From: Dermacentor variabilis
Taxonomy: Eukaryota; Arthropoda; Arachnida; Ixodida; Ixodidae
DNA length: 64,000 nucleotides
Assembly (NCBI RefSeq): GCF_050947875.1
Contig: NW_027460346.1
Coordinates: forward strand, 2,546,000-2,609,999
Direction: 5' to 3'
This document shows, piece by piece, positions 1 to 64,000 of this stretch. The notes under the pieces are model-generated. The model was given only the letters and a program-made list of their open reading frames with translations, ran no database searches and was not told the DNA's origin. Position 1 is the first letter of the stretch. The number at the start of each line of letters is the position of its first letter. Position numbers and translations under genes: made by a program.

Positions 1-43
1 GTTGCAGCCATAACGCCCTCTCTTGTCTGAAATCGCGCTCTTT

Positions 44-940
44 TCATTGACCTCTTGATTTTGGGAAACAGCCAGAAGTCGCAGGGGGCCATATCAGGAG
101 AGTAAAGCACTGCTGAACTACAGGAGTCTGGTATTTCGCCAAACAAGTCTGGATCATGTGCGAGGAACGTGCAGGCACATTGTCATGATGGATGCGCCAA
201 TTTCCTGTTGACCACAACTCCGGTCTCTTGCGCCGCACAGCATCACGTAGCCGACGGAGGACATCCCTGTAGTACTCATTGGTGATTGTTTGACCCTGTG
301 GTGCGTACTCGTGGTGTACCACACCGCGTGAGTCAAAGAAAGCAGTCAGCATCACTTTGACGTTGCTGCGCACTTGGCGGACCTCCTTTGGTTTTGGTGA
401 CGTGGAATGCTTCCACTGTGATGACTGGGATTTGGTTTCCAGGTCGTACCCGTACGCCCAAGACTCGTCACCAGTGATTATGGTGGTCATGAAGTCGGGG
501 TCACTGTTTGTGAAATCTAGCATGTCCTGTGAGACTTCAACACGAAGTTGCTTTTCCTCTACCGTGAGCAGCTTCGGCACGAATTTCGCCGCAACTCTCT
601 TCCTGGCCGAATCTTCAGTCATAATGGAATGTGCAGAAAAAGTGCTGATGCCCACCTCTTCTGCAATTTGTCGGATAGTCGCACGACGGTCCTGCATCAC
701 CACAGCGTTCACTTCGGCAATGACTTGGTCATCTCGGCATGTTGATGGCCCAGCGGAGCGTGGCTCGCTCTCCACCGACGTGCGGTAGTCTTTAAACCGG
801 TTGTACTACTCCTTAATCTGTGTGCTGCTCATAGCATCGTCACCGAAAGCCGTCTAAATCTTCCGAATGGTTTACACTTGGCTGTCGCCCAGTTTCTGGC
901 AAAATTTGATGCAGTAGCGCTGCTCCAGTCGCTCTGCCAT
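44..940 (-). pseudogene. Mariner transposase (three stops, one frameshift)
   Basis: This is the coding part of the mariner above. The N-terminal helix-turn-helix region (940 to about 776) holds all three stop codons. The following part, with the sequence VESEPRSAGPST, is the usual linker after the second helix-turn-helix, and the DDE/D catalytic core follows. Length and order match a complete transposase of about 340 residues if read through the lesions. The number of stops suggests an old copy. Confidence 0.88.
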
Positions 941-1107
941 CTTCCTTGCAATAAAAAACCGACGAGAACCCTGCGCACTACCTCACTCAAACGCTGCGTC
1001 CCAGCGACTGACGCTATCCGCAGGCGGGAAAAAATTCGCGCATGCGCACGAAGGTTCAAGGTCGGCTGATGCAAGCGCGCTTGTTTCATATCCATCAGGT
1101 GTTCGCA

Positions 1108-1150
1108 AAAAAAAAAAAAAAAAGATCGGTTACTTTTCTAACAGACCTCG
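1108..1150 (-). repeat. Terminal inverted repeat of the mariner (5' end)
   Basis: The end of the element contains a poly-A/poly-T run (about 1109-1124) followed by atcggttacttttctaacag and cctcg, ending at a TA dinucleotide. The partner repeat lies left of the window, so it cannot be aligned here. Confidence 0.6.
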
Positions 1151-1566
1151 TATAGTGAGCAAGGCAAGCGGCAAAGACGTGCCCCAGTGCGTGCTGCCTG
1201 GTTGTGCTTTGAGAGATGCCGTCAGGGAGCGGAAAAAGCACTCCACCGTGTCGGTGGGGTGGTACGCCGTCGTGCTGATGCGGATGTTTCGAGGAGCGCC
1301 GTAATGTTGTAGAAAAGCGATGACTTAAACTGACCGCCGCGATCAGTTGTGATGTATAGAAGGGACACACGATCCTTCTATTGACACTTTTCTCGGAGCA
1401 GTTTCTTCTAGAGAAACGAGATGGCGCTTTCGGGGGTGCGCCGCACGTAGCCTCAGCGACAGCGCACGAATGCGAAACCATCACCGCTTCTACCTTGCTT
1501 CTGTGCGATCAGCTGTCGGAAATGCAACTGAGTTTTCACTAACGCACTGTGCTGTTCTAATCATGC

Positions 1567-1950
1567 TTGATTGAATCGTGTGGATTGAAGAAGTGCGCAG
1601 TAGTTGGCTGCAAAAATAGTGACTGGCATATTAAGGAATGGAATGAATCTGCGTGGCTGAGTTCGTGGACCGCTGGTGCAACTGTCCGTACGTGTTACCG
1701 GCACTTTAAGATGCATGGCTTTCCTCGAGGATACAGAAATTTGCTCATCCACCAACGCTGTATCGCTGACCTTAAAAACAATAGCGTCTGCCCCGGAACG
1801 TCGGCAAGAGTGAGCCCCGCTCCTCAAACAATGACAAAGGAAGTAGCGCCGCTTACTGTCATAGCAAGTTTCGCGCGCGGTATCTACACACATCTTCCCC
1901 GCCTCGCACGGAAAGTTCCGCCCACTATATCGCCAAGGTGTCAAGAATAA
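1567..1950 (+). pseudogene. Degenerate THAP-like zinc finger fragment
   Basis: A 127-codon frame starts KKCAVVGCKNSDW, which resembles the first half of a THAP zinc finger (Cys-x4-Cys followed by polar residues). Further on are CYRHFKMHGFPR and SVCPGTSARVS, reminiscent of the later half, but the Cys-x2-His pair and the C-terminal AVPTIF-type box are not present in standard form. THAP domains bind DNA and occur in host regulators and in P-element and Harbinger-like transposases. No catalytic domain follows within 700 bp. I read it as an eroded remnant; it could also be a first exon whose partners are not recognisable. Confidence 0.4.
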
Positions 1951-1959
1951 GTGAATGGG

Positions 1960-2637
1960 CGTACACTTGAATATGTGCGCACTATATACGCACAATAAAT
2001 GACGGACCACACTGATAGCGCACGAATGGTTGAAGCTGAATATTTCGTGACGGCACACAAGAGTAAGCGAGTTACAAGCAATAATACATCTTTGCTACAA
2101 TGTATTACAATTTACAAAATAGCTACGTACCAAGCATCTTGCACAGCAAAAACAAATCTATCGGAACTGAGCACACCCACGAGTGATTAGGCAGAAAATA
2201 ATCTGATGGTGACCGTACCGAGGAACTTTACTGATACAGAAACATGACAAGCCGCTGCTTCAACATATTTGCCAAATAGAGAACGAAGAGAAAAACACAC
2301 TAATCCTGATTCAATTCATGATCGGAAAGTTTTGATAGCATGGAATACATATTTAGCCCCGCTTTTAGAACAAGCACCGTATACACTGCTTGCGTCGTTT
2401 GTACATACCTTAATCAGCTCAGAAAGCTCCTTTGCACGTTCTTCGAAGCTGTGGCCAAAGCTTCGTGTCGTCCACCCAGCCACCGTCTGCGATATCTTCC
2501 GAAACAGGGTTGCTAAGCCGCAACGGCGTCATACACATCCATTGTAAACACGGAGGCAGTTGAGGCAAGGAATGGACGCGTCACCACGTGATCAAACATG
2601 GCAGCGCCCACGGTATCACCGCGTAAAGGGTCAATAG
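1960..2637. other. Stretch with no recognised gene
   Basis: Short frames only (for example 2269-2547 plus). I see no family motif, RNA gene or repeat boundary here. Confidence 0.5.
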
Positions 2638-3624
2638 TCATCCAGGTGACTGATGCATGTCAGTGATCTGCGTGTGCCCGTGTTGTGGCTTGGCAGGTGC
2701 TACGAAGTCAACGGCGGTGGGGCTTGCAGTGCAGGTTACGGCAGACATGCGAGAGAAAGCGTCGGCGGCGACGTTGGTATGTCCTTGCACGTGCCGAACG
2801 CCCATATTAAGTTCGGCGACATAAGATAGGTAACAGCTTTCGTAGGGCGAAAACTTGGTGTTGGCTGAATTGATGGTATAGGATTTTGGGTCCGTCAGTG
2901 TGTAAAATTGCCGGCCTTCAGGACGGTGGACGGCTAAATCGATGGTCACGAGCTCGCGCCCTAAAGTTCTGTATCGAATGTCGGCAGGTAAAAGTTTGCG
3001 AGAGAAGAACGCGAGGGGTTGCCAATCGCCGTCAATGAACTGCTGGATCACCGCTCCAAATGTGACGTCCGACGCGTCGGCCGTCAGGCTGAGTGGGACG
3101 TTAACTTTGAGGTGGAAGGCAGGGCGGCCTCGCATGGCTTCGTTTTGATGATGGCAAAAAACTTCAAAGCTTCAGAAGGCCATAAAATCGTGGACGACTT
3201 TCAATCATGTCTGTCAATGGTTGAAGCAGCGTGCAGCCCACGCGGAAATCAAAAGCCAATGGAAATTTGTGAGTCCAAGAAACTCACGCAGCTAATTGCG
3301 GATAGACGACGGCTGCGGGAAATCTTCTGTCGCTTCGATCTTTGATTGTGAAGGTCGGACGCCTTGTCAGCCTACACGGTGACCGAGGAAATCAAATTCC
3401 GGCGCACCGAACTCATACTTGGCCTTGGTAATGATGAGGGGTACCTGATGATATGCCTTGATGAGCTGAATCTTGGAGGTGGTAGCTGGGTGCAGTACCG
3501 CTGTGAAGCTCGCGAAATATTGTAATGGGTAGTGGTCAGGGACCGTAGCCGTGATATTGTTAAGCGCGCAGTAGTCTCCGTATGTACGCAAGTCATCTGT
3601 TATCTGCTTGGATATCATGCGCAA
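2638..3624 (-). pseudogene. Ty3/gypsy Pol remnant (RT finger and RNase H)
   Basis: The segment 3624-3367 contains GDYCALNNITATVPDHYPL and IQLIKAYHQVPL, the early part of a Ty3 reverse transcriptase. The segment 3135-2638 contains LTADASDVTFGAVIQQ, WQPLAFFSRKLLPADIRY and HVQGHTNVAADAFSR, a Ty3-type RNase H. The piece between them (3366-3136) does not preserve the polymerase catalytic box, pointing to an internal deletion. Confidence 0.82.
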
Positions 3625-3861
3625 TGTAGATGCCCGTTGCTTGATGATGGACGCACGAATCGAAGTTCGAGCATGTGCTCGAATTCATGGCGGATGATCT
3701 TGAGCCGGTCTACAACTAGGCGACACGGGCGAACATGTGTAAGAGGCCTTGTAGCGAGATGTGGCGAGTGACGCGTCGTGCTTCACAGGAAGGAGGAAGT
3801 TAGAGGGACGTAATAGTGCAGGAAATTCGGACAGAAGCTGTCCGTAGACCGTACTGGTAGG

Positions 3862-4709
3862 CTACGGGCATAGTCGGCAGGGTGCTGTGCACTTGCGGGC
3901 AGCTTTGTTTAAAGTGCGGCGATACCAGCGCTGGTCTCGTTGTGGCGAGCGTGAGAAATGTCGGTTCGACGAAGAACGGCGGCGAGACGTGAAGTGCGTG
4001 CGAGAGGTGCTGAGGGCCAATAGTTGAGCGGACAGGCTCCTAATCTCGTGACGGAACTCATCGCGGATACTCTGCATCACCAGTGAAACGAGACGAGATG
4101 ATGGGTCGGTAGGCATGGACGAGGTATAGAGGGAGCCGATGTAAGGGCAAGCAACTTCTATGATACCTAGAATTGGAAAGCTGGGGGCGAGTTGATTCAG
4201 TGATAATCCGGTAGTTGAAACGAGAACCATTCTAACGCTGTGTGGGAGGTGCTGCATGAACAGCTCACGGATGAGATCCTGGTCGAAAGTATAGCTTTGT
4301 CACCAAGAAGCTGGTGAAGGCGACGCAGGAGTTGTGAAGGCTAACGTTCTGAAGTTCTTCAGTCGGGATCAGTTGTTTCAGTTGTTGCTGGTCCGAAGCG
4401 GTTGTGCGACGCAGAAGCTCAGACGTCAGTGTGTCGTACGGGTTGGACTGCGGAGGCGTGAGGGTCAGGTCGCGTAGCTTGGTAGCGATCTCGGGTGGAA
4501 GGGCAGAAACAACGTGATGAAATAGTTGTGTCTGCATCGAGGTCTTTTCAACAGCGTACTGAACTGCGGACTGTTCACCTGGGTCACCCAGAGTTGGGGG
4601 TCAGAAGGGCCAGAATTTCGGCGAATGTTCGGCTACCGAAGAAACCTCACATGTGGTGTTTTCTTGGCGGGGAGCTCAGGTTCGTTGTTCTGGTCCTAGT
4701 ACATTGACC
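3862..4709 (-). pseudogene. Ty3/gypsy Gag remnant
   Basis: Two open pieces carry the capsid-like pattern of tick Ty3 Gag: 4537-4265 has VVSALPPEIATKLRDLTLTP and NPYDTLTSELLRRT, and 4257-3862 has LPHSVRMVLVSTTGLSLNQLA. The second piece ends near a damaged nucleocapsid-like segment (KAARKCTAPCRLC). Upstream to 4709 the match continues through stop codons. Gag would assemble the retrotransposon particle. Frameshifts separate the pieces, so no full protein is made. Confidence 0.75.
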
Positions 4710-5000
4710 GAAGGTTACCAATTTGTAGCGTTAGCCGGCAAATGAATGAGATGAGACGGGCCACAAATAACATACTTGGGAAGAGAAAGTATACCGTAGC
4801 GTGTCAAAGGAGAGGGGGGGGGGGCTTATGCAGAGTAATGAATTTACTATGTAGCAAGAATACCAGCAAGCATAGCGGCAGCCGAATCGTGACCTACCAA
4901 GCCGAATCGTAGCCTACGAGAAGTATCGTATTTTGCTTGCAAAATTCACCCTGAATTTCAAATTTTTACAAGCACAATTAATTGAGCCTCAGACTGTCAT

Positions 5001-5599
5001 GCTTAATAAAGCCCCTTAAACTTCGTAAAGTAGTGACGCTCTCCTCCTCCTCGTTTCTCCTCTCTTTCACGCTCCCTCCTCGACCGTGGCGCCGCCTACA
5101 CTGCTCGAGCATAGCAACGGCGCCAACATGCGCTCCTCGCCACTCCATAGACGCATCTCTCACCGCACCAGTCATCCGCAGCAAGTCGCACGGCCGCGTG
5201 CCCGAACCACTCATTTTTCCGCCTCATTCATTCCTCGAGCAGCTAAAGACTGGAACGGCCTTCCTGCTGACATTGTTAGCATCAGTTGCCCGTCTTCATT
5301 CCTACAGCGTGTGATTGATCACTTTGAATATAACTTATGAAGTGTACCAAATGTGGAACTTATGTTAAACCCACCCCTTATGTAATACCCCCTCCGGGGG
5401 TCTTTAAGGACAATAAGCTGAACTGAACTGAACTGAGCTTCTCGACCAAAAATGGCGCTGATGCACGACGCGAGGGCCCACGTGATGCTATTACGCCAAT
5501 AGCGACACGGCGTCGGCCTCGGCCAAAGCGCGCGAGGAGGAGGCGGCATTCTTCAAAGCGTGGCAGTACTTTACGAAGTTTAAGGGGCTTTAATGCTTA
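5001..5599. mobile_element. MITE-like element with long terminal inverted repeats
   Basis: The sequence aaagccccttaaacttcgta (5008-5027) recurs inverted at about 5571-5590, and the inverted match extends on both sides to roughly 35 bp (5006-5039 against 5558-5594). The pentamer gctta flanks both ends (5001-5005 and 5595-5599), a candidate target duplication. There is no transposase inside. A LINE 3' end lies between the arms. Confidence 0.7.
5150..5437 (+). mobile_element. Non-LTR retrotransposon 3' end, nested in the MITE
   Basis: The plus strand ends with FIPRAAKDWNGLPADIV and SSFLQRVIDHF followed by a stop at 5338-5340. This is the usual C-terminal tail of CR1/Jockey-like reverse-transcriptase ORFs. 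Some 50 bp later comes a GC hairpin ccccctccggggg (about 5388-5400), then tctttaaggacaataagc and a (tgaac)n tail ending near 5437. Only the last 0.3 kb of the element is present, as expected for 5'-truncated LINE insertion. Confidence 0.75.
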
Positions 5600-5719
5600 A
5601 GCCTCCGCCTTCGAGGCTGCACCGTTGTTACGAATCCCTGTAAAGGGTGCAGCACCGCACTAAGTATGACGATATGGCAGAGCCAGCTATAAAGGAAAAA
5701 AATCAAGCCGAACTCATTC

Positions 5720-6504
5720 TTAAGGCCGGGCTACATGGAGCGTTTTTCAAGACGAATTTCGCACAGCAGAAAACACCGTGGCGGCGTGACGCCCAACTTC
5801 CGCTGGCCGGAGATACATGGAGCGAAAAAGCGGCGAGTGCCGCCTCAGTGTGGCCAGACAAGGCAAAACTGCTTTAGTCAACGTGAAATGCACACATAAA
5901 GTTTATATACCTTTGCTCTTTCGTTACAGCAACAAAATATAAAATAAAAACCCTAAAACTTAGTCTAAAGCTCCTTCAATTGCATTTAATAATGTATCAG
6001 TATATTTTGTGCCTATTTAGCGGAGAGATTGCGTTGGAAATAAGCGGTATGGCCGCGCTGTGCGTAATCGGAAAAGATTGACGTACAGACGTGTCTCCGT
6101 CTTTATAATCTTTATAATCTTCATAATCGACCTTTCCACTATGCTACAATATGGAACGCTTCTGCACCGCACAGATAAGCTTATCGTTAAATTCCACGCG
6201 AGCTGCCTCGAAGTCATGGCCATGTCGCCAACACAAAATGCCAAGACCGCGAACAGAGAAGCGCGCGCGCGAGAAGCATGTGCCGGCGAGGAATGGGGAA
6301 GTGACGGAAGCGTCGGTCAGTGAGCCATGATTGGCTGCCCTTGCTGGCCCCTTTCGGCAGCGTCCGACGACGCGCGTCAAATATCTGGCGGGTCCTGATC
6401 TGCAGCGGCGGGCGTATTTCGCGACGCCGGGCGTCGAATGTGCGCCGTCGGGCGGAGATCGCAGACTTGCCACCGTAGAAACGCTCCATGTATCCCGGCC
6501 TTTA
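5720..6504. mobile_element. MITE-like element with TTA target duplication
   Basis: The left end aggccgggctacatggagcg (5723-5742) is mirrored at the right end by cgctccatgtatcccggcct (6482-6501). TTA lies immediately outside both ends (5720-5722 and 6502-6504). A 3-bp TWA duplication is characteristic of the PIF/Harbinger superfamily, so that assignment is plausible. The 779-bp interior has no transposase. It is GC-rich near the ends and AT-rich in the middle. Confidence 0.78.
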
Positions 6505-6697
6505 GGAGATGTTTATCGCCGTTAACGGGATTAGCACTCAAGTGGTGGTGCACATGTAATTTAGGCCTGGTGAGGAAGACTCGCATGGGTTCAGCATCGG
6601 GCAGCTGTGAGCGGTGAATGGCTTCGAGTATGATGGAGCGCTGCTCCCGGTTGGTGATCGAGGCGCATCGCGGAGCAGTACTCTCGTAGGCGGACAT
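6505..6697 (-). CDS. Hypothetical exon or short ORF cut by the MITE
   Basis: From an ATG at 6697 the minus strand is open (MSAYESTAPRCASITNREQR and onwards through EAIHRSQLPDAEPMRVFLTR) and runs straight into the MITE at 6504. Composition looks protein-like, but I recognise no family and see no convincing splice donor before the MITE. It may be the first coding exon of an unknown gene or chance. Confidence 0.22.
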
Positions 6698-6699
6698 GA

Positions 6700-7210
6700 C
6701 GCCGTCGCGAGTCTTTACCTTGTCTAGCGAGTGCCGCTTGGTAACCTATCGCCATTGTTTTGATACCGCGTGATGTGGTTTAAAGGTTAAGGGGGATAAC
6801 TGAAAGATTCACTGTCGAAACGCGAAGTGGCATCATACTTTATGCCTTGTCTTATTGCAAGTACATGTACCATGTTATCTGTATCTAACGGTAACATCAA
6901 GTAGAACCTTGGTTTGAGATTGTTAGTGAGTCATATTTAAGGAAATTTACGCCGCAAACTATATGCGCACCGAGAACACGTACGACCGCTCGGGCACCAT
7001 CCTTTTGTGTGTGTTCTCTGTCCGCGCCTGGCTTGCGCGGTACATTTCCTTGAAGGTAACGCCGGTTCGTTTTATGATCTAATGTTTGCTCCGTAAAGAG
7101 AGAAAGCATTTATTTTCTGAAACCACCTGTGCAGGGTTCTTCTTTTCCATGTTTATCGCTACCCCTCGCCCAACACACTTTTAACGTGTTTGACGAGGAA
7201 TGACCTGAGC
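6700..7210. other. Intergenic stretch, nothing recognised
   Basis: Short open frames without motifs. No repeat boundary is visible. Confidence 0.4.
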
Positions 7211-7211
7211 A

Positions 7212-7325
7212 TCTGGGCCCGTATCCAGAAAAGCCTTTTACGTTAGAATTTTCGCTAGAGGAAATTCTAGTCAACTCCGATGGCGGACATATTATTAGCG
7301 AGACCTGCCAGCCAATGGCAAAAAA
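7212..7325 (+). repeat. Possible partial copy of the gggcc-gtattcacaaa MITE family
   Basis: It begins gggcccgtatccagaaaagc with cttttacgttag close behind, similar to the ends of the copies at 19690, 21184 and 24964. The right end is unclear because it runs into poly-A (7319-7333). Confidence 0.35.
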
Positions 7326-7329
7326 AAAA

Positions 7330-9030
7330 AAAACACCTGCGAACGAAACGCTTCGTGGAAGGCCCCTGTTTCGGTCTTTATCCTACTCTCCCAAACTGCT
7401 GAGGCGCGTACTGGCTGGCAGCGCACGTAATGTTTTTCTTTAGGATGCTTGTTGTCCGGATAGTGCCCACAGTGGCTGATCATGGTTGTTACGTGTTTGC
7501 TGCATCTTCAGTGCAGGTAGTATGGTGTTGGTAGCGATAACGAATGAGACGAGAGAAACTCGCCCAAATTTCAGTTCTTATAGAGAAGGGAGACCTAAGT
7601 CACAGCGATATGAAGCCAACAGATAATAACGCCAAGGAAAACGTAGGGGAAATTATGTTATTTTAATTGAAATATAGAAATGATGATAAGGTTAAAAAAA
7701 ATGCAAGTAGACGAAAAAAACAACTTGCCGCCGGTGGGAGCCAAACTTTCATTAAGTTTTGGGCCATGCAAGCACGTAGTGTTGTTCTTGGGCTCATTTG
7801 ACACTTGTCTGAGTGCTATGCGTTGCTCTTTTAGCTCCAAGTATTGGTCGTCTTCAGACCATTGTGTGGCGATTCCCGGCGGTTCCTTAATTCTCTCAGG
7901 CAACGCTGCCCACGACCATGTTGGTGCTTATCAGCTGGTGGCCTACCATGATATCAATTCCAGCTTTACTGTTTGGATTGCTTTGAATCGTCGGTAACGC
8001 GGTTTCTATGGTTCTTTTTTTTTGTGTAGTTCCTGATAAGTGCTTGAGTATTCGTTCATTTTGCGCAATCTTCTCTGGACTTCGCGGCAATGCTCTTTTG
8101 ACTATATTGACCTCGTTTCTAGGACGCTTACATACGGTGCTCTTTCATGATGTTGCGTTAGCTTATTTCGGGCCTATTATTGCTGCGCTATATCCTGTGT
8201 TGCAATCGTAGCCGCCATCCGTGTAGTAGACGTGTTGATTCGTACTGCCATTGTCTTATCAATTCGATACTTTTTATTTCCCCTCTTGTTGCGTGGTTCT
8301 ATATACTTCTGGCTTAGGCATGTGAGAGCCATAAAAGACATGCCCCGCCCCTATGCCTGCTTAGAGGGGGCGCAAATGGACTCTACAGGCGTTAGTTTCA
8401 TGTCCTGGAAATGTATTCCATATGGTTGCACGAGAGCAGCATCCCGACTACGGTGACCCCGAGTTGTTAATGCTTAGTGCCTTGAAAAGCGCTTCCTTCG
8501 ACGTTTCTTTCGAGTTGCATAGGAAGATGCGAATTATTCGTGTCCTTATTTGTGCTATAAGGAGACAAAACACTTTTTGCACAACAGCGTAGCACATTTA
8601 CATTGGTGGGTTTTTTTTCGTCCTGTGCATGCCTATAATTCCTTGGTATTGGTTTCGCTTTATTGGTTCTTCGGATCGTGTCCCCCAAAATGCCCCCTTA
8701 CGTGTACAGCCGTGGCACCCTGTCAGGAGGCAGTTTCATAACACGACGTCAGATTCGCCAGTTTATTCCAATTAAGGGTCCACACGCATTGCCCTTTCTC
8801 TAACGAGTATCAGTTGCTGCTATGCTCACGCTCTCGAAGATCGTGCTATTCGCACCCTCGTCCTCTCAGTCTCGAGGATCGATTACTTGCGGAGTTTGAA
8901 ACCTCGACAGGAACGCAGTGCGGGCGTTTACACTATTTGGCGCGCGGTATTTGGAACAATTCGTGAACAGACTGCTCGTCCGCTCGGCTCGAGTGCGGTC
9001 GACAGCTCCGTAACGCAGCACGAGTCGCGC
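7330..9030. other. Intergenic stretch between repeats and the nucleolin-like gene end
   Basis: Minus-strand frames 8090-7896, 7903-7658 and 8688-8467 are open for 64-81 codons but show no recognisable domain. I see no RNA gene. It is downstream of the polyadenylation signal of the minus-strand gene. Confidence 0.4.
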
Positions 9031-9050
9031 ATCGAACTTGGTACGATTTC

Positions 9051-9056
9051 TTTATT
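9051..9056 (-). terminator. Polyadenylation signal of the nucleolin-like gene
   Basis: AATAAA on the minus strand, about 135 bp after the stop codon. The 3' UTR between them is U-rich with a GU repeat (about 9125-9160). Confidence 0.75.
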
Positions 9057-9120
9057 GAGCACAGACAAAAGTGTATAAAAAGTTGAGGGAAAAAAGGTGA
9101 AATGTAGAGAGAAAAAAAGC

Positions 9121-9162
9121 GGACAAACACATACACACACACACAAAAAAAAAAAGGAGCTT
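9121..9162. repeat. (AC)n and poly-A microsatellite in the 3' UTR
   Basis: A run of ac/aca units is followed by aaaaaaaaaaa on the plus strand. In the mRNA this becomes poly-U followed by a GU repeat. Confidence 0.7.
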
Positions 9163-9188
9163 CGAACTCTTGGGGCATCCAGGCGGCC

Positions 9189-9508
9189 TCAAGTGCGGCT
9201 CCACGAGCCTCGCCGGCCTCCTCTCCTTCCCCGTCGGCCGCCGCCGCCGCTGTTCCAGAAGAATCGGCTACCGCCGCTCCAAGCTCGGTTGTCCCAATCT
9301 TCGAGCTCGCCCCAGTCCCCGCGACCGTCCCGGTCGGAGGCCCGGCTGCCCATGCGGCTGGAGCCGCCGCCCCGGCCGCCACCGCCGCGCCAGTAGGCTC
9401 GTTCTCCTGGCCAGCTGTTCCTTCCCCAGCCTCGACCACCGCGGCTCGTGGAAGAATCGCTGTCTCCGCGGCTGTCCCGGGACTGCCGGCCGTGGTAGTG
9501 GCTGTCTT
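9189..9508 (-). CDS. Nucleolin-like gene, exon 7 (RGG/RG tail and stop)
   Basis: The acceptor is gcatttccccag|AAGAC. It encodes 105 residues rich in Gly, Arg, Ser and Trp, including STSRGGRGWGRNSW, WRGGGGRGGGSSRMG and GRRGRRGGRRGSWSRT, ending at TGA (9191-9189). Clusters like these are normal substrates for arginine methylation and bind G-rich RNA in the nucleolin/hnRNP families. The plus-strand and other minus-strand frames here are open only because the exon is GC-rich. Confidence 0.86.
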
Positions 9509-12500
9509 CTGGGGAAATGCAGGCGATGCACGAACGTTTAAAGAGTTCAAATGCTTTCGTTTCGCACTCGGTTCGAGAGTTTCGATCACTTCGACCCGTC
9601 GACGAATATGCGATGCTATACCGCGGTTGTTGGAGCCTACCTGGTCCATGCGCGTGCACTCCATCGGCCGCCTCCAGTGCCCTTGTAAGTGTGGTGGCGT
9701 TTCACTTAATGCTCACTCAGAAGTTGGCCAGTAGTGCGTTGTCATACACAGATAACTTTCTTCCCCCCACGTTTCTTCCCCGCATTTTTTTCTTATTTAT
9801 ATAGCACTATTCAGCGTTAGCTTCGGTATTCGAAGCACGTATTTTTTAACAGTCGTATTAATTTGATTCGAACGTGCTCACCGCTGCCCTAAAACATTGT
9901 AACCTTAAACGGTAAAATGTGCGCACTAAATAAAGGCAAGAACCTCACCGGCTTGAGACAAAAATATACAGAAAGAGTGAACGAACATATACACACACAC
10001 ATTATGCGTAAAGGTAGCATCGATGTTCTCAAAACTTGCAGGGGTAATGTGCAGTTCAGCGCTAGGCGTAATGTTATACATGCTGTAACATGACGCCTAT
10101 GTAGCTATCGGCGCTGTCGCATCGTTGGCTCCTGTAAATTTGTTTTGATTGATGCAAATTTTAGCCTCACAGTACGTTAAGCTTAGCATTATTTCCGGCA
10201 TTGCTACCTACAAAAATAAAAATGTGCACGTTTGTAGAAATCGCTGCGTCTAGAGTGCACTAAGCAATGATTGATTTTTATGAGAGGAGATATATTTTAT
10301 TGTCGCAACACATTTCCAATTTAAAAGTAAAACTGCAAATTTTTGCAGTTTAAAGGAAACGAGCGCTCAAATAGCGATAGCGTTAGTTTGAACGTCTTGA
10401 GCCCTTTTAGCGACACCGAATTTTAACATGAGTCTGAGTAAAGCTTGCGGGAGTCAATAACTGCGGCGCCAGGTGCATGTTACAGCATGTACGACATGAC
10501 ACATGGCACGGACGTGTAAATTGATCGACGCTACTTTTTGGCCTGACGAGTACTTGCGATGGTGTAACACAGTAAGCCCGCGTTGCTCTTGTTATTTATA
10601 GCTATAAAAATTCGAAATTTCAAAATTGCGCGTATGACCTGCTGCGCGTTTAGGCAGCGGCCAGCAGGTTGCTAAAAGCCAACGCCAAGGGGTTGTTTGG
10701 GTTCTACCTTCTTTCTGGAGTTCCTTCACAAGGCTCAATCGGATCGGATGACCGTCTATGGTGTGGCACCCAGGCTTTTGAAGGGCTCGCTTGAGGTCGT
10801 CTGTAGAGTTGAAGCACAGTCTGGCGAAGCTGGGCGAAAGAAAGACACGAAGCGTCGCTTTAGCAGATATACCTAGCAAAAAAAGTTGCCACGTTTACGA
10901 AGCTCATAAGCCGAGCTGCCTGGCAATGGTGCGCGTACTGTCTAAACAATGCTTAGTTTGCTCTGTAATTGACGCGAGACTTCTCCAGAGGTTTACGTTT
11001 ACAGCTCTACATGGCACTGTAGCCTTGGACCTGCTCTTCCTGTAGACCGGTATGCATACCAGTTATATTCCTGAGAACCGAAGATAGCCGAACGACACAC
11101 GTTAACTTCCCCCGCACACATGCGCCCGCAATCCATATCGCTTAATCGATTATCTTATTTAAGCTAAAGTAACGATCGGAGAGATCATAGCAGAATTAAA
11201 CTACTGAACAGAGAAGGCTTGCAGGAAGCTGCATTTAATATGCGAACAGGTGTGATTGCGGGAAGAAATTTAACATCAAACTACACAAGCACTGTCGGGT
11301 GATTTCAGAGTTGAAGAAATGGTAAACTGGGGGGTGGGGGGCAGCAGTTTTACACATCAGCGCGCATCCTCGTGGAATCAAGCTATGACTCAATGCAGCC
11401 ATGGGATTGCATTAGGCAATATAACATGGAGAGATAAAGGACCGATAAAGAAACCAACAAATGCGCTCTACGCACCCCTCTAGCACGGTTGTTGTCGCGT
11501 TTGTTCGATTGCCCGTTGGAAGCGTTCCGTGTTTTTCAGCTGCCTGAACGACGTCCTTGCATGACACCGAGGCCACCGTACGCAACAGTGTTATGGCCAG
11601 TTTACATTAGCGGTAGCTAGGTGGCATTGCGGTGTCGCGTGCATCGTGTTTAATTTATTGCGAGCGCACGGAGACTGTAATTAGTGATCTTTCCAAGTAG
11701 AGTTGAGCAATCTGGGGTTACAAGCATGCAGAAGCGGCGCCGGTTTATTGGAGTTAAGTTACATATGCAAAACTTCCTTGACGAGAGTCACCTGCGCCAT
11801 GTGTTACTGGCCCTCTGGAATGACCCGGGGCGATATTTTCGATCACTTTCAGGGATACGATCACTTTCGCGAGGATCACACGTAGGGGCTGACAGCATTC
11901 TGCGGCTGACACGTCGAAGTAACGCTTAACTGATAAATGAAAAAAAAAATGATGCCGTGCTCTCACGCCGCCTAAGCAGCGGAGGAAACGGATTCGCATG
12001 TCGCAATTGCTTTGCGAGTTAATGAGCGCAAAGTAAAAACAACAACAACAACAACAACGAAAACGAACACTCGAAAACGCACCTTACAAGATACAATTCC
12101 TAGAAGAATAAAGCATTTGTCTCGTTACAATAACACCCTATGGCCAGCTCGCGCGGAAAGAGAAGGACGACGGGTCATCACCGATTGTTCCGTGGTTCTT
12201 TTGCTATTGCACGCAGAAGCGTAATTCGCCAGCGTGCATATAAAATGTTCCTATCTTAAGAGATCGTCCCTGGCCAGTCGCCTCCTCTAACGTTGCTCGT
12301 TGTCGCGACAGGCCGGTTTCTCTCCGAACCACTGCAGTGAAACGCATTGCGTGTCCACGCCTGGGCGATGGGGCTCGCATCGCTCACCCATGCTTGAGCA
12401 CTTGGACGCGAGAGCAAGGGAACTGCTGTTTGAGGCGGGCCACGGTGCAATTGACGGGCAGCCGGAACAGGTCGAGCATGTTGGCCAGCGTCGTCTGCTT

Positions 12501-15349
12501 GCGCGTGGTGCACTTCTCCACCCGCACGACCTTCCCCTTGCCGACCGCTTTCTCGATGACCTTCAGGTTGGCTGCAGCCGTCTCTGGGTCGGTGTACCGC
12601 ACAAACGCCTTCCTGCGGCGACCATCGAGACACGGCGAACGTGTTGACGCGCCACGCAGGAGACGATACGCTCCATTTGCGCCACCCCCGACCATCCGAG
12701 GCCGAACTTTTTTCGTTCGTAAGTGCTATTTGCCATCGGCTGGTTGCCTTCGCTCATAGTATGTCCAGCATCAGGACTGGCTGGAATTTGCTCTTAGGAG
12801 CAATTTTAGCGTAAGTACTTTTTTTGTGAATACACGCTCTGTGTCTTAAAGAGGGTGGTGCGGGAGAATGGAGGGCAGGAAGGTTGCGAAATGCTGAGTT
12901 CGGGTGAGCGCAGTGCGACCGCCTCAAATCGCGACAAACGCTGTCAAGAAGAAGAAGAGGGAACGCGACATGAGCATCTTTAAATGCTTACGAGAGTGCC
13001 CTTGGCCGTGAAGCTGGCGAACCTCGGGATGTTCCGTAGTTTTGAAATTTCCTGTAAATAGTTCAGAGGATTCTGTAATTGCGCCATGGCCACTAGTATA
13101 AACACACACTCAGGAGCAGAATCACGGCGCCGGTTCACGCGTATAGGACAGATTCCCGAATACCGCCCGTGTGCTGGTGGTTACCCCCCGAGGACAACCG
13201 TGTCACGGACGAACGAGCACCCGCCATGGTGGCGTACAGTGGCTATGGCATTGCGCTGCTAAGCTCGCGGTCGCGGGATCGAATCCCGGCCGCGGCGGCC
13301 GCATTTCACTGGGGGCGCTTCTCCAAGAAGCGGATCGTAAGCGAGAACGAGCCGCATACAAACGCCCAGTCACCGAATCGTTGGGGTCGTTAAAATCAAT
13401 AGCGAGTGCAGTGGTCTATGACAAACTATGCCTGCGAATAGAATGCTTTAGGCGTGCTCTTTGACATACACTTTGTGATAAAGCGGAAGCCCTATAATTG
13501 TGGGCGCGGACAGGGAGGACCAAACACTTATAACTATGCAGTGCCCGTATTTACGAACTATAGTTCGTGTACGCTAGAGCACTCCACAAGAATATGCAAC
13601 GGTGAATCACGAGAGCTTTTGGGAATTTGATCCTATCTTTCTTGACGCTGTCGTCCCTGCACTTATGCCAACATATCACTTTTTTTTTAATGGTTCTCGC
13701 AAGCACCATGCACCCGAACTATGTTCGCAGTGTCGAGTTCTCGAACCGGTTATTAGTCTGTTATTCTTAGTTCAACTGCGCAAGCAGGTCTGATGAACGC
13801 AGTCTCGAGTATGCCGCGAAACCAATTAAATATTACACTCAGCTGCAAATGGAGCTGCCAGGGCGCGTTGTCTACATGGAACGCGAGGTTTATGCAGGGC
13901 GTCCTAGCTAACTTTATCCAGAGTTTTAAAATGTGCAAATGCCACGTAGCTGGACAGAGCCAAGGTAATGTTTTCATTCGCTTGGAGATACTCAGATTAT
14001 CTTTTTTTTTGCATTCCGCCTAATTACGTAATTAGTCTTAATTATGTAATCAATTTCTCAAATATTATAAATTAGATGAAAAGTGTCGATGTAAAAATTG
14101 TAGAGTGACATGAAAAGCTCCCGATACAGCTTTCTGTTGCTCGAAACGTGCTACATAAGTGTTTTTCCAAGCGTGCGAGAAGCCCGCGATTACACGCTAA
14201 CTGCCTCGAGATGCCAGTCGCGCGGCAAAACGTGGCCCGTGTACTTTTGACAAACGGTGTACATAAAGCGTGCCAGCCGACTCACTTTCCTTTGAAGACA
14301 AGCTTGATGATGTCGCCAGAGAGTTCGGTGATGTCGACAGAACGTGCCGAGGGAGTCATGGTAATTGCCAGGCTGCAGCTGTCCCTCTTTTCTGTATCGG
14401 AACGGATGAAGGAAATGGCCGCGATCGCCACGTGAAATGCAGACACGCTAATGGGGCAGTCAAAACCACGGGGGCCGCCGAAGCGGCCGAGTTTACCGCA
14501 GTATCGCTACGGCACCGCCTCTGCAAGCTAGTGGGCCTCGGCTCTATCGCGCCGTTGCCGTATACCTTTTATGAGAACGACCGTATGCGCCACAACATCC
14601 ACATCCTATAAAGCCCATATGAAATCTACGACATGCTTATTTCTGTATTGGATTCCCTACCACCCACAATTTTTATCGGATTATGAGATATTGGGGTTTG
14701 TGTGGCACACTTTTTTTTTACAAAATTTTGTTATTACATAACCCATTTTATGGCCCAATGTCGTTACTTCGCAACTGCTGCAGCAAGGACATGGGACAAA
14801 GAGGACAGAGCTTTTAATGAATGAAAATACAGCCGCTACTCTGACAGTACACGTTATTATCGTAGTATATATGACAATTTGCTGGCAGAATGCAAGAACG
14901 CTTGTCTGCCGCATTTCGGATGACGGCAAAAAGAAAAAAAAAATTGGTCGCGGAAACTAATCCGGAAACGGCAACTATACGGTGTCCTTCATTAGCCCAC
15001 TGCGCAGTTTCGAATGTTAAACGCATCGCTAACGCTAATAGCACCACTATTCGATGCTCATTCTGCACTATCGAAGTTACTACAGTGCGTAAGAATAGGC
15101 AGCGAGCTAACGGGCGCTGCCTCGCAGTATAGGTGTTGCAGCGGCACTGCACAACAAATTGACACGAAACACACTCACCGTGACTGTCGATGTAGTGGTC
15201 TGGCACGTAATCTGCAAATGGGTTGGACAAACACCGCGAAGGACGAGAAAAGCTGGAGCCGCTTAGAACCACGTTTAAAGTACAGCAGGTGGAAATTTGG
15301 TCACGAGTGACAAATTGACCCAAACAAAAACGAAACAACAACAACAACA

Positions 15350-15385
<36 letters not shown>

Positions 15386-18300
15386 AACCTCGGCGACACT
15401 GTCATCCAACCTTTTGTTTCAAAGCTACAGTGGCGCCTTTTTCACCCGTAGGGCGAACCCAGTTTCTCTGGAAGGGGCCCTGAACCACACCTCGGGCTTG
15501 GGGAAAAAAAAACAGACCACGGCTAGCATACGCTGCTGCGGACACCTCAGCGAAATTTTGCAGTTGAGCCCGGCGCGCGTATCTCGCAGGCGGAGCGCGA
15601 AGTCACCTCTCTTTCTCAAACGCTCTCTTCAACAGAAGCCTGCTCCTCGCTCTCTTCTGGACGATTTATTTCGTCATAAAGCGGATTCACATACGCGGCT
15701 GCTATTGCTAAATAGCCGACATCAATCAAGTATGGTGTCTGGATCAGTGCGCCTCTTCCTACTATTACTGTGCGTTACTGTGCCCAGGCTGAAGTATAAT
15801 GGAAAATATGCCTTCAAGTTTCGAGAATTACTCACGCTCGACCGCGGCCGCCCGCGTAGGAACTATACTTTGACTACTCATCGGTGTCGTAGCCGTTGGG
15901 TCTCGCTAATTCCGACTAGTTTTGAACACTCAACCTGTACCTCGAACCACGCGAAATTTAAGACTGCATGCCCATGGTAGAGTGTATAAGCGCGACTGGA
16001 CGAGGACGAAGAAAGAAACAGATACACAGACACAGCGCATCACTGAAGTGAAGCGCTGTGTCTTCTCTCTGTAATGATCGAACAATGGACAGCGCATCAA
16101 TATGCGGAAGCTGGATGTGGCTACTATCCATCGGTCAAATTAGCGCAGGACAAAGCCGGCCCGTACCACGTAGCACAGCCAGACCGGAGCATATGAGCGC
16201 GCACTCTAGCCCTATCGTGCACAAAACAAACCAAGCGCAGCGTTTGCTTTGTCAGGGCCGCGATTTTGTAGCGATGCCTTTTACTGTTTGCCGTCTGCTA
16301 CGCAGCGTAGATACCGCGACCGCGGCTGAGCGTACTGCGGCTCGCTGAGGACAACCACGTTTGGCGCGTTTGACTATGTTCGGCGCGTCGTAGGCGCCTA
16401 AATAGGAAATGGTGGCGGCTACGTGAACATCAAAAATCAAATCTGAACTGCGCGACACGGTGACGTTCGTTAGGCGGAGCGTTGTGGGTACGCCCCACTG
16501 CACCGTAGCCTTCGCAGTGCAAGGCATTGAAGAAGGAGCGGAAGCACCGCGAAGAGCATGTTTGATTGCCATTAACTCAGCTTCTGATGAACCCACTGAA
16601 GTACTTCTTTGCGGCAAAATATTTCTTAAATGGCCCAATTTAACTTCAAATGAATTTCTCCACTTGATAAAAAGGTGACTCAGGGCCCCTCGATAGAGTC
16701 AGACTGTGGGTCCATATTCGTGCACCGTAAAATAATTTACACCCTTAAATCGTGTGTGAAAATTTGTGTACCGTGATAAGTCACCATTTTGCTTTTTCTT
16801 GGTCTCGCGTCGCTCTGGTCTCGCTTTCAGAAACGTGCTGAAGACAAGGGAGGGGCAGGTGACTTTGGATGAGGTCCACTCATTAAAAAAAAGAATACCG
16901 GGACAAAGACTGCTCTTCCCAGCAGTATGGCATAAACAGTGGTGTATTTATTTGCCCTTGCACCACAGCTCTCGGGGACCTCGCACATCCTCCTTCCTCG
17001 GTAAGTACATGGCCAGTATTTTTCTAACGTGCTGTAATATCCCTTGCGTTTTCGCACAATTAACCAAGGTCCGGGAACGAAGGTTGCCCCGTGGCAAACA
17101 ATGGGAGAACATGTCCCACAGAATGAACGCCTCGCAGAACTCAAGCCGGCACGCGGAACGAGTCAAGTTGGCACCACTGTATTTCAAACTACGTTTCACA
17201 GCATTATTTCAAATCGGATCACGGACCATACACGTTCCGATTCTATCATTGCACGACAAAGTTGGCCAAACCGGATGGGCGACGCTTACCCTCCAGCCTG
17301 AGATCCTCGGCATCATCAGCCTTGCGCCTGCTGCCCGACTGGGCCCACCTGCCGCTCCTCCTTGCAGTGGTCTCGCCTGCGCAACAAAACTAACAAATTC
17401 AACGAGGGACGGCGCATCGCAATGAAGAGCGTATGCAAAAGTCGTAAGCCAACACGAGCTGCAGCGCTCTTGTGGCCAGACCAAGCATCTGTTCCAGAGG
17501 TGGGAGAATACCAGCTTTTTTCGAACACGAATCGAATACGAACAGTAAGTATCGAATATCGCATCAAATATCTAATAGTCAAACGCAGACGCACGTATCT
17601 ACAGCAGCAATATTCATTTCATGCTGATTGGGTACCACGCGTGTATCGACTAGTGCGAAGAGTCAACCATCCATACAGAAAACTCCAAATCGCCCATAAC
17701 TCCCATATCCAGTAATCCGATATTAAACGTAGAATCCCATACGAAAACGCGCCTTTAATATACGTCATATGATGTTACTTGATGTAGTAGTTATGGGGAA
17801 TACGGGTGTTTTCTCAGTACTGATATCAGAGACGAAGGAACAGCTTTTAAACACAAGATCACTAATTCTCACTAAAAAAACACTACGCGAACAGCCTTTC
17901 AATATCTTTAGAGCCTGGTACAAAACAAGCTTTCCAAGGATCAATGGCTGCTGTACGACTAGCTTCCCAATTATGCTAAATAAATAGTCGCTGAAATAAA
18001 AAAAATTATGGGGTTTTACGTGCCAAAACCACTTTCTGATTATGAGGCACGCCGTAGTGGGGGACTCCGGAAATGTGGACCACCTGGGGTTCTTTATCGT
18101 GCACCTGAATCTTAAGTACACAGGGTGTTTTTGCCCCACCGAAATGCGGTCGCCTTGGCGAGGATTCGATCCCGCGACCTCGTGCTTAGCAGCCCAACAC
18201 CATAGCCACTAAGCAACCACGGCGGGTAGTCGCTGAAATAAGGTCAGCCGTAAACACATCTAAAACGACCTGTTGCAAGAAAAAAACATAACAGGTTGTA

Positions 18301-21300
18301 GCATAAAAGTTAAATCTGCTACACGACCAGATTGCCAAAAATTCTAAATATCGGATTACAAGCAAGATTTACAGGTTAAAGAATTCTGAGGTTTTACGTG
18401 CCAAAGCCACAATATGATTATGAGGCACGCCGTAGTGAGGGACTACGAATGAATTACGACCGCCCGGGGTTCTTTATCACGTATCCAATGCACGGCACAC
18501 GTAAAATCTGAGGTTGACATGTAGGCTTCAGCCGCAAAACCGAAAACGAAAGCTTGCACTGTCCATTTTGCTTCTCCGTTGCTTCGAAATTGTCGTTGTC
18601 CAACTTCTGAAAATATTGCAATACTTTGTTTAGTAGGCGCGGAACAGTAATAAGGCTGACAGTCGATTGTTGCGAACTGTACGATTATCCGAATATTCGA
18701 TAATACCTAATAGTTACTTTCCGAACACAAATATTTAGTGTGTAATGTGTTCGTTCAGTATTCGAAACTTTGAATATTCGCCCACCCCCAAGTTTCCCCT
18801 TGCGTGCGCGTCAAACGAATTTTCGTAACTGCGTGCGTCCAAAAGAATGCGGAGGCTCTGCTGAACAAAAGCGGAGAGCAATTTCTGAACCGCATTATAG
18901 GCGTTGTCGCGCGCTTAGGGTCTCACAATAATTTACTCCTGGGGGTTAGTTGGTCGATAGTTGAAACCGTTGCAGTGCAAATAAAAAATGGCTGTGGCAT
19001 AGCTAAGGTTAAGCCCAGGATGCGAAGCATACTAGCCTTGATTTTAGTTGTTGAACCACTGTTTAGCCTGGTGAACTGCTGTTGCTTGGCTACATTTGGT
19101 TCGGCTAGACGAAGAAACAACTCATGCAGGCGAGCGCACGAGCTGAGACCCGGCTATGTAGCTACGCGGCCGCAAGCGAGCGCACGAGTTGAGCCTCCGC
19201 TTTTGCAGCTGTTATGACGTCATATGGGAGCTACGCGGCCGCGCGTGGCGCAGCAAGGAAGAGCGTGGTTGTGCGGCTAGCATGCTTTGCATAAAAAAAG
19301 ATAACATAAGGCGGGACACCACGGGCGCTACGCGCAACACTTATTTATTACAATTCCTTTAAGAAAAAAGAAACTGCACAGAATAACGCGCATGCCCACA
19401 GGTTCATCACGGCAAAGAAACACCCAACAACCGAATCTCGCTTACGAATATATTATGCTTGGAGCCGTGATTGGGAGACATTTAAAGCGAGATGGGTCCT
19501 TTCATATCAAGAGGCCCGGACTGCGTCTATACAATACTGTGTGTCTATTTGAAAAGTAAAATTCTGCAATTTTTTTTTCTACGTAGTGATGAACCTGTAC
19601 GCATGCGTATATTTAAAATTTTCCCGGTCTTCTATAGGGGGCTGTAGTAAATCCTTTGCGAGCGTAGCGCCAGCGGTGTTCGGTCTTCTGGGGCCGAATT
19701 CACAAACCTTCTCTTTCGTAAGTGCTCCTTGCGACTGGCCTTCACAAAAGATAGTCCAGCATCAGGATTGGCTGCATTTAGCTCTTGCAAGCAATTATAG
19801 CGTAAAAGGCTTCTGTGAACACGCCCTTGTGCATCGTGCCACTTTGAACATATACGCTCTGTTGCTTTTTCAAGCGATCGGGACGTCAGCAGTATCCAGC
19901 AAGCGTTGTCCGCCGTCCCTATATATACACAGTGCGGGAGGCCGGCATTATTTCTTGCCAACTACTTTCGGTATAGAACTTGACCGTCACGGTGGCTCAG
20001 GGGCTACGCGTTGCGTTTCAGTAAACTTAAACTGATAACCTAAACGTATACGGGCGGTTTTAATCCCTGGCGTCGCACGCTTAAATCAGCGCTGCGAAGT
20101 AGGAGAGCGCTGGCCGAGGTGCGATGCCGCAAAGCATGCCCGAGAAACGGCGTAAGCGGCCACGACGCCGGTTCACCTGCGTTTGCATCGTTTCCCCGCA
20201 TTTCCTCGCTTTATCACACACGATACCAAGGCCTATGAATACAGGAGAGAGGCGGTCAACCCGTTCGATTGGTGAAGCACCGGAATGCCGTGAATCAAAC
20301 GTGGCAGCGCCAGGAGAAGGAATGGCCGCCACGATGTTGACATCGTGGCGGCGCATCAGGCTCAGCGTCAGGTGCAATGATTATGCCAAGTGCGTTTTCT
20401 TGTTAGTATTCGGCTTGTCATTGCAAACGTTTCAGGTTCTTCCTTGTGCCTAATAAATACTGTGATGTAGGAAGGGTGAAGTCGCCAAAGAAATATCGCA
20501 GTCGATTTTGACAGGCTCAGCGAGCAATGTGTGAGCTTCTTGTCTATCCATCTAAAAAAAAAAAAAATTCTACGCACAGATTAAAACCCAGCAGCCCGAA
20601 TTCGCGCCGTATAAATTCGCATAACGGTGCGTAAATGCGAGTTTTTCAGCGAGAAACAAATGGTGTGACGAGGGGAAGGAGGGGGTGGTACCAGTGCTCC
20701 CATCTATTGGCAGGCCGCATTATTCTGTATCCCGCAATCCTGCGCAGTGGAGCGCTTTGCTTTCAGATTCTGCGATGGCAAACTAAGTGCCGGAAGCGGA
20801 GTACTTCGCCTGCGCAGCATTGTAGCGAAGCACCGTCCGAAGAAGGATGCGCGCAGAAGCAGCGAGACTGACTGCCGGCTGCGACCACAGCTCGAACCGT
20901 CTCTACACTCGTCGCTCCTGGAACTTCGAAAGCGCTGCCAATATAGTTTATGTTCAGTAGCGTTTTGGAGCACCGAAGGAGACACCCAGGAAGTGCGAAA
21001 TAAGATCTGTGACGCCTTATGAATTGCGGCCACAACGAAAGCTTCTAATTCAAAAAATTCGACGCTCGTGATAGCGTTCGTAAGAGCTGATGCTAGCTGA
21101 CCATGATGCTGGACGCATATTTAGTAAAGGCGGCCGGTCAATCGCAAACAACACATAGAAGAACTTTTTTTAACATGGAACCTGGGGCGAAATTCACAAA
21201 GCTTTTCGTTTGTAAGGGCTGTTTTTCATTAGCTGATCGCTTTCGCTAATAATTTGGCAGAAATGCTTTTAGCGTAAGAATATGGGCCCCTGGTTTTGTT

Positions 21301-23493
21301 ACGAGGAGCCGCTCCCATCAGACAAGCACTACGAACGGCTGTTAATCGGCGTCACACTGGACCCACACGTGCTATAAGTCCAGCCATCGTTTAGGGCCCA
21401 GAAAGTCGCTTAATCCGCAAACTCTTCCCAACTTTTTTTCGCGGACGTGCGGAAGACCCGTGTGAATTGAGCGAGTTGAATGGGCCCTTATAGCTATCAA
21501 AGGACCATCTTCTCGCTGTCGGGAAGAACGGCGCGTTACGTGGTGTCACCTACCGGACATTTCCCCCAGTCAACGTTCCGTTGGCTTACCACATTACCAG
21601 CGGCGGGTGAAAAAAACCGACAGAATATCCCGACCGGCCTGGTGCGAACCGCCTCGAAGAGGAAACGAAGGCCTCTCACCTGATTTGTCCTCCTCCTTGT
21701 AATACACTTGGTCGTCTTCCTCCTCGGCATCCAAGATCTCCAGGTCAGCTGAACCGTCATCGTCGTCGTCATCGTCGTCGTCGTCGTCGTCGTCTTCCTC
21801 CTCGTCCTCTTCGTCCTCTTCGTCTTCCTCATCGTCCAGGTCTTCTTCGTCCTCAACTTCGTCGTCACATTCCATGGCTATGGAAAAAGGGAAAGCCATG
21901 GCGAAAAAAAAAATCAATCAATCAATCTAACAAACAAACAAACAAACAAACAAACAAACAAACAAACAAACAAACAAACAAACAAACAAACAAACAAACA
22001 AACGAATTTTACGCTATATTATAAGCGGCAGAATTAACTGTGCTGCAGGGGACACTTGGGCCGAAGCAACGTAGGTTTTTGACGAGTCGTGAAAAGATGG
22101 TGCTTATGGGAACACGCGTACAGGAACACCCTTATGGGAACACGCTTATCGAAAGGCTTATGCTCCCCGTACAACTATTGCATTCCTTAATTCACCGACT
22201 TTCATAGCTAACAAACTCGAGGACTCGCGGGCGGTTGCGGCCATCGGATTTTCCGTAGGCTGAAAGGGCGAGAAATATGTCGCCGAGGGAAGAACGCCTT
22301 CCCGGCTATCAATGTCGGTGCTTGTGCGAATTGTGAGAAGGAGCTGTGCATTCACTTATGGTAAAGGAAAAAGCGAGCGGGGAAGGGCGCGGCTGAGGAT
22401 ATCGCTTGAGACAAGGCTCACCTGCGTATGAGGCTGCCTGCTTGGAACGCTTTGCTGTCGGGACGTCACCTACAACGAGGACAGAGAGAATGATTAGGCC
22501 GTGAGAAGCTAAGCCGCACTGATGGGCAGCGGTGCATTTTCATCGAGCAGCGCGTAACAGGCGCCCTATACTATAACCGACAAACGACACAAAATGAGCC
22601 GGTAACTTCAAAAACTTTATCTCGCCTGGAAAATAATTTCTATATACAACTCGCGGCTCACACGCTGCGAGTGGCGACGTCAGGCGCGAAGGCATGCATC
22701 GGGATCACATCTAAAGACGTGCTTTGAATACGGCCGCGCTAAGCGTCGGCCGCGAATTCCCTGCCTATTGAGCTCTCGCTTCGCGGCACGACACAATGCG
22801 GCTGAAATCGTGCAGGCCTGCTGCGTAAGAGGTGTGCGACTTGGACCTCTACTTGAACCGCGACAAAATTTTGAGCAAAACGTTGCCCGCGAAGTTGCGC
22901 CTGGCTGGAAACGCGAAGTACTTTCTATGGCGTAACTGTTTGACGTGCCGAGCACAGTACAGAACCTGCAACGCGATACTTGGCCATTCATGCGCAGCCA
23001 TTCTGACGGAGACCTTTGCACTTGTAATTTTTCCCCCCCATGCACAATCGGTATCTTAGACGCGCCTACTGCGCTTCCTTGTTAGGAACACTGAACAATG
23101 GCGACGGGGTACGGCGCATGCATAAACTTCATCGCCATTGCCGTGTTTGAGAGCGGTCTAAGAGCTAATGGCTATTGACCATCACCTCGAGTTCAGTTTA
23201 GGCGCATCGAGGAAGGTTCACGTCCGGTTTCTAATGTCGAACTCTCGCGGTCCAAATTTTGCGGCACGCTATTCGGAATCACTGCCCCTCACTAGTGTCG
23301 CGTAGCTGAACGAGGTGGCGAACTGATCAAGCACGAACTACTCGGATGATGCACCTCTGTAGAAGCAGCAATAGCTCTAAAGTTTGCGTGGTTACATGTT
23401 CCGTTCATTGAACCTAAGCGACCGCGCGTTTCAGCATTGCGTGAAGTAAACAAAGGTAGAAAATTATAAAGAACGAAGGAAGGAAGAGGGAAA

Positions 23494-23556
<63 letters not shown>

Positions 23557-26500
23557 AGTGAAAACGGCAAATGACGGGTCTGAGGTCTCCCTTTTCGCCT
23601 AGGATTTGGTTACTGCTCGAAACCACACATCAGTGAAAAAATAATTAAGCCACTACACGCTCGCGCTGCCACATCGTTCCGTAATATTGAATCCGAAGCA
23701 CGTGTGTAGACGCAGCGACATGACGCAAGGAATCTAGGGCGAAATCTAGCAAGGCTTCATAATATTACATTCGACTCATTTCAGAGAGCTCTGGCGGTGC
23801 TACTAAAGTCGTTCAAATTTTAAATTCTCGGGTTTTACGTGCCAAAAGTCCGATCTGACTATGAGGCACGCCATATAGTGAGGAACACCGCACTAATTTT
23901 GACCACCGGGGTATCTCTAACGTGCCCCCCATGCACGGGACACGGTCGTTTTTCTTTTTTTTTTTTGCATTTTGCCCCCTTCGAAATCTACTAAAGTCGT
24001 GTAGGACAGCTTTAAAAACTGCACGACACGTAGCCTTCAAAAATGAATCGCCTGAAAATCGTTTTCTATATATATATATAAGCGGCCCTTGAAGCGAAAT
24101 ATGACCTCATTATTGCCAATACAAAATACGTGTGCTCAAAGTAAGGCCTAATTCTGGCCATACACGACCTATACCGTAGTTCTCCGAAACGAGATACTGC
24201 AAGTAAACCGAAAGAAACACGGAGTACACGACACGTGCAATCCCCAATTTTCGCGCTTCACCTTCACTACGTCATACAAACAAGGCCGTGTTTCTCTACC
24301 CTTACGAGTACCATAAGTATGCGAGTGACACGGTTCGCTCCGGAAGCAAACAAAAGCACTCGTCGAATTTGCCCGTGGATGTATCCGTCAAAGGTTTCGT
24401 AGTCATTGCGCAAGTGTAATATCTCTCGCTGAGCTCAGTCGCAAGGCTCCTGCAGCGCGGCGGACGATCCAAGAGAGCGAGGAGCGTTGCCTGCCTCAAA
24501 TTGTGAAGCCTGTGAGCGATGAAAGTTCTACAGGGGATTCATGTATACTCCGCCCGATGGCAGGTCCGGTCAGGCGCTGTGGCTTCCAAACTTTTGACGC
24601 TAAATGTAATATGGGAACATGACGAAATTGAAAAAAAAAAACGAGCAACTAAATTACCAGAGCCCGCATTAAAAAAAAAGTTCTAAAAAGAATGTTCGTT
24701 AGCGCAAGTGTCGACCACCCGTGATGTTGGCATACTATAGCGAAAGCAGCCGGCTAATGGCAAATATTTTACAAAGAGCTTTGTGAATTAGGCATCAGTA
24801 CAAAGCGAGCTGCGTAGCGCTTAGTTTGGGGTCCGTGTTCAGGCTGCGCTGTGCTGAAATTATTGCATTGCATATGAGCGGTCTAGCAAGCTTGTCTTTA
24901 GCCCCTAAGCCTGTGTCAAGTTGAGAAACCGCGTAGTTGCAACGCTGTGACCAAAAAAATCAGAGGCCGAATTCACGAAACTTTTCGTAAGTACTCTTCG
25001 CTAATATGTACAGCATTACGATTGCCTGGAATTCGCTCCATCGGACAATTATATGGGAAGCGCTTTTTGTAAATACGGGCCATTGATTAGTTTAAGTAAA
25101 ATATTGTGAGCACGCTCGGAATTTCCGCTCTCCAGTGGGGGGCGCAGCGAAAACGCTTGGCACATAAACAGAGCTCAAGCTGAAATGCCAGCATAGCCTG
25201 CCTTGTAAGGCCCGATTCATTACACAATCATCCTGCTCGTCCCGTCACCGTCACGGCACCGTTTTACGTCAGAAGGGAGAGTTTCATCGCACTTTTCCCT
25301 TCAAAAACGGGACGCCGGCGACGTTGGGAGCATCGGCCAACGTCGCCAGCGTCCCGTTTTTCACAAGAAACCGGCGCGCCGCGCCGCACCGCAGCCGTGA
25401 CTAAGTGCGTAAGGCGCCTCGCTCGGCTGCGGAAGATGCGTGGTTTGATCCCTACCGCCTGGCACCCACCGGTATATAAGGCGGGCACAAGTAGGCCCTC
25501 GGCCAGTCGTCCGGCTTTCTAGGGTTGCGTTGCTTGGGAAAGGTTCACACTGACCGCTGTACTTACTGTGCAAGAACTAAGAAACTGAGCAACACAACTC
25601 TCATAAGGTCAGCGGCGACGTTGGGAGCATCGGCCAACGTCGGCGGCGGCCTGTTTATCGCGAGAAACCGGCGAGGAAACGTTCTCCCCTGACGGAACTG
25701 GTTCCCTGCTGTTGCGGGACGGGTAGGGGCGGGGCGGGGCGGGGCGCTGCGGATGGTTGCTGTTTGAAGTAGGCCTAAGAGGAAACGTTCTCCCCTGACG
25801 GAACTGGTTCCCTGCTGTTGCGGGACGGGTAGGGGCGGGGCGGGGCGGGGCGCTGCGGATGGTTGCTGTTTGAAGTAGGCCTAAGAGGAAACGTTCTCCC
25901 CTGACGGAACTGGTTCCCTGCTGTTGCGGGACGGGTAGGGGCGGGGCGGGGCGGGGCGCTGCGGATGGTTGCTGTTTGAAGTAGGCCTAAGAGGAAACGT
26001 TCTCCCCTGACGGAACTGGTTCCCTGCTGTTGCGGGACGGGTAGGGGCGGGGCGGGGCGGGGCGCTGCGGATGGTTGCTGTTTGAAGTAGGCCTAAGAGG
26101 AAACGTTCTCCCCTGACGGAACTGGTTCCCTGCTGTTGCGGGACGGGTAGGGGCGGGGCGGGGCGGGGCGCTGCGGATGGTTGCTGTTTGAAGTAGGCCT
26201 AAGAGGAAACGTTCTCCCCTGACGGAACTGGTTCCCTGCTGTTGCGGGACGGGTAGGGGCGGGGCGGGGCGGGGCGGTGCGGATGGTTGCTGTTTGAAGT
26301 AGGCCTAAGAGGAAACGTTCTCCCCTGACGGAACTGGTTCCCTGCTGTTGCGGGACGGGTAGGGGCGGGGCGGGGCGGGGCGGTGCGGATGGTTGCTGTT
26401 TGAAGTAGGCCTAAGAGGAAACGTTCTCCCCTGACGGAACTGGTTCCCTGCTGTTGCGGGACGGGTAGGGGCGGGGCGGGGCGGGGCGGTGCGGATGGTT

Positions 26501-26954
26501 GCTGTTTGAAGTAGGCCTAAGAGGAAACGTTCTCCCCTGACGGAACTGGTTCCCTGCTGTTGCGGGACGGGTAGGGGCGGGGCGGGGCGGGGCGGTGCAG
26601 ATGGTTGCTGTTTGAAGTAGGCCTAAAATCGTGCAACTGCGATGAAGGGTCACGTAACCGAAGTCCTAATCGCGTGGAACTACGATGAAGAGCCACGTAA
26701 CCGAATTTCCACTTACCAAACGCCCGTTCGTCGTCCTCGTACTCATCGGCACGGGATAGCTTGTTGTCCCTGTCCACCGCAAGTTTCTCGGTCTGTTCGA
26801 GGGGAAAAAGGAAGAAAACGATCACGGTCACGAAGGCTGCTCGGTACCGCAAAGTAAACGCGACAAACGGTGAAGGCATGCCACACAAACAGCAGCTTAC
26901 TCGCTCGCCAGAAGGGCCAGGTGCCGTTGTCTCAGTCGTCCCTTTAGAGGGCAT
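9189..26954 (-). CDS. Nucleolin-like RNA-binding protein (acidic, two RRMs, RGG tail), 7 exons
   Basis: A spliced gene: exons 26954-26901, 26792-26717, 21877-21680, 14391-14286, 12612-12388, 10829-10708 and 9508-9189. All introns are GT-AG. Junction phases are 0, 1, 1, 2, 2, 1 and agree on both sides each time. Coding length is 1101 nt, giving 366 residues. Order of parts: N-terminus 1-44; acidic exon 45-109 with a 13-Asp run (72-84); RRM1 about 115-183 with RNP1 KGKKAFVRY at 143-151; RRM2 about 188-255 with RNP2-like MLDLFRLP and RNP1 HGFARLCF (219-226); Gly/Arg-rich tail 262-366. Nucleolins pair an acidic region with RRMs and an RGG tail and act in rRNA processing in the nucleolus. This protein is shorter than the vertebrate protein and has two RRMs, not four, so orthology is an inference. 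Confidence 0.88.
10708..10829 (-). CDS. Nucleolin-like gene, exon 6 (RRM2 end)
   Basis: The acceptor is ctttctttcgcccag|CTTCG and the donor AGAAG|GTAGAA. It encodes FARLCFNSTDDLKRAL and TIDGHPIRLSLVKE, that is RNP1, helix 2 and strand 4 of RRM2. The split codon GG|C supplies the Gly before FARLCF. Confidence 0.88.
12037..12060. repeat. (AAC)n microsatellite
   Basis: About seven aac units in intron 5 of the nucleolin-like gene. Confidence 0.75.
12388..12612 (-). CDS. Nucleolin-like gene, exon 5 (RRM1 end, RRM2 start)
   Basis: The acceptor is gtcgccgcag|GAAGG and the donor CATGG|GTGAGC. The 225 nt encode KAFVRYTDPETAAANL with VVRVEKC (strand 3, helix 2 and strand 4 of RRM1). LANMLDLFRLPVNCTVARL and FPCSRVQVLKH follow (strand 1 to strand 2 of RRM2). 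Only about a dozen residues separate the two RRMs. Confidence 0.88.
12699..12838 (+). repeat. MITE of the ggcc-gaattcacaaa family (diverged copy)
   Basis: It starts gaggccgaac with ttcgttcgtaagtgc. It contains gtccagcatcaggactggctg and ends ttagcgtaagtac then tgtgaatacac. The middle matches the copy at 19690-19826 closely (gtccagcatcaggattggct there). It lies in intron 4 about 90 bp upstream of exon 5. Confidence 0.6.
13220..13318 (+). repeat. tRNA-derived SINE, head only
   Basis: The head cccgccatggtggcgtacag is followed by tggctatggcattgcgctgc and a B-box-like gggatcgaatcccggccgcg. The conserved 3' body seen in the full copies at 34453 and 18000 is absent. It is in intron 4 of the nucleolin-like gene. 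Confidence 0.75.
13840..14200. repeat. Possible dispersed repeat in intron 4
   Basis: AT-rich block with gcaaatgccacgtagctgga and nearby attacgtaattagtc. The style (mixed GC ends, AT-rich middle) suggests a non-coding mobile element, but no terminal repeats were found and no second copy is in the window. Confidence 0.3.
14286..14391 (-). CDS. Nucleolin-like gene, exon 4 (first half of RRM1)
   Basis: The acceptor is ttccgatacag|AA after a pyrimidine-rich run, and the donor GGAAA|GTGAGT. It encodes KRDSCSLAITMTPSARS and then DITELSGDIIKLVFKG, the region from strand 1 to strand 2 of an RRM. Its 3' phase (2) joins exon 5 to complete the RNP1 motif KGKKAFVRY, strong support for the junction. Confidence 0.82.
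15335..15386. repeat. (CAA)n microsatellite
   Basis: About 17 caa units with two one-base interruptions, in intron 3. It makes a spurious poly-Asn frame on the plus strand. Confidence 0.85.
18000..18226 (-). repeat. Full-length tRNA-derived SINE with 15-bp target duplication
   Basis: On the minus strand it reads from the head cccgccgtggttgcttagtg through ggctatggtgttgggctgct and the B-box region to the tail tgcctcataatcag and an A-rich end. The sequence tagtcgctgaaataa occurs at 17985-17999 and again at 18227-18241, a perfect target-site duplication. This is the clearest recent retroposition in the window. Confidence 0.9.
18382..18501 (-). repeat. Truncated SINE (3' body)
   Basis: Minus-strand SINE body: gaggttttacgtgccaaagc, then atgattatgaggcacgccg and ggggttctttatcacgt. 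The tRNA-like head is missing. Confidence 0.8.
19690..19826 (+). repeat. MITE of the gggcc-gaattcacaaa family
   Basis: The left end ggggccgaattcacaaacct and right end aaaaggcttctgtgaacacg form an imperfect inverted repeat. Its interior is shared with the copy at 12699-12838. Confidence 0.65.
19988..20076 (+). repeat. Possible degenerate SINE head
   Basis: gtcacggtggctcaggggct is followed about 45 bp later by gcggttttaatccctggcg, resembling the A and B boxes of the SINE head with diverged sequence between. Confidence 0.35.
21184..21291 (+). repeat. MITE of the ggggc-gaattcacaaa family
   Basis: The ends cctggggcgaaattcacaaa and gtaagaatatgggcccctgg pair as inverted repeats, the outer bases cctggggc and gcccctgg perfectly. 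It is 108 bp and has no coding content. Confidence 0.65.
21680..21877 (-). CDS. Nucleolin-like gene, exon 3 (acidic tract)
   Basis: The acceptor is ctttttccatag|CC and the donor TCAG|GTGAGA. The 198 nt encode an Asp/Glu tract with a 13-residue Asp run, then GSADLEILDAEEEDDQVYYK. The Asp run is written by a GAC/GAT trinucleotide repeat (about 21759-21797 on the plus strand as gtc/atc), which could vary in length between individuals. Acidic stretches like this in nucleolin bind histones and basic ribosomal proteins; that role is carried over from the family, not shown here. Confidence 0.85.
21909..22002. repeat. (AATC)n and (AAAC)n tetranucleotide tract beside exon 3
   Basis: A short run of aatc units (about 21910-21926) is followed by some eighteen caaa units (21929-22002). 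It begins only about 30 bp upstream, in transcript sense, of the exon 3 acceptor at 21878. Confidence 0.88.
23491..23557. repeat. (AAAT)n tetranucleotide tract
   Basis: About 16 uninterrupted aaat units in intron 2 of the nucleolin-like gene. Confidence 0.9.
23823..23992 (-). repeat. Truncated, diverged SINE
   Basis: Minus-strand body with gggttttacgtgccaaaag, tatgaggcacgcca and a region matching the tail side of full copies. The head is missing and a poly-T run (about 23952-23965) interrupts it. Confidence 0.75.
24964..25083 (+). repeat. MITE of the ggcc-gaattcacaaa family
   Basis: The left end gaggccgaattcacgaaact and the right end ctttttgtaaatacgggcc are imperfect inverted repeats. A related piece in the other orientation may lie at 24690-24795 (aaagagctttgtgaattagg). 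Confidence 0.6.
25312..25378 (+). repeat. Palindrome-bearing 60-bp motif, copy 1
   Basis: gcgacgttgggagcatcggc and caacgtcgc form a hairpin-capable palindrome (GACGTTGG / CCAACGTC), followed by cgtcccgttttt and gaaaccggcg. The same arrangement occurs at 25610-25674. Confidence 0.7.
25378..25515 (+). repeat. tRNA-like SINE head, second type
   Basis: gccgtgactaagtgcgtaag and gtggtttgatccctaccgcc resemble A and B boxes of RNA polymerase III promoters with two and one mismatches. The sequence between (cctcgctcggctgcggaag) looks like an anticodon-arm region. It is probably the head of another tRNA-derived SINE and not a working tRNA gene. Confidence 0.45.
25610..25674 (+). repeat. Palindrome-bearing 60-bp motif, copy 2
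   Basis: It repeats the copy at 25312 (gcgacgttgggagcatcggc, caacgtcg, then gagaaaccggcgag) and runs directly into the first unit of the minisatellite. Confidence 0.7.
25673..26626 (+). repeat. Minisatellite: nine 106-bp units, G-quadruplex-prone
   Basis: Units start at 25673, 25779, 25885, 25991, 26097, 26203, 26309, 26415 and 26521: exactly 106 bp each, 954 bp in total. Every unit carries aacgttctcccctgacggaa and gggtaggggcggggcggggc, a run of five or more G-tracts. Units 1-5 have cgctg and units 6-9 have cggtg at the same place; unit 9 has one more change (gtgcag). They are otherwise nearly identical. The array lies in intron 2 of the minus-strand nucleolin-like gene, so the G-rich strand is the template strand. 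Confidence 0.95.
26717..26792 (-). CDS. Nucleolin-like gene, exon 2
   Basis: The acceptor follows a pyrimidine run, ttcccctcgaacag, and the donor is GTTTG|GTAAGT, a perfect consensus. The 76 nt encode TEKLAVDRDNKLSRAD and YEDDERAF, already acidic in its second half. It ends in phase 1. The intron upstream is only 108 bp. Confidence 0.82.
26901..26954 (-). CDS. Nucleolin-like gene, exon 1 (start codon)
   Basis: The ATG at 26954-26952 opens MPSKGTTETTAPGPSGER (18 codons). The donor is GAGCGA|GTAAGC at 26900. It ends in phase 0 and joins an exon that also starts in phase 0. The start is inferred as the only ATG giving this joined frame. The frame is open further upstream, but that part reads through the CCAAT-bearing promoter-like sequence. 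Confidence 0.75.
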
Positions 26955-27245
26955 CACGCTCAAGGCAGATAGGAGCCCCGGTGCTACGGTGCATCTGCGG
27001 TGACTGATGGCGGACGTATGCGACGGCAGCAGCTCACAAATGGAACCCGGGGGCTGCCCGGGGTGCGCGCTCACGAGCCAGCTGGTGACGCGGTCGGCCG
27101 CGATTGGTCGAGGCTGCAAGCCGACGAAGAAAACGAGGCGCACGCGTTGTGCTAAGCGCGCTCATTCTCAAAGGCCGCCGGTGAAGAAGAGGAAGCGAAG
27201 AAAAGTTTGCCGACAAAAAGTTTGCCCTACGCAGTTGGCAGGATG
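26955..27245 (-). promoter_or_regulatory. Probable promoter and 5' UTR of the nucleolin-like gene
   Basis: A GC- and CpG-rich stretch lies directly upstream of the ATG. It contains ACCAAT on the minus strand near 27103-27108, a CCAAT-type box about 150 bp from the ATG. No TATA box stands out, as is common in housekeeping genes. It is closed off at about 27250 by a (GA)n run and a LINE. The transcription start is not determined. Confidence 0.45.
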
Positions 27246-27251
27246 AAACAA

Positions 27252-27278
27252 GACACGAGAGAGAGAGAGAGAGAAAAA
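27252..27278. repeat. (GA)n microsatellite
   Basis: A run of ga units followed by a short poly-A, at the 3' end of the adjoining minus-strand LINE. It is probably that element's tail. Confidence 0.75.
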
Positions 27279-28225
27279 ACGTTTATTCATCTAAATCAGT
27301 GAGAAAGCGTTCGTCTTTTTTCATCCAAGGCGGGTCGTCTCCTAAGTCGAGGTAGCCATTGGCCTTTTCTGTTTTCCTGGCCTGGTTCACCAGCTTGCGC
27401 TAGTCCTCCAAGTCCGGGGCCGCGAGCATGGCCTTCCACCATACTTAGCGGTCTTCTTCTTTGCTTTTGTCTTCGATTCTTGATTGAGATTCTTGATTGT
27501 TGGGTTCCGCAAGGTTTGGGCACACCATAATCATGAGACGGAGGGTGTCCGGCGCCCTGCAGGAGCGGCAAAGCAATGAGAATCGGGTTGGGTGCATTCC
27601 ATGTATTACAATGCCGTGTATGTACGTACATAGGAGTTTGCTTAGAGACGCCGCAGAGCAACTGTCTCTTCTCTGGTTAGATAGGGGTGCGGCAAGGGGT
27701 ACACCCTTCTTTCAAATTTGTAATGCTGCAGGATATCCGTATATTTCTTGGGAATATCCTCGGACCTCGTCGCCTTTCAGAACCCCTCTGGCAGGAAAGC
27801 CCGGCTTGTATGATATCGGGCTGTGGCATGTGCCGCTTGGCTTCCCGCCATTGACTAGTGACCAGAGGGCCCGATCACGTAGGTCTCGGGATCTTGCGTG
27901 TGCTGCGAGATTTCTTGCATGATTTTCAGAGCTTTGGCGGAAAGCATACCTTTTTGGAAATTACGATACGCGGATTACGAGTCGCTAAGTGTTATAGCAT
28001 TTTCGGTTCATGTGGAGATGGCCAGTGCTATTGCCACCTCTTCGGCCGTGTCTGAATGTCTTGCGATAATCGTGGCAGCGGCCTTTTCTTCGCCTTTGGT
28101 ATTAATGGGGGTTATTGCGGAACCAGGTATCCTTGAATACTCTGCCGCATCCGTGTATCTTGTGTGAGGGTCTGCAGAGAATTTCTTGTGGAATTGCGCG
28201 GTCAATTTTGACCATTACATATACT
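27270..28225 (-). mobile_element. Non-LTR retrotransposon 3' end (RNase H remnant)
   Basis: The minus-strand segment 28205-28008 reads RYTDAAEYSRIPGSA and DTAEEVAIALAIST, the same RNase H block found in the LINE at 29790-32345 (RFVDATEYQGDSAA, VEEVAIALAIV). Lower coordinates hold its degraded C-terminus and an AATAAA-bearing 3' end near 27290. It is a 5'-truncated and frame-broken relative in opposite orientation. Confidence 0.7.
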
Positions 28226-28315
28226 ACATATATTTACGACGGCGCTGACAGATACGCCACTCCGCTCAAACAGAGGTCTACCGACACTGTAGGTGACAAT
28301 TTCATCGTAGTATCG

Positions 28316-28465
28316 ATGGAGGCGAAATGCGAAAACACCCGTGTACTTAGATTTAAGTGCACGTTAAAGAACACCAGGTGGTCCAAATTCCCGGAGTCGC
28401 CCCCTACAACGTGCCTCATAATCAGATCGTGGGTTTGGCTCGTGAAACCTCATAATCTAATCTAA
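28316..28465 (+). repeat. 5'-truncated SINE
   Basis: ggcgaaatgcgaaaacaccc, cacgttaaagaacaccaggt and gtgcctcataatcag match the body of the full copy at 34453-34688. The head is missing. Confidence 0.85.
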
Positions 28466-28638
28466 TCATCGTAGTAGACGGCGCCCTGCGCGTGTCTGGC
28501 TATGCGGGAGCACCTGCGAATAATCACGTTCGTCTATAGTCTTTGCTTCTTAGCACGCCTCTGCTTTGACACAATCTCCGCATGCCAGGTACACGCGAAT
28601 TTAGCAATATTTTCGAACTTAAACTATGGCTATACATA

Positions 28639-28925
28639 CGTCCCAAAGCCACACTCTAGCTATGAGAGGCCGTGGCGCGACTATCCGGTGTAATCCTTAC
28701 CACTTTGGGTGTTTAAGCCTGTACCCAATTTTGAATACGCCTTTGCATTACGCACCCGTCGCGGTATCTTACTGGCTATGAGGTTAATGACGCTGCGGAG
28801 ATCATGGTCCAGGTCTTCATCCCAGCCGCAGCAGCTATAGTCAAAATGTCAATATAGTCAAAATTGATCCGGAGTCCCCCACTACGGCGTTACTCATAAT
28901 CAGCCGGGTTTTAGATCCGCAACAT
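28639..28925. repeat. Two SINE scraps
   Basis: About 28639-28713 resembles the SINE body in minus orientation (tcccaaagccacactctagc, then tatgagaggccgtgg). About 28850-28905 resembles it in plus orientation (gatccggagtcccccactac, then actcataatcag). Both are diverged. Confidence 0.5.
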
Positions 28926-28929
28926 GTAT

Positions 28930-29780
28930 ACGCGTAGTGCGCCACTTATAGAAGTGTCACTGATGGTCACCTAGCGGACTCTTTCGAAAGCACGCCCAGG
29001 AGCAGTAGCAGACGATGGCCCTTTGCAGCAAGGATGGTTGGTGTTCGCGGCTGCAATTTCTTCTTTATTCGGGTGCCAGATTGCTTCTTCTGCAGTGACA
29101 GCTGTAGGTAAGGCGCGGGCCTTCGTGAGAGCGGACATACGTGTGCACGATGTTACAGGAGTTTGGTACAACCCAGTCCGCATACGTGACAAGTGCGTCC
29201 CGCAGACAAGCGTAACAAAGCCCAGTTACGAAGTGCAGCTCGCGTTACATAGCCGTTTCGTTTTGTTGACTAACGCGGCGTCTCAACCAATTTTTTGTTA
29301 AGTTTTACCCTTGGTACATCACTGTTTCTGCGCATCAATAATAAGCAGACGTCGCTGGTGCAGGCTTATATTTCAAATGACCACGTATAAAGCTATGCCG
29401 GCACACATTGTAGTGATATTGTTACTGCTGAACACATGTGGCATCACAAAATAACCGCAGTGAAAGTCGCCTTATGAGGAGCGATTGTGGAATTGTTAAT
29501 GGAAATGCGTACCATCGTCAACGAAGCCGCCAAAAGCACGAGTGAATACAAGCGCAAGTTACGCTGCACTGCCGAAGCAATTCCGCTGCGTAAATGGACG
29601 ACGTGCCCTTCCCTCCAGTGTTTTCTCAATTTGAAATTGTCTTAGCGACCTGCTTGGAAACCTGTAAAGCTAAAGTCTTACTAACTTTTGAATATCTTTT
29701 TTTCCTCTAACGCGACCGCCTCGCAAAGATAATTCACAGAGCAGTCAAGGAAAACGGGGAACCCGAAGTAATTAGACGCA
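28930..29780. other. Stretch with no recognised gene
   Basis: Frames at 29192-28971 (minus) and 29023-29301 (plus) overlap each other and show no motif. Nothing else was found. Confidence 0.4.
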
Positions 29781-29963
29781 TAGGCAGCAAGTAGCTCCCG
29801 GTTACACCCACGGAAAGGCATCCCGAGTACGGCGGTCAGGCCAACGAGAAGCTCGACCGCGACATCAGCGTCGAGGAGGTGCGAGCGGCCCTGCACGAAC
29901 TAAACATCAAGTCGGCGGCCGGCCCGGATCACATGTCTAACAGAGCGCTCAAGAACCTCAGCG

Positions 29964-31970
29964 ATGTGGCCATCGAAAACCTCACCGGTTATTATAACAA
30001 GTGCTGGAGGGCGGGGTCACTGCCCCAGCAGTGAAAGACTGCCAAGACCATCCTCATCCCCAACCATCTCGCTCACGTCCTGCGTGGCCAAGGTGTTGGA
30101 GCAGGTCCTCATGTGTAGGTGGCAGGACTACCTGGAGGAGTCGGGACTATACCCCACCACGATCATCGGGTTTCGGCGTTCCCTCGGCATCCAAGACGCG
30201 ATGATTCTGTTGAAGAAAGATATCATTGACGATGACACCCTAACGAAAGACAACAAGGCCATTCTGGGGCTGGACCTGCAGAGCGCCTTCGACAAGGTGA
30301 AGCACTCTGCGATCCTAGCCCAGGTGTCCAGGCTCAACACGGGCGCAAGAACGTACAATTACATCAAGGAATTTCTGACGGGGCGGACTACCGAGCTCTG
30401 CGCCGGCGATCTACGGCTCCAAGAGAAGAGCCTCGGCAGTGTCGGGACCCCCCAGGGTTCGGTCATCTCGCCGTTGTTATTCAACCTCGTTATGATCGGG
30501 GTGGCCAAGCCACTCTCTCGCGTCGAGGGCGTCCGGCACACCATCTACGCCGACGACATCACGCTGTGGGTTCCGGGAGGCAGCGATGGTCACATTGAGA
30601 GCACGCTGCAAGAAGCCGTCGATGAAATCGAAGACCAGCTGAACAGCTCCGGTTTGATCTGCTCACCAAGCAAGTCAGAACTGCTGGTGTTACCACCGAA
30701 GTATGTCAGACGTAACAAGAGCGAACCAAGGGATTACGAGGCCATCAAGATCGTGACGAGGAACGGCCAAGTGATCCCGGAGGTCGACAAAATCCGGGTG
30801 CTCGGCATGATTATCGACAAGCCACGGGGCAACGGCGAGACCATTTCCCGCCTTAGAGCCAAGATTACCAACGCAATACGTCTCATCAGACGGGTCGCCA
30901 ACCGCAAGGCCGGGATGAAAGATGAAAGCTTGATTCGGCTTCTGCACTCCTTCGTAATCAGCCACGTCACCTACGTTGCAACCTTCCACAACTGGATGCA
31001 GTGCGAAAAAAATAAGATCAACGCCCTGATACGCCGAGCTTACAAGGCAGCGCTCGGACTATTCGAGTGTACGAACACCAACAAGCTCCTGAGTCTAGGG
31101 GTACAAAATACCCTCGAGGAAATTGCGGATGCGCAACGGACCGCCCAGCTGGAGCGGCTCTCTATGGCCGAAGCCGGCAGGCGCATACTTCAGTACTTGG
31201 GCTTCATGCCCGGGGCGAAAAAGGCGAGTAGCGACGTGTCTGTCCCAGACGGGACCCGGCGCCGTATTCGGGTAGACCTGATCCCGGGAAACATGAGCCC
31301 GGAGTTTAACAAGGAGAGAAGAGCGGCGAGGGCCAAGGCCCTCATCGACTTTCACGCCAAGGACGAGCACGCAAGGTTCGTGGATGCGACAGAATACCAA
31401 GGAGACAGCGCGGCGTTCGTAGCTACCGTCATCGAGGCGTCGTCCGGCGCGACGAGGGCAGCGGCGAGCTTACGGGTCCGCGAGGCGTGTCAGGTGGAAG
31501 AGGTGGCCATTGCCCTGGCCATTGTCGACCCCGGGTGCCAGACGGTGTTGTGTGATTCGCGAAGTGCAGTGCGGAATTATGCAAAGGGCAAAGTGTGTGG
31601 TGAGGCTGTTCGCGTTCTGTGCTCGGCTGACCTGCAACGAGACAATAGGTATCTTAGAATCAAGTGGTTCCCGGCGCACGCGGGCAACGATGCGTCGGAG
31701 AAGCACGATAACCACAACGAGACGGCACACGCAGTGGCGCGAGCGCTAACCAACCGCGCCGCTGCAACCGACTGTCCAACGTGCGGCCAAGGGCCGCATG
31801 CCGACGTTCAACGAACTTACACAGTTCCACCGTCTGGCTCGAAGGACTTTCCCACCCCCGCACCCGGGGCTGAGCCGAGCGGAGGCGGTGCTGTTCAGAC
31901 ATTTGCAAACTGGTTCCTTAGCCACCCCAGTGTTAGTGAATCATCTGTACTCGAAATTATGTGTGAGTGA
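29964..31970 (+). pseudogene. LINE reverse transcriptase-RNase H ORF, 668 codons, broken at both ends
   Basis: The protein is an RNA-dependent DNA polymerase with a fused RNase H for target-primed reverse transcription. The RT shows LDLQSAFDKVKH, GTPQGSVISPLLFNL and the catalytic IYADDITLW, all intact. The thumb region follows (IRVLGMIIDK, then VTYVATFHNWM). RNase H residues are visible in RFVDATEYQ (Asp), EVAIALAI (Glu), VLCDSRSAVRNYAKG (Asp) and FPAHAGND (His/Asp). The first ~30 codons are out of frame relative to the true protein, which continues upstream in another frame. The C-terminal CCHC segment continues in the frame starting at 31981 (CDACASERATLTHIVWYC). The open central frame suggests a fairly young copy. 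Confidence 0.85.
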
Positions 31971-32229
31971 TGTGTGACGCGTGTGCCAGCGAGAGAGGGC
32001 CACCCTGACGCACATCGTATGGTATTGCACCAAGTTCCCCGACGAAGCTTCGACAAGTACAACGATTCCGCCGCGACTCGCGGCTGCGGCGGAATGCTAC
32101 GACCACGAAAGCCAAACCTGGGCCGTCCAGCAGGTCTCGGTGGCTCTTGAAAGACAAAGGCCGAGCGAAACCGACGGAACGTTGCCCCTCAGGGCGACCG
32201 ACCGCGGGAGTAACACGCGCTGGAGTTGA
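31960..32229 (+). pseudogene. LINE C-terminal zinc-knuckle segment (shifted frame)
   Basis: The Cys/His block CDACASERATLTHIVWYC matches the C-terminal finger of I/LOA-group ORF2 proteins. It lies in a different frame from the RNase H, showing a frameshift close to 31950. The segment stops at 32227-32229. Confidence 0.7.
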
Positions 32230-32345
32230 GTAGAGACCACCCGCTGAGAAGACGTCAGGGCCCGCGTCACGGCGCCATTTAGTCATGGTGTCGTTCTGCA
32301 GCGACTGAATCAAGTTTTTTTCTCTCTCTCTTTTCTCTAATGTTA

Positions 32346-32507
32346 CTGTAAAAGAAAGCCACACAATATATTCAAAGGTGGAGCCGCGCCGGTCAAAGTT
32401 GAACTGGTGGCATGGGTCGCTTTAGTCTCTTGCGGCGTAAACGTTGCGCTCCTACGCCGCCATAGATATTTAAAAAAATAAAATGATTACTAAACGTACA
32501 CGAAAAA
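32346..32507. other. Unassigned spacer
   Basis: No gene or repeat recognised. Confidence 0.4.
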
Positions 32508-32701
32508 AAGTCGCAGTTTCGCCCGAAAGGCGAATAATCGATTGCGATAGCAAATTAGTGGACAGCTATACGAAGTAAGAATAGTAGTGTTATCGGCCGT
32601 ATAAACGTGAAAACATAGGCATACTAACTTAATTAACAAGCATGTTTGTCAGGCTAGAAAAACAAACATGGACACAGCTGACTTGATGACCGCGGAAACT
32701 C
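32508..32701 (+). repeat. Dispersed repeat, copy 1 (agtcgcagtttcgcccgaaa)
   Basis: This is nearly the same 180-190 bp as 55538-55717: agtcgcagtttcgcccgaaa, cgattgcgatagcaaatta, gacagctata and a shared end tgatgaccgcgg. A partial third copy lies at 34889-34974 in inverse orientation. There is no coding content. The three copies show it is a mobile or satellite-like family. Confidence 0.75.
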
Positions 32702-32967
32702 GCCGTCAGAACGCTGGAATGAGGAAGCGCGGCAGCAGCAGCGAGTGAATCGACCTTCGCGTTGCCTCTCGCATAAACCCCAACTTAGCCACGAAAACAC
32801 AGCTCATGGCGGATTCTGTCCCAGTCACAGATGGCTTTCAAGATAGAGAGATCCGGTGTAGAACGCGTGATAAATCATACGAAACCTGTCACGATGAGGA
32901 AGGAAAATATGCAACGTCTGAGAAAACAGCCAACTTTTACGGCGAAGCTGCATATGGCTAGCAGATT

Positions 32968-33009
32968 CATCCGTCCGTCCGTCCGTGCGTCCGTCCGTCC
33001 GTCCGTCCA
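32968..33009. repeat. (CCGT)n microsatellite
   Basis: About ten ccgt/ccgtg units with one interruption. Confidence 0.85.
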
Positions 33010-33985
33010 TCTGTCTCCTGTACGCCGAAAACTCCTCCGGCGCAACCCCATGAGCAGGCGCGAAAAAAAAAGAGAAACAGAGACGCGCGATTGGCTGCGC
33101 CAGTAGTGACCTCGTTGCTCTCCGTCGCAGCCGAGCGCTTGCGCAGCAGTTTCTCTCCGGCTCCAAAATGGATAGGCCACGCGTCATACACACTCCTGAG
33201 GAGTAGGCAGCTTTCGATCAGCAACGCCACGAGCAGAACCTGAGAACAAGCTCGTCTACGCTGGGCCGATGTTGCAGCCCGGGCACAAGAACAGGCTCGT
33301 GCAGCCGAGCGAAAGCAGCAACTGCGTACCGAGGGTCCGGTAGTTGACCAAGCCGTCGTTTAATGAACAATAGCGCTTAACCCAGCGATAAACACCGGGC
33401 CGCACGTTTCAGCTTCGTTGGAGCATCTATATAGAGTTCAGCATCTATATGGAGTGCTTGGGCGGTAATTTTTTTTATAAATCAGCTGAAGTCCTGCTTC
33501 TGGGGATACTTGTCTCCTGAACGAACCCTTTGAGTTCCCTGGGCAACCTCAGGCACTCTACATGTGTGTGCCGATCAGTCACAGCAGTATCGAGAAGATT
33601 GCTAAATCCTACACGTGTCAGATGTTCTTTACTCACTTCACGTGAAAACTTTTCACTGAACACATTGGCTCGTGGTGTAAAACACATAGGAAACACCGCG
33701 CTCAGCAAGCCTAGTATTTGCACCATAATTCAGAAATCTGAGGAGCAAAACACCCAAAGCATTAGGTTTCTTACAGTAATTACTAGAGGGAATCCTGGTG
33801 CCGGGAGCGTCCAGCAACCATGAGAATGGTGATTAGTTGTCGATTTGCCTAATATTCATATTTGTGGCTTCAAACGTTCTTGTGGTTTTGTTTACCATGC
33901 TGTATCTGCCGTCATTCGCCTAAAATTTAAAGCATTCTATGCTTGTTGTATTGCCATAGCAAATATATGGACATTCCAGGCGCAT
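33010..33985. other. Stretch with no recognised gene
   Basis: Overlapping frames on both strands at 33475-33823 show no motif. I see no RNA gene. Confidence 0.4.
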
Positions 33986-33987
33986 TT

Positions 33988-34740
33988 TTGCCGTCGCCGT
34001 CGCCGTCGCCGTGGTGTTCCATGTAACGTCTAAGGGCGATAACACCGTCGCGGCGCGCTTCGTATGCTGTATGTGTGAGCGAAAGCCCGCGAGGGAAGCC
34101 GACGATCACGGCTCAATCTGGCGCGCGCGAAGAAAGCGGAGAGCAAACTCGCCGTCTTCCGTCGCTCGAAAGGCCGTGGGGGGATGGGAGGGAGGGAAAG
34201 AGGGCTCACGGCGTTGTGCTCCGGCAGCAAATGCGCATTTCGCGACCGGGCCCAAGGGAACTGACGATCGCGGCTCAATCTCAAGCGCCATATATGGAGG
34301 AAGGCGGGGTAAAAAACGCCAACGAGTGCAAAGTACAAAGTACGCCAACAAGCGCATACTTTGCACGACGGCGCGCGCGGTCTTGCGCGCCGTGTGTTGA
34401 AAGGGATCTGCAGGAGGCTCATACTGTTGTGCGCGTTGTGTTCTCGCCGTCCAACCCGCCGTGGTTGCTCAGTGGCTATGGTGTTGGGCTGCTGAGCACG
34501 AGGTCGCGGGATCGAATCCCGGCCACGGCGGCCGCATTTCGATGGGGGCGAAATGCGAAAACACCCGTGTGCTTAGATTTAGGTGCACGTTAAAGAACCC
34601 CAGGTGGTCAAAATTTCCGGAGTCCTCCACTACGGCGTGCCTCATAATCAGAAAGTGGTTTTGGCACGTTAAACCCCAAATATTATTATTCTCGCCGTCC
34701 TTGCGTTTAAGCGATAGACCGCACGAAAGTCACTTCGCGC
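33988..34740 (+). repeat. GC-rich unit with a (GCCGTC)n start, split by a SINE
   Basis: It starts with a ttgccgtcgccgtcgccgtc hexamer repeat, continues as a GC-rich block without a conserved reading frame, is interrupted by a SINE at 34453-34688, and resumes with ccttgcgtttaagcgatag. This looks like an older repeat into which the SINE jumped. Confidence 0.4.
34453..34688 (+). repeat. Full-length tRNA-derived SINE with 12-bp target duplication
   Basis: The head ccgccgtggttgctcagtgg, the B-box gggatcgaatcccggccacg, the linker gatgggggcgaaatgcgaaa, the body aagaaccccaggtggtc and the tail gcctcataatcag end in an (att)n tail. The sequence ttctcgccgtcc occurs on both sides (34441-34452 and 34689-34700). 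It is the best reference copy for the SINE family in this window. Confidence 0.92.
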
Positions 34741-34888
34741 GCTGCTGCTGCCACACTTGCTCATACCAGCGTTTTTATAGCGAGTGTCCGCGCTCATCGG
34801 GTGTGATATGTTTATGTTAGCTTGTACTCGCTGGCATCCCGTTGCTGATTCAGTTATAGTAAGGGAATGTTTACACGGCAGATAAAAC

Positions 34889-34974
34889 TACTATCCTTAC
34901 TTCGAATAGCTGTACACTAATTTGCTATCGCAATCGATGCGTCGCCTTTCGTGCGAAACTGACTTTTTTGTAAC
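34889..34974 (-). repeat. Dispersed repeat, copy 2 (partial)
   Basis: On the minus strand it reads cgaaaggcgacgcatcgatt then gcgatagcaaattagtg, matching the first half of the repeat at 32508-32701. Confidence 0.7.
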
Positions 34975-35279
34975 TTTAAATGTTCCGAGAGCTGCATCGT
35001 CGTCTATTTTTTTTCTAAAGCGCCTATAGACGACCATGCACCTCTCGGAACATATAAAACTTAAAATTTTTCTATAACGCCTACTGTGCCTTGAATAGAC
35101 TGGACGACAGGCCATTTCCAGAAGCAAAAATCTTGGGAGCCTGGCCTCACAGTTCATTAGCCCAGAAAGCAGTTCGAGCGCTTCTTCGCTACCTGAAGGC
35201 AACCGACTTGAGTGCCCGACTATAGGCATCCTGCACTTAACTTAGTGCATGTGAAAGTGCATTATAGACTCATGTTTTC

Positions 35280-35296
35280 TCTCTCTCTCTCTCTTT
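35280..35296. repeat. (CT)n microsatellite
   Basis: A short ct run in a pyrimidine-rich block. Confidence 0.6.
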
Positions 35297-35394
35297 CCCT
35301 ACCCGTTACCCTCCCCACGTAGCAAACTGGACTCATTCTGGTTAATCTCCCTGCCTTTCCTTCTTCCCTTCTCTCTCTTCTAAAATGCCTAGGG

Positions 35395-35645
35395 TGCGAA
35401 ACAAAACACACCTCGTTTTTGACTCATGAGCCTATTGTAATGGCACCAGATCTGCAAGTAGTGACAGAACGCACATCCTTTTCTTTTCCTGTTACAGTCT
35501 TAATGTCTCTTCCCTCAGCGAGTACCGGGCAATCATAGGCATATGTAAGATATCTGCAATCCTCATATATTTTTACCATATCATTATTATGTAAAAGAAA
35601 AAGAACTGGTCCGAGTATGCTACCCTAGGGAAGTACAAGTTGAAT
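35395..35645 (-). pseudogene. LINE reverse-transcriptase scrap (CR1/Jockey type)
   Basis: The minus strand at about 35640-35540 reads GSILGPVLFLLHNNDMVKIY and RYLTYAYD, matching the QGSILGPLLFL...YADD block of CR1/Jockey-like RT. The Gln before Gly-Ser is replaced by a stop, and the catalytic YADD appears as YAYD. It is a decayed fragment. Confidence 0.6.
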
Positions 35646-35788
35646 AAACTGTAGGTGGGTATATATTGTACATCAATCCTGCGAGCACTGCTGCCAAACT
35701 GCGGTCAGAGCAGAATTATCCCGGCTTATATAGTGCCACATGTACTTGTTTATCTTTATCGGGCAACCACGTTTCACCGTCTAACAAA

Positions 35789-36141
35789 TGTTATCGCACA
35801 GCGCAGGACGCGCCTGCATGTATCGGAAGTTTCTGGAGTGTTCTCGATGGTTCCATCCGCTGTCTGTGACCTAACCTTGTGTAATCTGATTGCACGTATG
35901 CGCGAAGCGAATAATCTAGAACTTTGTGGAAGATACGCGGGTCCCAGCGATTACTTTGGAACGTTCGACTGCTGATGTATAAAAGCCGACGCGCTTGACC
36001 CGCTGATCAGATTTCGACGACCGCCGATTGTGTTCGCAGCTGTTGCTCTCCTTTTAGTGTAACTTGCTTTTGTGGGCACAAATTCGCCCAATAAAACGCT
36101 AGTTTCGCCATTCACTGTTTTGCTTTCTTCACCACGTGACA
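35789..36141 (+). repeat. 5' LTR of a Ty3/gypsy retrotransposon
   Basis: It starts tgttatcgcacagcg and ends cacgtgaca, so it has TG...CA borders. A TATA box (tataaaag, 35978-35985) and a polyadenylation signal (aataaa, 36090-36095) lie at the expected spacing. The gag ATG is 25 bp downstream, after a short leader that would hold the primer-binding site. No matching 3' LTR is present, so the boundaries are inferred from structure. Confidence 0.65.
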
Positions 36142-36165
36142 TCTGCTGGAGGCGCTTGTGCATTC

Positions 36166-37512
36166 ATGTACCGGACGCCCCCGCAAAGCCGCGATCCAAG
36201 CCCGAAGTCTAAGGACAACACCACCGTCGCCAAGGACCAGCGAGCTAGCCGCAGGCTGCAAGGACTGCCCCCGGAGCACGGATGTTTGTCTGAGACGACC
36301 AGGAAGATCGTTACCAAGTCAACGACCACAATGGCAGCACCAGCGTACTCCATCGTGCTTCAACATCTTAGAGAGCCACCTACCTTCCGTGGAGCTCCAT
36401 CGGAGGATCCAGAAACCTGGCTGGAGACTTTCGAAAGGATCTCGGTCTTCAACAACTGGAACTCTGAGGACAAGCTGCGTCACGTGTACTTCTCCTTGGA
36501 AGATGCCGCGCGGACCTGTTTCGATAACCGGGAGTCGACCCTAACAACGTGGGAGCTGTTCCGAAGTAACTTCTTACGGACCTTCACGAGCATCGTCGGG
36601 AAAGAAAGGGCCGAGGTTCTATTGGAAGCCCGAGTACAGCTACCAAACGAGAATGTTGCCATATTTACAGAAGAAATGAGCCGCCTATTCCGCGACGCCA
36701 ACCCGGAAATGTCCGAGGAGAAGAACGTCAGCCTACTGATGCGTGGCGTAAAGGAAGAACTTTTCGCCGGAATGCTACGAAGCCCACCGAAGACAGTCGA
36801 CGAGTTTCTTCGCGAGGCCACCAGCATAGAGAAGACACTGGAAATGCGGAATCGGCAATTCAACCGCCGCACGAACTCGACAAACTACGCCGGAGTTCAG
36901 TCACTGGCCACCGACGACCTGCGCGAGACTATCCGAGCGGTCGTGCGTGAAGAGCTACAGAAGCTGTTGCCTTCATCACAGCCTGAAGTGGCTTCGATTG
37001 CCGACGTCGTACGTGAGGAGCTCCAACAACAACTCGGAGTAGCCCCTGAATCGCCGCAGCCTCCGCCACAAGCGATGACATACGCCGCTGTAGCCCGCCG
37101 TCACGGTCCCCCTCCGCGCCCACTGCAGGGCCCAGTGACGACACAGTTCCGTCATCCACCACCGCCCTCACCGCCAGCACGCCAACCCATTGTCCCACGC
37201 AGCATTCCAAGGAAGACTGACGTTTGCCGCGCCCCCGACCACGGTCCGCTTTGCTATCACTGCGGAGAAGCCGGGCACATCTACCGCCGATCCCCTTGCC
37301 GCGAGATGGGACTGCGAGGGTTCGCCGTTAACGCGCCGCGACCGCAGCTTCGCGAACGACCTCGTGATACCGCCGAATACACTACCACCACTCAATGGAG
37401 CCCTCGACGACCGTCCCGTTCGCCCTCACCAGGCCGCTACCTGTCGCCGCAGCGCTATCCATACACTGGCCCAACCCGGGGCCGGTCCGTCAGCCCATAT
37501 CCGGAAAACTAA
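36166..37512 (+). CDS. Ty3/gypsy Gag polyprotein, open frame
   Basis: The 448-codon frame begins at the ATG at 36166; it is open to 36136 but has no earlier ATG. The capsid-like core includes PPTFRGAPSEDPETWLETFE, DKLRHVYFSLEDAARTCFD and EEMSRLFRDANPEMSEE. The later half is Pro/Arg-rich with a CCHC-like zinc knuckle, CYHCGEAGHIYRRSPC. In that knuckle the fourth metal ligand is displaced: the residue expected to be Cys, four after the His, reads Ser, with a Cys two places later. Gag forms the retrotransposon particle and binds its RNA. The intact frame beside a dead pol suggests a moderately young copy. Confidence 0.85.
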   Translation: MYRTPPQSRDPSPKSKDNTTVAKDQRASRRLQGLPPEHGCLSETTRKIVTKSTTTMAAPAYSIVLQHLREPPTFRGAPSEDPETWLETFERISVFNNWNSEDKLRHVYFSLEDAARTCFDNRESTLTTWELFRSNFLRTFTSIVGKERAEVLLEARVQLPNENVAIFTEEMSRLFRDANPEMSEEKNVSLLMRGVKEELFAGMLRSPPKTVDEFLREATSIEKTLEMRNRQFNRRTNSTNYAGVQSLATDDLRETIRAVVREELQKLLPSSQPEVASIADVVREELQQQLGVAPESPQPPPQAMTYAAVARRHGPPPRPLQGPVTTQFRHPPPPSPPARQPIVPRSIPRKTDVCRAPDHGPLCYHCGEAGHIYRRSPCREMGLRGFAVNAPRPQLRERPRDTAEYTTTTQWSPRRPSRSPSPGRYLSPQRYPYTGPTRGRSVSPYPEN

Positions 37513-37689
37513 AGTCGGCAACCGATGGAGGTGCGGTTGCTGTTCATCGAACTGACGAATATCCTCCGCCGCCGACGAAGACGCCGAAAAGACGATCTAG
37601 ACGATATGTCAACGAGACTCCGCCATCCCGACGAAGCCATAAAGTAAAGACTACACCGACGAAAGACGACGCGACGTTCCAGCTTCACT

Positions 37690-38190
37690 TCAACACGACG
37701 CAGCCGTGATCCGACGCCAAGACCTAACTGCAACGCCAGACAAAGAACCATCGAACTCGACCTGCTTCTCGACGGCCACGCAGTCACCGCCTTAGTGAAT
37801 ACAGGAGCCGACTACTCCGTCATAAGTGGACCCATCGCCGCCCACTTGAAGAAGGTTAAGATTGCATGGGAAGGCCCTCAAGTTCGCACCGCTGGAGGAC
37901 ATCTAATAACACCAACTGGAATCTGCACCGCAACAATTACAGTTCAAGACCGGACCTACCCTGCCACCTTCGTTATCCTCCAACAGTGTTCACGAGACAT
38001 CATTCTCGGCATGGACTTCCTGAACCAAGACGGCGCAATCAGCGACCTGAAGTCGAAGTCGATAACACTGTCGGAAGATCAAGCGATACGGCCCCACGCC
38101 TTGAGTGTGCTCGAAGATCAAGTCAGCATCCCGCCCGCTCCAGCATTGTCATTTTCGTCGGCACGAAAACTCCTGCAGACGTAGAAGGCG
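37690..38190 (+). pseudogene. Ty3/gypsy protease with altered active site
   Basis: Reads RTIELDLLLDGHAVTALVNT then GADYSVIS and later DIILGMDFL, the retropepsin pattern. The catalytic Asp of the D-T/S-G triplet is replaced by Asn (codon aat, 37798-37800), so the enzyme would not cleave. The frame ends at 38182-38184. Confidence 0.75.
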
Positions 38191-38439
38191 TCATTGAGGG
38201 TGACTAATGTCTACTACTCGACCGTGAAATTTGTGTCGCAAGAGGGATCGCTCGACTGCACGGAGGAAAAACGAAAGTGTTGCTGACAAACTTCAGCCAG
38301 GAGTTCAAGCACGTCAACAAGGGCACGACGATCGCATACGTCGAGGAAATTCTGGAAACCAGCAATGCGTTGGTCCTCTCGGATTCTGCCGCATCTACCT
38401 CGACGACCGCAGTTCCCGAACCAAACTTCGACATAAATC

Positions 38440-39178
38440 TAAGTCTCCCCATGATTAAGCAGCAACAGCTCAGAACTCTGCTTCGACGATACAAAGACTG
38501 CTTTTCGACGTTATCGAGGATTCGACAAACACCAGTCGCAAAGCATCGCATAATAACCGAAAAGTGCCAGAGCCCACCAAAGACTCCGCCAGAGCCCTTA
38601 CCGAGTTTCGAGGCGAGAACGTGAAGATATAAGACAAAAATCGACGAAATGCTGCGCGACGACATCATCCAACCGTCTAAAAGCCCGTGGGCATCACCTG
38701 TTGTCTTAGTGAAGAAAAAGGACGGAAGCCTACGTTTTTGCTTCGATTATCGTCCACTGAACAACATCACTAAGAAGGACGTATACCCCCTCCCACGGAT
38801 AGACGAGGCATTGGATCGGCTCTGCAACGCTAAATATTTCTCGTCGATGGACCTCAAGTCTGGCTACTGGCAAATAGAAGTCGATGACAGGGATCGCAAA
38901 AAGACCGCCTTCATCACGCCAGACGGCCTCTATGAGTTCAAGGTGATGCCATTTGGACTGTGCTTGGCGCCTGCAACGTTCCAGAGCGTCATGGACACGG
39001 TGTTAGCAGGATTGAAGTAGCAGACGTGTCTTGTTTATTTATATGACGTCGTTGTCTTCGCCAGAAATTTCGACGATCACCTTAGGCGGCTTGCGACAGT
39101 ACTAGAGGCCTTCAAGTCAGCAGGGCTCACTCTGAAGCCGGAAAAGTGCCGCTTCGCTTACGTTGAGCTCTGTTCCTA
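38440..39178 (+). pseudogene. Ty3/gypsy reverse transcriptase, broken
   Basis: The open piece 38649-39020 holds IIQPSKSPWASPVVLVKKKD, FDYRPLNNITKKDVYPLPR and LKSGYWQIEVDD, ending in MPFGLCLAPATFQ. A TAG at 39018-39020 interrupts it just before the polymerase box. That box reads YLYD instead of YLDD (Tyr codon 39042-39044), removing one catalytic Asp. Upstream (38440-38640) the match continues through a further stop. Confidence 0.82.
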
Positions 39179-39409
39179 GGCGACGTCATCAGCAAGTCTG
39201 GAGTCTGCCCCGACCCGCAGAAGACTGCTGCCATTGCAAAGTTCCCACAGCCCAACGACAAGAAGGCAGTGCGTCGATTCCTCGGCATGTGTGCCTACTA
39301 CAGACGCTTTGTCAAGGACTTTTCACGCATTGCTGAGCCGCTGATACATCTAACTAAATGTGATGTCGAGTTCAAGTGGGAAACGCCGTAGGCCGACGCA
39401 TTTCAATAA

Positions 39410-39830
39410 CTCAAACGACGTATGCAGTCACCCCCAGTACTTGCGGACTTCGACGAGGACGCAGATACTGAAATCCACACTGACGCCAGTAACCTAGGCC
39501 TCGGTGCCGTCCTTGTCCAGAGAAAATACGGACTTGAACGCGTGATAGCTTACACTAGCCGGTCGTTGCCAAAAGAGGAAGGCAATTATTCTACAACCGA
39601 AAAGGAATGCCTCTCCATCGTTTGGACTGCAGCAAAATTTCGCCCTTACCTATATGGCAGGCCATTCAATGTCGTCAACGACCATCACGCCTTGTGTTGG
39701 CTAGCGAATATAAAGGACCCTTAAGGACGGCTGGCGCGGTGGAGCCTAAGACTGCAGGAATATGATATCACTGTAACCTACAAGTCCGGACGAAAACACT
39801 GATTCCGATTGCCTATCACGCGCCCCCATT
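39410..39830 (+). pseudogene. Ty3/gypsy RNase H piece
   Basis: The frame 39422-39724 contains [35 protein letters not shown] and [19 protein letters not shown], ending at a TAA (39722-39724). The usual Asp-His in VVTDHHAL is Asn-Asp-His here. The match continues past the stop with LQEYDITVTYKSGRKH. Confidence 0.78.
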
Positions 39831-39929
39831 GACCCGCCACCGCAAGATGACAAGGATGACGACGCCTTCCTTGGAATAATAAGCGCGGAAGACTTCGCTG
39901 AACAGGAACGAGCAGACCCGGAGCTAAGA

Positions 39930-41144
39930 GGCCTCGTCGAGTATTTGGAAGGGCACACCGACGTTGTCCCTAGGGCGTTTAATCGTGGATTGGCTTCGTT
40001 CACGCTACAAAACAACCTGCTCGTGAAGAAGAACTTCTCACCAGTGCGCGCCAACTACCTTCTTGTTGTTTGGTCAGCGCTGCGTCCAGAAATACTGCAC
40101 GCTCTGATTGACGATCCAACCCCTGGGCACCTCGGATTCTCCCGGACGCTGTCGAGGATACAGGAAAGGCTGCGTCTGACCGCCGACGTCGCTTGTTACG
40201 TCAAAACATGCCGAGACTGTCAACGACGCAAGACACCACCGACAAGGCCAGCAGGATTACTACAGCCAATCGAACCTCCTTGCCGACAATTTCAGCAGAT
40301 CGGGATGGATTCGTTGGGACCGTTTTCGACGTCAACATCCGGAAATAAGTGGATCGCCGTGGCAGCGGACTATCTCACCCGCTTAGCTGAAACTAAAGCT
40401 CTGCCGAAAGGCAGCGCAGCCGAAGTGGCGAAATTTTTCGTCGGGAACATCCTGCTGCGACCTGGTGCACCAGAAGTCCTCATCACCGACAGAGGAACAG
40501 CCTTTACAGCAGAGCTCACCTAAACCATTTTGCAATACAGCCAGACAAGTCACAGGAGGACTACTGCCTACCACCCGCAGACGAATGGTCTCACGGAGCG
40601 TCTGAACAAGACCCTCGCCGACATGCTAGCAATGCACGTCGACGTTGAGCACAAGACGTGGTACGCGGTCCTGCCGTACGTAACCTTTGCTTACAATACG
40701 GTGGTGCAAGAAAAAACAGAGATCACGCCGTTTAAGCTGGTGTACGGCAGGAACCCAACGACGACGCGCGACGCCATGCTGCCGCACGTCACTGACGAAG
40801 AGAATCTTGATGTCGCCGCCTATCTCCAGCGCGCCGAAGAAGCCCGACAGCTCGCCTGCCTACGGATCAAGAACCAGCAGCGTACCGACAGCCGACACTA
40901 CATCCTCCGACGACGCTACGTCGAGTACCAGCCCGGCGACCGTGTTTGGGTTTGGAACCCGATACGCCGTCGAGGACTCAGTGAGAAACTACTGCGACGC
41001 TATTTCAGACCCTACAAGGTCATCCGACGTATTGAAGCACTGGACTATGAGGTCGTGCCATACGGCATTTCGCATTCACAGCGGCGCCGCGCACGATCTG
41101 AAGTGGTCCACGTGGTGCGCCTTAAACCCTTTTACGGACGCTGA
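39930..41144 (+). pseudogene. Ty3/gypsy integrase, one in-frame stop region
   Basis: The frame 39945-40523 has a zinc-binding HHCC-like block (PGHLGFSRTLSRIQERL, CYVKTCRDCQRRK) and core residues in QIGMDSLGPF (Asp) and VLITDRGTAF (Asp). It stops at a TAA (40521-40523). The next piece, 40530-41144, has HPQTNGLTERLNKTL (catalytic Glu), YNTVVQEKTEITPFKLVYGR and a C-terminal YQPGDRVWVWNP SH3-like segment. The zinc-binding block appears shortened compared with related elements. The DDE triad itself is visible. Confidence 0.82.
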
Positions 41145-41212
41145 CGAACTTCCTTATTTTGTTGTTTCTTTGCTACGGGTGTTCTTGTTTATTACTTTCG
41201 TTGACGAGGTGA

Positions 41213-41545
41213 GCGACTATGCTATGTCATGTGACCTCAGCGGCGCCCCCGAAAAGTCGGAGCTACTTCTGGTCTCACCGCGGCACGCACTCGGCTAGCC
41301 TACCATCAACATACAGCTGAAGGGACGCACCATCGTTCCGTCTTAGAGCGTGAAGATACTGGGAACTATTTTTCAGTCGGATCCTGCGAATATCAACCAA
41401 GACAAGAGACATGGGAGAGGCGGACACGTCTCGGCTTTTCTACGCCTTCGTCTTGTCTAAAATAACTTACAATATCCGATATAGGCAATACTCAACGCGA
41501 CAGAATTCAAGAAAATCGACGCAGCGAAAGTGTTCAAGTCAATAC
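41213..41545 (+). pseudogene. LINE RT thumb fragment (I/LOA/R1 group)
   Basis: Right after the Ty3 break the plus strand reads LSGAPEKSELLLVSP, then KGRTIVPS, SVKILGTIFQSD and FKKIDAAKVFKS with intervening stops. These match the post-YADD region of the LINE at 29964-31970 (CSPSKSELLVLPP, IRVLGMIIDK). Confidence 0.6.
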
Positions 41546-41609
41546 GTCCCCCTCTCCCCCCAACCATAAATCACCTCATAACCCTTACGTACATAATTCC
41601 CTCCGCAAT

Positions 41610-41845
41610 GCCGCTTCTGTGGAGAACCCGGGTCCATTAGACATATAGGAGTGGGTTGCAGACGGGCACCACTAAAACCTCCAAATCTTTATCACACCAG
41701 CGCGCTTTGATGTAGCACGGCTGAATCTGCAGTCCTCACCAAGCGCCCGTAATCACGTGATCTGTTACGTCACATTGCTTCCTTTTATATGTAACTTTCT
41801 CAACCGCAATAAACTCGTTGTTTGCCCAACTGCTGACTTGGCTAC
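41610..41845 (+). repeat. Probable LTR of a second Ty3/gypsy element
   Basis: It precedes a gag fragment and has a TATA-like ttttatatg (about 41782-41790) and a caataaactcg polyadenylation signal (about 41806-41816). Borders are uncertain. A related piece (ggcaccactaaaac, then cgagcttt) recurs at 42468-42512 and may be a remnant of the opposite LTR. Confidence 0.45.
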
Positions 41846-42396
41846 ATGCTGGCAGCGAAACCCAGCCGACGTGTAGATGGCGTCCGCGCTACTGCTCCCC
41901 CCGAAGCCCATGGACGCATCGCACTACTTTGGATTGCGCGGAAAACTTGGAAAAGTGATTTTCTGCTGTTTTTCACTGCTACGCAATTGAACAAGCAACC
42001 AAAAGATGTCCAAGCAGCCACGTTGCTTGTTACCATTTTTCACTGCTACGCAATTGAACAAGCAACCAAAAGATGTCCAAGCAGCCACGTTGCTTGTTAC
42101 CATAGGGGAAGAGGCTCGGAAGTCATACAGTGCCTTAAAGTTCGAGGAAGCGGAGGACAGAAATGACGTTGAAGTTTTGATCAATAAATTTGAGGAGCAT
42201 ACAGACCTGCAACGAACCTAACGTACCCAGAATTTCGTTTTGTTCAAAAAACCAGGAGAAAGGCGAGACATTTAACAAATGGCTGACTGAACGCTGTGTG
42301 TTCGCGAAGAACTGTCAATTTGGGGACTTTGAAAACAGGATCTTGCGTTGCCAAATCATTTCGGGCATTCAGGGCAAGAGCCTTAGCAAAGACTGA
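41846..42396 (+). pseudogene. Ty3/gypsy Gag fragment with tandem duplication
   Basis: Reads FTATQLNKQPKDVQAATLL, then FEEHTDLQRT, and KGETFNKWLTERCVFAKNCQ and NRILRCQIISGIQGKSLSK. This is the capsid part of gypsy/K02A2.6-type Gag. Frames change at a 67-bp tandem duplication (41969-42102) and again near 42215. Nothing of pol follows. Confidence 0.7.
41969..42102 (+). repeat. Perfect 67-bp tandem duplication
   Basis: Unit 1 is 41969-42035 and unit 2 is 42036-42102, both starting tttttcactgctacgcaatt and ending cttgttacca. They are identical. 67 is not a multiple of three, so the duplication by itself breaks the gag frame. Confidence 0.92.
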
Positions 42397-42559
42397 TCAC
42401 CGCAAATGATGCCGCCGTTTCGGATCACCCAGGTCACTTAGGCATATAGTAGGAGGCTGGTGACAGGCACCACTAAAACTACCCAACGCTTGTCACTCCA
42501 ACGAGCTTTGGGAGAGAGTCTGGGCCAGCTCCGACCTCGAGGATCAGCAATGGTTGATC

Positions 42560-42913
42560 GCGAGGGCGCAGAACGCGGCCCGAGCTTAAAGAATTCTGCA
42601 ATGAGGACGCTTTTACAAAGCTACATTCACCTAATAAAGATGTTTATTCTCTCCCTACCCGAGCAACACAAAGACAGGCAGTTACGAACAAGTTGATGGA
42701 TGTGCGCCATTCTCCAGCACAAGCGCGACGGCGACACTTTTCATTAACAGAAGTGTTCTACACCGATTAAAATATCGTTCACCGAGCGCCTGTCACTAGT
42801 TTACGCGGAAAGCTGAATCTTGACTATGAAGCGGCGTTACTCTCAGTAAAAGCGTGTTATGAAAGCTTCTAGTTAAATGGTATTGCAAAAGATCTTATCC
42901 CGTCTATTACTTT
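42560..42913. other. Stretch with no recognised gene
   Basis: No motif, repeat border or RNA gene seen. Confidence 0.4.
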
Positions 42914-43345
42914 TGTGAGGAGCCACACGCGTCCGTTCTCTCCCGCCTACTGAGGTCGTCGCGTTCGCAGTTCGGGAAGTGCCGAGAGCTCGCGTACACA
43001 CGGGAGAGGACTACACCCTCTCCCTGTTCTCCCTCGCTGTGGCGCTGTGGTGACGGGCGCAGCCAACATCCTCTAGTCAAGGTGGTGTTGACCGAAAGGT
43101 AGACGACACGCGAGGAGGACATGCTCCTCCCAAAGGTTAAATTATAAAGGTGCGCCCCCGGGTCTCTCTCCCCCTCGGGCGCCCCGCCCTCGAACCTGCC
43201 GCATACGGATACCTGCAACAATGCGGGTGTAATCTCGTTGCCTGCCTATCATTCCAAACGAGGCAAGCCTATTTATTAGTTGTCACAGAGTGGACTTTCA
43301 CTTGCAAGTGTTGCAGCAATAAACATTGTTATAATTGACACCGCT
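42914..43345 (+). repeat. Possible solo LTR
   Basis: It begins tgtgaggagccacacgcg and ends around ataattgaca. It has a TATA-like attataaagg (about 43141-43150) and caataaac (43317-43324) at LTR-like spacing, with no gag or pol on either side. Without a second copy this rests on structure alone. Confidence 0.4.
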
Positions 43346-43568
43346 GGTTGCCTTATTCGGCAAATCACACGCTATGAGTTGCGGAGTATCACACGACTTG
43401 TGTGGCTGGATCTGCAGCTTGCCTTAAGCGCTAGCCTCACGCAGAGCGTACTCCACACTACAGAACTAATGCTGATAATTATACTTTTGAACGCTTCGTT
43501 ATACATATATTATACATCATGTACATAGGAATATATATCATATTACGTTTTTGTGAGTACCCATTTTA

Positions 43569-45411
43569 TTATACATCTAAATGATAGCGAAGGCAATTTG
43601 CCACATCGTTATTTGCACAATTAAAAAAGTTTCTCCTCCACCTCACGGTGGTACAGAACAAATTGGGCGACGACAGTTCTATGTTAAACAGTGACTTTGT
43701 GTTCTTTGTCTCCAACTTCACCGTGTAGCGAAGCGCACCTCGCACGGTATCGACGTCGTCGGTTTCTTCGCTGTACTGTCGCTGAAACCATCGTCTTTCC
43801 AGTGCTCGAGGGGGCGATTCTCGGGCATTGCAAACTTTCTTGCTGCCGGGTGCTTCCACAGGAACACCTGGCTTCGCGCAGTCGCCTCTCTTCGTGCTTT
43901 GCTCGACGTCGTCCGCAAATCGCCAAGACAACAGCTCTGGTGGGCGTGGCTGTTGGCTCGGCGTCAACGAAGCCACCGTCGATGGCGAGGTCTGCAGCGA
44001 CGGTGTGCTTGGCTCAATGCACAGGGACATGCCAGGTTCCGGAGAAACAGTTGCGCAGGCCGTTGTTTAAAGCGTTGCCTCGCAACAGTCTCAGCAGTGA
44101 GGCAGGCAAAAGCCAGAAGGAATATGTTGTTATATATTCCTTCAAGTTTACATGCCCGCGACACTTTGGACCTAGGTGTTGTGGTCTTGCTGCTCTCGCT
44201 TTTCCGCCTCGCGCTGCGCGAGAGCAGCAGCCCTCGAGGCGGCACGCCGAGCAAGCTGCTTCCCGACGACGGACACGAAGGTGGCCGTCTCGCCACTGGT
44301 ACCAGGCGGCCGGGGACTGGAGCTGCCTGCTGCGCCGCGAGTGGTGTTGCTTGGCGAGAACACCCACCACGGTGGCGATTTGCCAACCACGGTCGCCTCT
44401 CGTTGGATGTCGACGTCTCGCGGCATAGCGCGCAAGCCGGCGCCTTCGTTTGCAGTACCAGGCGGCTTACCAGGAAGCAGAACCATCGCCACTCCCGCCG
44501 GTTGTCCCAAAAGGCAGCCTCCTGCACCTGACTGCCGGAGGCAGACACGATGGGCAGCGTGGCGGTTTCCAACAGGGCGAAGCTGCAGCCGGCTTTCGCA
44601 ACGTCCTCTCCGCCTTGAAACCACTTGCATGGCTGCGCGGTGGGCCTCAGCAAGCCGACGAGAGCAAGGCTGAGCGTCTCGATTGGTGCTCCCACCTGGA
44701 CAACCCGAAAAGGCCCTGAGCGTGCTCCAGGGACCAGAACTGTCGATGTGTTCGTGAGGCGGATGCCCGTCACTTCCTTCAGTAACCTGCAAGTTTTGTT
44801 GAACGGGGCCTAGCATCAGGCGCCGAAATAGGCGCTTCGTTGTCGCGGTCGGGCCCAACTTCGGAGGCAGGTACCCCATAGCCGCAGGACTAGCGGCTAC
44901 GCAGTGACAGCTGCGCTTCGACCTGGCCACGGCGTATCCTGCAGAGGGTGAAGATGGAGCGTCGCATCCTCGATGCTCACAGGGAAGCCTGGGCAATGGA
45001 TGTTCCACTGAACCGTGGCTGCCAGAAGCGTGGCGGTCAGCAAATGTACGTGGCTCGCGACGGCTTAGGGCGACGTCGCAGAGGTGGACGTTAGCTGGAG
45101 CGAAGCCGCCCCGCCGCCTGGAGCGAACTTGGCAGTCGTCGACGCGGACGGCGCGTGGCAGCGGAATAGCTTGCTTCGGCAGAGGTCCAGGCGATGCTGA
45201 AGGAGCTGTGAGGTTACCGGACACAGCCGGCCCAGGAAAACGTCGCTGTCCACGCGCCTGCATCCACTTACGTGGCATTGGTTGGCGTTCCTGGTGCGTT
45301 GCATTCGATGAACAGCCCACAGGAGCGACGGGGATCCACGGACCTCGTTCTCGGAAGAAGCGCCAAGAGCACGCCGAGTCTGATGTGTTCTCGAGCGCGC
45401 GCTCGTTCTAG
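43569..45411 (-). other. GC-rich unrecognised segment with long minus-strand frames
   Basis: The minus strand is open for 382 codons (45320-44172), with overlapping 269- and 153-codon frames at 44773-43964 and 44030-43569. The 382-codon product is rich in Arg, Ser, Pro and Ala and ends in a charged helix-like stretch, KQLARRAASRAAALAQREAE. No domain is recognisable. High GC content makes stops rare on both strands (frames of 245 and 210 codons exist on the plus strand), so coding status is undecided. It may be the internal region of an unfamiliar retroelement or a multicopy repeat. Confidence 0.35.
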
Positions 45412-45779
45412 AGCTACGTGTCCTTCTGGCAGGTAGACTTCCACCAGCTTCCGGCAGGTAGACTGATGACGCGGCGAATGGCTGTCGGCTGGCTTGCCTA
45501 CCCCTTAAATGGGCATCGGATCACGAGGCACGCGGAAAAAACGTCGTCGTCTCTCCTCGGGGCGACTGCCACGTCGATCTGCTCATGTGGATTTCTCTAA
45601 TTTGGGCGTTGGAAGAAAGCGGACAGAAAATTTACGGGAAACTGGCGTTTGATTTCATATTTTCGTGAGCTGAAGTGAGAATTAATCCCGTGTAAACAAT
45701 ACAGGGCACAGGATTTGAAGCGAATTATATCATTTTCGCTAGTCAAAGACGGAGACACAAAGAGAATAGCGACAAAAAA

Positions 45780-45885
45780 GAGTGATGATGATGGTGATGA
45801 TGATGATGATGATGCCTTATTTAATGAGACTATCCAACTGTGGGGGATAGGCCACGAACCGGGGATAAAATGATAAAAAAAAGGA
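45780..45885 (-). repeat. LINE-like 3' end with (ATC)n tail
   Basis: A (gat)n run (45784-45813) is followed on the plus strand by ttatttaatgagactatcca and ggggataggccacgaaccgg. Read on the minus strand this is a short 3' UTR ending in an (atc)n tail. Confidence 0.45.
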
Positions 45886-46068
45886 TCCACTAGAAACCGC
45901 CTCCTCTTCTGTGGGTCGTGTGTTTACAACATATTATACGCAGAAAGTCTCATTGGAGAATGATGTTTGAGTGCATTCACTTATTGCAGAGTAAGTTTGG
46001 ATTCACTGCTCAATATTTTGAGGTTGGGGTTTGCTTTGTCCCTCCCTCCCTCTTAGACAGCAAGTCGT

Positions 46069-46131
46069 CGTCGTCGTCGCATCATCATCATCATCATCAT
46101 CAGCATCAGCAGCAGCAGCAGCAGCAGCAGC
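46069..46131. repeat. (CGT/CAT/CAG)n compound microsatellite, LINE tail
   Basis: gtcgtcgtcgtcg, then catcatcatcatcatcatca and gcagcagcagcagcagcagc, adjoining the 3' end of the minus-strand RTE LINE. Such elements end in trinucleotide tails. Confidence 0.85.
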
Positions 46132-47960
46132 TTAGCTTATGTCCACTGCAGGACGAAGACGATCTCCAATTACCCCTGTCCTGCGCCAACCGATTCTATA
46201 GTAGCGCCTGCGAATTCCTTAATTTCACCAGCCAACCTAGCCTTCTGCCATCCTCGATTGCGCTTCTCGTCTCTGGGCACCCATTCTGTAACCCTAATGG
46301 TCCACCTGTTAACTAACCTACAGATTACATGGCCTGACCTGCTCCATTTGTTTCTCTTAATGTCAATTACAATATCAGCTATCCCCGTTTGCTCTCTGAT
46401 CCACACCGCTCTCTTCTTGTCTGTTAACGTTACGCCTAACATCCTTCGTTCCATCGCTCTTTGCGCAGTGCTTGTTCTCGAGCTTCTTTGTCAGTCTACA
46501 AGTTTCTGCCCTATATTCCAGGTGAGTCAGCACTGGCAAAATGCATTGATTGTACGCCTTTCTTTTTAATTATAATGGTAAGCTTACAGTCAGGATCTGT
46601 CAATGTCTGCCGTATGCTGCTCCAACCCATTTTTATTATTCTGTAAGTTTCCTTCTCATGATCAGTGTCCCCTGTGAGTAATTGACCTAGGTAAACGTAC
46701 TCCTTCACATATTCTAGAGGCTGACTGGCGATCCTGAACTCTTGTTTCCTTTTTCGGCTATTCATCGTTATCTTTGTCTTCTGCATATCAATCTTCAACC
46801 CCACTTTTACACTGTCCTTGTTAAGGTCCTCAATCATTTGCTGTAACTCGTCTCCAGTGTTGCTGAAAGGGACAATGTCACCTGCAAACCGAATGTTGCT
46901 GAGATATTCGCCGTTGATCTTTACTCCTAAGCCTTCCCAGTTCAATAGCTTGAATACATCTTCCAAACACGCAGTGAATAGCATTGGAGAGATTGTGTCT
47001 CCTTGTCTGACACCTTTCGTTACAGGTATCTTTCTACTTTTCTTGTGTAGAATTAAGGTAGCTGTGGAATCGCTGTAGGTATTTTCCAACATATTTACTT
47101 AAGCGGCCTGTACTCCTTGATTCTGTAATGCACCTATCACTGTTGGTATGTCTACTGAATCAAATGCCTTTTCCTAATCTATGAAAGCCACATTGCTATT
47201 TGCTATTGTGCTGTGCGGATTTATCGATTGCCTGATTGACGACATGAATGTGATCCATTGTATAGTATAACTTTCTGAAACCAGCCTGTTCCCTTGGTTG
47301 ACTAATGTCAAGTGTTGCCCTTAGTCTCTTGGATATTACCTTGGTGAATATTTTATATAATACTCGAATTACGCTGTTGGGCCTGTAGTTTTTCAATTCT
47401 GTAACGTCTCTCCTTTTGTGGATTAGTATAATGCTTGCATTCTTCCAGTTTTCTGGGACCCTTGAAGTATATAGACACTTCGTATAGAAGTGCCAGTTTT
47501 CTAAGAGTTATGTCTCGTCCATCTTTGATTAAATCGACTGTTATTCCATCTTCTCCTGTCGCTTTTCCCCGTTTCATGTCTTCCAAGGCCCTTCTAACCT
47601 CATCGCTAGTTACAGAAGGAGTCTCTGCAAGCTTTTCATTACTGCTTTGAATGGAGATATCGTGGCTCCTCTGGGTACTGTACAGGTCAGTGCAGAATTC
47701 TCCGCTGCTCTTCTATATGTTCAAAACTGCTGATGATATTACCCTGGTTATCTTTCAGGGCATATATCTTGGCTTGTCCTATGCCAAATTTTCTTCTCAA
47801 TGATTTCATGCTGCATCCATTTTGTACTGCTTCCTCAGTCTTTCTCACGTTATAATTTCGAATATCCCCTACTTTCTCCGTCTTTATAAGTTTTCACAGT
47901 TGCACACATTCTATCTTACCTCTTGAGTTGGACACTTTCAGAAGACGACGTTGCGAGCGG
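46070..47960 (-). mobile_element. RTE-type LINE, 5'-truncated and inactive
   Basis: The minus strand contains, in order, an RT start (KGKATGEDGITVDLIKDG at 47580s), ISQPREQAGFRK (47300s), the palm (KGVRQGDTISPMLFTACLED at 47000s) and a C-terminal domain (ERRMLGVTLTDKKRAVWIRE, then GHVICRLVNRWT at 46440-46300). It ends in the trinucleotide tail at 46069-46131. Several frameshifts separate the pieces. Confidence 0.88.
46511..47092 (-). pseudogene. RTE LINE reverse-transcriptase palm with altered active site
   Basis: The 193-codon piece contains TKGVRQGDTISPMLFTACLE, IRFAGDIVPFSNTGDELQQM and VKVGLKIDMQKTKITMNS. The catalytic FADD reads FAGD (around 46880), so one metal-binding Asp is lost. Confidence 0.85.
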
Positions 47961-48186
47961 TCGCATGTTGCCTCGGCTCCTGCATTTTTTGTGCCTACCC
48001 GATCACTTCAAGAGCCTGATTTCCTGCCTGGACCTTTGTGAGTGTTATCGGCACTTCTTGACAATTATTTTAGCAACTCCGACGTCCCTTACGTGAGCCG
48101 CAGCCCTTTTTAGGGCTCTCTGCTGACCGTCTCGCTGCTGGGCCTAGCTCCGTCTAGCATGGGCGCAGGAACGGAGCGCGATGGCG

Positions 48187-49607
48187 CGCGCACCTGGCGC
48201 GAGGTCCACGATAACCTCTCAAGACAGCGTCAGCTTCATTCGCCACCAGCACCACAGTGGCTCATGGGACTCAATCAAGAGCAGAACCGAAGCCCCCGCT
48301 GCTGCCGCGCAGCGATTATAAAATCATCCTAAGAGTTCGTGGGGGCCTCAACTGCGCTGGAATCCATGCATGCATCCTCAGACAAGTCATCCTCAAGGCT
48401 GAGGGGCTCCCTATCACCGACCGCACCAGTTCTGACCAAATTCGTGTCGACACCATCAACAATACCGTTCTAATCAGCACACCAGACATGGGACGTGCAG
48501 ATCTCTACCACAACATCCAGAGTCTGCAATTCAATGGTAACCCTTACGAAGTCGCCACCCATGTGGCCGATCCCATCGATACCTGCAGAGGATGAAGTCA
48601 CTTGCCCCCAGATTACTCAGAAGATGACATCGCCTCAACCCTCCGCAGATGCAACCCAACATTGATTATTGAGGGTGCACGACGCCTGGGCAATACTGAA
48701 ACCATCATGGTCATATTCCAAGGCAAAATCATCCCTTTCTACGTCAACTACGACGGCTTCACTTCGATGCCGCCCCTTCAGGCAGAAGGTAGAAGCCTGC
48801 ACCCGATGCCGCGGGATTGGTCATCGCCAGGACGTCTGCACTAATGCCACCGACACACTCTGCCCCACGTGTGGAATGAAAGACGCACCTATAGACCACG
48901 AATGTGACCCGATATGTGTTGTGTGCAACGGAAACCATCAAACCGGCTCCTCACTGTGCAAACAAAGGTTCAAACCGCGCCCTACACGTCCCAGGCATAA
49001 ACAAGACACTTCACCCACCAACCGAACTCCCAGTCTCAACCGCACTCGCGACTCAAACCGGCGAAGAAGTCGCAGCAAAAGCAGGGACCGCGGTCCTGGC
49101 TATGCAACCCAAGACGTCGCCTGGCCAGCTCTATCATCAAGCCCTACTCTCGCCAACTCCTCGCGCAACCCACCCCAGGTAAGCTGGGCTAAGGTAGCCT
49201 CTTCCAGCTGCTTCTCAAGCGAGACTGCTAATAATGAATGCCTCCTTGAAGAAAATACAATTATAAAAGCCGAAATTGAAAGACTTAAACTAGAACTCCA
49301 ATCTCGTCACCCCTCTACTTCAACCTCTGAAGCCCCTCTCTCTAACACGACCCTTTCGACTCATCATTCATCAGCCCTACCTGAAACTTCTTCGCACCGC
49401 CCCATGGACACTAGCCCCTCCACTGAACGGGAACCGCTTCACCCTCCCCCCAGCAAACCTAAAACTCCGAGCACTCCGCGATCAGAGGTCACCCTGGACG
49501 AGACAATCTTAAATTATAAGGACAGGCTAACTGCTTTGGAGACTAAATTCCATAATATACTCACTGCAATTGAAAAAAATCAATACAGATTACACAGCCA
49601 GGAATGA
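48187..49607 (+). pseudogene. LINE ORF1 nucleic-acid-binding protein, two frameshifts
   Basis: The first piece (to 48595) has YKIILRVRGGLNC and IRVDTINNTVLISTPD. The second (48602-48778) has DYSEDDIASTLRRCNPTLII and GNTETIMVIFQGKIIPFYVN, an RRM-like fold used in Gag-like LINE proteins. The third (48780-49607) has three zinc knuckles: CTRCRGIGHRQDVC, CPTCGMKDAPIDHEC and CVVCNGNHQTGSSLC. A Ser/Arg-rich region and a coiled-coil-like segment ENTIIKAEIERLKLELQ follow. Frameshifts lie near 48595 and 48775. It would coat LINE RNA. Confidence 0.82.
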
Positions 49608-49741
49608 AAAGCTCGACAAATTTATTGAATTCGTACAAGCACACATCCAACAAACTACAAGTTGGATAGCTGGAGTCACCGCGAATCATCCTAACATAGT
49701 TGCACCTGCTCGATCCGCCTCCCCACCAGCTCCTCTTAACA

Positions 49742-50398
49742 ATGGCCAATAACCCGACACGCTCCGAGTTTGAAGTGTGGCAGTGGAACTGTAGGGGGTT
49801 TCGAAAAAAGAAAGCACACCTCCAGCAATTTCTAGCTTTTTATTCTAATCTCCCAGCTGTCATCGCGCTTCAGGAAACTCACGGACTAATCAGCTTCCCA
49901 GGTTATAATGTCTATCAGAACAATAAGGTCTCCCGGCCCGATACGGCAATTCTTATGCAAAAGCACCTCACTTCCAATCACTCCAAATTCGACAGCGTCG
50001 ATATAGAGCATGATTTTCTAGAAATTATTCCTCGCAAAAATAATGCATCTGGCCTTTACATTCTCAACATCTATAGTCGTCCACAAGACAAACATCACCG
50101 CTTTGACTCCCTTTTCGCTCAAGCTATTGACGGTGCCACCCACCACCCCCTCCTAATTCTTGGAGATTTCAACGCACCCAACCATTTGTGGGGTCACTCC
50201 GTTTCTACTCCTAAGGGCAGAGCCCTATGGATCCACATACAAGACCACAGACTCAAATTACATAACGACATCGATGCACCAACCAGGCTAGGCAATTGCG
50301 TAGATAAGGACACCTCCCCCGATCTTACGCTTACACACAGAATCCAACACGTCACATGGCACAACTCACAAGTTAACCTCGGTAGCGACCATTATATC
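49742..50398 (+). pseudogene. LINE apurinic-type endonuclease, intact motifs, protein truncated
   Basis: Starting at MANNPTRSEFEVWQWNCRGF, the domain shows every expected motif: WNCRG (Asn), ALQETHG (Glu), LYILNIYSRP (Tyr), LILGDFNAPN (Asp/Asn), SPDLTLT (Asp) and GSDHYII (Asp-His). In a working LINE it nicks the target DNA. The frame continues past 50398 only because it reads the (CAT)n tract as poly-His and then unrelated sequence, to 50725. Confidence 0.85.
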
Positions 50399-50399
50399 A

Positions 50400-50457
<58 letters not shown>
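50399..50457. repeat. (CAT)n microsatellite
   Basis: About twenty cat units, almost uninterrupted. Confidence 0.92.
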
Positions 50458-50540
50458 GCCTGGTTACGCCCATTGCAGGGCAAAGGCCTCTCCTATACTT
50501 CTCGAACTACCCGGTCCGGTCCGCCGCTACACCCAAACCA
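50399..50540 (-). mobile_element. RTE-type LINE 3' tail
   Basis: cagcctggttacgcccattg, then cagggcaaaggcctctccta and cttctcgaactaccc, is the 3' end of an RTE-type LINE in minus orientation. Its (ATG)n tail is the (CAT)n tract at 50399-50457. Confidence 0.65.
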
Positions 50541-51238
50541 TGAATTTCGGACATTGCCCTTCCGACCATCTGTCCAACTTCCCCGCAATGCACTCATGTA
50601 ACTCAATGGGCAGTATTTTTATAGATATTTCCAAAGACTGCCTGAATTTCAACAAGTGTACGCCCTTCTATATATTACCACTAGTATTTACGGCACTTAC
50701 TTGTAACGTTTCTGCTCCGTTATAGTAGTGTATTAATACGGACCAAAATCTGCTGCAATGCAGCAGAGACGTTACGAGTTCTCATGGGACGTTGAGGATG
50801 TCATGGGTTTCGAGATATGCACCATCACACTAGCGCGAAAAATGCACTGTTGTTCTACTTAATTTTTTAACAAGCCGCTCTTTTACGCCTTGAAGCACAA
50901 CAGCGTAACTGGAACGCTCATGCATTTCATCGCCCACTTTGGCAATGGATACATTGGAACTGGTGTCATACTGCAAATTAATTCTTAGAGGATACGCCTT
51001 GCAAACTCACCGGCAACAATTCCGGTATGTGCCGTAAAGTTACTAATTAAAAAGTTGAATTGGTGAATTTTTGTTAATTAGCTGAATAAATGTCCCGATT
51101 TCTCGGACAAGTAATATACGCCCCTGAATAATAGAAATCAAGAACAAGAATCATGCTATCTGCCATAGGCGATTTTTAGAAACTCTGTAAAATTTACAAA
51201 TGATCACCCGGTATAGTTTTCCATATATGATCTCCTAC
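50541..51238. other. Stretch with no recognised gene
   Basis: AT-rich, with short frames only. It may contain non-coding repeat sequence (for example around 51040-51190), but there is no second copy in the window to prove it. Confidence 0.4.
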
Positions 51239-51468
51239 ACCCGCCGTGGTGGCATAGTAGCTTTGGTGTTGTTTCGCTAAGCGCGAGGTTACGGGATAGA
51301 ATTCCGGCCGCGGCGACCGCATTTCGATGGGGGCGAAATGCAATAACACCCATTCATTGGGGGCACGTTAAAGAACCCCAGGTGGTCAGAATTGACCCGG
51401 AGTCTCCAACTACGCCGACCCTCAAGATCATATCGTGATTTTGGCGTGTAAAACTCTCAGAATTTAAT
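51239..51468 (+). repeat. Diverged full-length tRNA-derived SINE
   Basis: The head acccgccgtggtggcatagt, the linker gatgggggcgaaatgcaata, the body aagaaccccaggtggtca and a diverged tail follow the order of the 34453-34688 copy. The A box has a base change and no target duplication is visible, so it is older. Confidence 0.85.
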
Positions 51469-52193
51469 TTCAAATGCTCTGCTTGCGCACGGGACGCACC
51501 TGAACTTCGGCTGAAACAGCCAGTTGCGACACAAGCGTGCATTCGCTCGTTTTTGTAGGGACGAGACTTAAATGTGGCACTGCGTGAAAGCGTGTAAATA
51601 CAGTGTCCGAAAGTATGCGGTCCAGTTGTTTATTTTTTATTTCTTTATTTTATATATTTTTATTTACTCCAGAACAGCCCCGCGTTGCCCTTGGGCCTTA
51701 CAGAAGTGGGGGAGGGGGTCATAGCATGGATTTGAATAACTCTTTATTTTATCAACGTACTTCGTCTTTACGCCATCTTGTTCCATTCCCTTAATGAATT
51801 TTGGAAAAAGGCAAATTATCGAACAGGCCCGTCCTCCCGGTATTCACGCATATTTAGGGTATGATCATTGCGCTTGGAAATATAAAATGGTTTCCTTATT
51901 AATCCCAACCCTATTGTAGAATATTTGAAAAATCAGCTATAACCTCACTTTTCTTCGCCGTAAAGACCTCGATTCCCAACTCAACTCTGCGATGTAAAAA
52001 TCGATTTAAACGCCCCAATAATCCTTGGATGTCAGATGGTCTGCTGAAGAGATCGCGCAAAAAAGATAATTTGAATAAGAAGACTAAAAGACAACCATTT
52101 AACTGTTCTCTGAGAAATCGGTAAAAAATATACTGCAACGTTCTTAACAAGACTCTCAGAGAAACCAAAAGGCTTTACTATGAAACGGCGTTC

Positions 52194-53947
52194 TTGCAGA
52201 ATAAAAACAATCCTAAAAAGCAATGGCAGTTGCTGAATGATTTTTTCAACAATGAGCCGCCTAAGTTAATCTCTAAAATTGTACGCGACAACCTGACTTT
52301 TTGTCAGCCTGCTCAGATAGCAAACGCTTTTTCTGATCATTTCGCATTACCTGAGAGAAACAAACAAACAACTTTTCAGCCTAAAATAGAACGCCTTAGC
52401 CATTCATTTTTCCTTCATCCTGTCACGCCGCATGAAGTGCTTTCTATTACGCGTAATCTTCGTAACACAAGTCCAGGATTAGATGGTACTGCAGTGCGCC
52501 ACCTAAAGCAAGTCACTGATGCCATATGCGAACCCCTGAGCGTAGTAATTAACCTGATATTTAAATCTGGTGTATTTCCGCCATTGCTAAAGCGTGCAAA
52601 GGTTATTCCTGTTTTTAAAAAAAGGTAATAAAGAATTCATTTCAAATTACCGTCCAATTTCTATTCTTTCTTCCTTAAGTAATATAACTGAAAAATTATT
52701 TTTGATAAGAATAAGCAAGTATTTGGAAAAATTCCATATAATTAAATCCTGCTAGTTCGGTTTTCGGTCTGGAAGCTCCACCAACTTAGCTCTACTTTGC
52801 TTAACTGATTTTATTAAGAATAGTCTTGACAATAATGAATTCGTTGGTTCAGTTTTCTTAGACCTTACTAAGGAATTTGATACTATTAATCACATGATTT
52901 TATTTCGTAAACTTGAAGCATATGGAATAACTGGCCCTGCCCTAGCCTTCTTAAAAAGTTATTTGTCTGATAGGGAATTTATTGTTTATGCGTGTGAAAC
53001 TTTTTTCAGTTATAAAAAAACTTAACCAATCAATACTGGGGCCTTTGCTTTTTTCTGTTTGCATTAATGATATGCCAGACGTCACTGACGTAAGTCATTG
53101 CGTTCTATATGCTGACGATACAACTATATCTATAGCTGATAAGTGTATCTCTTCTCTAGTAATCAAACTAAATAAAAGACTCTTGACCACCTAATGATTT
53201 GGTGCAATGACAACGATATAGTCATTAATCCATCTAAAACGAATTTTTTTAGTATTCCAGTCGCACCAAAAGTCACTAATTATTCCTCCTTCGTTAACCT
53301 TAGGCAATCATTTTATTCCCATTAGCGACTCCGTTTCATTTCTAGGGGTTATCCTAGACAGCCATCTGAAGTTTCACCTGCACATCAATCATGTCAAGCT
53401 GAAGTGCGCTTTTGGTATCCGTGCGCTTATCAAGGCACGACACTATTTTTCTCCTTCTACTTTGCTTTCACTCTACTTTGCGTTCATTTATTCACACATT
53501 AACTACGGATTAATCGTTTGGGGTAATACATATCTACGTTATTTTTCTTCAGTCCAGCATATACAAAATCGAGTAATCCATATCATCACCCACAGTTCAC
53601 CGCGCTCTAATGCTATCGGCCTGCTTGAGCAGTACAAACTTTTATGTATAAAAAAGTTATTCAATTACAATTTAGCAATAATGTTTTATAAATTGCTTGA
53701 TTCCCAGCTGACCGTTCAATATCTTCGAAGCAGCTCCCTTCGAAATACAAGCCCTACTAGGTTCGCTTCTAATTATAATTTTTTGTTACCATCAGTTCGC
53801 ACTAACTATGGTAAAAAAACATCTACAATCGCTACCATTACACTTTGGAATCGTTTTCCTGCTTCGCTTAAAGTACTATATACTACAGTTCAGCGTTTCA
53901 AAGCTTCGCTAAAAGATTTTCTGCTAACCTCTGATAATTTTTCCTAA
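52194..53947 (+). pseudogene. CR1/Jockey-like reverse transcriptase, several frameshifts
   Basis: The pieces run in order. 52194-52628 has NLRNTSPGLDGTAVRHLK and LLKRAKVIPVFKK. About 52620-52990 has ISNYRPISILSSLSNITEKL and SVFLDLTKEFDTINH. 52982-53194 has ILGPLLFSVCINDMPDV and the intact catalytic VLYADDTTISI. About 53330-53947 has LGVILDSHLKFHLHINHVK, YSHINYGLIVWGNTYL and the C-terminal TIATITLWNRFPASL. Frameshifts occur near 52620, 53000 and 53195, with stops between. Confidence 0.85.
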
Positions 53948-54267
53948 TAAATATTTGTATTTTCATAGTCACCTAACTAATAAGTATCACCCGTCTTTCT
54001 TTTTTTGCAGTGTTCACATTGCGCCACATTTTTTTCTTTCTTTTTCTCTCTTTGTTCGTTCTTTTTTTTCCTTTTTGCCTTTAACAATTGTATAATTTTT
54101 GTCACTTCCGTTGTTATTTCTGTTACACTACATCGATTAGAGCATATTTTTTTGGTTTTTCTTCTTTTATCTTTCGTTATCATTTGGTTTTCTTGCAACT
54201 AATATATTATTATGCTATCCACTGTTATGCTGCCAACAATTTTACACTTCTGTTGTAGTTACTAACC

Positions 54268-54362
54268 GAGGGTCCCGTTTTCAGTATCATTACTTTGGGA
54301 CCCTCGTCTTTATATTGCATTTATGTACCTATGTTTTGCACATGAATAAACTTCAACTTCAA
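54268..54362 (+). other. LINE 3' stem-loop and repeat tail
   Basis: gagggtccc and gggaccctc form a perfect 9-bp stem around a 20-nt loop. They are followed by about 40 bp, gaataaac, and two cttcaa units. A hairpin plus short repeats at the 3' end is the kind of structure bound by RTs of the CR1/L2 type. Confidence 0.6.
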
Positions 54363-54711
54363 TGCTTGCTTCATCATGCTAACACTCTCCTTTCTTTTAT
54401 ACCTGCCCACGACAAACCTGGCCGCTCCACTTTGAATACACTCTATAGTTTGAGACATCAAAGTGGTTTCCGACGGATCCTTCGCGGGTTCCTCCGAACC
54501 GTTTAGACCTGTAAGTTCTCCTTGCATAAGGGTCTGAGCTGAGTCACCCTCCCTATAAAGGTGGTCTGGCCCAGCCTGACCAGCGCTCGTTCACCCAATA
54601 GCATTGACACGGGCATGACAGGTAAATTTCAGCACGAAAGGCTAACCCCGATCCAATCTGTTCGGATTCATGCGAACACCCTCTGTATTACTCCCTGCAG
54701 CATGCCATAAA

Positions 54712-54982
54712 GGTCGCTATAACGTAAAGCTATTCCAAACTTTTCTATTCTAAATTTGAAATCAGCCCTTCGCGATTGGTCAAAAACTTTTTTGAGACAC
54801 ACCACTGCGCCTGTCTGTCACACGACGTCACGGAAACCGCGATGGCTCCCCATCTGATATGACGCATACACACTGATTATGCATCATTGGACCGAACAGA
54901 AGAAAAATAGTTATTTTTGATTGGACGCCTTTTCGGAGATTGGAATAAAAACATATGGGAATAGTTTTACGTTATAGGGCCC
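54712..54982. repeat. MITE-like element, 271 bp
   Basis: The left end cgctataacgtaaagctatt and the right end ggaatagttttacgttatag are inverted repeats with one or two mismatches over about 21 bp. There is no coding content and no clear target duplication. Confidence 0.7.
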
Positions 54983-55079
54983 AATATCTGTCTTTTTTTT
55001 TTAAAGCTGTTGTTCTCGGAGAACAGTTACAGTAACCTCCAACTGATCACGAGAAGGAGAGTTAAAGAAGGATAAAGAT

Positions 55080-55537
55080 GGGTTGGTGTGCAGGCAGGCA
55101 TTACCAAATCCTGACTGGGAGGTTACCACTGTTGCTGAGAATAAAAGTGCACACTCGTTGCATTTTACCAGTGTTAACATATAGGGCAGAAACTTGAAAG
55201 TTAACAAGTAAGCTTCAAATAATAACACCACACAAAGACCAATGGAACAAAAAACGTTAGGCGTAGCCTTAGCAGACGGAAAGAATGGTGCGAACCGCTA
55301 ACAGAGATAGCAGATATTCTAGCTGGCAATAAAGATGGAGCTGGGCGGGTCATGTAATGCGTAGGGCAGACAACTGGCGGACCATTATAATTAGAGAATG
55401 TGTGCTGAGGGAAGGGAAGCGCGGTTGAGGAAGCCGGAAAATTAGGTGAGGTGATGAAATTAGAACATTTGCAGGCGCTAGTTGGAATCAGGTAGCGCAA
55501 GAGAGGGGTAATTGTCGTCCTGCAGTGGACATAAAGA
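55080..55537 (+). pseudogene. RTE-type LINE 3' end, plus strand
   Basis: gtgcacactcgttgcatttt and accagtgttaacatataggg, followed by agcagacggaaagaatggtg and ctgcagtggacata, correspond to the C-terminal domain of the RTE LINE at 46070-47960 in the other orientation, full of stops. It is decayed. Confidence 0.65.
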
Positions 55538-55717
55538 AGTCGCAGTTTAGCCCGAAAGGCGAAGGATCGATTGCGATAGAAAATTATTAAACAGCTATAG
55601 TAGTTCCATCGATGCCGTAAACGTTCAAACTTTCTCTTACTAATTAAATTAATAAGCATGGTGGGACGAGCGCACGGGCAAACATAAACACATCTCATTC
55701 GATGACCGCGGACACTA
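55538..55717 (+). repeat. Dispersed repeat, copy 3 (agtcgcagtttagcccgaaa)
   Basis: It matches 32508-32701 from agtcgcagttt to gatgaccgcgg. It sits directly between the RTE end and the promoter-like region of the THAP gene. Confidence 0.75.
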
Positions 55718-55727
55718 GACAGTTTTA

Positions 55728-55860
55728 GTATAGCGTACGCTATTCCATTGCGTACGCTAAAGAATAGCGGGTCATCACTGCGCATGCGCTGAACGCTAAA
55801 CGAAATAGCGGGTATAGCGGGCGTACGCAACGCAAACGAGTTAGCGTTAGCGTTTTTGCG
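55728..55860 (+). promoter_or_regulatory. Promoter-like region upstream of the THAP-DDE gene
   Basis: It contains the perfect palindrome tagcgtacgcta (55731-55742), two further gcgtacgc cores (55750-55757 and 55821-55828) and tgcgcatgcgct (55779-55790), which fits an NRF-1-type site except for the last base. CpG content is high against an AT-rich surrounding. The start codon is about 530 bp downstream. If the gene is a transposon, these repeats may instead be subterminal transposase-binding sites. Confidence 0.4.
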
Positions 55861-55884
55861 GGATTTGCGGAGCTTGCGGGAAAC

Positions 55885-56127
55885 ATGGCGGCGGTCCCGG
55901 GCTGCCCACTTCGAATTGAATTTGGCGTTGCTTTTGTAAAATGCACTTCGTTCGTAGCAAATGACTGTGTAAACGGCTTTCGCTTAGTCTCAGGCCGCTT
56001 CGACGACAGAGTATTATGGATAACCTCGTGGTGTTTTCGAGATCGCTTCTCGTTTCGAACGAGTCGAAGCCTAACGAAAGAAACGTTCGAGATGTCAGCG
56101 CCACCTGTCGCTAAAGGCGCGAAATAG
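55885..56127 (+). CDS. Possible upstream ORF, 80 codons
   Basis: An ATG in good context (aacatggcggc) opens an 80-codon frame (MAAVPGCPLRIEFGVAFVK and onward) in the leader region of the THAP gene. No family recognised. It could be an upstream ORF, an unrelated first exon or chance. Confidence 0.2.
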   Translation: MAAVPGCPLRIEFGVAFVKCTSFVANDCVNGFRLVSGRFDDRVLWITSWCFRDRFSFRTSRSLTKETFEMSAPPVAKGAK

Positions 56128-56388
56128 CCGCAACGACGGCATATGGCCTCTGAGATCCGAAGATATCGCCGGCCAACTAAAATTGCAAAAAACTTCCGCT
56201 GCTTAGAGTCCGCGTGCACGCCGACGGAAGCGCTACTGGTGGCGACCTTGCTCAGAACTCGTGGGAGAGCAAGCAGCCGACCACTGTGGTTGTCTGCGTC
56301 GTCGTTCGTGTGTCTCCGCTTCGTTCACGTTTTCGGTGTGAAATAAGCAACGTCCGTCGCACTTGTGTGGTAGCCGCAACTTCAAGGC

Positions 56389-56528
56389 ATGTCCAATACT
56401 AATTGCTGTGTGGTAGGGTGCTCAAACACCTACAAGAACTCGCCGGCGACGCGGTTTTATTCATTCCCCGCGAGGCCTCATGAGCGGGAGCGACGGAAAC
56501 AATGGATCGCCGCCGTTCGGCGTGAAAG
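56389..56528 (+). CDS. THAP-DDE gene, exon 1 (first half of THAP finger)
   Basis: The ATG at 56389 opens MSNTNCCVVGCSNTYKNSP and RFYSFPARPHERERRKQW. CCVVGC supplies the first two zinc ligands and FYSFP the conserved Phe-Pro. The donor is GAAAG|GTGAGT, ending in phase 2. Confidence 0.82.
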
Positions 56529-58076
56529 GTGAGTGCCTTCCTGATTTTCTGCGTTAACGGTTGCATCTTGCTCTCACGCTTTCGTTCTGCCATCACTGTG
56601 TGTCCTGTATTCGGTCATGTTGACACGGGCAAGCGACGAAGTCAATCACGACGTGCCCATGTTTTGATTCGGTTCGGCCGCAGTGCAGCATGCTGGTTAA
56701 AGGCGTTCCGCTTAGGTTCTGTATGCCGCTTGCCGTATCATTGCCGCGTTGCTCTTGCTCAGGCACACAAATGCACGAACTCATCGTGCTGTGTGTTAAA
56801 GCTGCTGAACCTCCTTCCAAGCACTGATGTTGTTGGGTTTATGTGGCCCGTTAAGAAGCTTTAGCTCGGATGCTCCTATCTAAATACATGTAAAAAGAGA
56901 ATTCGTTTTTCTCGGCAACCCTTGCGCCAAATTTGGCGAGGTTTGTTGCATTTAAAAGAAAAACTTAAATTCTAGTGACTGTTGCTTTAGAATAAATCAT
57001 TTAGGTCGTCAATTTTTTATGAAAAAGTGGCGACAATTGGAACATTTTAGAAAACAAAACTATCAAGTTTACAACTCTGTAACTCGGCAATGCACAGTGA
57101 TACCACAATTCTGTTAATTGCAGCTAATAGTACATCTAAAGCGGACAAAATTATTTTGTTACATATGAATCTCAAAAAATTTAATAATTGTAAAATAGAG
57201 CTTTACAGAACTCTTGCACACAATGTAACAAATTCACGTAAGGTATAAAATGACATATCGAATTTGTCCGCTTTCAACGATCTAATAGATGCCGTTTACA
57301 GAACCGCGATGTCTGTTTAGATGCAGAGCTATTAATTTGTAAACTTCGTGCTTCTATTTTTTTCAAACTTTTGTATTTTTGGAAATTATTTAAACAAAAT
57401 TCAGCCCCTAAATCGAAATTCTGCTTCCAGCAATCAGTAGAATTTAACTTTCTCAAGTGCAGCAACTTTCAATAAATTCGGTCCAGGGGTTATCTCGGAA
57501 AAGCATTTTTCCGTTTTACATGCACTTGAATAGGCAGCATCGGAGTTGGGCCCAAGCTGAAGCTTCCTCTGAAATCGGCGCGCCAGCAGTTGAGCAGTTC
57601 ACGTTTCTGGATCTATCCTATGTGTGCTTTCGCGCATGTTGACCGTTACTAATTTCTTCGTAGATAACTGTTTATTTTTTTTTTATACGAGGTTGTTACC
57701 TCGCCTCATGTGTTATGGAGTTAAATCACACTGTGTTGTTTCGGAATGATTACAGAAAAATGCTTCTTTAACAGCTTCATTATTTTCGCACGCGAATATC
57801 TTCGATGTTATGGTTGCTTGGAAAATGCGCTAGAAAAGATGTAAGGTTGCTGTTATCTGCAGCATGTGCTATGGCTGTTAGATTTAGGCAGAAAAATTCA
57901 CGTCATGTTTGAGAAGGCATTAGTTTCCTATTGTCTGAACAGAGTTGCCACGCAGTGCTAATTCTAATTCTTTCTTAAAGTATTTTGCGGTGTAGGAGTG
58001 CAATGTCTGGTAACATTCTGTGTGCTTGCATTTCGTGCATGTTATGATGGACATTCTTGCGTATTGGTTCATTTAG

Positions 58077-58241
58077 TACAGATGGCAGTCCGTGGCAGCC
58101 TACCAAACACAGCAGGATCTGCAGCAGTCACTTTGTAAATGGCGAAAAGTCGGAGGATCAGAGAAGCCCAGCCTATCTACCAACCTTGTTTCCAAGTGTG
58201 TACAGGTCCACTAATGTTGCTGCTGCACACCGGTATGAAAG
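58077..58241 (+). CDS. THAP-DDE gene, exon 2 (second half of THAP finger)
   Basis: The acceptor is ttcatttag|TACAG and the donor GAAAG|GTAAAT. It encodes TDGSPWQPTKHSRICSSHFV (Trp-x-Pro and the C-x2-H ligands) and SPAYLPTLFPSVY, the box that closes THAP domains. Exons 1 and 2 join in phase 2 to give one continuous finger. Confidence 0.82.
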
Positions 58242-59028
58242 GTAAATGCTAAGTGCAGTGCTCAGTGTAAGTGTAAAAGAAATAAATTTATTCCTTTGTA
58301 TAGCAGGGATCATCCATCACCAGCCTCCTGAAGTCTGCTGCAGGATATTCTTCTGCAACTATCCATACCGTGCGGCTTAAATGTTCCCTCTATACCTGTG
58401 CATTTCCTTTCCTCGTCTCTCCGCTTAGTTTTCTGCTTCTGTTCTCTCGCTATCCTATCTCTTTCCTTAATAGACCACCTTCTATCTGTTCTGTGCATTA
58501 CATCATGACTAGTCCCAATCGTAACTAAATATAGATTCAACCAGGGAGACTATTTAAAACCAGTAACAGATAATTAGAATCGAAAGATGTATTTAAGCAA
58601 CAAGTCCTTCACGCTGCAAGGAAGGTTACTGTACAGCACAAGTTTTGTTTTGCATGCGCACATGCCCTCCTCCTTAAGTGGAGAGAATGTTAATAATACT
58701 TTTGGTTTTATACTTGTGCTTTCACTGCATGTGACAGTCAAGCTTATCTGGTCTCTAAATTCAGGTTTTCAACATCTGCTGCCTTTATTTTAATACAGTA
58801 GTTATTGTGACATTCTAATGTTGTAGTTATAAATGGTCTGGACAACTCTTCTTGCCATCAATATAAAATTTCTCCCATTAGGAGCATTGTTCCGGCTACA
58901 TTTCTGGTACACAAATGCCACCTGTTAACTTTGCCAATGTACACATGTTTGTATGAATAGACTTGTTTACTATGAACAAGTACAATCTCTCTGGTGCATA
59001 GCTCATTTTGCCTAAAAATATCATGCAG

Positions 59029-59128
59029 GCTCCGGTCACGTGAGCAGCACAAACAACCCACATGGAGCTGTGTGTTGCCAGTTCCTGACGACCAAGAATG
59101 TGGTGCTGCGACTACAGAGCACACAAGT
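59029..59128 (+). CDS. THAP-DDE gene, exon 3 (linker)
   Basis: The acceptor is atatcatgcag|GCTCC and the donor ACAAGT|GTAGGT. It encodes LRSREQHKQPTWSCVLPVP and DDQECGAATTEHTS. An alternative donor four bases later (GTAG|GTATCC) with an acceptor four bases into exon 4 would give the same protein. Confidence 0.68.
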
Positions 59129-60720
59129 GTAGGTATCCCCTTATCTGGACAGATTACAAAGTTTTTAGGACTTCAAACTGTTTGCTATTGTAGAGTCCAA
59201 TATTCACAACTTGCAACGGATACACACAAAATGTTAGACAAACACTCACTACAAACTGTTTATTGCCACAAACAGAAGCCAACCTTTATGCCTTGATGCC
59301 CTTGCGTACCTTTATCATAAAAAAAATTTTTAAGCATTCCTCGACAAGATAATGTTATAAGCTAAGATAGTATTATAGACTTCTAGCAGCTGACCCTACA
59401 ACTTAAATAGGAACAATCTTTAGTGCTAACTAATTCACAGTGGCAGTTGTTTACCTATGGTGTTACCAGGAGCTGAACATATTTGGATGTTGCTTACAGC
59501 AATAAGAATGCTTTTTAACACTCCATACAGCTACCGGTGTGTTGAACATTTTCAGGGTGACTTTCACCAAAGCAAGAGCTGAGAACAGCTCCATTCTCTG
59601 TCTCTGAAAGAAGGTCTGCCCCTAAAAAGAAATGTCACAGCCTCGGTGTAGATGAAATATGCGCTTGACTATGCAGCAACTCCCATTGCATACCTGTTAT
59701 GGACATGCAACACATGTTGTAACAGCTGTTCATAGCAGTAATTCTAAGATGTCTAGCAACCAGGAAAATCCTATCAGGAAATTCGGTGTTTCAGGAAAGA
59801 TTAGGCAAATGCCAGAACATTTCTGAGAACTCGGGAAAACTTTGCTTCAGTGTTATGACGAGGAGTACAAGCATTTTATTGATGCTTCTATTGCCATGTG
59901 CCACAAAGTTTCTCAAGCTAAAATCACAGTCGCAGCACCGACCACGCGAAAGGGTGCGCCATTGTCTTCATGGTCACAGCTTATTATGGCAAGAGGGTTA
60001 TGTGTGTGTATTCGTACATTTATGCACACATCCATGCAATACCTACATGTGCACACCCTACACAAATAAGCTTCACTAGTGTTTATGCCAACTGCCTTAG
60101 AAAGTTGCGTTCATTATTTAACCAATAAGACACCTTTCACTAAATAGCTGACAAAATTCGCCCTTTGCTTGAGTTGAGTTGTTGGATGTGGTTACCTATC
60201 CTGCACTCAAATGGTAAACACAATAAAGTTGCAACGCTGGCTCTGTAGAAAAGATTACAAGAATATTGAGGGACATACCGGAGTGATTCCTATTATGTCT
60301 GTACATGTGAGTGCTACATAAGTGCTTATTTCATTTGTCATCTAGCTTTTGTTAAGGACCAACGGCTCTTTTCTCCCCTCCCTCTTGTTTTCATCCAATG
60401 TTACAAAGGTTGCACACTCATTTCAACTTGCACTGCTGGCCCTTGCATTAGCACTCAAGTTCACTCACTCTCTCTATGGCCATTTACTTTCATGTCAATT
60501 TTCGCTGATCACTTCACACTGATATCCACTCCTCAGAAGCAAGTGTGGTAAACCATGCATGATCACGTTTCTACTCTACATTTCTTCAGTAGTGCTTGCA
60601 GTCTGAGAGTAAAATAGGACAAGTGATTGCTACGCTGCTGTTGCTTTGCATAGCGCAAAAACGAAGTTGAAAGGAGAAATAGCAAGAAGGTAATCCCACT
60701 GTGGTTTTGAATTTGTGCAG

Positions 60721-60816
60721 GTAGGAACGCAGACAGACCCTTGCACATGGTTCTCGGAGGTGGACATGCCGAGCCTGTTCTTTTGTTGCTTAAAAGAATG
60801 CAAAGCTGAGACGCAG
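60721..60816 (+). CDS. THAP-DDE gene, exon 4 (linker)
   Basis: The acceptor is tttgaatttgtgcag|GTAGG and the donor ACGCAG|GTAGGC, both phase 0. It encodes VGTQTDPCTWFSEVDM and PSLFFCCLKECKAETQ. The Q-T-D block preceding the catalytic part is common in THAP-DDE_4 proteins. Confidence 0.72.
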
Positions 60817-61322
60817 GTAGGCTGGGGCCTACTGAAGTAGCTTGTAAACATATGATCTCGCATGTGCTTGTTTACTGTGATGCAAAGCTACCTTTCTTCA
60901 ATCACTTTAGTAGGATAGGCTTTTCAGTCCATTGTGTTCAGTAGTCGTCATTTTACAATGGTGCAATAACTGCTGAATAAAACAATAAATGACTACTGTC
61001 ATACTCAGCCATTAGCTTATATCCTGCTGACTGATGAATGAATGTTTGCAGTAAGACTACAATCTGTACCCAGAAACTTCCTAATTTCATCTTAACATAA
61101 AATTTTCTGCTGGCATGGCTACACTTTCGTTTCATTGAATTTCACTCCATTACTCGAATATGCCATTGATTGATTGTCTTAAGTATTACATGCTGTGCCG
61201 AATCCACTTTCCTGTCACGTTGATATAACTTGTCCAAAGTGTTTCTCAATCTTGAAGCAATGTTTGGGCAAATAGTGGCTTTAAGATTGTTTTGTGTGTT
61301 CATTTGGTAACGTCTGCTCTAG

Positions 61323-62529
61323 GTTGTTCTTCCCTGCAAAAAAGAAAGCAATGCATCATGGGGAACATCCTATGACGTCAAGGACGCTGCATGTGACCCT
61401 GTGAATGTCGACCACACTATCTCAACCGCAGGCTTCCGTGGTTATGCCAGTGTCTCATCCTGCCTCAGTGAAAAAGCTGCAGACATACTTAAGTGTATTG
61501 CTGGGGTTTCACTGAGTGTTTTTACAAAGCTGCAAGGCATTGTAGTTCAGGCGCTCAATGTTAACGGGAAAGAGGAAACCGTAAGTGCTTCGAACAAACA
61601 TGCTTATTTTTTTAATGAAACTAAAGCTAAACTTGTCCTACGCATCCTTAGCAGTGTTTTTTGGTTTGCACAGAACCACATGTTCTAGGCATTTTCTGCT
61701 GATCCTTGCCACTCTCCATGCAAAACTGCGGCCTGGAATTTACTGGCCGTCACGGTCAACCACACAGCTGATGATGCCTGACTGCTTCAAGCCAGACTAT
61801 GTAAACTGCAGGGTTGTCATTGACTGCACAGAAGTGCCCTGCGCAGCACCAAGCACTGTCCATGAGAAAGTGCTCATGTATTCTAGTTACAAAGGAAATT
61901 ATACTGTGAAATTCCTTGTAGGAATAACGCCAAGTGGCATCATAAGCTATGTGTCAAGGCCTTATGGTGGCCGTGCCACCGACTCTCTCATTACATCTGA
62001 CTGTGGCATACTGCACATGCTTGAGCCAGGAGACCTTGCTGACAAGGGCTTTCCTCAAATCAGGAGTGCTCTTGTGGAGCGAGGAGTTAAGCTTCAGATG
62101 CCTATCTTTGCACGACCAAATTAGCCTTTCACGCGTGAGGAGCTTCTGAGCACATACAGGATAGCAAGTGCAAGAATACACGTTGAGCGATGCATACAGC
62201 GTATGAAGCTTTACGGGATATTGTCAGAAAGACTGTCTGCTGATCTACTTCCTCATATTGGCAAAATCATTGACGTGTGCAGTGCTGGCAAATTTGCAGG
62301 CTCCAATTATGAAAGACAAAGATTAGTTGGCATGCAACAAAATGTAAATGGCTTCTGTAATAGTGCTTTGTACATATCCATACCATTAGAAAAGAATGGT
62401 GCTGTAGCCCATATTCGCAAACTTTTTTTTTACTCAGTGCTACATCTTGTCTGTAGAGGGAAAGAAACACTCTACCACCCCTCGCGGTTCCCTAAATTTC
62501 AGAGTTACAGAAAGTATTTTATATGCTAG
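61323..62529 (+). pseudogene. THAP-DDE gene, exon 5 (HTH and DDE_4 core), frameshift and stop
   Basis: The acceptor is cgtctgctctag|GTTGTT, phase 0. The frame (VVLPCKKESNASWGTSYDVK) runs to SNK at 61598. One extra base later the family match resumes: LIFLMKLKLNLSYASLAVFF then LHRTTCSRHFLLIL, the helix-turn-helix. The nuclease follows with first Asp in VVIDCTEVP, SSYKGNYTVKFLVGITPSG, second Asp in GGRATDS, DLADKGFPQ, and Glu in IHVERCIQRMK, which lies beyond the TAG at 62122-62124. Some residues before ADKGF seem to be missing. The short 3' extension to 62529 may be untranslated. Confidence 0.78.
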
Positions 62530-63850
62530 GAGGGCATTTCAATTCAGAAGTTAGTTGCGAGTAATGGCCTTAATCTGATGTCATACCTTTTTATATTGGC
62601 CTTAGTCTGATGTGTGTACCTCTGAGAAAACTAAGCTGTAGTGTATTGTTGCGTCTTATTACTAGTGCGCCAAGCTGCAGGCTATAATATGCTTCTTTAT
62701 CCTAATTGTTCAGTGTTTGTGGGGCACGTGCAGAACACGTGGTCACCAAATTGAAGTGATGCATTATGTAGCATATGCACATGAAACTAGTCTGTAGCAT
62801 TTGTGTTCGAGTCCGCTTGGCTATTCATCTTGTGAATTCGTAAGTTGTTTCAAACTTGTTTTTCTCACTGTTAGTTGGAATTGTTTTTTGCAGTATTTTT
62901 GTAACAGATTTTATTGACTTTGCAAATGTTTGTGAAGACCATTTGTAATTTATCCAGCTGTACAACAACACTAAACTTTCCTTGTTTCATCTTCTCATTA
63001 TGCTGCTTGTTCATGGTAGTGCACGTAACTGTGCATGCATTTATACAGCTTTGAGATTTGTGACAGTGCAACACATTTTATTATTTTCACATCAATATAA
63101 ATGTTGACCAACCAGTAATGTGAAAATGTATGATGTGATGATCTGTAGCAAGTGAAAAAAACATTTGTTTTGTTCTGAATGGTGTGTAACCATTTTTGAT
63201 AGAGCTGTACCCATTTCTCTAGTAGTAGTTTAATTTTTCCGGCTTTAGTGGTTACTCACGTTTTGTACACTTTGTGTTGCCCGTACAGATGCCACTTTAT
63301 ACTTTGTAGTAGAAATTGTGTCCTCTGTGTACCCATGTAGGCTTCTATGGGACAGAAATGTGAAAATGGCACAAAACAGAGCACACCATTTTTGCAAAAA
63401 TACAGGGTTTGGCACAACTGTCTGACTGATTTTCTGTATCAAGCATCCAGTATACATATGCACTTTGTGCTATAAGAAAGCAAGGACTGGCTGGGCTCTA
63501 ACACTCAGAAACACGCACATGCCATGAATGCAGAAAAGCAATTGGACTTCGCTGCAGCACAGCAAACATATGCTCCACATCTTTTTGAGACTAAAACTGG
63601 GTATATATAAGCGGTTTCTCGGCCGTTACGTTTCGTGCGGCTACCACCCAGATGAGGACATGCGTTCTTACATTTTCTCTCCAACAGTTCAGTTTGATAT
63701 GTAATAGTGCTGCGTTAAAAAGCAATGTGACATATAAGTCTCACAAATGCATAGCTCCCCATTAAGACAGACAAAACAACTTACTGGCATCAGTCACTTA
63801 GTTGATACAGCACCTGGCTGTTAGAAAATTTTTCTATTAATTATTTGCAG
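62530..63850. other. AT-rich downstream region, nothing recognised
   Basis: Only short frames. No transposon end mirrored against the 55.7 kb region was found, and no RNA gene. Confidence 0.4.
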
Positions 63851-63944
63851 AAGGAGCTGAAAATCTATGATATTGCCAGGGGCAGGCTAAGGAAAAGCTT
63901 GAACACAGAGACCTTAAAATTTACCTTGTTTAATTTTATGTAAA
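63851..63944 (+). CDS. Possible partial exon at the window edge
   Basis: A good acceptor (ctattaattatttgcag) is followed by an open stretch reading KELKIYDIARGRLRKSLN and TETLKFTLFNFM before a stop. Its helix-like, charged sequence could be a coiled coil. There is no donor or other support. Confidence 0.2.
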
Positions 63945-64000
63945 AAATGTACATAAAATTGAACGTAGAAATTACATGGCTGACTCCAGTAAGTCATTCC

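What the first reader, a model, noticed from the sequence alone, without database searches (positions are those of the whole stretch)
9030..27245. A seven-exon nucleolin-like gene reconstructed from phase-matched splice sites
Seven short open pieces spread over 18 kb join with GT-AG introns, and all six junctions agree in phase. The sum is exactly 367 codons including the stop, in a sensible order: acidic tract, RRM1, RRM2, RGG tail, AATAAA. RNP1 of RRM1 (KGKKAFVRY) and of RRM2 (HGFARLCF) are each completed only across a splice junction. The nucleolin-type layout is compressed to 366 residues with two RRMs, which may be an arachnid form.
Basis: partly seen in the sequence, partly recalled or inferred. 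Interest (0 to 1): 0.75.

Follow-up and report, generated by a model that had tools for sequence, protein, structure and literature searches.

The report
A second tick nucleolin gene

Summary
The gene is real, but the seven-exon model is incomplete. The described pieces lie on the minus strand and join to exactly 366 residues. Tick relatives show three skipped exons (22422-22469, 17290-17376, 15179-15211) and an optional 60-nt exon (12992-13051). All four keep the frame, so phase agreement could not reveal that they were missing. The corrected gene has 10 exons (422 residues), or 11 with the optional exon (442), from ATG at 26954 to the stop ending at 9189.

The layout is acidic tract, two divergent RRM folds and an RG-rich tail. 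The same genome carries a second, ordinary nucleolin gene on contig C1. Four of its exons have identical lengths (54, 33, 106, 225 nt), and every exon compared has the same phase. The window gene is therefore an intron-bearing duplicate ("nucleolin B"). It has changed more: 121 of 135 residues kept against 131 of 135, each versus Rhipicephalus sanguineus.

The optional exon adds 20 residues at the beta2-beta3 turn of RRM1; relatives occur with and without it. Two RRMs are ordinary for nucleolins outside vertebrates. This is a new member of a known family; splice-controlled RNA binding is possible but unproven.

The parts
26901..26954 (-). Exon 1, from ATG (54 nt)
   Evidence: Starts MPSKGTT as P0009/P0017 start MPSEGTT; no in-frame stop within 50 codons upstream
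26717..26792 (-). Exon 2 (76 nt)
   Evidence: GT-AG, phase 0 to 1; P0015 match E 7e-4
25673..26626 (.). Nine 106-bp tandem copies inside intron 2
22422..22469 (-).
   Evidence: GDVPTAKRSKQAASYA in line with P0002, P0004-P0006, P0009, P0013-P0015, P0017
21680..21877 (-). Exon 4 (198 nt), acidic tract
   Evidence: P0002 match E 1e-19
17290..17376 (-).
   Evidence: P0013 match E 2e-5; P0002, P0009
15179..15211 (-).
   Evidence: P0002 and P0005 matches E 0.002; same length as exon 6 of the sister gene
14286..14391 (-). Exon 7 (106 nt), first half of RRM1
   Evidence: P0006 match E 2e-13
12992..13051 (-). Optional exon 7b (60 nt), 20 residues at the beta2-beta3 turn of RRM1
   Evidence: 14 of 20 residues as in P0009; same place and length in P0011, P0012; skipped in 13 of 19 relatives
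12388..12612 (-). Exon 8 (225 nt), end of RRM1 and start of RRM2
   Evidence: P0002 match E 1e-37
10708..10829 (-). Exon 9 (122 nt), end of RRM2
   Evidence: P0005 match E 6e-18
9189..9508 (-). Exon 10 (320 nt), RG-rich tail and stop
   Evidence: P0002 match E 3e-56
9051..9056 (-). AATAAA

Best explanation
The locus is a functional protein-coding gene of a tick: a second nucleolin gene ('nucleolin B'), made by a DNA-level, intron-bearing duplication of the tick's ordinary nucleolin gene and diverging faster than it. Shown here: 10 exons plus one optional exon, intact frame, nucleolin layout (acidic tract, two RRM folds in the model of a close relative, RG tail), relatives in Dermacentor, Rhipicephalus and Amblyomma, and a sister gene in the same genome. 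Inferred: the protein works like other nucleolins. The acidic tract would engage basic proteins (histones, ribosomal proteins), the RRM pair would bind (pre-)rRNA, and the RG tail would help to hold the protein in the nucleolus. The optional exon lengthens the beta2-beta3 turn of RRM1 by 20 residues and would tune or weaken that domain's RNA contact. Targets, tissue and the use of each isoform are unknown.
For: Spliced-size relatives: contigs of at most 1391, 1554, 1868 and 1570 bases encode P0002, P0003, P0006 and P0012, so I infer transcripts (or retrocopies) that join these exons. Exon-by-exon tblastn in order. All 10 introns of the 11-exon form are GT-AG and in phase. Two beta-alpha-beta-beta-alpha-beta units in the AlphaFold2 model of P0002 (154-215 and 222-293; 10-residue pLDDT means 71-89 over 151-290). 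Foldseek: 173 PDB chains at E <= 0.001; nearly all of the 50 listed are RRM proteins or complexes with them, nucleolin at ranks 4 and 50. RRM2 profile: best of 33 PDB sequences is nucleolin, E 7.7e-12. Sister gene on C1 with equal lengths of exons 1, 6, 7, 8 and equal phases. Tree: window clade and ordinary-nucleolin clade separate at 100/99, and R. sanguineus has a member in each.
Against: No RNA reads of this species were available. The Pfam RRM_1 match of the window protein or its pieces stays below the cut-off (13.8-20.4 against 20.7 bits), two ordinary-type relatives match no RRM family at all, and RRM1 alone matches no RRM in PDB by sequence. RNP1 aromatic positions are partly replaced, so RNA binding may be weak. 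Foldseek TM-scores are low (0.13-0.21 by query, 0.20-0.39 by target): most of the query is disordered and the domain orientation is unsure. The best single stretch of the nucleolin match has i-Evalue only 0.054; the low E sums four repeats. Three D. silvarum models (P0013-P0015) end early or leave the frame, so copies of this type also decay.
Confidence: 0.85

Rival explanations
1. One reading: one compressed seven-exon, 366-residue nucleolin is the gene's main product, and the other four pieces are not used or only rarely.
For: The seven pieces join in frame; each extra exon can be skipped without a frame shift. P0004, a gene model, lacks the acidic exon, so skipping models exist.
Against: Exon 5-6 sequence (LEDY.P) is in 14 of the 15 relatives that reach it; P0018 reads on into other sequence there. 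Exon 3 sequence is in 9 relatives, including one on a 1391-base contig (P0002). No relative found has the seven-exon form.
Confidence: 0.05
2. A decaying duplicate (pseudogene in the making) that is still open by chance.
For: Faster change than the sister gene (14 against 4 differences in 135 residues versus R. sanguineus); D. silvarum models P0013-P0015 leave the frame in the optional exon.
Against: Open frame and splice borders intact over 10 introns; kept at 85-90% in the RRM region in Dermacentor and Rhipicephalus rows and present in Amblyomma; transcript-size contigs.
Confidence: 0.07
3. Not a nucleolin but another acidic-RRM-RG protein that resembles it by convergence.
For: RRMs are degenerate by sequence; Pfam also lists weak RRM_MARF1 matches in 5 of 15 family members; SLIRP and RBM19 follow nucleolin in the RRM2 search.
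Against: Intron-for-intron match to the C1 gene, whose MPPKKTA start, acidic tracts, two RRMs and RGG/FGG tail are the nucleolin layout; nucleolin is the best PDB match and 6 of the 33 listed sequences are nucleolin.
Confidence: 0.1

Closest known systems
Ordinary nucleolin gene of the same genome (C1, 102350210 to beyond 102382592)
   Same: Acidic tracts, KLKLEDYVPE / LRLEDYVPD stretch, two RRMs, RG tail; exons 1, 6, 7, 8 of the same length (54, 33, 106, 225 nt), all compared exons of the same phase
   Different: 85 of 135 RRM-region residues identical; longer, K-interrupted acidic tracts and a long RGG/FGG tail; no exon 3 and no optional exon found there. The 3' end of my C1 model is not resolved
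Vertebrate nucleolin (PDB 9cb5, 1fje)
   Same: Layout; best PDB profile match of RRM2; among the fold matches
   Different: Two RRMs instead of four; RRM1 not recognised by sequence
Plant/yeast nucleolins and C. elegans NUCL-1 (PMC13266012 and PMC9633708, passages)
   Same: Two RRMs, acidic region, RG domain
   Different: NUCL-1 has its RG domain at the N-terminus; here it is C-terminal
Drosophila Modulo (PMC11879677, passages)
   Same: Arthropod homologue of nucleolin
   Different: Modulo has four RRMs; this has two

Membership tests
Nucleolin family (three domains as in PMC13266012, passages) | Acidic N-terminal region | tested here: met
   47 D/E among 65 residues from residue 61
Nucleolin family | Two or four central RRMs | tested here: met
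   Two RRM-type units in the model of relative P0002, matched to tandem RRM structures. By sequence alone RRM2 is below Pfam's cut-off and RRM1 is not detected
Nucleolin family | C-terminal glycine/arginine-rich (GAR) domain | tested here: met
   107-residue tail with 28 G, 22 R, 9 RG, 4 RGG, no FGG or GGF
Nucleolin family | Canonical RNP1 residues (consensus recalled, not from a call; not part of the cited definition) | tested here: not met
   RRM1 GKKAFVRY lacks the aromatic at position 3; RRM2 HGFARLCF lacks the one at position 5 (translation)
Nucleolin family | Common descent with nucleolins of other animals | tested here: inconclusive
   Descent shared with the ordinary tick nucleolin shown; the link to non-tick nucleolins rests on the profile match, no tree
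Nucleolin family | Nucleolar location and RNA binding | not testable with these tools
   Needs experiment
Drosophila Modulo type (PMC11879677, passages) | Four RRMs | tested here: not met
   Two RRM units only in the relative's model

The most novel reading that the evidence does not exclude
Ticks of the Dermacentor-Rhipicephalus-Amblyomma group evolved a second nucleolin whose RNA binding is switched by splicing: a 60-nt exon, not found in the sister gene, is included or skipped exactly at the beta2-beta3 turn of RRM1, giving two protein forms with different RNA recognition. Where the exon leaves the frame (as D. silvarum models suggest) it would act as an off-switch.
Probability: 0.2. Interest if true: 0.5.

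Novelty: new member of a known kind. Interest (0 to 1): 0.33.

Why it matters
Of the 14 relatives with a source name, 12 are called uncharacterized or hypothetical, one is unnamed and one bears an unlikely name, so the corrected model gives the family an identity: a nucleolin duplicate beside the ordinary one. It offers a natural test of how a core nucleolar protein splits its tasks after duplication, and of whether an optional exon at an RRM turn changes RNA choice. It also shows that matching phases and an exact codon sum do not prove that a reconstructed gene is complete.

Tried and rejected
A motif scan for RNP1/RNP2 over the span found no further RRM piece. Pfam RRM_1 stays below its cut-off for the window protein (8 of 15 family members match RRM_1 at E <= 0.1); P0016 and P0010 match no RRM family. 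Single-sequence PDB searches were weak (best nucleolin E 0.0011; for P0016, only nucleophosmin E 0.56). An RRM1-only profile found no RRM in PDB. Rfam over 8000-28500 and a tRNA scan of the window found nothing. The optional exon of the window and of the Amblyomma-type rows share 3 of 20 residues, and 372 and 499 of 2000 shuffles reach their scores, so across those genera only place and length agree. A search for the optional exon in the sister gene's locus gave chance-level matches (best E 0.12, opposite strand, whose output was cut). Papers: seven searches showed no title on a tick nucleolin gene among the papers listed (6, 6, 20 of 67, 10, 20 of 128, 20 of 412 and 4); that does not prove absence. 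I opened five papers (PMC9633708, PMC2711064, PMC11879677, PMC13266012, PMC7937244) and saw passages only. One possible mismatch remains open: relative P0010 has a short stretch between acidic tract and linker for which I found no exon in the C1 gene.

Full report
What was checked. The finding claims a seven-exon, 366-residue nucleolin-like gene on the minus strand of 9030-27245. I read the sequence, rebuilt the pieces and joined them. The pieces 26954-26901, 26792-26717, 21877-21680, 14391-14286, 12612-12388, 10829-10708 and 9508-9189 give 1101 nt, 367 codons with the stop, as claimed; AATAAA is at 9056. The junctions inside RNP1 of RRM1 (KGK|KAFVRY) and RRM2 (HG|FARLCF) are as described.

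Why the model is incomplete. A protein search with an early joined sequence found 14 relatives, a profile search added two and a search from the Ixodes pacificus relative added three: 19 in all, P0002-P0020. Named sources are Dermacentor silvarum, D. albipictus, Rhipicephalus appendiculatus, R. sanguineus, R. microplus, Amblyomma americanum, Ixodes scapularis and I. pacificus; five have no name. The alignments show segments that the seven-exon model lacks. In the window these lie, with GT-AG borders and matching phase, at 22469-22422 (48 nt), 17376-17290 (87 nt), 15211-15179 (33 nt) and 13051-12992 (60 nt). Each is a multiple of three, so leaving any of them out keeps the frame. By simple splice-site and open-frame criteria the span holds 259 distinct candidate internal exons, so phase agreement is weak evidence; homology decides. 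tblastn of the relatives meets the exons in order, strongly for the long ones and weakly for the short ones.

The corrected gene. Ten exons, 422 residues; with the optional 60-nt exon, eleven exons and 442 residues. Layout: N-terminal segment with the KR-rich exon 3; acidic tract (47 of 65 residues D/E); linker ending LRLEDYVPDHYIDSH; RRM1; RRM2; 107-residue tail with 9 RG. The ATG rests on relatives, because no in-frame stop precedes it within 50 codons.

The optional exon. Of the 19 relatives, 13 skip it (P0002-P0008, P0010, P0016-P0020; P0005 has two extra residues there; P0010, P0016 and P0018-P0020 are of the ordinary type), 3 include it in frame (P0009, P0011, P0012) and 3 D. silvarum models read it in a shifted frame (P0013-P0015). 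P0012, and P0002, P0003, P0006, come from contigs of 1.4-1.9 kb, too short for a gene with such introns, so I infer spliced transcripts of both kinds, in different relatives; no species was shown to make both forms from one gene. The window's exon shares 14 of 20 residues with that of P0009, and 3 of 20 with the Amblyomma-type rows, not above shuffles. In the AlphaFold2 model without it (P0002) beta2 ends at residue 180 and beta3 begins at 183; with it (P0012) residues 158-172, between beta2 (149-155) and beta3 (177-183), fall under pLDDT 50. The exon therefore lengthens the beta2-beta3 turn of RRM1.

Fold and family. The P0002 model has two RRM-type units (154-215 and 222-293), with 10-residue mean pLDDT 71-89 over 151-290; the rest is disordered (whole mean 52.8). 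Foldseek lists 1358 PDB matches up to E 10 and 173 up to 0.001; nearly all of the 50 shown are RRM proteins or complexes with them (a ribosome chain stands at rank 25), with nucleolin at ranks 4 and 50; TM-scores are low. A profile of eight RRM2 rows finds nucleolin first among 33 PDB sequences (E 7.7e-12 summed over its repeats; best single stretch i-Evalue 0.054), with five more nucleolin sequences in the list and SLIRP second. An RRM1 profile finds no RRM, and Pfam RRM_1 stays under its cut-off for the window protein. Both RNP1 motifs lack one usual aromatic position (consensus recalled), so RNA binding may be unusual.

A duplicate, not the only nucleolin. The genome of the window (G000, 2.48 Gb; the window is C98:2546000-2609999) was searched with the R. 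microplus relative P0020: 24 of 24 candidates were scored and 9 matches reported. Five lie on C1:102370243-102382927, two are the window's exons 8 and 9, and two lie on C9. No other locus of the window's type appeared, but a search with the window protein itself did not complete. Reading the C1 locus gives an ordinary nucleolin: MPPKKTA start, long K-interrupted acidic tracts, KKLKLEDYVPESCIDSQ, the same RRM pair and a long RGG/FGG tail; its 3' end is not resolved. Its exons 1, 6, 7 and 8 have exactly the lengths of the window gene's (54, 33, 106, 225 nt); exons 2, 4, 5 and 9 differ in length; the phases agree throughout. Exon 3 and the optional exon have no counterpart that I found there. A tree of 16 rows over 135 columns separates ordinary nucleolins (I. 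pacificus, R. sanguineus, R. microplus, one unnamed, this genome's C1 copy) from the window clade at 100/99; R. sanguineus has one of each. The window row sits next to D. albipictus (82/81). No second-type protein of Ixodes was found, so the duplication arose either after Ixodes split off or earlier with loss or missing data; the unrooted tree cannot tell. Against R. sanguineus the C1 protein keeps 131 of 135 residues and the window protein 121 of 135, 4 against 14 changes.

How it most likely works. From the family (PMC13266012, passages; PMC9633708, passages; PMC2711064, passages): a nucleolar protein whose acidic tract engages histones and serves pre-rRNA processing, whose RRMs bind RNA and whose RG domain contributes to nucleolar organisation. 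For this protein those steps are inferred, not shown. The faster change, the shorter RG tail and the optional exon suggest a specialised rather than housekeeping role, but tissue and targets are unknown.

Novelty. A new member of a known family; two RRMs are ordinary outside vertebrates. Somewhat unusual are a nucleolin duplicate in ticks and an optional exon at an RRM turn. Of ten other long open frames of the window given to Pfam, eight carry mobile-element domains.

Noticed in passing
L022 5085-5843 minus (G000:C9:135420001-135430000): An intronless 252-codon open frame related to the tick nucleolins (KKIRLEEFIP..., both RRM halves in one frame, about 21-30% identical in tblastn, no RG tail): probably an old retrocopy, a third nucleolin-like gene.
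   Followed up: partly
L023 about 5539-5973 plus (G000:C9:139075001-139085000): A second copy of that intronless relative, with stops inside.
   Followed up: no
25673-26626: Nine 106-bp tandem copies, 99% matches, GC-rich, inside intron 2 of the gene.
   Followed up: no
P0013 and P0015 (Dermacentor silvarum models): Relatives with a long extra N-terminal part; one member of the alignment matches Peptidase_M13_N. They also read the optional exon in another frame: chimeric annotation, or truly fused and decaying copies.
   Followed up: no
47-805 minus, 2641-3171 minus, 29904-31967, 36103-37509, 39777-40520, 46514-47098 minus, 49700-50722, 61585-62121: Mobile-element domains by Pfam: Transposase_1, RT RNase H, reverse transcriptase (twice), Retrotrans_gag, Integrase_H2C2, endonuclease of a reverse-transcribing element, DDE_Tnp_4.
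   Followed up: partly
about 18230-18000, 13320-13250 and 28450-28370: By eye, tRNA-like B-box stretches (GGGATCGAATCC and like) and recurring blocks as in tick SINEs (recalled); ARAGORN and, for 8000-28500, Rfam report nothing.
   Followed up: no
12612 acceptor: D. albipictus P0005 has two extra residues (KGNRRKAFVRY) at the exon 7/8 junction, as if from an acceptor six bases upstream; in the window no AG stands there.
   Followed up: no
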